Below, in pieces: positions 1-39,954 of a stretch of 39,954 nucleotides of DNA. Position 1 is the stretch's first letter. Each line of letters starts with the position of its first letter. The DNA lies in NCBI GenBank assembly GCA_040752915.1, contig JBFMHB010000021.1, positions 4,157 through 44,110 of the forward strand, in the 5' to 3' direction. This DNA is from Acidobacteriota bacterium. GTDB lineage: Bacteria; Acidobacteriota; UBA4820; DSQY01. A model generated the notes under the pieces. It was not told the DNA's origin, did not search any database, and was given only the letters and a program-made list of their open reading frames with translations. A program made the translations under genes and the position numbers.

Positions 1-2
1 GC

Positions 3-476
3 ACCCTCCCCGAGATCCGCCGCCGACTGGCCCGGGAGGTGGAAGTCGAAAGGGAGCGCTGCGGCCAGGAGATCGCCTCGGCCCTGGAAATGGTGGCGCC
101 CTGTTTCACCGAAGCCCCGGCCGACCGTGGACTGTACTGGGAAGGAGCCCCCTGGCTGCTCGAATCCTCCGTCCTCGAGGAGGGGGTGGACGCCATTCGG
201 ATCCTTCTGCGGACCCTCGAACGGAAGACCCGCCTTCTGGAACTCCTGGAGGCTCTGCACAGCGCGGATCGGCCCGTCCGGGTGGTCCTGGGCGAGGATT
301 GGGGCGACCCTCAGGTCCGCACCCTGGCCATGGTCGTCGCCCCCTTCGGCGGTCCAACCAGCGGTCGGGGCTTCGTGGGAATCGTGGGCCCCCGGCCCAT
401 GCCGTACGACACGGCCATCCCCGCGGTCCGGAACGCCTCCGTCCTGGCGAGCCTGGCCGCCGAAGCCCTCGAGTAG
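3..476 (+). CDS. hrcA: HrcA heat-shock repressor, C-terminal part (5' truncated by window)
   Basis: HrcA represses heat-shock operons by binding the CIRCE inverted repeat and is itself controlled by the GroE chaperonin; this is family knowledge. The open frame enters from the window edge (first full codon at 3) and stops at TAG 474-476, leaving about 157 residues of a protein usually near 340. The visible part is the C-terminal ligand/dimer region: a charged helix (LPEIRRRLAREVEVERER), then a GAF-like stretch ending in GIVGPRPMPYDTAIPAVRNAS, which matches the HrcA C-terminal signature (VGPTRMxY...IP-V). The winged-helix DNA-binding part lies upstream of the window, as would any CIRCE element. 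grpE starts 33 bases downstream, and the repressor-first order is typical of hrcA-grpE-dnaK-dnaJ operons. A GTG at 41 is only an internal codon. Confidence 0.9.
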   Translation, partial: TLPEIRRRLAREVEVERERCGQEIASALEMVAPCFTEAPADRGLYWEGAPWLLESSVLEEGVDAIRILLRTLERKTRLLELLEALHSADRPVRVVLGEDWGDPQVRTLAMVVAPFGGPTSGRGFVGIVGPRPMPYDTAIPAVRNASVLASLAAEALE

Positions 477-508
477 AGGGGCGCCTTCGAGAAAGCAACG
501 GAGCGCCG

Positions 509-1135
509 ATGGTGGACGAGGACAAGGGAGCCGGCGGAGGAACCGCCCCCCCGATCGAGCACGAGATCACCGTGGAGTTCGTGGGCCACGAGGACGAAGG
601 GGCCGCCTCCGTTCCGCCCATGGACGAGGTGCCCGTTCCCGCTCCCCCGGAGGGGGACTTCGACGCCCAGGCCCGGATCCTCCAGCTCGAGGACGCCTGC
701 CTGCGCGCGCGGGCGGATTTCGAGAACTTCCGCCGCCGGGTGGAGCGCGAGCGAGAGAGCCAGCGCCGGGAAGCCTCGGCCGAGTCGGCCTCCCGTGTCC
801 TCCCCGTCCTCGACAACCTGGACCGGGCCCTCGAAGCCATGACGGGCGACGAGCACCCCGAGTGGTTCCAGGGCTTCGCCCTCGTGCGCCAGCAGCTCTG
901 GGAGGCCCTCCAGGCCTCCGGGGTGGAGGAGATCGACGCCCTTGGACGGCCCTTCGATCCCGCGTATCATGAGGCCATGTTGCTGGTGCGAAGGGAGGAC
1001 GCCCCGCCGGGGTCCGTCACGGCGGTCTTCGAAAAGGGCTACCTCTTGGGGGGAAAAGTCCTCAAGCCGGCCCGGGTGGCGGTGAACGAAACGGGGGCCG
1101 AGGGTCCGGGCGAGCGAGGAGAGGGCGATGGCTAA
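509..1135 (+). CDS. grpE: GrpE nucleotide exchange factor for DnaK
   Basis: GrpE releases ADP from DnaK and so resets the Hsp70 cycle in the cytoplasm. The frame is open well upstream, but ATG 509 gives a normal 208-residue GrpE. It has an acidic, disordered N-terminus (residues 1-50), a long dimerisation helix with the conserved core RADFENFRRRVERERE, and VLPVLDNLDRALEA. The C-terminal beta domain carries GxPFDPxYHEAM and the ending GYLLGGKVLKPARVAVN, all family hallmarks. Its last 8 bases overlap the dnaK start (ATG 1128), which implies translational coupling. The upstream hrcA gene and downstream dnaK-dnaJ put it in the classical heat-shock operon. Confidence 0.95.
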   Translation: MVDEDKGAGGGTAPPIEHEITVEFVGHEDEGAASVPPMDEVPVPAPPEGDFDAQARILQLEDACLRARADFENFRRRVERERESQRREASAESASRVLPVLDNLDRALEAMTGDEHPEWFQGFALVRQQLWEALQASGVEEIDALGRPFDPAYHEAMLLVRREDAPPGSVTAVFEKGYLLGGKVLKPARVAVNETGAEGPGERGEGDG

Positions 1136-2957
1136 GGTGATCGGGATCGATCTCGGGACCACCAACAGTTGCGTGGCCTTTATCGAATCGGGCCAGCCCC
1201 TCGTCATACCCAACAAGGAGGGGGGTCGGACCACCCCGTCCATCGTGGCCTTCACCGAGCACGGCGACCGCCTGGTGGGCAACCTCGCCAAGCGCCAGGC
1301 CGTCACCAACCCGGCCAACACCATCTACGCCGTCAAGCGCCTCATCGGGAAGAAATACGCCGACGTGACCGTGGAAAGCGCCAAGAAGGTCCTTCCCTAC
1401 GGCGTCACCGAGGCGCCGAACGGAGACGTCCGCATCAAAGTGCGCGACCGGGAGTACTCGGCCCAGGAAATCTCGGGCTTCATCCTGGCCGAGATCAAGA
1501 AGGGCGCCGAGGAGTTCTTCGGGGAGGACGTGAAGGAGGCCATCATCACCGTCCCGGCCTACTTCTCCGACCCCCAGCGCCAGGCCACGAAGGACGCCGG
1601 CAGGATCGCCGGCCTGGAGGTCCTGCGCATCCTCAACGAGCCCACGGCGGCCTGCATCGCCTTCAACCTGGAGGAGACCCAGGCCAAGACGGTGGCCGTC
1701 TACGACCTCGGGGGCGGCACCTTCGACATCAGCATCCTGAGGGTCGGGGAGGGGCTCTTCGAGGTCATCGCCACCGCGGGAGACACGTACCTCGGCGGCG
1801 AGGACATGGACCAGGCCATCATGGCCGAGCTCATGGCCCGCTTCAAGCGGGAGACGGGGCTCGAGCTCTCGGGGGACCGTCTGGCCCTCCAGCGCCTGAA
1901 GGAGGCCTCCGAGAAGGCCAAGTGCGAGCTCTCCACCATGACCGAGACGGAGGTGAACCTGCCCTTCATCGCGGCCGACGCGGCCGGCCCCAAGCACCTC
2001 GTCACCCGCCTCACGCGCCCCGAGCTGGAGGGCATCATCCGCGAAATCGTGGACCGCACCCGCAAGCCCTGCGAGGAGGCCCTGAACATCGCCGGCCTGG
2101 AACCCAGGCAGATCGACGAGGTGCTCCTCGTCGGCGGCCAGTCGCGCACCCCCCTCGTGATCCAGACGGTGCGGGAGATCTTCAATCGCGAGCCGCGCCG
2201 GGACAAGAACCCCGACGAGGTGGTGGCCCTGGGCGCCGCCCTTCAGGCCGGCATCATGAAGGGCGAGGTCAAGGAGATCGTCCTCCTCGACGCCATCCCG
2301 CTCAGCCTCGGCGTCTCCACCAAGGGCAACATGTTCGTCAAGCTCATCGAGCGGGGCTCCGCCATCCCCACCAAGAAGTCCCGCATCTTCACCACCGTCG
2401 CCGACAACCAGGACACGGTGCAGATCCACGTCCTCCAGGGCGAGCGCGAACTGGCCAACGAGAACATCTCCCTGGGCAAGTTCGAGCTCGTGGGCATCCC
2501 GCCCGCCCCGAAGGGCGTGCCCCAGATCGAGGTCACCTTCGACATCAACGCCAACGGGATCGTCTCGGTCCACGCCAAGGACCTCATCACGGGCAACCAG
2601 CAGCAGATCGTGGTCAACCCCTCCTCGGGCCTCACCGAGGAGGAGATCGAACGCATCGTCACCGAGGCGGAGAAGCGGGCCGAAGAGGACCGCAGCATGA
2701 TCGAGCTCCAGAAGCTCAAAATGAAGCTCGAGCGCCTCCTGGAGAGCAACCAGCGCACCTTCGCCGAGTTCGGCACGAGCCTGGAGGAGGAGAAGCGCCA
2801 GAACATCGAGAAGATCCTGGAGGAGGCCCGGCGCAGCATGGCGGTGGACAACATGACGAGGCTCCAGGAGGCCCTCCAGCAGCTCTCCGCGGTCTCCCGC
2901 ACCCTCTCCGAAGTGATCCTCTACGATCCCAAGTTCATGGGAGGCCCCAAGGCATGA
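1128..2957 (+). CDS. dnaK: DnaK (Hsp70) chaperone
   Basis: This is the cytoplasmic Hsp70 that binds exposed hydrophobic segments in an ATP-driven cycle with DnaJ and GrpE. The protein has 609 residues, slightly shorter than the E. coli protein (638). The nucleotide-binding domain shows phosphate loop 1 ([13 protein letters not shown], from residue 6), connect-1 with [13 protein letters not shown], phosphate loop 2 ([14 protein letters not shown]) and the adenosine motif [13 protein letters not shown]. The substrate-binding beta sandwich follows ([43 protein letters not shown]) and then the helical lid. The tail ends in KFMGGPKA and lacks the EEVD-like acidic end. It overlaps grpE by 8 bases and dnaJ by an ATGA. 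Two divergent Hsp70-fold ATPases occur further along (11081 and 17849); they are not paralogous duplicates of this housekeeping copy in domain layout. Confidence 0.98.
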
Positions 2958-4066
2958 CGTCTTCGAGCGACTACTACGAGGTCCTGGGCGTCTCGAGAAA
3001 CGCGACCCAGGAAGAGGTGAAGTCCGCCTACCGCAAGGCGGCCCTCAAGTACCACCCGGACAAGAACCCAGGCAACAAGGAGGCGGAGGAGAAATTCAAG
3101 AAGGCCAGCGAGGCCTACTCCGTCCTGGGGGACCCCGAGCGGCGGGCCCGGTACGACCGATTCGGGACCGCCGACGCCGCACCGGGAGGAGGCATCCCCT
3201 GGGATTCGGACGTCTTCGCCGATTTCTCCGACCTCCTGGGAGGCCTCTTCGGCTTCGGCGACTTCTTCGGCGGAGGCCGGGGCGGCGCGCGCCCGCCCCA
3301 GCGGGGCTCGGACCTGCGCTACGACCTGCGCCTCAGCCTCGAGGAGGCCTTTTCCGGCAAGGAGGAGACCCTCACCATCCCCAAGGAGGAGCCCTGCCCC
3401 GCGTGCCATGGCACCGGCTCCACCTCCGGCCAGCGCATCACCTGCTCGGCCTGCCGGGGCCGGGGGACGGTGGCCTTCCGGCAGGGCTTCTTCACCGTCA
3501 GCCGAACCTGCCCCCAGTGCCGGGGGGAGGGCGAGATCGTCAAGGACCCCTGCGGCGAGTGCCGCGGACGCGGCCGCCGGAGGGCCCAGAAGACCCTCAA
3601 GGTCAAGATCCCGGCCGGCGTGGATTCGGGCTCCCGTCTGCGCATCGGCGGCGAGGGCGACGCCGCGGAGCGCACGGGCCCTCCCGGAGACCTCTACATT
3701 TTCATCGAGGTGGAGGAGCACCCCTTCTACAAGCGCGGAGGCGACGATCTGTACTGCCTCGTGCCCCTGAGCGTGCCCCAGGCGGTCCTCGGCACGGAAG
3801 TGGCCCTGGACACCTTCGAGGGCGAGGAGCGCCTCCAGGTGCCCGCAGGCACCCAGGCGGGCCAGCGCTTCCGCATCCACGGCAAGGGGATGCCGCGCCT
3901 GGGCCGCTCGGGCCGGGGAGACCTCTACGTGGAGGTGGAGGTCCAGGTCCCCAAGAAGCTCAGCAAAGACGAGAAGCGCCTCTACGCCGAACTCCAGCGC
4001 CTCGAAAAGGAGCGCGAGGAGAAAGGCGGCGGGTTCTTCCGGAAGGTCATGGAGAAGTTCGCGTGA
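2954..4066 (+). CDS. dnaJ: DnaJ (Hsp40) co-chaperone
   Basis: DnaJ delivers substrates to DnaK and stimulates its ATPase. ATG 2954 overlaps the dnaK stop (ATGA) and yields 370 residues. The J domain (residues 6-70) has the catalytic HPD at 34-36. A Gly/Phe-rich linker (about 95-115, [16 protein letters not shown]) follows. Next is a zinc-binding domain of four CxxCxGxG repeats: CPACHGTG (from about 148), [16 protein letters not shown] and CGECRGRG. Two beta-barrel substrate domains and a charged C-terminal dimerisation helix end the protein. All zinc ligands are intact, so this is a type I DnaJ rather than CbpA. The frame extends far upstream inside dnaK, but only the 2954 start begins with the J domain. 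Confidence 0.97.
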
Positions 4067-4095
4067 GCTCCGGCGCGAGAAAGGGAGGAACGGCC

Positions 4096-4728
4096 ATGTC
4101 CCGTTGGAGGATCGCGGCGGCCTTGACGGCGCCTTTCTGGTTCGTCGGATGCGCGGCGGTGAACCCCGCCATGGACGACGTCTCCCGCCGGGTGGACTAC
4201 CTGAGGCAGGACGTGGAGAAGCTCACGGCCCAGCAGAAGGAGCTCGCGGAGGAGATCCGCCGCCTCGCCGCCGGCGGGACGGCTCCGGCGTCCGCGCCCG
4301 GCGCCACGCCTGCTCCTCCCGAGGCCCCCGCCGCGAGGGCCCGCGTGGACGTGCAGGACCTTTCCTCCGCTCCCGCCGACCAGTACCGGAGCGCCTTCGC
4401 CCTCATGGAGGAGGGGCGGTACGCCGAAGCGGAACGGGCCTTCGCCGCTTTCGTGGCCGCCTACCCCCAGTCGGACCTCGCCGACAACGCCCAGTACTGG
4501 ATCGGCGAGTGCCTGTACACGGAGAAGAACTTCAAGGACGCGCGGGACGCCTTCAAGGGGGTCTCCGACCACTTCCCCTTCGGCAACAAGGTCCCCGACG
4601 CCCTCTACAAGCAGGCCCTCTGCGAGAGACAGCTCGGCGAGACCGAGGCGGCGGCCAAGACCCTGGCCCGCCTGCGGGAGTTCTTCCCCGAGTCGGAGGC
4701 CGCGGCCAAGGCCGGGGCCCTGCCCTAA
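4096..4728 (+). CDS. cpoB: CpoB/YbgF-type lipoprotein of the Tol-Pal system
   Basis: CpoB (YbgF) links the Tol-Pal envelope constriction machine to septal peptidoglycan synthesis in Gram-negative bacteria. The 210-residue product starts with a lipoprotein signal peptide and a lipobox ending FVGC, giving a lipidated Cys19. A short trimerising coiled coil follows (VSRRVDYLRQDVEKLTAQQKEL, about 29-58), then an Ala/Pro linker and a TPR domain from about residue 95. That domain carries the family pattern YRSAFALMEEGRYAEAERAF, DNAQYWIGECLYTEKNFKDA and KVPDALYKQALCERQLG. A ribosome-binding site (GGGAGGAA) precedes ATG 4096. The lipid anchor and the absence of tol/pal genes nearby differ from E. coli, where the protein is soluble and pal-linked. 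It lies 29 bases after dnaJ and may be cotranscribed. Confidence 0.85.
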   Translation: MSRWRIAAALTAPFWFVGCAAVNPAMDDVSRRVDYLRQDVEKLTAQQKELAEEIRRLAAGGTAPASAPGATPAPPEAPAARARVDVQDLSSAPADQYRSAFALMEEGRYAEAERAFAAFVAAYPQSDLADNAQYWIGECLYTEKNFKDARDAFKGVSDHFPFGNKVPDALYKQALCERQLGETEAAAKTLARLREFFPESEAAAKAGALP

Positions 4729-4768
4729 CCCCCCTCGCACGGACCGGGGGGAGGGGACCGGGGGCCCG

Positions 4769-5650
4769 ATGCGCACCGAAGTGTGGACGCCCGTGGCGGC
4801 GGACGCCTCGGCCCGGCGCTACTTCAAAGGCGAGGGGGCCGGCGGCCCCGTCCTGCGCGCCGAGTACGGCGAAGACCGGGACGGCCTCAACCGCTACGTC
4901 TTCCTCACGCGGCTCTTCCAATCCCGCGGCATCCGGGTCCCCGCCCTCTACGAGGCCCGGCCCGAGGAGGGCGTCTGCATCGTGGAGTGGATCGAAGGCG
5001 AGCCCCTCTCGCGCGGACGGTGGAATCCCGAGTGGGAATCCCGCCTGGTGGACCTGGCCCTCTCCGTCGCCGCCGTCCCCCCCTGGGAAGGCGAGCCCGA
5101 CCTCCTGGCCCTCGACGCCGACCGCCTCCGCTTCGAACTCCGCTTCTTCGCCCTCCACTTCCTGGAGGGCCTCCTCAACCGCCCACGCGACCCGGCCCTC
5201 GCCGCCGCCCTCGACGGCCTCGCCGAGGAGGTCGCCTCCTTCCCGCGGGCCCTCGCCCACCGGGACTTTCACTCGGAGAACGTCCTGGCCTCCCGATCCG
5301 GCGAGTGGGTCCTCATCGACTTCCAGGACGCCCTCCTGGCCCCCAGGTGCTACGACGCCGCCTCCCTCGCGTGCGACGCCTACCGCCACCCCGACCCGGC
5401 CATCGGCCGCCGCATCGAGGCGGCCTGGATCGAGCGCACGGGCCACCCCTCGGAGGAGTTCCGGCGCACCGAACTCCAGCGCTGCCTCAAGGCCCTGGGC
5501 ACCTTCGGATACCAGGTCACCCGCCGCCGCAAGGTCCGCTACCTCCTCCCCGCCCGGCGCACCGCCGCCCGCGCCGACCACCTCCTCCGCTCCGCCCCCG
5601 CCCCCCTGCCCGGCCTCGCCGAAGCCCTCCAGGAAGCGGCGAGGATCTAA
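4769..5650 (+). CDS. AmgK-like phosphotransferase (cell-wall sugar kinase family)
   Basis: The protein belongs to the aminoglycoside-phosphotransferase/choline-kinase fold, in the group that includes AmgK, which phosphorylates N-acetylmuramate and N-acetylglucosamine at the anomeric position during peptidoglycan recycling. Visible signs are the N-terminal ASARRYFKG, which matches the DASxRxYFR opening of that group, and the catalytic loop HRDFHSENVL (His164-Arg-Asp166). The metal-binding IDFQDA (Asp184) and the following YDAASLACDAY are also typical. Length (293) is near the usual 330-350, slightly short. ATG 4769 follows a GGGGGAGGGGA stretch. In many bacteria amgK is beside a nucleotidyltransferase (murU); none is seen here, so the substrate assignment is inferred from sequence similarity only. 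Confidence 0.75.
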   Translation: MRTEVWTPVAADASARRYFKGEGAGGPVLRAEYGEDRDGLNRYVFLTRLFQSRGIRVPALYEARPEEGVCIVEWIEGEPLSRGRWNPEWESRLVDLALSVAAVPPWEGEPDLLALDADRLRFELRFFALHFLEGLLNRPRDPALAAALDGLAEEVASFPRALAHRDFHSENVLASRSGEWVLIDFQDALLAPRCYDAASLACDAYRHPDPAIGRRIEAAWIERTGHPSEEFRRTELQRCLKALGTFGYQVTRRRKVRYLLPARRTAARADHLLRSAPAPLPGLAEALQEAARI

Positions 5651-5662
5651 GGCGAAAAGAGA

Positions 5663-5715
5663 AAAATAGGGACAGCCACCTATTTTCTTAACAAAATAGG
5701 GACAGCCACCTATTT
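5663..5715. repeat. Two REP-like hairpins in tandem
   Basis: Two near-identical short inverted repeats lie at 5663-5686 and 5693-5715. Each has arms AAATAGG and CCTATTT around the loop GACAGCCA. They begin 13 bases after the stop of the kinase gene. Such REP-type hairpins are dispersed by REP-associated Y1 transposases (RAYTs) in many bacteria, and could also stabilise or end the upstream transcript. No RAYT gene is in the window. Further copies are at 5859-5882 and, inverted, at 39792-39815. Confidence 0.7.
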
Positions 5716-6021
5716 CTTTGGTGCCGAAGAGGCACGGCGGAAGGCGAAAGGCGAAAGGGAAAGAAGGGGCATTGGGGATTTGGGATTTGGGATTTCGGAT
5801 TTAAAGACAAACCAGTCCCGGAGACGGAGAAGGGGCCTGTGCAGGGGCCGATGCTAGAAAAATAGGGACAGCCACCTATTTTCTGCCACCTATTTCTTTG
5901 GTGCCGAAGAGGCAAGGCGGAAGGCGGAAGGGAAAGAAGGGGCATTGGGGATTTGGGATTTCGGATTTAAAGACAAACCAGTCCCGGAGACGGAGAGGGG
6001 GCCTGTGCAGGGGCCGATGCT
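5693..6021. repeat. Tandem duplication of a ~163-bp intergenic unit
   Basis: Unit 1 (5693-5855) and unit 2 (5859-6021) are nearly the same. Each starts with the REP-like hairpin and runs through TTTGGTGCCGAAGAGGCA, an AAGGCGGAAGGGAAAGAAGG-type purine stretch, repeats of GGGATTT, AAAGACAAACCAGTCCCGGA, and ends GGGGCCGATGCT. Unit 2 carries a short internal stutter (a repeated GCCACCTATTTCT at about 5884-5896). Unit 1 has one extra TGGGATT. The differences fit a local duplication followed by slippage. No protein is encoded. Confidence 0.75.
5859..5882. repeat. Third REP-like hairpin copy
   Basis: This is the same AAATAGG / CCTATTT inverted repeat with GACAGCCA loop as at 5663 and 5693. It opens the second tandem unit. 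A partial second arm follows directly at 5884-5894, suggesting a hairpin lost by slippage between two neighbouring copies. Confidence 0.7.
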
Positions 6022-6092
6022 TGCATCGGCCGAAGGGCCGGCCTTTGCAAGCAAAGGCCGCTACGGTGGAGGCCTTCGAAAGCGTGCGGCCA
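6000..6092. repeat. Palindromic intergenic element (GCATCGGCC...GGCCTTTGCAAGCAAAGGCC)
   Basis: The stretch holds nested palindromes: GATGC-TT-GCATC at about 6016-6027, then GGCCTTTG-CAAG-CAAAGGCC at 6040-6059, followed by GCTACGGTGGAGGCCTTCGAA. The same series, in the same order but on the other strand, occurs at about 9830-9920, so this is a mobile or recombining intergenic repeat. It lies 130 bases upstream of the mutase gene and could act on its transcript, though nothing in the sequence proves that. Confidence 0.65.
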
Positions 6093-6222
6093 CGGAGGGC
6101 GGCACCCGCAGGTGAAAGGACGCCTTCGGAGGGAGAACCTCGACCTCGGGCAGAACACGGAGGAGGAAGACCTGCCGGGTGGGGCGGCGGGGGGTGTACA
6201 CTCGGCCCTGGAGGAGGGCACC

Positions 6223-7884
<1,662 letters not shown>

Positions 7885-8426
7885 GTCTCGTCTCGCGTCT
7901 CTCGTCTCACTTCTTGCGGGTGGCCTCGCCCGACGCCGATCTTCTGTAGGGGCGGCCCTCCGCGGCCGCCTCGGCTTCCTTGCTGGGGGTCCGGCCCTCC
8001 GGGGGCTCTCGGCGCGTTGCCCGCCGGGCCAGAGCAGGTTCGCGAAGGCGCGACGAGCGCGTGCCGGAAGCACGCCAAGGAGCGCCGATAAAGAAGATGC
8101 CTGGCCCGGCGTCAACCCGGAGGGACGGGGCGGCCTGGGCGCCCGGCTGTGTCGCGGCTCGTCGACGATGCCCCCCGCATGTTCCTCCTCGTCGCTCCTT
8201 GCCGTGCATCCCAGGGCGCTCCCGTCGCGCCAGAGATCCCCGGGGGGCCGGACCCCTTCAGCCCACCGGCGCCGGGACGCGCCTTCCTCCGCTTTGCTCC
8301 GGAAGGCAGGCAGCATAAGACGCGCAAAAGATCCCGGACAGGCATGATCCCAAATTCCAAATTCCAAATGCCTTTTCTTCCCTTCCGTCTTCCCCCTTCC
8401 GCCTTCTCTCCAATTCCCAAATCCCC
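7885..8426. other. Repeat-rich spacer between convergent genes
   Basis: No credible gene is seen in these 542 bases. The spacer has a GTAGGGGCGGCCCTCCGCGG-type palindromic stretch near 7947. A hairpin GCGTGC-CGGAA-GCACGC lies at 8059-8075; it has no T run, so it is weak as a terminator. A polypyrimidine and CCAAATTCC block (about 8341-8430) is the reverse-complement relative of the GGGATTTGGGATTT repeats at 5.7-6.0 kb. Long frames here, such as the minus-strand frame at 8112-8420, consist of repeat translation only. Confidence 0.6.
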
Positions 8427-8430
8427 TTAC
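8341..8430 (-). repeat. Dispersed GGGATTTGGG/GGCGGAAGGG repeat, partial inverted copy
   Basis: Read on the minus strand this gives a GGGGATTTGGGAATTGG block, AAGGCGGAAGGGGGAAG, GGAAGGGAAGAAAAGGCAT and TTGGAATTTGGAATTTGGG. These are the same blocks as the intergenic repeat at 5730-5810, shuffled and diverged. It is placed right at the 3' end of the OmpA-like gene. Confidence 0.5.
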
Positions 8431-9632
8431 TCGAGTTTCCTCACCTCCACGCGCCGGTTGAGGGCTCGCCCCGCGGCGGTGGCATTGCTGGTAACGGGTT
8501 GGGACTCCCCGAAGCCCTTGGCCTGCAGGCGGGACCCGGCGCAGCCGTGGGAGGTCAACCACGTGACGACGGCGTCGGCCCGCTCTTGAGAAAGGCGGAG
8601 GTTGTAGGCGTCGGTGTTGGTCGAATCGGTGTGGCCGCAAACGAGCAGCCGGCGTTTCGGGTCGGCCTTCAGCACGGCGAGCACTTCGTTGAGGGTGGGC
8701 TCGGACTCGGCCCGGATGGTGGCCGAATCGCTGTCAAAGACGATCCCGTACAGGACCGCCGAACCGGTGGCCGACAGCTTTCCGGCCAGGCCGGCTTCTC
8801 CCTCGATTCTGCAAGCGGCCCGCCGTCCGGTGACCCGTCGGCCGTTCCATTCGCCGTTCAGTTTTCCGTCCCGGAAGTAAAGGCCGGTGAGGGTGTTGCC
8901 GTCGCGGGAGGCCACCATGAGCAGGCTCCCCACGTCGGCGCCCTCGTCTTCGCGCCACTCCAAGCGGAGCACCCGGCCCTCGATGCTTCCGCTCAACCGT
9001 CCGATGGAGCAACAATCGTAGCAGCCCCGGATCTCGGCGCCGTTCTGCTCGAGGCGCATCATCCCGGCGGCGTCGGTTTCGAAATCCCCCGAGACGTCGA
9101 TCTTGGGGGGCGGCCCGACGGGCGTTCCGTAGGCTTCGAGTTCCATCAATTCGGTGTACTGTGGGTTTCCCCAGTTGCTGCGGATCTCGAAGCGCAGCCA
9201 CTGTGCCGTGGCCGGCTTCGGTAGCGGAACCTCTTTGCGCCCACCTTTCGGAGCTTCGAAGGTAACGAGCTCGACGAAGCCGCCGCTGGGCGAGGTGGTC
9301 GAACCCGAGACCACGATCTGGCGCGCCGAGATCCCGGCGTATTTGCCGTCCTGAGCGCCGGTGTTGTCCGCCGCCACGGCCGTCACGGCGAAGGGCTGAG
9401 CGAGTTCGATGACCATCGTGTTCGGCGCGACTTTCCCTTCCGCGTTGCACCACCCCGACTCGGTCGTTCCGTCGATCAACTGGTCCGCCGTCCATGCGGC
9501 TCCGTACTCGCCGCTCGACGAAACGACCAGGGCGCCGCTGGCCATGTCGAGAAGATCCATCCGCTCCGGCGCCGGAGGCGCAGCAGCGACCGCCCCCGCG
9601 AGCGCCATTCCCAACAGGATCGCATATCGCAT
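8427..9632 (-). CDS. Secreted discoidin-like / OmpA C-terminal domain protein
   Basis: This is an envelope protein that probably anchors to peptidoglycan. A signal peptide (residues 1-18, ending AVAAA) is followed by a discoidin/F5-8C-like jelly-roll (about 35-150). Its hallmarks are WTADQLIDGTTESGWC, MVIELAQPFAVTAV and AQWLRFEIRSNWGN. A lipocalin-like beta region with GCYDCCS comes next (about 160-260). The C-terminal OmpA domain (about 295-401) carries GIVFDSDSATI, VCGHTDSTNTDAYNLRLSQE, RADAVVTWL and ALNRRVEV, the peptidoglycan-binding signature. ATG 9632 has GGAGG seven bases upstream; an in-frame ATG at 9647 lies before that site and is less likely. The gene is divergent from the next gene and stands alone. 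The ligand of the jelly-roll is unknown; the combination is typical of Gram-negative envelope proteins. Confidence 0.85.
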   Translation of the reverse strand: MRYAILLGMALAGAVAAAPPAPERMDLLDMASGALVVSSSGEYGAAWTADQLIDGTTESGWCNAEGKVAPNTMVIELAQPFAVTAVAADNTGAQDGKYAGISARQIVVSGSTTSPSGGFVELVTFEAPKGGRKEVPLPKPATAQWLRFEIRSNWGNPQYTELMELEAYGTPVGPPPKIDVSGDFETDAAGMMRLEQNGAEIRGCYDCCSIGRLSGSIEGRVLRLEWREDEGADVGSLLMVASRDGNTLTGLYFRDGKLNGEWNGRRVTGRRAACRIEGEAGLAGKLSATGSAVLYGIVFDSDSATIRAESEPTLNEVLAVLKADPKRRLLVCGHTDSTNTDAYNLRLSQERADAVVTWLTSHGCAGSRLQAKGFGESQPVTSNATAAGRALNRRVEVRKLE

Positions 9633-9764
9633 TGGGCCCTCCTGCAACGTGTGAAAAGCGTGTCCAGCCTAAGCACTGCCCCTCCCGCTGGTCAAGAGCC
9701 AGAGCGCCTGCCGGCGGTTGCAGGACCCCTCGAGGGAACTTCAGGCAAGGGGACCGGGGGGTTG

Positions 9765-10032
9765 GGGGCTGGCTGATTGGGGGAGTAGGAAGAAGAGGAG
9801 GAAGGCGGGCGAGCGCGTTCGCCCCACAAGCACCCGCTTCGAAGGCCTCCCATGTAGCGGCCTTTGCTTGCAAAGGCCGGCCCCTCGGCCGATACGGGCA
9901 TCGGCCGCTACGAGGGCCCCCTTCCAGCAGGTTTCCTCATTCGCCTTTCGCCTTTGTTTCTAAATCCCAAATCCAAAATCCCAATTCCCAAATCCCTCAT
10001 GCCCCTTCTTTCTCTTCCCCCTTCCCCCTTCC
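9765..10032 (-). repeat. Inverted copy of the 5.7-6.1 kb composite intergenic repeat
   Basis: On the minus strand this region reads, in order, AGAAAGAAGGGGCAT, GGGATTTGGGAATTGGG, AGGCGAAAGGCGAA, GGGGGCC, GCCGATGC, ATCGGCCGAGGGGCCGG, CCTTTGCAAGCAAAGGCCGC and GGAGGCCTTCGAA. The same series runs on the plus strand at 5740-6090. The two copies thus flank the mutase and OmpA-like genes as an inverted pair about 3.7 kb apart. Confidence 0.65.
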
Positions 10033-10111
10033 CTCAGTGCCCGTTGTGTGCACTCTTCCTCCCTATACTCCCCTTCGGGACGAACAGAGACCTTTCCCGA
10101 AAGGAGCCTCC

Positions 10112-10672
10112 ATGCCTTTCGACCTCTTCATTCGCGGCGTCTTTGAAGCCGGCTCGAAAGACGGGCCCTTGGAGTTCCGCGACCGCCTGGAGCGGGTCAA
10201 GGAGTTCCTGCCACGGGATTTCCCCCTCCACGGGTCGAGCCTTTCCCCCGAGGTCTTCGCCGCCGCCTGCCTCACGGCCGCCTGCGGGGGCCAGGAGCAG
10301 AGCGTCATGGGCCTCCTCGACGGCCGGGGCGGCCTCTGGATCCTCGAGGACTTCGCCATGCCCTATCTCCTCGGGGCCTGCCTCGACCGCGTGGCCGAGG
10401 AGTCGGGCCGAGAGCCCGGCGGCGAGCCCATGCTCCTCATCGTGGGCCTCCCCAACACCATTCCCCCCGACCAGGCGGAGAGGCTCGTGCGCCTCACCGT
10501 CCGCGCCGCCTGCCAGGCCGCGGGCGCGCGCCACCCCTTGCGCTTCATGACCGCCTCCCTCTGCGATACCCGCCTGGATTTCCACGCCCTCAGCGAGGAA
10601 GACGTGGCCGCCCTCCTCAACGTCCCGGATCCCGACGCGAGCTTCTGCAACGTAAGAGGAGAAGGGAATTGA
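10112..10672 (+). CDS. Conserved-looking protein of unknown function, 186 residues
   Basis: I do not recognise a family. The product is cytoplasmic by appearance: no signal peptide or membrane segment, an acidic and helical composition, and a Rossmann-like central stretch EPMLLIVGLPNTIPPDQAERLV with a following helix. AAGGAGCC at 10101-10108 fits ATG 10112 well; the open frame upstream is repeat translation. GC is as high as in the core genes, with G/C at third positions, so it belongs to the resident chromosome. The last residues (CNVRGEGN) run into lower-GC sequence that begins the defence island, so the natural C-terminus may have been cut by the island's insertion. A possible minus-ten box TATACT lies at 10064-10069, but no well-spaced minus-35 accompanies it. 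Confidence 0.7.
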   Translation: MPFDLFIRGVFEAGSKDGPLEFRDRLERVKEFLPRDFPLHGSSLSPEVFAAACLTAACGGQEQSVMGLLDGRGGLWILEDFAMPYLLGACLDRVAEESGREPGGEPMLLIVGLPNTIPPDQAERLVRLTVRAACQAAGARHPLRFMTASLCDTRLDFHALSEEDVAALLNVPDPDASFCNVRGEGN

Positions 10673-11080
10673 GCCCCCAAACGCACCGTTCGCCGTCACG
10701 GCGCGGACCAGGGTGCTGTCGAAGGTCCTTCCAACGCAGAAGAGAGACCTCGCTTGCTTGTACCCTGAAGTGGCAAGGATCTCGGCCCTTAGAAGCAGGG
10801 CACCTGATGCTAGATTCCATTCAAGACAGGCAAGGTGGAATCCGAGTCCCTGAATTAGCATCTTGATGCGGACTAAAACGATGCGCAAAGGATCATCAAA
10901 GTGTAGCGAGACCGAAACAACCTCCTCCGGCCGAACGGTTTCTCTGGGGTCCTTTCCCGCGGACTTTACGGTCCAGGTGGTTAGCTCGGGCCGGCATACG
11001 ACCAGCGCCCCCCTTGCGGCCCGATAACACCCATGCCATCCTTCGATGTGAGTGAGCCATTCCTTGGGGGGAGTCAGAAA
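10673..11080. other. Island left-edge spacer / leader of the Hsp70-TPR gene
   Basis: These 408 bases have no gene I can support. GC drops relative to the upstream gene. The stretch holds a nested inverted repeat at 10806-10862. A minus-strand frame crosses it and continues into coding regions on both sides; it has no start or conserved motif, so I do not call it. No tRNA, integrase or clear attachment repeat was found. The probable ribosome-binding site of the next gene, TTGGGGGGAG, lies at 11064-11073. Confidence 0.5.
10806..10862. repeat. Nested inverted repeat (two stacked stems)
   Basis: GATGCTA (10806-10812) pairs with TAGCATC (10856-10862), and directly inside it GATTCCA (10813-10819) pairs with TGGAATC (10836-10842). 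The inner loop is 16 bases and a 13-base bulge separates the stems on the 3' side. Both stems are perfect 7-mers. It could be an operator, an RNA leader structure or a recombination end; the sequence alone does not decide. Confidence 0.55.
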
Positions 11081-13480
11081 ATGAAAGCCGTTATGGTTCT
11101 CAGGGGGCGTCCCCTTGTTCTGGACAAGACTCTGAAGGTTTGGGGAATTGACCTGGGCACGACCAACTCGACGGTGACAGAGATCCGGTTCTCGTCGAAC
11201 TGGGACGTCGGGGCTGCCCCAGACATGACGGTCCTCGAATTGGACCAACCTACCCAGGAGGGGGTATTCACATCTCCACTCGTGCCCTCCGTACTTGCCG
11301 TATTGCCCTCAGGGGGGCATTGGGTCGGTGAGGGAGCAAAGCGGCTCCGCGCCAGGCCCCAGGAAGCCGGCTTGATTCCGGAGCGGACCTTGTTCTTCGA
11401 AACAAAGAACGAGATGGGGCTCAAGAAGAGTTACTACCGAGCCGCCGAGCCCTACGACCGTCCCAGCAAGATCGCGGGTCACATCCTTCAGGCGCTGTGC
11501 GAGCGGGCGAAGGAGGCATCGGGAGGGCCAGCCGATAGGGTCGTGGTGACCGTCCCTGCCTCCTTTCAACTCAGCCAACGCATGGACACCCTCTCGGCGG
11601 CTCGGATGGCTGGGCTCGACCTCGGCCCCTACGACCTCTTGGACGAGCCCACTGCGGCACTCCTGGCCTTCATCGAGACGGCCGGGGCGGGGGAGCTTTT
11701 CACTGCAGGTGGGCTGAACCGAGTTCTCGTGTTTGATTTCGGCGGCGGGACCTGCGACGTCAGCATCGTGGAGGTCACGCTGTCGGCCCGAGAGAAACGG
11801 CTCGAAGCCGCCATGAGGGCTGCATCTCGCTACCACCGTCTCGGCGGGGGCGACCTGGATGGGGCCATTGTCCACGACGTACTCCTTCCGGCTTTGATCG
11901 AAGAAAACGGGATTGACCCCCGAGAGCTCTCCTGGGCGGAGAAAAAGCGGGGCCTGGAGCCGCAGCTCCTCGGAACCGCCGAGGCCCTGAAGATTGGTTT
12001 GTGCAGGGAGATCGACCGCCTGAAGAAGTTCGGAAAGTACCCAAAAGGCGGCATCGGCATCGAGGCCCACCAGCCCCCAGTCACGTGTTGGCTCGGCGGC
12101 CGGGCGCTGAGCCTGTCCAAACCCATTTTGACCGCTCCAGAGTGGGAGCAGATCCTTCAGCCCTTCCTCGACACCGACAATCTTTACGCCCGGGAGACCG
12201 AATACCGTCTTACCCAGTCGGTCTTTTCACCTCTGCAAGACGCCTTGGACCGGGCCAATTTGAAGGCAGGAGAGATAGACGTCGTCCTCTTGGTGGGAGG
12301 GAGCACACTCATCCCGGAGGTGTCTGAGGCCATGGGGGCTTTCTTCTCCAAGGCGAAGGTCGTCGGCTTCGATGACCCCCTCGAGGTCCAATTGGCCGTA
12401 AGCAAAGGGGCGGCCCTCCACGCATTCTGTTTGGAGGTCCTGGGGCACCCTGTCATCCAGCCCGTCCTGGCCGACACGGTTGCCCTTCTCACCGGCAAGG
12501 GGGACCCACTCACGCTCATCCAGGCAGGCTCGTCTGTCCCTTACCCTCCGGATGGTGGGTTTGCGCGGATTGACCGGCTCTCAGTCCCCGCCTCCGGAGA
12601 GCACGAAATGCGCATGGAAGTGGTGGCCCTTCCTTCGAGGCAGGTTCTCCTCAATGAAGTTTGGCATATGGATGGAGCGGCCAAGCGGGGGGAGCACATT
12701 ACACTCGAGTACAGGTTCGGGGCCAATGGAGAGCTCGAATGCGGGGCCTATGTTACTGAAAGGCCTCAGCAGAACTTTCACCGGTCGGCGGAGAACCCGC
12801 TTGTCACCGTAGTCAATCCCCACCCCACTCGCCTCAGGATCGAATCGCTTGAGGAGGAGATACGCCAGCGTGGGGGGCCAAGTCCAAAGAATGCTGGAAA
12901 GCTGTTGCAACTGGCGAAGCTCTATGCAGACCTCGGCCAATACGAGAAGGCCATCGATTTCCTAAGGGTTACGCTTCGCCTCATCAACCGTCCCGATGCA
13001 GAGTTGCTGAACCTCATGGGGCTCTATTACGCTGACCTGAAGGACATCGAGCGCTCAGAAAAGGCGCTCCTGGCGGCCGACGAGGCTTCGTCAAACTGGG
13101 GCGGCCCGCTGTTCAACCTGGGCGTGCAAAAGTGGAAGCGCGGTGACTACACCGGGGCCGTGGAAGCCCTTCAGGGGAGCCTAAGGAAGGAACCCGCCTC
13201 TGCGCCGGCCCAGACCCTCTTGTCGCTTTGCCAGGATGCGTTGGGAAAAGAGGCGGAGGCTGCGGCCACACGGAGGGCGGCACGGGACAACTTCGGCCCT
13301 CCCCGCCAGATGGACGACTGGAAACTTGGATGGTTCGAGACCTGGGCACACGCCTCCAGCGACGCCGAAGGTCTGAAGGCGGTCGAGAATGAAAGAACTC
13401 GCCGCAATTCCAAGGGGACCCCGACTAGCGAGCAGGTCTTGCGCCCAGAAGTGAGGCCTTCCATCGAGAAGATGCGATGA
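11081..13480 (+). CDS. Hsp70-family chaperone with C-terminal TPR region
   Basis: This divergent DnaK-like ATPase is probably a component of a defence or stress module. The nucleotide-binding domain is complete: phosphate loop 1 [14 protein letters not shown] (from residue 22), the GEGAKRLR lysine region, LLDEPTAALLAF, phosphate loop 2 DFGGGTCDVSIVEV (from 219) and the adenosine loop VLLVGGSTLIPEV (about 402). Insertions lie between the subdomains. The substrate-binding sandwich is reduced or diverged (about 470-590), the helical lid is missing, and TPR-like repeats replace it (about 600-730: LAKLYADLGQYEKAIDFLRV, LMGLYYADLKDIERSEKALL, LFNLGVQKWKRGDYTGAVEA). ATG 11081 has a strong GGGGGGAG; an in-frame ATG at 11033 has none. 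The gene overlaps the next by ATGA. It is not a duplicate of dnaK at 1128, and its clients are unknown. Confidence 0.85.
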   Translation: MKAVMVLRGRPLVLDKTLKVWGIDLGTTNSTVTEIRFSSNWDVGAAPDMTVLELDQPTQEGVFTSPLVPSVLAVLPSGGHWVGEGAKRLRARPQEAGLIPERTLFFETKNEMGLKKSYYRAAEPYDRPSKIAGHILQALCERAKEASGGPADRVVVTVPASFQLSQRMDTLSAARMAGLDLGPYDLLDEPTAALLAFIETAGAGELFTAGGLNRVLVFDFGGGTCDVSIVEVTLSAREKRLEAAMRAASRYHRLGGGDLDGAIVHDVLLPALIEENGIDPRELSWAEKKRGLEPQLLGTAEALKIGLCREIDRLKKFGKYPKGGIGIEAHQPPVTCWLGGRALSLSKPILTAPEWEQILQPFLDTDNLYARETEYRLTQSVFSPLQDALDRANLKAGEIDVVLLVGGSTLIPEVSEAMGAFFSKAKVVGFDDPLEVQLAVSKGAALHAFCLEVLGHPVIQPVLADTVALLTGKGDPLTLIQAGSSVPYPPDGGFARIDRLSVPASGEHEMRMEVVALPSRQVLLNEVWHMDGAAKRGEHITLEYRFGANGELECGAYVTERPQQNFHRSAENPLVTVVNPHPTRLRIESLEEEIRQRGGPSPKNAGKLLQLAKLYADLGQYEKAIDFLRVTLRLINRPDAELLNLMGLYYADLKDIERSEKALLAADEASSNWGGPLFNLGVQKWKRGDYTGAVEALQGSLRKEPASAPAQTLLSLCQDALGKEAEAAATRRAARDNFGPPRQMDDWKLGWFETWAHASSDAEGLKAVENERTRRNSKGTPTSEQVLRPEVRPSIEKMR

Positions 13481-14712
13481 GCACGTGGCTTCTCCCATAC
13501 GCGGACCTGACCCCTGACCAGCGACGGATCGTGGAGGCGCCTCCCGACCAGCACCGCCTGGTCATGGGGTTCCCGGGCTCGGGCAAGACCCAGGTGCTGG
13601 TCCACAGGGCCGACTACCTGCGAAAGCGGTTGGGAAGCCCCCCAGGACGCTTTCGGGTGATGATCTTCACAAATGTCCTGAGGGACTATATACGCTCGGG
13701 GCTGGACCTCCTCGGCCTTCCCCTCAATTCGGTCTGCACCTTCGACTCTTGGTGCAACGCCTATTACAAGTCCCACATCGGACCTCGTCGGCGCGGCTCC
13801 GGCGGTGACGAGGGGACAAGCTTTGAGATGACCCACGCGGCGGTCCTCCAGCGGCTTCGTGGAGATCGGAGCGAATGGGGCCACCTAGATTTCGCGCTCG
13901 TGGATGAGGGGCAGGACCTCCGCCCTGAGTGTTTTGAGATCCTCCGTCTGGCCGCGAAGCACATCACCGTTTTTGCGGACCCTCAGCAGCAGATCTACGA
14001 GGAGGGCGCCAGCCTAGAGCGAATTCGCGAAAACCTCGGATTGGCCCGTTCCCAAACAGCCCTCCTCGCGGCCTTTCGGAATTCCCCGGATGTGGCGGCC
14101 CTGGCCGCGTTCTTCATACAGGACGACGAACGGCGGTCCCAGTATGTGAGTCAGTCCCGCTTCCGGGTGTGCGAACGGGAGCGTCCTCTTTACTACTCCG
14201 CAGCTTCGGAAGATGCCGAATACGACCGTCTGGCCGAAGCGGTCAGGGGGAGGCAGGTCCTTAACCAGCGGGTGGGAATTCTTGTCGCGAGGAACCAATT
14301 GGTTTTCCGCGTGGCTTCCGCGCTCCGTCAACGGGGCCTCCATGTGGAGAGGGCCGTTCCTCAATTCAAAGGGGCGTACAAATCACAAATCGAAGCGCGG
14401 TTCGACAACAACGTCCCGAAGATCGCGACGTTCCATAGCGCAAAAGGACTCACTTTCGATGCAGTCTGCATGCCCAGGCTCAACGAGACGTCCTTCGTGC
14501 GTTTCAAGGGCGCCCAGCGCCGACGCATCCTATTTGTTGGCATTGCGAGGGCGATTCAATGGGTCTTTCTGAGCTCCGTAAAGGGGGAACCATTTGAAGA
14601 GCAAACGCTCTTCGAAGCCGCCGCCAGGACCGGCAAGCTCGTGATCCAACAGGCCGGGACTAAGGCGTCGCACACTGCTGCTCCTTGCCAGGATGACTAC
14701 TCCGTTCTGTAG
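13477..14712 (+). CDS. Compact UvrD/Rep-like superfamily 1 helicase
   Basis: The 411-residue protein has the SF1A helicase motifs: a Q-motif region (LTPDQRRIVEAP), Walker A GFPGSGKTQV, Walker B ALVDEGQDL, motif III VFADPQQQIYE, motif IV LLAAFRNSPDVAAL, motif V TFHSAKGLTFDAV and motif VI ILFVGIARAIQW. Motif V/VI spacing is normal, but motif VI reads GIARA where UvrD has ALTRA. With 411 residues it lacks most of the 1B/2B insertions of full UvrD (about 720), so it is close to a bare ATPase core, as in many conflict-system helicases. ATG 13477 overlaps the Hsp70-TPR stop (ATGA), showing coupling. Unwinding polarity and substrate are not known. Confidence 0.85.
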   Translation: MSTWLLPYADLTPDQRRIVEAPPDQHRLVMGFPGSGKTQVLVHRADYLRKRLGSPPGRFRVMIFTNVLRDYIRSGLDLLGLPLNSVCTFDSWCNAYYKSHIGPRRRGSGGDEGTSFEMTHAAVLQRLRGDRSEWGHLDFALVDEGQDLRPECFEILRLAAKHITVFADPQQQIYEEGASLERIRENLGLARSQTALLAAFRNSPDVAALAAFFIQDDERRSQYVSQSRFRVCERERPLYYSAASEDAEYDRLAEAVRGRQVLNQRVGILVARNQLVFRVASALRQRGLHVERAVPQFKGAYKSQIEARFDNNVPKIATFHSAKGLTFDAVCMPRLNETSFVRFKGAQRRRILFVGIARAIQWVFLSSVKGEPFEEQTLFEAAARTGKLVIQQAGTKASHTAAPCQDDYSVL

Positions 14713-14742
14713 ACGGCTCGTCGGAGGTCCAAGGGGGAGGGA

Positions 14743-17700
14743 ATGAAACCAGGGACTCTTGTTTGCCTCAAGGCGGACCCAGGCCGCGTGGGGACGATCA
14801 CCGGGAAGACCCGGGAGGCGGGTGGCCGGGTCTTCTGGCAGGTCAGGTTCGACGCGGTCACCGCGGAGTTCTACCCAGAGGGTCAGTTGCTCTCCAAAGA
14901 AGAGATCAGCGATGACCCCATCGAGCTCCTTCGGCAGGGCCGGTTGGGCCGACCGGCAGATCTACGCAAAAGTCTAACCTATCGTCGCCTCTCGGGAAGA
15001 TTGGCCAATCTCATTTACAGCATGGGAACCACGAATACGGATTTCTACCCATATCAATTCAAGCCCGTCCTCAGCTTTCTGGACTCCCCCAGCAACGGCC
15101 TCTTGGTGGCCGATGAGGTCGGGCTGGGTAAGACGATCGAGGCCGGGTTGATCCTGACCGAACTCCGAAGTCGTTATGACATCAAGCGCGTGATGGTCCT
15201 CTGTCCGGCGATGCTCATGGACAAGTGGCAGATGGAACTCTCCACCAAATTCGGAATCTACGCCGAGCCGCTCCAGGCCGGCGGCCTCCTGAAGCGATTC
15301 CGGGCCAGCCAGGGGGGGGGCGATAGCAGTTTCACGATCATTGGGAGCCTCCAAGGGCTCAGGCCCCGCAAGGGCTGGGATGAGGTCGAGACAACTGGGG
15401 CCAATAGCGCCACTCTCGCGCAATTTCTTCAGCGCGCCCAGTACGACGAAGCCCTTCTGGACCTGCTCATCATCGACGAGGCGCACTACCTGAGAAACCC
15501 GGAGAGCGCTTCGGCGCGCCTGGGGCGGATGCTGCGCGCGGTCTCGGAAAACGTGTTGCTTCTCTCCGCCACCCCCATTCACCTTAAGAACGTGGATCTC
15601 TACCAACTCCTCAATCTCGTGGATGAGGACACCTTCAGCCAGATGGGTACCTTCACCGAAATCCTTCGGGCCAACGAACCCCTCGTCAAGACCAGGGAGT
15701 TGGTCGCCAGCAAGCGCCTCTCGCAGCAAGAGTTTGCAGACCTCCTGCGGCAGGCCCGTCAGCACCCCTTCCTGTCCGACAACCGACAACTAGCGGTCAT
15801 GCTGGAGAATCTGCCGAGTCAGGAAGATCTGCGGGATCCCCACTGCGTGGCCGAACTCTGTGCCCGGCTCGAGAGGGTAAACCTGCTCGGAAGGGTCGTG
15901 ACGAGGACTCGTAAGCGGGAGGTGGAGTCCCTCAGGGTCCAACGGCAACCCATCTCAGAGGCCGTGCCTATGTCGGAGGCTGAAAGAACTTTCTACCATA
16001 ACGTCACGGAACTGGTCAGGCGCTACGCCATGCGCGGGGCGGCCCACGAAGCCTTCCTGTCCGTCATGCCCCAAAGGCAGATGTCCAGCTCCATGCCGGC
16101 CGCTCTGGCGGAGTGGAAGCGCAAGGGTTCCCGCATGGCCGAGCGGGCGGCCGAGCAAGAGATGTACGAGGACCTCGGATACGATGCCGCCGACGACGGA
16201 GGGCCCCTCGCCTCAGAACTCGCCCAAAGCGCCCACACCCTGGGCGATCTCGAAAAGCTCTACGCCAACGACAGCAAATACGAAAAGCTGAGGGACGTCC
16301 TGCTCGACCTCTTCAAGGACCAGCCCAAGGAAAAGGTCGTCCTGTTCTCCTATTTCCGCCCGACCCTGAAGTACCTCCTGGACCGCCTCACCCGGGACTG
16401 CATCTCCTGTGTCCTTCTCATGGGCGGTTCGGAGTTCGACAAGGGGTCCATTATCGAGAGGTTTAGCCACCCAGAAGGCCCCAGGGTCCTCCTCTCCTCG
16501 GAAGTCGCCAGCGAAGGTATCGATCTCCAGTTCGCCAGGTTCCTCATCAACTACGACCTACCGTGGAATCCTATGAAGATCGAACAGCGGATCGGCCGTA
16601 TCGACCGCCTCGGGCAAAAGGCCCCGAAGATCCTCATCTGGAATCTACTCTACAAAGACACCATCGACGCCAGGATTTACGTCAGGCTCCACGAGAGGCT
16701 TAGGATTTTCGAGCAGGCCCTCGGCGGCCTGGAGGGCATCATCGGGGAGAAGATCCAGGAGCTGACTTACGATCTCATGCGGGAAGACCTCACCCCGGAG
16801 GAGGAGGAACGGCGCATCGATCAGACGGCGCAGGCCATCGAAAACCTCCGCCTCGAAGAGGAGCGGCTCGAGAGCGAGGCGGGGAACCTCGTGGCTCACG
16901 GAGACTACATCCTGAACCATGTGAAAGCCGCCAGGGAGATGCAGCGCTGGATTACCGGCGAGGACCTCTGGGTCTACGTGCGAGACTTCTTCACCGCCAA
17001 CTACAAGGGGTGCGAATTCAGGCAGTTGACCGAGGACGACCTTCTGTTCGACATAAGGCTCAGCGAACAGGCCAAGGTGGACCTCGAAGCCTTCCTGGAT
17101 CGTGAGGACCTTCTAGGCAAGACCAGGCTTCACAGCCCGGAATCCGCGGCCGTCCGTTGTCGGTTCTTGAACCGGGTAGGCGGTTCGCAAGGCGACCGGG
17201 TTGAGAATATCAACCAGTTCCATCCCCTCACTAGGTTCGTCAGCCACAAGGTTGGGACCTCCCAAACGGGTTTCTACCCCGTGGCTTCCGCAACGGTTCC
17301 CGTCCGTGAGGTGGTCCCTGCAGCCAAGGGACTCTACGCGTTCTACGTGGATCTCTGGTCGGTCCAGGGTTTGAGGGAGATCGAACGGCTCTCTTACCAG
17401 GCCGTGCCCCTCGAGAAGCAGGCGGATCCTGTCACCGAAGATCTTGCCGAGCGTCTCGTCACCTCCGCGGCCAGGGTTGGGGCCGACTGGCTGTCTGCCG
17501 CGCAAACGGAGAATTGCCAAGCGGCCGCAGAGGCCGTAAAGGAGTGTTTCCTGAATTCCGAGGCACGGTTCAAAGAGTTCGTAGAGCAAATCGAGCGCGA
17601 AAACGAAGACCGAGCGGACGTACAGGCCCGGTCACTCGAACGTCACCGGGACTCTCAGGTGGAGAAGCTTCAGGCGGTGAGGCAATCCCACCTGGAGCGG

Positions 17701-17847
17701 GGCAAGAACGCCCTCGCAAAGGCCACGGAGGGCCGTATCGCAGCCCTTAACTCTCGCGTGAGCCAGAAACTCCTCAAGATCGACCAGGGCAGGCGCATCC
17801 GCTTCAGCAGGACGGAAGTTTGCGTGGGCCTGGTTCGGGTGGTGTGA
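14743..17847 (+). CDS. RapA-like SNF2-family ATPase/helicase
   Basis: This 1034-residue Swi2/Snf2 ATPase resembles RapA, which remodels stalled RNA polymerase, but it sits in a defence context. An N-terminal SH3-like/Tudor-like barrel (GTLVCLKADPGRVGTITGK, about 1-60) precedes the ATPase core. The core has DEVGLGKTIEAGL (from 124), VLCPAMLMDKWQMEL, IIDEAH (about 243-248), LLLSATPIH, then LLSSEVASEGIDLQFA, NYDLPWNPMKIEQRIGRIDR (motifs V-VI, about 600-622) and RLGQ. The C-terminal third is helical, with a long charged coiled coil (about 940-1010) that could hold partners. GGGGGAGGGA lies directly before ATG 14743. The gene is 30 bases from the UvrD-like gene and 1 base from the next, so it is in the same operon. 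Housekeeping RapA is usually about 970 residues and monocistronic, which argues against that role. Confidence 0.85.
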   Translation: MKPGTLVCLKADPGRVGTITGKTREAGGRVFWQVRFDAVTAEFYPEGQLLSKEEISDDPIELLRQGRLGRPADLRKSLTYRRLSGRLANLIYSMGTTNTDFYPYQFKPVLSFLDSPSNGLLVADEVGLGKTIEAGLILTELRSRYDIKRVMVLCPAMLMDKWQMELSTKFGIYAEPLQAGGLLKRFRASQGGGDSSFTIIGSLQGLRPRKGWDEVETTGANSATLAQFLQRAQYDEALLDLLIIDEAHYLRNPESASARLGRMLRAVSENVLLLSATPIHLKNVDLYQLLNLVDEDTFSQMGTFTEILRANEPLVKTRELVASKRLSQQEFADLLRQARQHPFLSDNRQLAVMLENLPSQEDLRDPHCVAELCARLERVNLLGRVVTRTRKREVESLRVQRQPISEAVPMSEAERTFYHNVTELVRRYAMRGAAHEAFLSVMPQRQMSSSMPAALAEWKRKGSRMAERAAEQEMYEDLGYDAADDGGPLASELAQSAHTLGDLEKLYANDSKYEKLRDVLLDLFKDQPKEKVVLFSYFRPTLKYLLDRLTRDCISCVLLMGGSEFDKGSIIERFSHPEGPRVLLSSEVASEGIDLQFARFLINYDLPWNPMKIEQRIGRIDRLGQKAPKILIWNLLYKDTIDARIYVRLHERLRIFEQALGGLEGIIGEKIQELTYDLMREDLTPEEEERRIDQTAQAIENLRLEEERLESEAGNLVAHGDYILNHVKAAREMQRWITGEDLWVYVRDFFTANYKGCEFRQLTEDDLLFDIRLSEQAKVDLEAFLDREDLLGKTRLHSPESAAVRCRFLNRVGGSQGDRVENINQFHPLTRFVSHKVGTSQTGFYPVASATVPVREVVPAAKGLYAFYVDLWSVQGLREIERLSYQAVPLEKQADPVTEDLAERLVTSAARVGADWLSAAQTENCQAAAEAVKECFLNSEARFKEFVEQIERENEDRADVQARSLERHRDSQVEKLQAVRQSHLERGKNALAKATEGRIAALNSRVSQKLLKIDQGRRIRFSRTEVCVGLVRVV

Positions 17848-17848
17848 G

Positions 17849-19363
17849 ATGGGTATGAGAGACAAGGTCAAGAATCTGATTCGCTTCCTGGACAGGATCA
17901 ATCCGGGTTGGCATCGCCGCGCTCAACCAGGAAAGGGAGGAAGCGAATCTCCTCCTCCTCAGGCGCAGACCGTCACCGGGGAAATACCGAGCGCCACACC
18001 GAGGGAGAGCCAGCTGAGGGAAGAGCGCGAACTCGTCATCGGCTTGGACTACGGAACCTCTCGCACCAAGGTGATCCTCCGGGACATGGCCTTGCGGCGG
18101 TCCATCGCGGTCCCCTTCGCCGAGTACGCCTCCGACGGAAATCCCTACCTACTTCCGTCCAAAATGCACGTTGACTCGAACGGCACGTTCTCCCTCTCCT
18201 CACGAGAATCAAGCGTCATCGTGAGGGACCCCAAGGTCAAGCTCATGGAGGGCCCCGACAAGGAAGTCCCCCTCTCAACGCTCGGGACAATCCCTGCCAG
18301 AGGCTTAACGATGGCATACCTCGCTTTGGTGCTCAGAGAGGTGTTGGCCTGGTTCGAAGCCGAGCAGGCCGCCATCTACAGGAACATCGATATCATCTGG
18401 GAGGTCAACGTCGGCATCCCGGCACGGAGCTACGACGAGTCGGCCCTGAAGTCGGCGTTTCAAGAGGCCTCTGGCGCGGCTTGGCTTCTCGCGGCCTCCG
18501 GGAACCCGATCGATTGGAGGACGGTAACCGCCGTTTCCAGCGCTCTGAGGGACGGGTCCTGCCCCGATTTGGCCTACACGGGCGGGGGTCTGGTAAGCGC
18601 AGCCAATAGGGACCCAGAGCGCGTCAAGGTCCGTCCCGAGATCGTTGCCGAAGTCCTGGGGTACGCCAGGTCAAGCCACCGCAAGGACGGGATGCACCTG
18701 ATGGTTGACGTGGGCGCCTCTACGCTTGACGTATCGTGTTTTAGGCTTCACCTCCACGAGGGGGAGGATCGCTACTCTATCTTCGCCTCCGAGGTGGAAA
18801 GACTCGGCGCAATGAAGCTCCTCGAGCGACAGTTGGGGAGTCAGAACGCGGATGAAAAGACCTGGAAGCGGATGAGGGAACTCGCGGAGGTCGGACCTCC
18901 GCCGGTCCTGACCGAACTCATCCAGTCACCGAACCTGGACACGCTCAATCAGGCCTCCAAAAAGTTTCGGACCAAGTGCACAGACTTGGTCGCCAAGGTC
19001 GTCTGCGGGACCAAGAGGGACAAGGATCCCCATGCGGAGGAATGGGCCTCGGGGCTCCCCGTCTTTCTGTGCGGTGGTGGTTCCCGGCAGGACTTCTTCC
19101 GAGAAGTGCTCAAAGAGGCGGCCAGCCGGGTGAGATCCAACGGGGTCAGGTCGATGGGGACGAAGCGCATTCCCAAGCCGGACGACCTCGTGGCACCGCG
19201 GTGCCTTCCGGAGGATTACGACCGCCTTGCAGTGGCCTATGGATTGAGCTTCTCGTCCAACAGCGTCGGGGTCGTAGATGTCCCCAACCAGATCGAAGAT
19301 TTTGCGCCGTGCCAGATCCGGAGCAATTTCGAAGACAGGTACATCAGCAAGGAAATGGTTTGA
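17849..19363 (+). CDS. Hsp70/actin-fold ATPase lacking a substrate-binding domain
   Basis: The 504-residue protein has the three nucleotide loops of the Hsp70/actin fold: phosphate 1 VIGLDYGTSRTKVIL (from residue 63), phosphate 2 MVDVGASTLDVSCF (Asp287 to Val), and adenosine CGGGSRQDFF (from 408). Phosphate 2 lacks the GGGT of true Hsp70s (GAST instead), and no beta-sandwich follows. It may be a regulatory or slow ATPase rather than a chaperone. A basic, Pro/Ser-rich tail of about 55 residues precedes the fold. The start codon sits one base after the upstream stop; an ATG six bases on (17855) is an alternative. Lying in one operon with an Hsp70-TPR and two helicases, it probably works with them. 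Confidence 0.8.
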   Translation: MGMRDKVKNLIRFLDRINPGWHRRAQPGKGGSESPPPQAQTVTGEIPSATPRESQLREERELVIGLDYGTSRTKVILRDMALRRSIAVPFAEYASDGNPYLLPSKMHVDSNGTFSLSSRESSVIVRDPKVKLMEGPDKEVPLSTLGTIPARGLTMAYLALVLREVLAWFEAEQAAIYRNIDIIWEVNVGIPARSYDESALKSAFQEASGAAWLLAASGNPIDWRTVTAVSSALRDGSCPDLAYTGGGLVSAANRDPERVKVRPEIVAEVLGYARSSHRKDGMHLMVDVGASTLDVSCFRLHLHEGEDRYSIFASEVERLGAMKLLERQLGSQNADEKTWKRMRELAEVGPPPVLTELIQSPNLDTLNQASKKFRTKCTDLVAKVVCGTKRDKDPHAEEWASGLPVFLCGGGSRQDFFREVLKEAASRVRSNGVRSMGTKRIPKPDDLVAPRCLPEDYDRLAVAYGLSFSSNSVGVVDVPNQIEDFAPCQIRSNFEDRYISKEMV

Positions 19364-19588
19364 TTCCGAGGAGGTGCGGATTGGGACCGCCGTGCCGTCG
19401 CGATGGACACCCTTCCACTTCTTCTTGCCGAAGGTGTTGGGAGCCATAATGATCGTGCCTTCAAGACCGTAAGGCATGGCAGGCCTTGCGGACATTGCAG
19501 CAGAGCGAAGAACCGTCGGATAGGAACGTAGATCACTCCCTGGCAGAGGACAGGATGCGTCACCCGTCATAGGCTTGAGGAAGCACAA
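19364..19588. other. Spacer between the Hsp70/helicase module and the DISARM-like module
   Basis: These 225 bases separate two tight gene blocks. A 64-codon plus-strand frame overlaps from 19278 and a minus-strand frame crosses the gap, but neither has a convincing start or recognisable motif. GAGGAAG at 19573-19579 is the ribosome-binding site of the following gene. No clear promoter or terminator hairpin is seen, though this is the natural place for an internal promoter. Confidence 0.4.
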
Positions 19589-22453
19589 ATGAATCCAGGC
19601 TCCATCGTTCGATGCAGAAACCGGGATTGGGTACTCCTTCCTTCTCCCGACGAAGGGGTCTACCTTTTGCGGCCCCTGACCGGCGCCACCGAGGACGTGG
19701 TGGCCGTCCACAAAGGCCTGATGGAACTCGCCAAATTCGACTTCGCGGAGGAGCAGGTTCGGTCGGCCGCCTTCCCGGTTCCGACCAGAGACGACCTCTC
19801 CGACGCGGCGGGCGCCCACCTCCTCTGGCAATCGGCCCGTCTGACACTCCGCGAAGGGGCCTCTCCCTTTCGCTCCCTCGGGCGCATTTCCATCCGGCCG
19901 AAAACCTACCAGTTCGTCCCGCTCCTCATGGCCCTGCGCCTCGACCCCGTGCGCCTGCTCATCGCCGACGACGTGGGGGTGGGGAAGACCATCGAGGCCC
20001 TTCTGATCGCCAGGGAGCTGTGGGACCGCGGCGAGATCCGGCGGTTCTGCGTGCTCTGTCCTCCCTCCCTCTGCGACCAGTGGCAGAAGGAACTCGCCGA
20101 AAAGGCCAACCTCGAGCCCGTCGTGGTCCGGTCGGGCACGGTCAGCCAGTTGGAGCGCCAGAAGCCTCGCAGCAAGACGATCTACGAGCATTTTCCCGTG
20201 ATCGTGGCCAGCATCGACTACCTCAAGAGCGACCGGAACCGCCACGCCTTCCTGCTTCACTGCCCCGACTTGGTGATCGTGGACGAGGCCCACGGCGCCT
20301 CGCCGGCGAACAGCGAGGCTCAGCAGCAGCGCTACGAGCTGGTCAGGAACCTCTCCCAGGCACCCGACCGCCACCTGATTCTGCTCACGGCCACGCCCCA
20401 CAGCGGGATCACGAGCGCCTTCACCACGCTCCTCTCCCTCCTCCGTCCCGACTTCGTCCGAATGGACGCGGCCAATCTTTCGGAACCCGAACGGATCGAA
20501 CTCGCCAAGCACTTCGTCCAGCGGACGCGGAAAGACATCGAGAGCGCCTGGCAGGGGTCCGGCTGCTTTCCAAGTCGCGACCCGAAGGACAAGATCTATC
20601 ACCTTTCGCCGCACTACCGGGAGTTCTTCCAGCGGACCTACGACTACTGCCACCAATTGGTCACCCAAAGCCAGGGTCTGGAGGAGCGTAGAAAGAAAGT
20701 CCACCAGTGGGCCGCCCTGGCCCTCTTGCGCTGCGCCATGTCCAGCCCCGCGGCCGCCCTGGCCGCTTTTGAAGAGAGGAAGAAAAGGCAGGCGGGGGAC
20801 GAATACGGACTCGACGAGCGTGGACAGGTCATGGAAGCATCGGATGAGAGCGCCAGCGACGAGACGCCGGTCTCCGCCCTCGCCTCCACCGAGGCGGCCT
20901 CATGGGATTCGGAGCTCCGGCGCCTTCGGGAGCTCCAGCGCATGGCCGCCCGGCTCCTCGAGGAGAGGGCCGACTCGAAGCTGGAGCGCTGCAGGGAGCT
21001 GGTTCTGGATCTGCTTCGGGAGGGCTTCCACCCCATCGTCTGGTGCCGCTTCGTGGCCACGGCCGAGTACCTCGGGGACGGATTGAAAGCCTTCCTGGCC
21101 GACAAGCTCCCTTCGGCAACCGTGACGGTGGTGACGGGGCGCCTGGGGGACGAGGAGCGCCGGGAGAAGATCGCTCAGATCGACCCGGAGCGCCCCCGTG
21201 TCCTCGTGGCCACCGACTGCCTCTCCGAGGGCATCAACCTCCAGGAAAAATTCAGCGCCGCCCTCCACTACGACCTCCCCTGGAACCCGAACCGGATGGA
21301 ACAGCGCGAAGGCCGCGTGGACCGCTTCGGCCAGACCGCCCCCGTGGTGAAGGCCATCCGTTTCTTCGGGGCCGACAACCCCGTGGACGGGGCGGTGCTG
21401 GAGGTCCTGTTGAACAAGGCGAGGGAGATTCACAAGACCCTCGGAACCCACGTGCCGGTACCGGAAGAGAGCGAAAGCGTCACGGAGGCCCTCCTCAACG
21501 CCCTCCTTTTGAGGACGCCTCGGGAGCGTTACAAGGCCCCCAGCCTCTTCCAAGACGACGACTCCCTCGAAGCGCACATCCAGCGCTTCCACCTGCGCTG
21601 GCAAGCCGACGCGGAGCGTGAGAAGGTCAACCGCACCCGCTTCGCCCAGCGGGCGATCAAGCCCGAGGAAGTCCAGAGGGAACTCGAAGCGGCCGACGCC
21701 GTGCTGGGAGATCCGGAGGCTGTCCGGGACTTCCTTCTCAACGCCGCCCAACGTCTCCAGATCTTCATCGAACCAGACCGCAACCATACGGGCGTGTACC
21801 GCATCGCCCTCTCCGAAGCCGCCAGGGCCACCCTTCCCGAAGCGCTCCGCGAAGCGCTGCCGGCATCGCGCTCGGGCAAGTGGACCGTTTCCTTCGAATC
21901 GCCGACGCCCGAGGGGGCCGAATACCTGGGCCGCAACCACCGCTTCGTGGCGACCCTCGCGCGCTACCTCCTGGAGGAAGCCCTCACGCGGAAAGGAGCC
22001 GCGCGGGCCGCCCGGTGCGGAGTGATCGCTACCCGCGCCGTCCCCGGGCCCACAACCCTTCTGCTCCTTCGCGTCCGATACCTGGTCGAACAACCCGATC
22101 GGCCGCCCCTTCTTTCCGAGGAGGTCCGCGTCCTCGGCTTCGGGGGAGACCCCACGAGTCCCGCCTGGCTTCCGGACGAGCAGGCCCTCCGCCTCCTCGC
22201 CGAAGCCCGCCCCGTCGCCAACGTGCCCCGGGAGGAAAAACAGAGGCGCCTGGCGCAGGTCCTGCCTCGTTGGCCGGAGCTGGAACGGGCACTGCGGCCG
22301 CTCCTCGACCAGCGCGCCGAGGAACTCGAAGGGGCCCACAAGCGCATTCGCCAGGCCCTCCGCCTGAGGGTCAGGGAGTGGAGGCTGAGGCCCCAGCTTC
22401 CCCCCGACCTCCTCGGCCTTCTCCTCCTTCTTCCGGCGGAGGGCCGGCCATGA
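19589..22453 (+). CDS. DrmD-like SNF2-family helicase
   Basis: The 954-residue SNF2-type ATPase resembles DrmD, the class 1 DISARM helicase paired with an adenine methylase. An N-terminal beta region (MNPGSIVRCRNRDWVLLPS) leads into the core: IADDVGVGKTIEALLIAREL (Walker A, from 125), VLCPPSLCDQWQKEL, IVDEAHG (DEAH 232-235), LLTATPHSG, then VLVATDCLSEGINLQ, HYDLPWNPNRMEQREGRVDR (motifs V-VI, about 556-576) and FGQ. An acidic linker (about 400-430) lies between the two RecA lobes. The C-terminal 250 residues are Arg/Glu/Leu-rich. Its stop overlaps the methylase start (ATGA), the pairing expected of drmD-drmMI. GC is high, close to the core genes and unlike the lower-GC first module, which suggests that the two modules have separate histories. 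Confidence 0.82.
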   Translation: MNPGSIVRCRNRDWVLLPSPDEGVYLLRPLTGATEDVVAVHKGLMELAKFDFAEEQVRSAAFPVPTRDDLSDAAGAHLLWQSARLTLREGASPFRSLGRISIRPKTYQFVPLLMALRLDPVRLLIADDVGVGKTIEALLIARELWDRGEIRRFCVLCPPSLCDQWQKELAEKANLEPVVVRSGTVSQLERQKPRSKTIYEHFPVIVASIDYLKSDRNRHAFLLHCPDLVIVDEAHGASPANSEAQQQRYELVRNLSQAPDRHLILLTATPHSGITSAFTTLLSLLRPDFVRMDAANLSEPERIELAKHFVQRTRKDIESAWQGSGCFPSRDPKDKIYHLSPHYREFFQRTYDYCHQLVTQSQGLEERRKKVHQWAALALLRCAMSSPAAALAAFEERKKRQAGDEYGLDERGQVMEASDESASDETPVSALASTEAASWDSELRRLRELQRMAARLLEERADSKLERCRELVLDLLREGFHPIVWCRFVATAEYLGDGLKAFLADKLPSATVTVVTGRLGDEERREKIAQIDPERPRVLVATDCLSEGINLQEKFSAALHYDLPWNPNRMEQREGRVDRFGQTAPVVKAIRFFGADNPVDGAVLEVLLNKAREIHKTLGTHVPVPEESESVTEALLNALLLRTPRERYKAPSLFQDDDSLEAHIQRFHLRWQADAEREKVNRTRFAQRAIKPEEVQRELEAADAVLGDPEAVRDFLLNAAQRLQIFIEPDRNHTGVYRIALSEAARATLPEALREALPASRSGKWTVSFESPTPEGAEYLGRNHRFVATLARYLLEEALTRKGAARAARCGVIATRAVPGPTTLLLLRVRYLVEQPDRPPLLSEEVRVLGFGGDPTSPAWLPDEQALRLLAEARPVANVPREEKQRRLAQVLPRWPELERALRPLLDQRAEELEGAHKRIRQALRLRVREWRLRPQLPPDLLGLLLLLPAEGRP

Positions 22454-25400
22454 ACGCCACCCCCGCCATCCGTCTCGAAGGCGGGCTCTTCGGCCTGGAC
22501 ATCCTGGAGGCGCTCGAAGCCGGCAGCCTCCAGGGCCAAAAACCCCAGGACTTCGGCCTGGAGCCCCGCCGGAGCCTCACCGACGAGATCGCCGCCGCCT
22601 TCGCCGACGCCCGCGACCAGTGGGCCCTCTTCCAGCGCCGGGTGGAGCGCCTGCCCGAGAGCGACCCCGCCACGACCCTCACGAGGGACGCCTGGGTCAT
22701 TCCTTTCCTGGGCCTTCTGGGGTACGAGCTGACCTACAACCCCCGGGCCTACGAGGTGGACGGCCTGAGTTTCGCCGTCTCGCACCGAGCCAGTTCGGCG
22801 GCGGAAGACGGTCCCCCGGTCCACGTCGTGGGGGCGAGGCAGGAGCTGGGACGGGTCGCCCCCTCGGGCCGCCCCCGCCTCTCCCCCCACGCCCTCGTCC
22901 AGGAGTACCTCAACCGCACCGAGCACCTCTGGGGCCTCGTGACCAACGGCCTCACCCTCCGGCTTCTGAGGGACTGCACCTTCGTCCGCCGCCAGGCCTA
23001 CGTGGAATTCGACCTGACGGCCATTTTGGAGGAACAGCGCTTTACCGACTTCGCCCTCCTCTACCGCCTCCTCCACCGCTCCCGCCTGCCGAGGAGCGCG
23101 GCCGATGCGGACGCAAGCCTCCTCGAAACCTACTACACCCACGCGGTGGAGCAGGGCGGACGCGTGCGCGACCGGCTCCGAGACGGCGTCGAGGCGTGCC
23201 TTCAGATCCTGGCCAACGGCTTCCTCTCCCACGAGGTCAACGTCGCGCTGAGGCGCCGGCTGGACCCCGCCTGCACCGGGCAGGAGCGCATTCTCCCCGA
23301 GGAGCTCTACCGCCAGCTCCTGCGCCTCGTGTACCGGTTCCTCTTTCTCCTCGTCGCCGAGGAGCGCGGCCTCATCGGCCCCAATCCCCTCTACCGCGAC
23401 CACTACGGCATCCTCCGCCTGCGCCGGCTCCTCGACCGGAGGGAGGCCTTCGACGACCACGACGACCTCTGGCACGCCCTCCGCCTCCTCTGGAAGGTCT
23501 TCCGAGACGAGCGCCTCGCCGCCCTCCTGGAGGTCGCCCCCCTCAACGGCGACCTCTTCGCCCCCCTCGACCTGGACGCCTGCGCGCTGAAGAACCGGGA
23601 CCTCCTGGAGGCCTTCCGCTGCCTCGCCGAGTACCGCGAGAGCCCTTCCGCCCCGCCCCGCCGCGTCAACTACGCCGCCCTGGACGTCGAAGAACTGGGG
23701 TCGGTCTACGAGAGCCTGCTGGAGTACAAACCCCAGGTTGCATCAGAGCACCCCTTCCCGCGGTTCTTTCTCACACAGGAAGGGTCCGAGCGCCGCTCCA
23801 CCGGCTCCTACTACACCGACCCATCCCTCGTCGAGCCCCTGGTGCGCCATGCCTTGGACCCCGTGCTTTCCTCACGCCTGGAACGGGCCACCAGCGCCCA
23901 GCAGAAAGAAGCCGCGCTTCTCTCCTTCAGGGTCTGCGACCCGGCCTGCGGTTCCGGCCACTTTCTCCTCGCGGCGGCACGCCGTCTCGGAAAAGAACTG
24001 GCAAGAGTGCGCACGGGCGAGGACGAGCCCTCGCCCGAGGCCATCCGCGAAGCCCTGCGGGACGTGGTCACCCACTGCCTCTACGGCGTGGACAAGAACC
24101 CCCTCGCCGTGGAGCTGTGCCGCGTGGCCCTCTGGATCGAGGGCCACACGCCGGGAAAGCCCCTCACCTTCCTTGACCATCGCATCCGGTGCGGCGACTC
24201 CCTTCTCGGCGTCTTCGATTTGACCGTACTCCAAGAGGGCATCCCCGACGAGGCCTTCAAGGCGCTGGCGGGGGACGACAAGGCCGCCGCGAAGGAGGCC
24301 AAGAGGCGCAATGCGGCCGAACGGCGCGCCGACCTCTTCGTCGGAAACCTCGGCGCACGCCTCTCCGCCCTGGCCGCCCCCCTCCGGGCCGCCGAAGCCC
24401 TGCCGGAGAATTCCATCGAAGAGGTGCGCGCCAAGGAACGCGCCTACCGTACGGTAGAAAGCACTGGAGAGTTCTTGCGCCTGAGACTTGCCTGCGACGT
24501 ATGGGCCGCGGCCTTCTTCCAGTCCTATCCGGGGGGCGAAGCCGGCCTGGTGACAACCGCGACGCTCCATGAAGCCATCGATGGGGGCTCGATTCGCGAG
24601 GCCCGGCTCGGAGGCTCCATTGCCTTGTGCGCCCACAGAAACGCCTTCTTTCACTGGCCGCTGGCCTTCCCGGAGGTCTTCGTGGCAGGGGGGTTCGACG
24701 CGGTCTTGGGCAATCCGCCTTTCCTCGGGGGGCTCAAGCTCTCCGGCACCTTTGGCGATGCCTACCGAAGGTGGCTCATGAGCGCCTTCGAACCCTTCAA
24801 AGGGACGGCGGACCTGTGCGCCGCCTTCTTCCGCCAGGGGTTTCGAATCGTTAGACCCGGCGGCCGGGTGGGTCTCATCGCGACCAACACGATCGGCCAG
24901 GGCGACACCCGAGAGAGCGGCCTGGCACCCCTCCTCCAGCAAGGAGCCGTCCTCGCCTACGCCAAGCGCTTCGTGAAATGGCCCGGCGCCGCCAACGTGG
25001 AAGTGAACCTCGTGGCCTTCCAGCGGCCCGCGGAGAAGGGCGGGGCGGCGCTCATCCTTCAGCCCGTCCTCGATGAAGGCCCGGTGGGGTTCATTTCCTC
25101 GCGGCTGGACGCAGAGGAGGAGGGAGAGCCCAAGAAACTGCGGCAAAATTCCGGGAAGGCTTTCCAGGGGTCTATCGTGCTTGGACTCGGTTTTGTGTTA
25201 GAACCTGCCGAAGCTGAAGACCTGATCGCCAGGGATCCACGGAACAAGGACTGCCTCTTTCCTTACCTGAACGGGGAGGACCTGAATGGCGATCCCGAAC
25301 AGCGGCCCAGCCGGTGGGTGATCAATTTCTTCGACTGGCCGTTAGAGACAGCGCAGCAGTACCCTGACCTTATTCGCATCGTGCAGGACCGCGTGAAACC

Positions 25401-26088
25401 AGAGCGAGAGCGACTTCGGGATTCCATCCCCATTCAGGCCAAGCGGAAGCAGTTCTGGTGGCAGTATGGTTCATCTGCCACCTCGCTCTACCGCGCCATC
25501 GCGCCCCTTCGGCGCGTGCTGGTTATTAGCCGAGTGACAGAACATCATGCAATGGTTTTTGTTCAGTCCAACGCAGTCTTTGCTGATAGATTGGTAGTGT
25601 TTGCCTTTGATGACTATAGTTCCTACGCAATTTTGCAGTCCGCAATCCACGAAATCTGGGCGCGTCGACAAGGTTTCACGCTGGAATCTCGCTATTGTTA
25701 CGCACCCAGCGATGCTTTTGAGACCTTCCCCTTTCCCCGCCCCGGCTCCGAAGAAGTGATGGCCCGCACGGCGGAGCTGGGCGCCGCCTACCACGACCAC
25801 CGCCGCCAGATCATGCTCTCGCGCCGCCTGGGCCTCACGAAGACGTACAACCTTTTCCATAATCCAGAATGCACCGATGAAGACATTGTCCGCCTGCGAG
25901 AGCTTCACGCCGAGATGGACCGCGCCGTCCTCGCCTGCTACGGTTGGGACGACCTCGACCCTCAGAACGGCTTCCACCAGAATGAGAGGGGCCAAACTCG
26001 GTTCACGATTTCAGCGGCAGCCAGGCGCGAGCTGCTCAGGAGACTGCTCGGCCTGAACCTGGAGCGGGCCCATGAGAGCACGGAGTAA
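22450..26088 (+). CDS. DrmMI/PglX-like N6-adenine DNA methyltransferase
   Basis: This large (1212 residues) gamma-class adenine methylase is similar to DISARM DrmMI, BREX PglX and type IIG enzymes. It probably marks host DNA so that the linked helicases spare it. The N-terminal half is alpha-helical with no intact PD-(D/E)XK that I can see. SSTGSYYTDPSLVEPLVRHAL-type lead-in (RSTGSYYTDPSLVEPLV) precedes motif I DPACGSGHFL (Asp497) and motif IV GNPPFLGG (Asn755). GVDKNPLAVELCRVALWIE lies between. The C-terminal specificity region (about 890-1150) ends in FETFPFP and a helical tail. ATG 22450 overlaps the helicase stop. Bases 25141-25680, in the specificity region, fall to about 42-53% GC against 65-73% on both sides, a sign that this domain was swapped. 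Confidence 0.88.
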   Translation: MNATPAIRLEGGLFGLDILEALEAGSLQGQKPQDFGLEPRRSLTDEIAAAFADARDQWALFQRRVERLPESDPATTLTRDAWVIPFLGLLGYELTYNPRAYEVDGLSFAVSHRASSAAEDGPPVHVVGARQELGRVAPSGRPRLSPHALVQEYLNRTEHLWGLVTNGLTLRLLRDCTFVRRQAYVEFDLTAILEEQRFTDFALLYRLLHRSRLPRSAADADASLLETYYTHAVEQGGRVRDRLRDGVEACLQILANGFLSHEVNVALRRRLDPACTGQERILPEELYRQLLRLVYRFLFLLVAEERGLIGPNPLYRDHYGILRLRRLLDRREAFDDHDDLWHALRLLWKVFRDERLAALLEVAPLNGDLFAPLDLDACALKNRDLLEAFRCLAEYRESPSAPPRRVNYAALDVEELGSVYESLLEYKPQVASEHPFPRFFLTQEGSERRSTGSYYTDPSLVEPLVRHALDPVLSSRLERATSAQQKEAALLSFRVCDPACGSGHFLLAAARRLGKELARVRTGEDEPSPEAIREALRDVVTHCLYGVDKNPLAVELCRVALWIEGHTPGKPLTFLDHRIRCGDSLLGVFDLTVLQEGIPDEAFKALAGDDKAAAKEAKRRNAAERRADLFVGNLGARLSALAAPLRAAEALPENSIEEVRAKERAYRTVESTGEFLRLRLACDVWAAAFFQSYPGGEAGLVTTATLHEAIDGGSIREARLGGSIALCAHRNAFFHWPLAFPEVFVAGGFDAVLGNPPFLGGLKLSGTFGDAYRRWLMSAFEPFKGTADLCAAFFRQGFRIVRPGGRVGLIATNTIGQGDTRESGLAPLLQQGAVLAYAKRFVKWPGAANVEVNLVAFQRPAEKGGAALILQPVLDEGPVGFISSRLDAEEEGEPKKLRQNSGKAFQGSIVLGLGFVLEPAEAEDLIARDPRNKDCLFPYLNGEDLNGDPEQRPSRWVINFFDWPLETAQQYPDLIRIVQDRVKPERERLRDSIPIQAKRKQFWWQYGSSATSLYRAIAPLRRVLVISRVTEHHAMVFVQSNAVFADRLVVFAFDDYSSYAILQSAIHEIWARRQGFTLESRYCYAPSDAFETFPFPRPGSEEVMARTAELGAAYHDHRRQIMLSRRLGLTKTYNLFHNPECTDEDIVRLRELHAEMDRAVLACYGWDDLDPQNGFHQNERGQTRFTISAAARRELLRRLLGLNLERAHESTE

Positions 26089-27034
26089 GGAGCTCCTTGA
26101 GAGGGCTATAGCCGCCATGATTGCGGCGATCGACGTGTACAACAAGCCCGACTTTCCCTATCGGGCCGAGTCCTTCACGATCCTGGCCTTGAACGGCTGG
26201 GAACTGCTTCTCAAGGCCAAGTGGCTTGCGGACCACCATAACCAGCTCCGCAGCCTCTATGTGCCCGAAGACAGGTCAAAGGACAAGAGAGCGAAGTTCA
26301 AGAGGGGCCGATCTGGCAATCCTCTGACCCATACGGTCGATTTCCTGGCCAGAAAGCTGACCGAGGCCAAGGTCCTCGATGAGAAGGCCCGTTGCAACCT
26401 GGAACTACTGTGCGAACTGAGGGACACGTCCATCCACTTCTACCATCGGAGCGAAGCCCTGGCCGAACGTGTGCAAGAGGTGGGGATGGCGACGTTGAAG
26501 AACTTCGTCACGGCCGCAAAGGATTGGTTCGACGCCGACCTCTCCCGGTTCAATTTCTATCTCATGCCCCTGGCGTTCGTCAGCCCGCCCGCCGAAGCGA
26601 CGGGCCTGCCTCTGAGCCGCGAGGAAAAGAGCTTTCTTCGATACTTGGAGGCTCACAAGGCGCACGAGGATGATCCGGCGGGTCCCTACTCCGTGGCCAT
26701 CCGCCTCGAGGTGCGATTCGTGCGCTCCAAAGCCACCGATGCGGCCGCCGTCAGGGTCACGACCGATCCGAAGGCTCCCGCCGTAAGATTGACCGAGGAG
26801 CAGTTCCGCGAGCGATATCCTTGGGATTACGGTGAACTAACGAAGAGGTGTCGCGAGCGCTACGCGGACTTCAAAGTGGACAAGAAGTACCATCAAATTC
26901 GAAAGGGCTTTGAACAGAACGAGCGGTTCGTCCACATTCGCAGACTGGATCCGGGCAACCCCAGGAGCGCCAAGAAGCCTTTCTTCGCACCGACTATTCT
27001 TCAGGAGATCGACAACCACTACCGAAAGAGGTAG
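26072..27034 (+). CDS. DUF3644-family protein
   Basis: The 320-residue protein matches the DUF3644 pattern at its N-terminus: LLERAIAAMIAAIDVYNKPD, FPYRAESFTILALNGWELLL, KAKWL. A conserved helical RDTSIHFYHR follows at about 114-123. The family is common in defence islands next to methylases and helicases; its biochemical role is not established. It overlaps the methylase by 17 bases, so it is translated with it. The C-terminal half (about 200-320) is mixed, with LTEEQFRERYPWDYGELTKR and a basic end. The His-containing RDxxxHF motif resembles HEPN-type RNase motifs (RxxxxH), so an RNase role in abortive infection is conceivable. That is inference. Confidence 0.8.
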   Translation: MRARSKELLERAIAAMIAAIDVYNKPDFPYRAESFTILALNGWELLLKAKWLADHHNQLRSLYVPEDRSKDKRAKFKRGRSGNPLTHTVDFLARKLTEAKVLDEKARCNLELLCELRDTSIHFYHRSEALAERVQEVGMATLKNFVTAAKDWFDADLSRFNFYLMPLAFVSPPAEATGLPLSREEKSFLRYLEAHKAHEDDPAGPYSVAIRLEVRFVRSKATDAAAVRVTTDPKAPAVRLTEEQFRERYPWDYGELTKRCRERYADFKVDKKYHQIRKGFEQNERFVHIRRLDPGNPRSAKKPFFAPTILQEIDNHYRKR

Positions 27035-27093
27035 CGGAACCTTGTAGCAGAATGGAGCAGTGTAGAATTGGTCTGAGAGTTGGGGAGGAGGAC

Positions 27094-27975
27094 ATGGCGG
27101 ACAAGAGTCCAAGAACCATCGCAACCATCAACTTCAAGGGTGGGGTAGGGAAGACCACCGTGACCTGGTGCCTGGGGGAAGTTCTCTCCACGACGTCCAA
27201 CATGCGCGGCTTGATGTTCGACCTGGATGCGCAGATGTCGTTGACCCAGGCCATTGCCCTCAACGAGCATACCGGCTTTCTAGAGGACCGGTTCGCCAAG
27301 TGGTATCAGACGGCCATCGAGCGTAAGAAGACGATTTTCGATGCGCTTGACGCGTTTACGAGACCTGCCCAGCACTTCGACTTCGGCGTCGGTTACGATT
27401 TTATCTACCCGCTGGCCGATACCTTCCATTTTGTCCCCTCGGTGGAAGATCTGTACTGGCAAGAACTGGAAATCTTTGACCGGGATGGGGTTCGGGACTT
27501 CATCCGCCGCCTGCTGGGCAAGATCGACAACTGCAAGCAGGTGCCGAGGTACGATTTCGTCCTCTTTGATTGTCCCCCTTCCTTCACCCTTCTTTCATAC
27601 AGCGTGCTGAGTTGTTGCGACCTGATTCTCATTCCCGTTAACCCCGATTTCTTTGCATCCAAAGGTGTGGCCTTGATCTTGAATTCTCTCCGCATGCGGA
27701 TCGAACCCCATCCCCTGCCCAAGATCGGCGTGTTCATGAATAAGGCCAAAACCTACGCCAACGCCCCGACGAAGGAAGTTCAGTTCTATATGCGGGAGGT
27801 GAAGAGGGTCTGCGATGCGGCGGCAGCCAGGCAGAAGATCGAGGCGAAGTTTTTCGATTCCTACATCCGGGAGCGCGTTGGGATCAAGAGGGCGATAACA
27901 GGCGGCGGTGTGCCCCAAGAGATGGTCGGCGATTTTCAATCGCTTTGGAGAGAATGCGTTCAATTCCTTTCATGA
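27094..27975 (+). CDS. ParA/MinD-like deviant-Walker ATPase
   Basis: ParA-family ATPases dimerise on ATP and position DNA or protein complexes. The 293-residue product has the deviant Walker A NFKGGVGKTTVTWCLGEVL (signature Lys in KGGVGKT), FDLDAQMSLTQ (Walker A' aspartate) and FVLFDCPPSFTLLSYSVLSCC (Walker B/switch region). DLILIPVNPDFFASKGVALI and GVFMNKAKTY follow. Start ATG 27094 has GGGGAGGAGG directly upstream; an ATG at 27052 lies before that site. There is no ParB, parS or plasmid context. The following gene encodes a coiled coil that could be its partner. GC is lower (57% in a counted line) than that of the DrmD-like gene. The Sel/positioning role is unknown here; the ATPase fold is certain. 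Confidence 0.87.
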   Translation: MADKSPRTIATINFKGGVGKTTVTWCLGEVLSTTSNMRGLMFDLDAQMSLTQAIALNEHTGFLEDRFAKWYQTAIERKKTIFDALDAFTRPAQHFDFGVGYDFIYPLADTFHFVPSVEDLYWQELEIFDRDGVRDFIRRLLGKIDNCKQVPRYDFVLFDCPPSFTLLSYSVLSCCDLILIPVNPDFFASKGVALILNSLRMRIEPHPLPKIGVFMNKAKTYANAPTKEVQFYMREVKRVCDAAAARQKIEAKFFDSYIRERVGIKRAITGGGVPQEMVGDFQSLWRECVQFLS

Positions 27976-27986
27976 GGACAAACGAC

Positions 27987-28637
27987 ATGTTTCGTTCAAC
28001 TGAAGACGAGATCCGTGAGCTGGCGGCCGAAATCCGCGAGATCAAGGAGTTGCTTCGGACTATTTCAAACAAGGTCTCGCAGATGGAATCGCGGGCCAAG
28101 CGAGCCTTTCCGTCCGTCTTCCCCAAGCGCGAATCCGGGGCCAAAGTGCGGTCTCCGAAGGTGACGGACCCGCCCACCATTTCGCCCCAGGAAGCCTTGA
28201 GCCTCTTCGAGAACCTCCTCGGTGTGGCCAGGAAGGAAGGAAAGGAAGTCGTTCAGCACCGCTTGGAAGAGATCGCTCTGCCCGACTTGCTCCTGCTCTC
28301 GCAGGAGTTGGGTGTATCGCTTGGCAAGAAGAAGCCCACGAAGAAAACGCTTCAAGCTGGAATTATAGGAAGGATCAACGAAAGTCTGCTGCTTTCTACT
28401 GCAGGCTTGAGGAATCATCAGCAAGAGCATGGCGGGATTCCACAGCAGGTTGACATTAATGAGGAGAGTCCAAACAGTTTGATAGCGACAAGCAATAGGC
28501 AAGACGCTGCCTCGAATTCATTGCAGTGCCTTGAAGCGGAGGGCAACAGTGAAGGAGGACCTTCCAATGGGCACGCACAGGATGGTGAGGCAGGTCATCG
28601 CCAGAGGGCTCTAGGAGACAAAGATGAAAAGGCTTAG
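27987..28637 (+). CDS. Coiled-coil protein with SAP/Rho-N-like segment, function unknown
   Basis: The 216-residue product begins with a heptad coiled coil (about 4-35, RSTEDEIRELAAEIREIKEL), then a basic Pro-rich linker. A helical block follows at about 65-130 with LPDLLLLSQELGVSLGKKKP, TKKTLQAGIIGRI, a helix-extension-helix pattern like SAP or Rho-N DNA/RNA-binding domains. The last 80 residues are Gln/Asn/Gly/Glu-rich and look disordered. ATG 27987 has GAGGAC just upstream; ATG 27972, which overlaps the ParA stop, is an equal alternative (221 residues). It overlaps the next gene by 14 bases. It may be an adaptor between the ParA-like and AAA ATPases; no function is known. Confidence 0.6.
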   Translation: MFRSTEDEIRELAAEIREIKELLRTISNKVSQMESRAKRAFPSVFPKRESGAKVRSPKVTDPPTISPQEALSLFENLLGVARKEGKEVVQHRLEEIALPDLLLLSQELGVSLGKKKPTKKTLQAGIIGRINESLLLSTAGLRNHQQEHGGIPQQVDINEESPNSLIATSNRQDAASNSLQCLEAEGNSEGGPSNGHAQDGEAGHRQRALGDKDEKA

Positions 28638-29787
28638 CGTGCGAAGTTTCGGGCCTGTAGTTGAGGCCGATGTGCGTTTCGGCGACCTCACGGTTTTCGT
28701 CGGCCCCCAGGCCACGGGAAAAAGTATATTCCTTCAGCTCGTGAAACTGCTCGTGGACGCCGGTCCAATCCGCAAGGAGCTTCTGCGCTTCGGGCTGAAA
28801 TGGAGAGGTTTGGAAGAGTTCAACCAGCTCGTCTTTGGCGAGGGCATGGAGGGGCTTGGTTCCGCACCCGGCTTCCAGGGCGCCGTGGATGGCCAGAACT
28901 TCAGGCTGGAGTCCCACATCAAAGGATCGAGCAGACAGCAAGAACGCCTGTTCTATGTTCCAGCCCAGAGGGTGATCGCCCTTCGGGACGGACTGACCCG
29001 GCCATTCACTGATTACCGCTCAGGCGACCCCTTCGTCGTTCGGGAGTTCAGCGAGACGCTCCACAAATTGGTGCAGCAGGAGTTCGGAAAAGCGGGCCGA
29101 CTTTTCCCGCAGCCCAAGAGACTCAAGGAAGCCCTGCGAAAGCGTGTGGAGACCAGCATCTTCAACCGGTACGAACTTCAGACGGATAGCGAGCGCCTGC
29201 AGAGGCGCATCGTTCTTCAGAAGAAGGAGGAGGTCGGAACCCAGACCTTACCCTTCCTCGTCTGGTCGGCGGGCCAGCGGGAGTTCGTTCCCCTTCTCAT
29301 GGGCTTCTACTGGCTCATGCCTCCCACCAAGGTCTCCCGCCGAGGGAAGCTGGAGTGGGTCGTCATCGAAGAGCCGGAGATGGGGCTTCACCCCGAGGCC
29401 ATCACGGCCGTCATGGCGCTGGTCTTGGAACTCCTCCGCCGGGAGTACAAGGTGCTGATCTCCACGCATTCCCCGCACGTCCTGGACGTGGTTTGGGCCC
29501 TCCAAACCGCGAAGAACCATGATGGCCAGCCGGCGGATGTCCTCAAGCTGTTCGGTCTGCCCACACAGAGCCAGCAGATCGCCAACGCCGCCCTAAAGAA
29601 GGAGTACAAGGCCTTCTATTTCGCCAGAGACGGACAGGTGAAGGATATATCCGATCTCGATCCGGGCTCCGATTCCCCAGTGGAAGCCGGCTGGGGAGGG
29701 CTGACCGAGTTCAGCGGACGGGTGGCCGATGTTGTCGCCGACCTGGTGAGCAGGGCTGAGAAAAAGAAGGGCGGGGCCGACGCATGA
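28624..29787 (+). CDS. OLD/ABC-type AAA ATPase
   Basis: The 387-residue ATPase has the ABC/SMC-like arrangement found in OLD-family and AAA_15/AAA_21 defence ATPases. It opens with MKRLSVRSFGPVVEADVRFG, then Walker A GPQATGKS (27-34), a helical insertion, an ABC signature-like WSAGQREF (from 214), Walker B WVVIEEPEMGLHP (Glu249-Glu250) and the H-loop VLISTHSPHVLD. No TOPRIM nuclease domain follows, unlike true OLD, so its effector must be another protein. The small gene that overlaps its end (ATGA) is the obvious candidate. Such ATPase/effector pairs occur in Gabija, Septu and retron systems; family knowledge suggests a sensing role, which is inference. Confidence 0.85.
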   Translation: MKRLSVRSFGPVVEADVRFGDLTVFVGPQATGKSIFLQLVKLLVDAGPIRKELLRFGLKWRGLEEFNQLVFGEGMEGLGSAPGFQGAVDGQNFRLESHIKGSSRQQERLFYVPAQRVIALRDGLTRPFTDYRSGDPFVVREFSETLHKLVQQEFGKAGRLFPQPKRLKEALRKRVETSIFNRYELQTDSERLQRRIVLQKKEEVGTQTLPFLVWSAGQREFVPLLMGFYWLMPPTKVSRRGKLEWVVIEEPEMGLHPEAITAVMALVLELLRREYKVLISTHSPHVLDVVWALQTAKNHDGQPADVLKLFGLPTQSQQIANAALKKEYKAFYFARDGQVKDISDLDPGSDSPVEAGWGGLTEFSGRVADVVADLVSRAEKKKGGADA

Positions 29788-30254
29788 CTTTCCAAGAAGC
29801 CGTCCAGGCCGCTCCCGCCCCGGTGAACGAGGCGTACCAACCGGGACTTCAGGCGCTTGGCAGCAACTCAGCCAAGATCCAAGACGATTGCCGCAGGACA
29901 ACGGGGAGTCTCTTCTTGGATAAGACCCTCGAGAATTCCCAACCATACGCCAACCAACCTCGTTGGGACTACGGGATCGGCGTGCGGCGGCGCAACCGGG
30001 AGGAGGCCTTCTGGGTGGAGGTTCATCCCGCCAATACCCACGGGGTGACCGAGGTCCTCCGAAAACTGGATTGGCTCAAGAACTTCCTGAACCATGTGGC
30101 ACCTTCCCTTCGCGGGATCACCCGTTCGGAACAGCCTTACGTCTGGATCGCCTCCGGAGGGATTCACATACAGAAGAACACGCCCCAATCTCGGCGGCTG
30201 GCGGCCAGCGGGCTTCTTGGCCCCCTGAAGCATTACAGCCTTGGGGAACCATGA
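29784..30254 (+). CDS. Small partner of the AAA ATPase, function unknown
   Basis: I do not recognise the family with certainty. The 156-residue protein is coupled to the AAA ATPase by ATGA. Its middle reads RWDYGIGVRRRNREEAFWVE followed by VHPANTHG, which has the D-x(n)-E-x-(K/H) look of a PD-(D/E)XK-like core with His in the third position. A helix KLDWLKNFL and a beta strand YVWIASGGIHIQ come next. The pairing with an ATPase that lacks its own nuclease makes an effector role plausible. No signal or membrane segment is present. Confidence 0.55.
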   Translation: MTFQEAVQAAPAPVNEAYQPGLQALGSNSAKIQDDCRRTTGSLFLDKTLENSQPYANQPRWDYGIGVRRRNREEAFWVEVHPANTHGVTEVLRKLDWLKNFLNHVAPSLRGITRSEQPYVWIASGGIHIQKNTPQSRRLAASGLLGPLKHYSLGEP

Positions 30255-30269
30255 CGGGGAAGGCTTCGA

Positions 30270-30290
30270 TTCTCCTTCCAGGAAGGAGAA
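30270..30290. repeat. Perfect 10-bp inverted repeat
   Basis: TTCTCCTTCC (30270-30279), one base, then GGAAGGAGAA (30281-30290). It lies 15 bases after the small ATPase-partner gene and 118 bases before the large helicase. With a one-base centre it is a near-perfect palindrome, better suited to protein binding or cruciform formation than to an RNA hairpin. No T run follows. It may mark the junction between operons. Confidence 0.5.
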
Positions 30291-30363
30291 ATCCGGCGAA
30301 ATTCTCTTCAGAGGAAGGACAAGAGACTGCCACGGCCCTGGCGGGAGCAACTACAAATTACTT

Positions 30364-30380
30364 CTAGGCTCTGTCCCTAG
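30364..30380. repeat. Degenerate REP-like hairpin
   Basis: CTAGG-CTCTGTC-CCTAG, whose reverse complement CTAGGGACAGAGCCTAG shares TAGGGACAG with the REP-like hairpins at 5.7 kb. The stem is only five pairs. It lies 28 bases upstream of the large helicase start. I rate kinship to the REP family as possible only. Confidence 0.3.
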
Positions 30381-30408
30381 CTTCATCTGTGCAGTTTGAG
30401 GGGGACCG

Positions 30409-33400
30409 ATGACGATCTTCGACCTCCATTCCCAGGTGCTCGCCGATTACCGGGACTTCGTTTCCTCATTTTTCACGATTTCCGACGAGCGGGCGCGGGA
30501 GTTCGTCGAGAAGGCCCTCGGGGAAGAGGGTCGGCTCTGGCCCGATTACCTGTTGCAGGTGAGCCCCGCCTACGCGCCGGGGGCCACGGTGGAGGAGCTG
30601 GCGAAGGAGGGGGTCCTGCACCCCGAGACGGCGCGGATCTTCGCCGATAACCAGGGGAGGCCCCTGCGCCTCTATCGCCACCAGGAGGAGGCCGTCCGCA
30701 AGGCGCGGCAGGGCCACAGCTACGTGGTCACGAGCGGTACGGGGTCGGGCAAGAGCCTGGCCTTCTTCATCCCCATCATGGACCTGCTTCTGAGGGAGCC
30801 GGGAGAGCCCGACCGCGTGTCGGCCCTCGTGGTCTATCCCATGAACGCCCTCGCCAACTCCCAGCTGCACGCCCTGGATGGGTTCAAGGCCAGCTACGAG
30901 ACGCGCCTGGGAAAGCCCTTCCCCGTGACCTACGCCAAGTACACCGGCGAGACGAAGGCGAACGAGCGCGAGGCCCTGCGGGCCCATCCGCCCCAGATCC
31001 TGCTCACCAACTACGTGATGGGCGAACTTCTCCTCGTGCGGCCCGAGGACCGGCGCTTCCTTCCGCCGGGCGGAGACAGCCTGCGCGTGCTCGTATTCGA
31101 CGAACTGCACACCTACCGCGGCCGCCAGGGCTCGGACGTGGCCATGCTCATCCGGCGCCTCAAAGAGCGGTGCGGGGCTCAGGGGCTGATCCACGTGGGC
31201 ACCTCGGCGACCATGGTGGCCGACCGAGAGGCTTCCGGAGGAGAGCGCCGCGGCGCCGTGGCCCGTTTCTCCTCACGCTTCTTTGGTCATCCCTTGGATG
31301 GGAACCAAGTCGTGGAGGAGACTCTCGTTCCCATCACCGAGGGGGGGCTCCCTTCGCGAGCCGATCTGATCAAGGCTCTTGGAGAACCCCTTCCAGCCAA
31401 CACCGAGGCCTACTTGCGCCATCCGTTGGCCCGATGGGCGGAATTCACCTTCGGCATAGAAACGGACCCTGACGGTGGCTACCGCCGGCGGGTGCCCATC
31501 GCCTTGACGGAGGCGGCGCGGTGTTTGGCCGAAGAAACAGGGATGGCGCCGGATGTCTGCCGTCACGCCCTGGAGGCCTTGCTCATCGCCGGGGCGCCTT
31601 CGCCGGGCGCGGGCGCTGACAAGGGTTTCGCCTTCAAGGTCCACCAGTTCATCAGCCAGGGCAACGCGCTCTTCAGCACGCTGGAGCCGCCAGCCGACCG
31701 CGCCTTCTCCCTCAACGGGCCTGGCGAAGTGGACGGGCGCCTCCTCTTCCCGGTGAGATTTTGCCGCCAGTGCGGCCAGGAGTACTACCACGCCTTGCGC
31801 AGCGAGGGGCGGCTGGAGCCCCATCCCACCGGGGAGTGGCTGGAGGAAGAAGAGGAGGACAAGGAGGCGGGGTACCTCATGCTGGCGCCCGCGGAAAGCG
31901 ACTGGGACCCCTCCCGGGTTCCCGAAGAGTGGCTGGACCGCAGAGGCCGCCTCAAGCGGGAGTACCGGGACCGGGTGCCGGGAGCCCTTTGGGTGAGGCC
32001 CGACGGCCAGTACGCCGCCACGGCCGAAGGCGGCTCGGTGAAGATGTGGTGGCAGCCAGCCCCATTCTCGCTGTGCCTGGCGTGCGGAGAGTTCTACACG
32101 AAGAAGGAGAAGGAGTTCACCAAGCTCGCGGTCCTCTCCAGCGAAGGGCGCTCCAGCGCCACCACGGTCCTTGCCCTGGCGTTGCTCATCCATTCGCAGA
32201 GGATGGATGCGGCAAGGCCCAAGTTGCTCTCCTTCACGGACAACCGCCAGGACGCGTCGCTCCAAGCGGGTCACTTCAACGATTTTCTCCAGCTGGCCGT
32301 GCTGAGGTCGGCCTTGGTGGCCGCCCTGAAGGACCGGGCGACGCTCACGCCGGACGTGGTGGCTCGGGAAGTCGTTGCGCGGTGCGGCCTTGCACTGAGG
32401 GACATCGCGAAGACCACCGACCTCGCGCCGGATTCCGCCGCCGCTCGGCAGGCGTGGGAGGTCTTCACCGACCTCGTCGAGGTCCGGCTGTACGAAGACC
32501 TGCGGCGCGGCTGGCGGGTCGTTCAGCCCAATCTGGAAGAGCTCGGCCTTCTGCAAATCACCTACCGGGGCCTGGAGGAACTGTGCCGCGAAGGGCGATG
32601 GTGGGCCTTCCACCCGGCGGCGGCCTCAGCAACTCCCACCGCTCGCGCCCAGGTAGTGCGGGCCTTCCTCGACCACTTCCGGCGCAAGCTGGCCATTCGC
32701 ACCGGCCTCCTCACGGAAACCACGCAACAACAGCTCCGGCGGCGTTCGGAGGCCAACCTCAACACCTTCTGGGGCCTGGATCCGGAGAGCCGGGACGAGC
32801 TGAGAACCGCCAAATGGTTCACCCGGCTGGGCCAATCGTCTAGACCCGACGAGGGATTCGCCCTGGGGGAACAGAGCGCCCTCGGGCGGTTCCTTCTCAA
32901 GTCCTTTGGTTTCCCGAAAAAGGACTTCGCGGGCTTCATGGAGGGCTTCCTGACGCTCCTGGTGCAGCATGGCCTGCTCTTCCGCCTGTCCCCCGTGGAG
33001 GACCACCAGCGGTACCAACTGGAAGCGGGCTGTTTGGTCTGGAACCGGGGCGACGGGAACCCTCCACCTCCCGATCCTCTCTACGCGCGCCGTTCGCCCC
33101 GCGACGGCTACCGCGAACCACCCAAGCGCGTGCATGCCTTCTTTCATCGCTTCTATCAGCAGGCCTCGGGCACGCTCGCGTGGCTGGAGGCGAGGGAGCA
33201 TTCGGCCCAGGTCGTGACGGCTGGCGCACGTGAAGAACGGGAATACCGCTTCCGGCTTTCCGCTCCCGAGAACGGGAAGAAGCCCCTGCCCCTCTTGTGC
33301 TGCTCCCCCACGATGGAACTCGGCATCGACATCGCCGACCTCGACCTGGTCCACCTTCGCAGCATCCCGCCCACGCCCGCGAACTACGCCCAGCGGGGCG

Positions 33401-35484
33401 GACGCGCGGGCCGGCAGGGACAACCGGGCCTCATTTTCTCCTACTGCGGGGCACAAAACAGCCACGACCAGTACTTTTTCCGGCGGCGCGAGGAGATGGT
33501 CGCGGGCGTGGTGAAACCTCCAACCCTCGATCTGGCCAGCGAGAGCCTGGTGAAGGTGCACGTGTACGCCCTCTGGCTGGCCCACGTGGGATTGCCGCTG
33601 GGGAACACGATGGAAGGCATTCTCGACTTGGACCAAGAGCGGTATCCGCTCCTCGCCAACGTTCAGGCGCAAGTCTCCCTCAGCGAGGAGGCGAGAGCCC
33701 AGGTTGAACAGGCCGCCCGAAGCGCCCTTCGCCAGGACTGGGGCTTGCTCCGCGGCGCATCGTGGTTCAACGAAAAGTGGCTTGCCCGAACAATCCGGGA
33801 GGCGCCAGAAGCCTTCGACCGGGCCTTCGACCGCTGGCGGGAATTGTACCGGGCCGCCATGGGTCAGCTCGTTAAAGCTCAGAACCAGCTGCTTCGAGCC
33901 CGCCGTCCTGAAGAACAAAGCGAAGCCCGAAGGATGCAAGACGAGGCGCTACGCCAGAGGAACCTGCTGCTTCAAACCGGCGTGGGCCGCGAGGAGGCCG
34001 ACTTCTACCCCTACCGCTATCTTGCGAGCGAGGGCTTCCTGCCGGGGTACAACTTTCCGGCGCTTCCCGTGCGGGCCTGGGTGCCGAGAGGAGGGGACGG
34101 GGAGTTCATTCCGCGTCCGCGCCCCATCGCCCTCCGGGAGTTCGGGCCGGGCAACATCCTCTACCACGAGGGGGCCAAGTGGCAGGCCGTCTCCTTCGAA
34201 GCACCGCCTGGGGGCCTGGAGGAACGCAAGCGCCAAGCCAAGATCTGCCGGGAGTGCGGCGGACTTTCGTTCGATGCCGGCGTGGACCTGTGCCCCGTTT
34301 GCTCCGTTCGGTTCGACGGCGAGAACAGCGAGCTCCTCCCCCTGATGGATATGCCAAATATCCGAACCCGGCGAAGGGAGCGCATCACCTCCAACGAGGA
34401 GGAGCGCCGGCGCAGGGGATTCGAGATCTCTTTGGCCTACCAATTCGCAAGAGAGACTTCGGGGCCGCGAGTCTTGGACGCCGATGCGGTTACGGACGAT
34501 ACGCCCATGCTGCGGCTTCGATGGGCCCCGACGGCCACGCTCATTCACATCAACCGGGGCTGGCGGAAAGCGGACGTGCCTGGGTTCCTCGTGGACCTTC
34601 AGAGCGGGGAAGTTCAGACTGAGCCGAACCAGTCCTTGGCGGACAGGGGCCGTCCGAGGGCACTGGACAGAATTCAGCTCTACGTCCAGGACACCCAAAA
34701 CCTGCTGTTCGTTCGTTGGCCTGAAGGCGCCTCAACTCAAGATCGCACAACGGAAACGACGCTCCTCTATGCGCTCAAGCGGGGCATCGAACGCGCCTTT
34801 GAGCTGGAGGAGTCGGAGCTGGGCGTGGACGTCATAGGCCGTGGTTCCCAGCGCGCCCTCGTCTATTACGAAACATCAGAGGGCGGGAGCGGCGTGCTGC
34901 GCAGGCTCTATGAGGAAACGGACGCGCTGGCCAGGGTGGCGCGAGAGGCGCTCGATTGTTTGCACTATCATCCCGATGGGACCGAAGCCCAGGGAGGGTG
35001 CGAGAGGGCCTGCTACTCGTGTCTCCTGTCGTTTCGCAACCAGCGCGATGCCCTTTACATGGACCGGCACAAGGTCCGCGAGCTCTTGCTCGCCCTCGCC
35101 CAGGGCTGGACCCTTCCGCGCATTGGAGGGCGCGACTGGAAGGCTCATCTCGAATGGCTCAGGTCCCTAACCGACTCTCGCTCGGACATCGAGCGGCGCT
35201 TCCTGGACGCCCTGGCTCAGGGTCACCACCGCTTGCCCGAGGAGGCCCAGAAAGCCATCGAACAGCCCCGCTGCATCCCTGATTTTTTTTATGCTCCCAA
35301 CGTCTGCGTCTTCTGCGACGGCACGGTTCACGACGATCCGATCCAGAAAGCGAAAGACAAGGAGATCCGAAGCGAGCTGAAGCAGATGGGCTATGAGGTA
35401 CTGGTCATCCGTTACGACCGGGACATCGAGAAACAAATCCAGGAGGCACCCCGGATCTTTGGCGGTCCGCCGAGTCGTGGCTAG
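30409..35484 (+). CDS. DruE/MrfA-type SF2 helicase with DUF1998 and C-terminal nuclease-like domain
   Basis: This 1691-residue helicase combines in one chain what DISARM splits into DrmA (helicase) and DrmB (DUF1998); Druantia DruE is built similarly. Motifs: RLYRHQEEAVRKARQGHSYV (Q/motif I lead), TSGTGSGKS (from about 108), DELH (231-234), GTSATM, then SPTMELGIDIADLDLV and YAQRGGRAGRQGQ (about 993-1005). Zinc-type clusters lie at CRQCGQEYY and CRECGG...CPVC (about 1280). DUF1998 is marked by CERACYSCLLSFRNQ (Cys1531, 1535, 1538). The last 130 residues resemble a Vsr/DUF559-type PD-(D/E)XK fold: DIERRFLDAL, PDFFYAPNVCVFCDGTVHD (Asp1625, Asp1637) and GYEVLVIRYD. GAGGGGG precedes ATG 30409. It likely moves along invading DNA and, through the tail, may cut it; the cutting is inference. 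Confidence 0.87.
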   Translation: MTIFDLHSQVLADYRDFVSSFFTISDERAREFVEKALGEEGRLWPDYLLQVSPAYAPGATVEELAKEGVLHPETARIFADNQGRPLRLYRHQEEAVRKARQGHSYVVTSGTGSGKSLAFFIPIMDLLLREPGEPDRVSALVVYPMNALANSQLHALDGFKASYETRLGKPFPVTYAKYTGETKANEREALRAHPPQILLTNYVMGELLLVRPEDRRFLPPGGDSLRVLVFDELHTYRGRQGSDVAMLIRRLKERCGAQGLIHVGTSATMVADREASGGERRGAVARFSSRFFGHPLDGNQVVEETLVPITEGGLPSRADLIKALGEPLPANTEAYLRHPLARWAEFTFGIETDPDGGYRRRVPIALTEAARCLAEETGMAPDVCRHALEALLIAGAPSPGAGADKGFAFKVHQFISQGNALFSTLEPPADRAFSLNGPGEVDGRLLFPVRFCRQCGQEYYHALRSEGRLEPHPTGEWLEEEEEDKEAGYLMLAPAESDWDPSRVPEEWLDRRGRLKREYRDRVPGALWVRPDGQYAATAEGGSVKMWWQPAPFSLCLACGEFYTKKEKEFTKLAVLSSEGRSSATTVLALALLIHSQRMDAARPKLLSFTDNRQDASLQAGHFNDFLQLAVLRSALVAALKDRATLTPDVVAREVVARCGLALRDIAKTTDLAPDSAAARQAWEVFTDLVEVRLYEDLRRGWRVVQPNLEELGLLQITYRGLEELCREGRWWAFHPAAASATPTARAQVVRAFLDHFRRKLAIRTGLLTETTQQQLRRRSEANLNTFWGLDPESRDELRTAKWFTRLGQSSRPDEGFALGEQSALGRFLLKSFGFPKKDFAGFMEGFLTLLVQHGLLFRLSPVEDHQRYQLEAGCLVWNRGDGNPPPPDPLYARRSPRDGYREPPKRVHAFFHRFYQQASGTLAWLEAREHSAQVVTAGAREEREYRFRLSAPENGKKPLPLLCCSPTMELGIDIADLDLVHLRSIPPTPANYAQRGGRAGRQGQPGLIFSYCGAQNSHDQYFFRRREEMVAGVVKPPTLDLASESLVKVHVYALWLAHVGLPLGNTMEGILDLDQERYPLLANVQAQVSLSEEARAQVEQAARSALRQDWGLLRGASWFNEKWLARTIREAPEAFDRAFDRWRELYRAAMGQLVKAQNQLLRARRPEEQSEARRMQDEALRQRNLLLQTGVGREEADFYPYRYLASEGFLPGYNFPALPVRAWVPRGGDGEFIPRPRPIALREFGPGNILYHEGAKWQAVSFEAPPGGLEERKRQAKICRECGGLSFDAGVDLCPVCSVRFDGENSELLPLMDMPNIRTRRRERITSNEEERRRRGFEISLAYQFARETSGPRVLDADAVTDDTPMLRLRWAPTATLIHINRGWRKADVPGFLVDLQSGEVQTEPNQSLADRGRPRALDRIQLYVQDTQNLLFVRWPEGASTQDRTTETTLLYALKRGIERAFELEESELGVDVIGRGSQRALVYYETSEGGSGVLRRLYEETDALARVAREALDCLHYHPDGTEAQGGCERACYSCLLSFRNQRDALYMDRHKVRELLLALAQGWTLPRIGGRDWKAHLEWLRSLTDSRSDIERRFLDALAQGHHRLPEEAQKAIEQPRCIPDFFYAPNVCVFCDGTVHDDPIQKAKDKEIRSELKQMGYEVLVIRYDRDIEKQIQEAPRIFGGPPSRG

Positions 35485-35576
35485 GGGAACTCCGCATTGG
35501 CGAGAGTGTCCTTCCTGCCCATGTGGTCCGCTTGCGCAGATCGGAAGCGGCTGGATGGTTTCGGTTGGAGGAAGAG

Positions 35577-36680
35577 ATGCCCATTGAAATCCAAGTGTGG
35601 CGCATTGAAGAAGGAGAAAGGCTAGCAAAGCTGCAAGGCGGCACCCTCGAGCTGGAGAGCAAGCTGGAGGACTGGCTGGCGAAAGACATCTCCCTGGCCT
35701 CTCCCGACTGGATGGTCATCGGAAGGCAGGTTCCCACGGCCTACGGCCACCGGATCGATCTGCTCGCGGTGGATTCGAACGGGGATACGGTGGTGCTGGA
35801 ACTCAAGAAGGAGATGACTCCCCGAGACGCCGTGGCCCAAGTCCTGGATTACGGAGCCTGGGTAAGCCGGCTGTCCGAGGAGGATTTGGACCATATCTAC
35901 CGTGACTATACCCAAAAGGTCAGAAGCGAGGGATCAGAAGAGTCCTTGGGGAAGGCATTCTGCCAGCACTTCAAGGTAGAGAACCCTCCCGAGACGTGGA
36001 ACGCCAACCATCACCTGGTGATCGTCGCTCCTGAATTGGATCCCCCGACGGAGCGCATCGTCACCTACCTGTCCGAGGTTCACGGTGTGACCATTAATGC
36101 GGTTTTCTTCCGTGTCTTGAAGGACAACGAAAGCCAGTTCCTTACAAGAGCTTGGTTCATAGAGCCGGATGAAATGGAGGAGGCCGGCGGGGAGCGGAAA
36201 TTGAAAGGCCCATGGAATGGTGAAGTGTATGTCAACTTTGGCCACGACGACGTTCAGAATTGGGAAGATGCCCGCCGATATGGGTTCGTCTCCGCCTATG
36301 GCGGCAAGCGCTACCGGAAGGCCATGGAGCGTCTGGAGCCGGGCCAGCGCATCTGGGTCAAGGTGCCCGGAAAAGGGTTCGTGGGCGTCGGTGAGGTCGT
36401 CGCCCGTGCCGTTCCGGTGGAGGAGTTCCATGTGACCTTGGATGGAGAGGAACAACGGCTCCTGGATCTGGAGCTAAAGGGGGAGCGGACAACGGAACCC
36501 ATTCCTGATCCCGACGAGGCGCTATATCTCGCTGGGGTCAGATGGATTCGCACCTTTGAGCTCGGTAAGGCCGTTGCGGAAGAGGGAATGTTCGGGAACC
36601 AGAACGTTGTCTCCTTTCCGAAAGATCCCAGGTGGAACCGGACGGTGGAGCGGCTCAAACAGATCTTTGGTGTGAAATAA
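35577..36680 (+). CDS. NucS-like (DUF91) nuclease-fold protein with EVE-like C-terminal domain
   Basis: The N-terminal domain is a NucS/DUF91-type PD-(D/E)XK nuclease fold. Glu27/Glu31 lie in LESKLEDWL, Asp61 in GHRIDLLAVD, and Glu75-x-Lys77 in VVLELKKEMTPRDAVAQVLD, so the catalytic set looks intact. The C-terminal half (about 205-290) reads WEDARRYGFVSAYGGKRYRK, LEPGQRIWVKVPGKGFVGVG and EVVARAVPVEEF. This matches the EVE/PUA-like fold, known to bind modified bases. A nuclease joined to a modified-base reader suggests type IV-like restriction of modified phage DNA, or self-DNA checking. ATG 35577 has GGAGGAAG; the open frame starts at 35523 without such a site. It follows the large helicase by 92 bases. 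Confidence 0.82.
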   Translation: MPIEIQVWRIEEGERLAKLQGGTLELESKLEDWLAKDISLASPDWMVIGRQVPTAYGHRIDLLAVDSNGDTVVLELKKEMTPRDAVAQVLDYGAWVSRLSEEDLDHIYRDYTQKVRSEGSEESLGKAFCQHFKVENPPETWNANHHLVIVAPELDPPTERIVTYLSEVHGVTINAVFFRVLKDNESQFLTRAWFIEPDEMEEAGGERKLKGPWNGEVYVNFGHDDVQNWEDARRYGFVSAYGGKRYRKAMERLEPGQRIWVKVPGKGFVGVGEVVARAVPVEEFHVTLDGEEQRLLDLELKGERTTEPIPDPDEALYLAGVRWIRTFELGKAVAEEGMFGNQNVVSFPKDPRWNRTVERLKQIFGVK

Positions 36681-36724
36681 GCCTGCCCCCTGAACCCTTT
36701 CCCGCGTGATTCGGAGAGGGGTGA

Positions 36725-38443
36725 ATGATGCGAATCCCAGACGGTTCCCGATCGACCCCCGCCGCCGTCATCGCCCCCGGCAAGCCCGCGGTGGTCACAA
36801 CCTTCCAGCTGGAGGCGGCCATACCCCTGAACGGGCGGGCGGCTCGGGAGGTGTGGACCGAGGCCATCCGGACGATGCTGGCGTGGGTCCAGGGAAAAAT
36901 CCCGAAGACGGAGGAGGGGAGGATTCCCGCGGAGGCGCTGGAGGGGGCCCCCTTTCGCCTGGAGTTCCCGGGGCAGTGGGTCGAAGCGGCGGTGGTGGGG
37001 GAGCGGTGGGCCCTGGGGCTGGAGCAGCCCGACGCGCCGGGACCTTACAGAAAGCTGGAGGCGGTGCCGGGCCGCACCTGGAGGACCGACCTGGCCCTGG
37101 TCCAGGGAGAAAAGGGGCTTCGCTTTGCGGTCCGGGTACGCAGCGCCTCGCTTCCCTATGCGACCAAGGCCATTCAGTTGACGCGGCCGCGGGTGGTGCT
37201 CGATCTCGCCTCCACCTCGGGGCTCGAAGACCTCCGGCCGCTGGACGGAAAGCCCTGGCGGATCGATACGGACGAGGACCTCGAAGCGCTCCACCTCCTC
37301 TTGCTGGACCCCGGACGGCGGCTTCCCGTGACGATGCTGACCGAAAAGCCGCTCGAGTACAGGGTGCCCGTTTCTCGCCCGTTCGTGCTCGACCACGACG
37401 CCCTGGCGTCGAGCCTGCAGGGGCTCTCGCACGTGGTCCTGATGCCGCGGGAGCCGGGCTTTCGCTGGACGGAGCAGATGGGTCGGCGATGGACGGCCTT
37501 CGACGGGGCGGTCCGGACCTACCGTCCCGGCATGAACCCGGAGGAGGACCCTCCCCACCTGCACCCCCGGGTTCTCCTGGAGAACATCCTCTTCTGGAGG
37601 CACCCCGATCCGAAGGGGGAGATGCTGGAAGGGGAGAGGGCCTTCGCGGCCTTCCTGAAGGACCGGGCCCTCGCCTTCCTGGCCGAACGGCCTCTCGATT
37701 TCTCGGGCATCTGGTTCCTGCCGGAGGTGCGTTCGGCCGCGGCCGCCGACACGCGGAAACAGGCCGAGGAGACGGGCGACTGGGCCCGCCTGATCGAGGA
37801 GGAGAACGCCGCGCTGCGGAAGGAGGTGGAGGAAGCGAGGAAGGAGGCCCAGCAGTTCTGCGACCTCGCTTCCGCCGCCGAACGTCAGATGGCCGCCGTG
37901 GTGGAAGAGAACAAGCGCCTGAGGGCCGCCCTCGACGCCGCCCGGGCCGCTCTCATGGCCAAGACGGGCGAAGATCCCGACGACGCGGCGGAGCGCCCGC
38001 AGCGCTACGAGGACATTCCGACCTGGGTCACGAAGGTCCTGGCCGGCCGCCTGATCCTCCATCCCCGGGCGGAGAACGCCCTCAAGAAGGCCCAATACGA
38101 GGATGTCGGTCTCGTCGTCGAGGCGCTTCTCCTGCTGGCACGGGAATACCGGGATGCCCGGATCGGGGGAGGCTCATTGAAGGACTTCGAGGCGAAAGCG
38201 GCCGCCTTGCACCTGCGGTTCTCGGGTTCCATCGAGAAAAGCCGGGCGGGCCAGGAGGGGGAGGAGTACTTCGTGGCCTACCCCTTTGGAAGCTCCCACC
38301 GGCGCTTCCTGGAGTGTCACCTGAGGAAGGGATCCAGCACAGACCCCCGCCGTTGCCTGGCCATCTATTTCTTCTGGGACGATGACACCCGCCAGGTCGT
38401 GGTGGGCTGGCTACCCTCCCACCTCGACAACCGGATGACGTAG
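36725..38443 (+). CDS. Large coiled-coil protein with possible RelE-like C-terminus, function unknown
   Basis: The 572-residue product is unrecognised over its first 340 residues. Those look like a mixed beta-rich domain (LEAAIPLNGRAAREVWTEAI, LPVTMLTEKPLEYRVPVSRP). A strong coiled coil spans about 345-410 (WARLIEEENAALRKEVEEAR). The C-terminal 130 residues contain HLRKGSSTDPRRCLAIYFFW and VVVGWLPSHLDNRMT, a strand pattern like the RelE/HigB toxin fold found at the end of some defence proteins. ATG 36725 and 36728 are both possible; GGAGAGGGGTGA is upstream. GC is again high. Nothing shows its target. It is 44 bases after the nuclease gene and probably in its operon. Confidence 0.6.
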   Translation: MMRIPDGSRSTPAAVIAPGKPAVVTTFQLEAAIPLNGRAAREVWTEAIRTMLAWVQGKIPKTEEGRIPAEALEGAPFRLEFPGQWVEAAVVGERWALGLEQPDAPGPYRKLEAVPGRTWRTDLALVQGEKGLRFAVRVRSASLPYATKAIQLTRPRVVLDLASTSGLEDLRPLDGKPWRIDTDEDLEALHLLLLDPGRRLPVTMLTEKPLEYRVPVSRPFVLDHDALASSLQGLSHVVLMPREPGFRWTEQMGRRWTAFDGAVRTYRPGMNPEEDPPHLHPRVLLENILFWRHPDPKGEMLEGERAFAAFLKDRALAFLAERPLDFSGIWFLPEVRSAAAADTRKQAEETGDWARLIEEENAALRKEVEEARKEAQQFCDLASAAERQMAAVVEENKRLRAALDAARAALMAKTGEDPDDAAERPQRYEDIPTWVTKVLAGRLILHPRAENALKKAQYEDVGLVVEALLLLAREYRDARIGGGSLKDFEAKAAALHLRFSGSIEKSRAGQEGEEYFVAYPFGSSHRRFLECHLRKGSSTDPRRCLAIYFFWDDDTRQVVVGWLPSHLDNRMT

Positions 38444-38606
38444 AATCGGGCGCTGTAAGAAAGTTCGTGCAGGACAGCGGTAGGACCCATGGATCGGTCG
38501 CACTACCATCGAGGATGGCTCCCGGATTCTTCAAGCCTTTCCGGCGGAGGTCATGGAGACTCTGGAGGTCTGATGTAGGACCGAATGGTAGCCGACTGGA
38601 GGCCGC
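38444..38606. other. Short spacer, no gene seen
   Basis: These 163 bases separate the coiled-coil gene from the small nuclease-fold gene. A purine-rich ribosome-binding site, GACTGGAGG (38595-38603), belongs to the next gene. I see no hairpin strong enough to call a terminator and no tRNA or attachment repeat matching the left edge of the island. Confidence 0.35.
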
Positions 38607-39011
38607 ATGGCTAAGAGCGAGCAGGAGACAACGGCCCTCAAGGTGGCGATGGACCATTGGCGCGAGGTAGTAGGTTGTTCCTGCAAGCCCGCTTCAGGGC
38701 CGAAGGGCAAGGGGTACGACCTGGGGTGCGACCATCGCCACGTGGAACTCAAGGGCACGAAGAAGTCGAGGCCGGGCTTCCGGATCCTGACCTCAGGCGA
38801 ATTCGACGCGGCGCGGAAGGACCCGCTCTTCGAATTGTGGATCGTCTCCGACATCCACGAGGGGAAGGGATCGCTCCACATCGTCGGGCGGGAAGACGTC
38901 CTTTCGTCGGCGATTCCCGTGCTGCACTGGCGCCTCCCGCTTGGAACCAGGAGGCTCAGCGGTTACCGGCGCGCCCGAATCACGAATAGGAGCAGGGGGA
39001 GGCAGGCCTGA
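38607..39011 (+). CDS. Small DUF3883-like PD-(D/E)XK-fold protein
   Basis: The 134-residue protein has the short nuclease-like core GKGYDLGCDHRHVELKGTKK, with Asp38 and Glu47-x-Lys49 in PD-(D/E)XK spacing. FRILTSGEFDAARKDPLFEL and a strand LWIVSDIH follow. This is the layout of the DUF3883 domain found at the ends of helicases and defence proteins; here it stands alone. GGAGG precedes ATG 38607. The catalytic triad appears intact, but an own nuclease activity is unproven. A role as partner of a helicase in the island is plausible. The last 20 residues are basic and may be a DNA-binding tail. Confidence 0.7.
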   Translation: MAKSEQETTALKVAMDHWREVVGCSCKPASGPKGKGYDLGCDHRHVELKGTKKSRPGFRILTSGEFDAARKDPLFELWIVSDIHEGKGSLHIVGREDVLSSAIPVLHWRLPLGTRRLSGYRRARITNRSRGRQA

Positions 39012-39141
39012 AAAGATCACATGAGGGGAGATGGTTCCTGCGACGCCGGCGCTTTCCTGGGGCGGCTTGAGGGGCGACTGCGGTTCTCTGACACGAGGAG
39101 AAAGGTGTAGCCTGAGATCTTCTGGGAAGGGGGGATGGGCC

Positions 39142-39753
39142 ATGGGCGGGTTCCGGTTCTGTGGTGCGGTGTTGGCGGTGGTGCTGTGCGTGGCGCATTT
39201 CGGGCAGGAGGCGGGGGCCGGGCCAGGTGTGCCGCCCCCGGAGCGCTTCGACGGGATCTTCGCCAACCACGGCGGCGCTCTGCCGTCCTTGCAGGCGAAG
39301 TTCTGCTCGTTCCGGGTGGAGGAGTGGTCGAGCGAGGAAGAGATCCTCAACCTTGCGAAGGCTCTTGCTCGGGGGGGCCTGTCCGGCGCGAGAGACTTCC
39401 TCTGGAGTTTGAAGCCCAAGGCGACCTTCTATCTGGGCAATTCCCCGTCGGTGTACTTTCAGGTGGTCTTTTCGGCGCCCCTCCAGGACGGCTCGCGCGG
39501 GATCTGGGCCATCACGGGCGACCAGCTCGGGTTTCTTTCCACGGGCGACGCCCGCGCGAAGCGGTACCCGTTCGGCGCGATCCAGATCCGGTTGAACCAG
39601 GACGGGAAGGGGGAAGGGGACATGATCGGGGCCGCGGCCCTGGAGATCAATCCCGCCGGTTCGCTGGAGATCAAGAGCTACGGCACGCCGCCCTTCCGGC
39701 TCCTGGATCTGGTGGCAAAGCCGTACAAACCCAAGCGGGCAGCCGCTCGATAA
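39142..39753 (+). CDS. Secreted protein of unknown function, 203 residues
   Basis: A signal peptide (about residues 1-26, FRFCGAVLAVVLCVAHFGQEA, cleaved near AGA) marks export. The mature part has RFDGIFANHGGALPSLQAKF, VYFQVVFSAPLQDGSRGIWA, ITGDQLGFLSTGDARAKRYP and a basic end. I do not recognise a family. GGAAGGGGGG lies before ATG 39142; the frame is open further upstream without a site. High GC and codon use like the core genes suggest this is resident chromosome beyond the defence island. Confidence 0.7.
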   Translation: MGGFRFCGAVLAVVLCVAHFGQEAGAGPGVPPPERFDGIFANHGGALPSLQAKFCSFRVEEWSSEEEILNLAKALARGGLSGARDFLWSLKPKATFYLGNSPSVYFQVVFSAPLQDGSRGIWAITGDQLGFLSTGDARAKRYPFGAIQIRLNQDGKGEGDMIGAAALEINPAGSLEIKSYGTPPFRLLDLVAKPYKPKRAAAR

Positions 39754-39791
39754 GAAGGACCGGTCGCCGGGCCAATGAAATAGGTCGAACG

Positions 39792-39815
39792 AAATAGGTG
39801 GCTGTCCCTAGTTTT
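39792..39815 (-). repeat. REP-like hairpin, inverted relative to the 5.7 kb copies
   Basis: AAATAGG-TGGCTGTC-CCTAGTTT is the reverse complement of the 5663/5693/5859 hairpins with one arm mismatch. A partial arm GAAATAGGTCGAAC directly precedes it (39778-39791), again suggesting paired copies with one decayed. It lies between the secreted protein and the patatin gene. Confidence 0.65.
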
Positions 39816-39906
39816 CCGTTCATGCCGTTGCGGATTTCTCTACCGCGGGCGCTCCGGTACAATACCCCCAGTTGACTTGAACTCGTGCTTCCGAGGGGAG
39901 GGGCGG

Positions 39907-39954
39907 ATGGTTCCTCTGGCTCTGGCGCTGTCGGGGGGCGGCTCTCGCGCGGCG
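39907..39954 (+). CDS. Patatin-like phospholipase, N-terminal codons only (3' truncated by window)
   Basis: Sixteen codons are visible: MVPLALALSGGGSRAA. The LALSGGGxR start is the oxyanion-hole motif that opens patatin/RssA-type serine lipases. The catalytic GxSxG and Asp-Gly lie beyond the window. GAGGGGAGGGGCGG directly precedes ATG 39907. TACAAT at 39858-39863 could be a minus-ten box, but I see no well-spaced minus-35. The call rests on one motif, so moderate confidence is fitting. Confidence 0.65.
   Translation, partial: MVPLALALSGGGSRAA

What the first reader, a model, noticed from the sequence alone, without database searches (positions are those of the whole stretch)
11081..19363. 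Candidate undescribed module: two Hsp70/actin-fold ATPases bracketing a UvrD-like and a RapA-like helicase
Four coupled genes (ATGA overlap, then 30- and 1-base gaps) encode an Hsp70 with a TPR tail, a bare-core UvrD-like helicase, a RapA-like SNF2 ATPase and a smaller Hsp70-like ATPase without a substrate domain. The layout is seen directly. I know of no named defence system with this quartet. One idea is that the Hsp70-TPR senses or remodels a phage or host complex while the helicases act on nucleic acid. That is inference.
Basis: partly seen in the sequence, partly recalled or inferred. Interest (0 to 1): 0.8.

Follow-up and report, generated by a model that had tools for sequence, protein, structure and literature searches.

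The report
Two helicase–actin-fold ATPase gene pairs
Next to several phage-defence genes sit two independent two-gene units, each made of a helicase-type motor and an ATPase of the Hsp70/actin fold; one unit (a SNF2 motor with its own Hsp70-like partner) is almost inseparable across many bacterial phyla and resembles the motor–actin pairing of eukaryotic chromatin remodellers.

Summary
As a quartet they are not a conserved system: they are two independent two-gene units side by side. Unit A is Hsp70-TPR (11081-13480) plus a minimal UvrD helicase (13477-14712); six of seven other Hsp70-TPR loci have the UvrD directly downstream, without unit B. Unit B is a RapA-like SNF2 (14743-17847) plus an Hsp70/actin-fold ATPase (17849-19363). 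The ATPase adjoins this SNF2 subfamily in 80 of 81 evaluable loci from many phyla, and the two proteins' distances correlate at r=0.92. PADLOC labels this SNF2 'DrmD', but NCBIfam's DrmD cut-off is failed and no DrmA was found in the host genome, so it is not DISARM. Unit B occurs at DISARM loci in 13 of 86 cases, beside ARMADA-like genes (also here), and alone in at least 12. The small ATPase matches no Pfam or NCBIfam family; its predicted fold is nearest the DnaK ATPase domain, with invariant nucleotide-site residues. Most likely it is a nucleotide-dependent regulator docked on the SNF2 motor, analogous to actin/Arp subunits of SWI/SNF-type remodellers. Docking and defence function are inferred, not shown.

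The parts
11081..13480 (+). Unit A, gene 1: Hsp70 (DnaK-type ATPase domain with intact motifs, substrate-type domain) with C-terminal TPR tail
   Evidence: Pfam HSP70 and TPR; seven homologues 36-45% identical over the full length
13477..14712 (+). Unit A, gene 2: minimal UvrD-like SF1 helicase (411 aa)
   Evidence: Pfam UvrD N/C; 37-51% identical homologue directly downstream of Hsp70-TPR in 6 of 7 other loci, 2 of them truncated
14743..17847 (+). Unit B, gene 1: RapA-like SNF2 ATPase with N-terminal beta-barrel and C-terminal helical hairpin
   Evidence: PADLOC PDLC02623 940 bits; NCBIfam DISARM_DrmD 407 below cut-off 610; AF2 pLDDT 84; Foldseek RapA
17515..17793 (+). Segment of the SNF2 gene coding the C-terminal helical hairpin (aa 925-1017), candidate docking arm for the small ATPase
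   Evidence: AF2 secondary structure, helices 925-985 and 989-1017; docking is inference
17849..19363 (+). Unit B, gene 2: Hsp70/actin-fold (ASKHA) ATPase without substrate domain, with conserved C-terminal tail (...YISKEMV)
   Evidence: AF2/Foldseek; invariant D67, G69, K74, K129, E264, D287, G289 in 62 sequences; adjoins the SNF2 in 80 of 81 evaluable loci
19589..22453 (+). Neighbour: second RapA/BrxHII-like SNF2 (PADLOC DpdE/DrmD-like), probably part of an ARMADA-like set
   Evidence: PDLC02853 613 bits; NCBIfam DrmD 343 below cut-off 610
22454..26088 (+). Neighbour: MmeI/PglX-type adenine methyltransferase (PADLOC DrmMI); open frame reaches back to 21880, true start not determined
   Evidence: PDLC02643 834 bits, Pfam Eco57I/MmeI
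30409..35484 (+). Neighbour: YprA/DruE-like helicase with MZB domain
   Evidence: PADLOC DruE3 305 bits, Pfam DEAD, Helicase_C, MZB

Best explanation
The stretch holds two separate two-gene units, each a nucleic-acid motor plus an ATPase of the Hsp70/actin (ASKHA) fold, placed next to each other in a defence island. Shown: unit B (RapA-like SNF2 + small Hsp70/actin-fold ATPase) is a near-obligate, co-evolving, usually translationally coupled pair found in many phyla, often inside or beside DISARM, ARMADA-like and other restriction loci and sometimes alone; unit A (Hsp70-TPR + minimal UvrD) is a rarer pair of the same logic. Inferred: the ASKHA protein binds its motor as a dedicated regulatory subunit. 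In unit B it would dock on the SNF2 C-terminal helical hairpin and, by its ATP/ADP state, gate or couple DNA translocation, as actin and Arp subunits do on helical segments of eukaryotic Snf2 remodellers; its variable N-terminus and exchangeable C-terminal tail would connect the motor to different partners (DrmA/DrmB, SF1 helicase-nucleases, methyltransferase sets). In infection the motor would strip or remodel proteins on incoming DNA so that the partner restriction machinery can act. In unit A the Hsp70-TPR would similarly control or recruit the UvrD motor, the TPR tail supplying the protein contact.
For: Pairing of unit B: all 5 annotated plasmid loci examined for the small ATPase, of 6 plasmid hits, lie next to the SNF2, and the sixth record is among the SNF2 hits; reciprocally, all 5 plasmid SNF2 hits at E<1e-80 are records of that same set. 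Scan of 84,980 species genomes: 155 relatives, 80 loci kept. Of 86 loci from all sources 75 pair directly by the first count (71 downstream, 4 upstream; a 4-base overlap is commonest), 5 more after correcting ORF calling, 5 end at contig edges, leaving one without it (L024, a 5.5-kb contig) = 80 of 81. Mantel r 0.92, 0 of 5000 permutations. DISARM embedding: L073 = DrmD (1535 bits)-DrmMI-GHKL-SNF2-ATPase-DrmA (1597 bits)-DrmB; DISARM markers in 13 loci. ARMADA-like: window, and L072 (YprA 857 bits); definition from PMC12458937. Stand-alone: at least 12 loci. Nucleotide-site residues invariant. SNF2 hairpin modelled well. Unit A pairing.
Against: No physical interaction was tested and no complex could be modelled. 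Defence is inferred from neighbours only. The remodeller analogy rests on fold class and one helical hairpin; the ATPase's nearest fold is DnaK, not actin, although a weak profile match is to ParM. Unit A rests on seven homologues besides the window, two with a truncated UvrD and one without. The Hsp70-TPR has a substrate-type domain and could simply be a chaperone. The 80 loci share one short conserved pattern, so distant members of the SNF2 subfamily that lack the partner could have been missed.
Confidence: 0.55

Rival explanations
1. Chaperone threshold: the Hsp70-fold proteins sense or remodel phage or host proteins and release the helicase (or another effector) above a threshold, as proposed for other chaperone-based conflict systems.
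For: Hsp70-TPR keeps a canonical DnaK ATPase domain and a substrate-type domain; Hsp70 parts occur in CoCoNuTs and GAP1-N2 conflict systems (PMC11090510, PMC7159879); the chaperone threshold concept is from PMC7159879; some small ATPases end in CxxCxGxG, a DnaJ-like zinc motif.
Against: The small ATPase has no substrate domain, and its one-to-one pairing and co-evolution with a single SNF2 subfamily fit a dedicated subunit better than a general chaperone.
Confidence: 0.2
2. Not defence: unit B is a RapA-like transcription or repair factor (RNA polymerase recycling, removal of stalled complexes) with a regulatory subunit, carried along in islands.
For: Nearest solved structure is RapA; at least 12 stand-alone cassettes.
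Against: Patchy presence (4 of 396 genomes of the phylum), plasmid carriage, insertion inside DISARM operons and recurring restriction genes next door.
Confidence: 0.12
3. One reading: one four-gene defence system.
For: Co-directional, tightly spaced four genes here.
Against: No other locus has all four; one other genome has both units, on different contigs.
Confidence: 0.06
4. It is simply a DISARM (or ARMADA) component and the SNF2 is DrmD.
For: PADLOC model PDLC02623, named DrmD, matches the SNF2 full length; the pair lies inside DISARM loci.
Against: NCBIfam DrmD cut-off not met; the true DrmD is a different gene in the same L073 operon; no DrmA match in the host genome; most pair loci show no DrmA/DrmB.
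Confidence: 0.07

Closest known systems
DISARM class 1 (DrmD-DrmMI-DrmA-DrmB-DrmC)
   Same: SNF2-type helicase and adenine methyltransferase nearby; unit B is embedded in true DISARM operons elsewhere
   Different: Here no DrmA match in the genome; the unit B SNF2 fails the NCBIfam DrmD cut-off; DISARM as described has no Hsp70/actin-fold ATPase
ARMADA (Bell et al. 2025 preprint, PMC12458937)
   Same: Downstream window genes: BrxHII/RapA-like helicase, PglX-like methyltransferase, YprA/DruE-like helicase
   Different: About 4.3 kb of other genes between methyltransferase and YprA; the paper does not mention Hsp70, DnaK or chaperones
RapA (RNA polymerase-associated SNF2 ATPase)
   Same: Closest solved structure by sequence and fold
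   Different: Fails the NCBIfam RapA cut-off (149 against 576); long C-terminal helical hairpin; obligate ASKHA partner
Eukaryotic SWI/SNF, INO80, SWR1 remodellers with actin/Arp subunits
   Same: Snf2-family motor with actin-fold ATPase partner (working analogy, from general knowledge)
   Different: No homology of the docking segment shown; the bacterial partner is closest to the DnaK domain by fold; no histones
CoCoNuT CnuD and GAP1-N2 Hsp70 components (PMC11090510, PMC7159879)
   Same: Hsp70-like domains inside bacterial conflict systems
   Different: Paired with McrBC-type or GTPase systems, not with SNF2 or UvrD; CnuD Walker A-like motifs are reported degenerate, here the sites look intact
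Gabija GajB and other UvrD-like defence helicases
   Same: UvrD-like SF1 helicase in a defence island (PADLOC GajB models match weakly)
   Different: No GajA; the fixed neighbour is Hsp70-TPR
PADLOC candidate PDC-M61 (protein B)
   Same: 32 of 62 small ATPases match its B profile weakly (best 2.3e-9)
   Different: In the window protein only a 38-residue stretch around the phosphate-2 motif of a 588-position profile matches

Membership tests
DISARM | DrmA (YprA-type helicase) present | tested here: not met
   PDLC02567 finds nothing in the host genome, controls ring in 2; one DrmA model only; no DrmA-type best hit in the window
DISARM | DrmB present | tested here: not met
   No DrmB match among the window proteins scanned; genome-wide not tested
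DISARM | SNF2 is a DrmD | tested here: not met
   NCBIfam DISARM_DrmD 407 bits, cut-off 610; PADLOC PDLC02623 'DrmD' matches 940 bits, but in L073 another gene is DrmD (1535 bits to PDLC02621)
DISARM | DrmMI methyltransferase | tested here: met
   PDLC02643 834 bits, gene ending 26088
ARMADA | YprA-like helicase of the ARMADA/Druantia branch | tested here: inconclusive
   DruE3 305 bits with MZB domain; no tree against ARMADA references was made
[quoted passage not shown]
   19589-26088; the YprA gene lies about 4.3 kb further on
RapA equivalog | NCBIfam PRK04914 cut-off | tested here: not met
   148.6 bits against 576
Hsp70 chaperone (small ATPase) | Hsp70-type nucleotide-binding fold with catalytic residues | tested here: met
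   Foldseek DnaK NBD E 1.8e-11; invariant residues; residue equivalence to DnaK is by motif, not by superposition
Hsp70 chaperone (small ATPase) | substrate-binding domain | tested here: not met
   504-aa model ends after the ATPase domain plus a short tail
SWI/SNF-type remodeller (works-like only) | actin-fold subunit bound to a helical segment of the Snf2 ATPase | not testable with these tools
   No complex prediction available; hairpin 925-1017 seen in the model
Gabija | GajA partner of the UvrD-like GajB | tested here: not met
   Both neighbours are other proteins: Hsp70-TPR (no PADLOC match) and the SNF2; best GajB score only 55 bits

The most novel reading that the evidence does not exclude
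Bacteria possess a SNF2 remodeller-like machine with a dedicated actin/Hsp70-fold regulatory subunit: an obligate SNF2-ASKHA complex used as an exchangeable DNA-remodelling module by DISARM, ARMADA and other restriction systems, the functional counterpart of the Snf2-actin/Arp pairing of eukaryotic chromatin remodellers; Hsp70-TPR-UvrD is a second invention of the same principle.
Probability: 0.3. Interest if true: 0.9.

Novelty: categorically new. Interest (0 to 1): 0.74.

Why it matters
A motor-ASKHA pair this strict (80 of 81 loci, many phyla) is not named in PADLOC, Pfam or NCBIfam, nor in the papers I could search, and its SNF2 is at present filed under 'DrmD', so it can be misannotated as incomplete DISARM. 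If the small ATPase regulates the SNF2 motor, the question why Snf2 remodellers carry actin-fold subunits becomes testable in a two-protein bacterial system, and DISARM gains an unrecognised accessory unit.

Tried and rejected
Quartet as one system: rejected. DISARM membership: rejected. PDC-M61 membership: only a short weak match. Viral contigs and phage records: no relatives. Hsp70-TPR in Planctomycetota and Myxococcota samples: none, without positive control. Promoter/terminator scan: nothing above shuffles. Profile comparison of the small ATPase with the window's DnaK: only the phosphate-1 motif aligned. Literature: DISARM+Hsp70, SNF2+Hsp70-like, actin-like ATPase and PDC names gave no description of either pair.
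Full report
OBSERVATION. The four genes exist as described: Hsp70-TPR 11081-13480, UvrD 13477-14712 (ATGA overlap), SNF2 14743-17847 (30-base gap), small ATPase 17849-19363 (1-base gap). Pfam identifies the first three; the fourth has no Pfam or NCBIfam family. The host is a 3.07-Mb genome in 153 contigs, 98% complete. Its phylum is most likely Acidobacteriota: the same-phylum genomes G349 and G070 match the named Acidobacteria and Blastocatellia records behind L054 and L091 in contig length and gene layout.

TWO UNITS, NOT ONE: UNIT B. The small ATPase was searched in plasmids: six records. The five that were opened all have a SNF2 of 35-39% identity to the window's next door, and none has the Hsp70-TPR or the UvrD adjoining; the sixth (Sphingobium fuliginis) is among the SNF2 hits. 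Reciprocally, the SNF2 at E<1e-80 hits five records, all of that set. In 396 genomes of the phylum the small-ATPase profile finds four genomes, the host included, and the SNF2 adjoins in each. A scan of 84,980 species genomes with a SNF2 N-terminal block gave 155 relatives and 80 kept loci, from Proteobacteria, Acidobacteria, Planctomycetes, Cyanobacteria, Myxococcales, Neomarinimicrobiota, KSB1, Gemmatimonadetes and others.

With the plasmid and genome loci this makes 86 non-duplicate loci. The small ATPase is directly adjacent in 75 by simple ORF calling (71 downstream, 4 upstream; a 4-base overlap is the commonest spacing) and in 5 more when ORF calling is corrected (L039, L040, L044, L063, L085). 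Five loci end at the contig edge (L034, L047, L055, L087, L090). L024, a 5.5-kb contig, is the one evaluable locus without it: 80 of 81. Pairwise distances of the two proteins correlate with r 0.92 over 43 loci (0 of 5000 permutations, best 0.24).

UNIT A. The Hsp70-TPR tail was searched in 297 genomes of the phylum: six homologous loci in five other genomes. UvrD homologues (39-51% identity) lie directly downstream in five of the six, two of them truncated; none has the SNF2 pair next door. A seventh, in a Bacteriovoracaceae genome, is an intact Hsp70-TPR/UvrD cassette with a 4-base overlap. Of 50 genomes with the SNF2 pair only that one also holds Hsp70-TPR, on another contig. So the window is the only locus seen where the two units touch.

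ANATOMY OF UNIT B. AlphaFold2 with 62 sequences gives the small ATPase at pLDDT 89, pTM 0.85; the best PDB folds are DnaK ATPase domains (E 1.8e-11; for the best hits TM 0.45-0.48 by query and up to 0.64 by target). A sequence profile weakly prefers ParM (E 0.0014). It belongs to the Hsp70/actin (ASKHA) fold. Across 62 sequences G65, D67, G69, K74, K129, G189, P263, E264, D287, G289 and G320 never vary. By motif these include phosphate-1, an actin-type lysine seven residues after the first aspartate, a possible Hsp70 K70 counterpart, a 'PE' motif and phosphate-2; that assignment is inference. There is no substrate domain. The N-terminal extension varies from nearly nothing to about 290 residues. 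Most C-termini read F/Y-[IV]-[SG]-K-[DE]-x-V; in the strongest DISARM loci they read DHTELYGD or DRDELYP; a few end in CxxCxGxG-like motifs. The tail may be a context-dependent contact; phylogeny alone could also explain it.

The SNF2 has an N-terminal beta-barrel, two RecA lobes and a C-terminal helical hairpin (helices 925-985 and 989-1017, pLDDT about 82-92). RapA is its nearest solved relative by sequence and fold. Motor motifs are invariant across 46 sequences.

SURROUNDINGS. In L073 and its relatives unit B sits inside a DISARM class 1 operon: DrmD, DrmMI, a GHKL ATPase, SNF2, small ATPase, DrmA, DrmB. DISARM markers occur in 13 loci (8 strong, 5 with a more distant DrmA). In L072 the pair is followed by a YprA/DruE-like helicase related to the window's (857 bits) and a BrxHII-like SNF2. 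In the window it is followed by a BrxHII-like SNF2, a PglX/MmeI-like methyltransferase and, 4.3 kb further, the YprA-like helicase: the ARMADA gene set of Bell et al. (PMC12458937). Elsewhere the upstream neighbour is often an SF1 helicase of changing family: a 690-aa UvrD (L025, L037, L048), NERD-SF1 (L028, L042, L043), RNase H/RecB-type with AAA_11/12 (L015 and relatives), AAA_11/12 with a DUF559 nuclease (L031); 10 of 37 sampled upstream genes, the window's UvrD included, carry AAA_19. At least 12 pairs stand alone, counting loci with no co-directional gene within 400 bases on either side. So an SF1 helicase upstream of unit B is a repeated theme, which may be why unit A and unit B ended up together here (inference).

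KNOWN OR NEW. PADLOC names the SNF2 'DrmD' (PDLC02623, 940 bits). The NCBIfam DrmD cut-off is not met (407 against 610), the genuine DrmD is a separate gene in L073, and no DrmA is found in the host genome with the one model tried. The PADLOC label therefore probably arose because this SNF2 is embedded in DISARM loci (inference). Neither pair was found described in the searched literature; subscription papers and most preprints are not in that library, so an undetected description is possible. Hsp70-like parts are known in CoCoNuTs (PMC11090510) and GAP1-N2 systems (PMC7159879), with different partners.

MECHANISM. Shown: pairing, co-evolution, intact ATP-site residues, motor identity, defence-gene company. 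Inferred: physical complex, docking on the SNF2 hairpin, regulation of translocation by the ASKHA nucleotide state, tail as adaptor, and the defence role. The closest working analogy, from general knowledge, is the actin/Arp subunits bound to Snf2 motors in SWI/SNF, INO80 and SWR1. No homology to those docking segments was tested.

Noticed in passing
window 1128-4066: Canonical housekeeping dnaK (1128-2957, HSP70 E 6e-222) and dnaJ (about 2969-4066) lie 7 kb upstream of the Hsp70-TPR, so three Hsp70-fold genes share one 20-kb stretch.
   Followed up: partly
window 19589-26088 and 30409-35484: BrxHII/RapA-like SNF2, PglX/MmeI-like methyltransferase and YprA/DruE-like helicase: probable ARMADA-like system interrupted by other defence candidates.
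   Followed up: partly
window 26072-39011: Run of further defence candidates: DUF3644 (PDC-S19), ParA-like ATPase, PDC-M56A/B, NucS-like nuclease (PDC-S11), HEC-07, NOV_C protein.
   Followed up: no
L073:7893-9770, L071:4503-6383: A GHKL (Hsp90/MORC-like) ATPase gene sits between DrmMI and the SNF2 pair in full DISARM loci.
   Followed up: no
L015, L019, L023, L031, L040 (C-termini of the small ATPase): Some small ATPases end in a single CxxCxGxG or CGGSG-type motif like a piece of DnaJ's zinc domain instead of the K[DE]xV tail.
   Followed up: no
L050:349-1680: A further actin-fold protein (443 aa...CIDFGTSSIRAV...) lies upstream of the SNF2, so there too two ASKHA proteins bracket the motor.
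   Followed up: no
window 14689-14709 and L102:3670-3694: The UvrD of unit A ends in DDYSVL or DDFSVL in two distant homologues, a possible C-terminal contact peptide.
   Followed up: no
L105:8506-8838, L106:974-1723: Truncated UvrD genes behind intact Hsp70-TPR genes: decay of unit A in some genomes.
   Followed up: no
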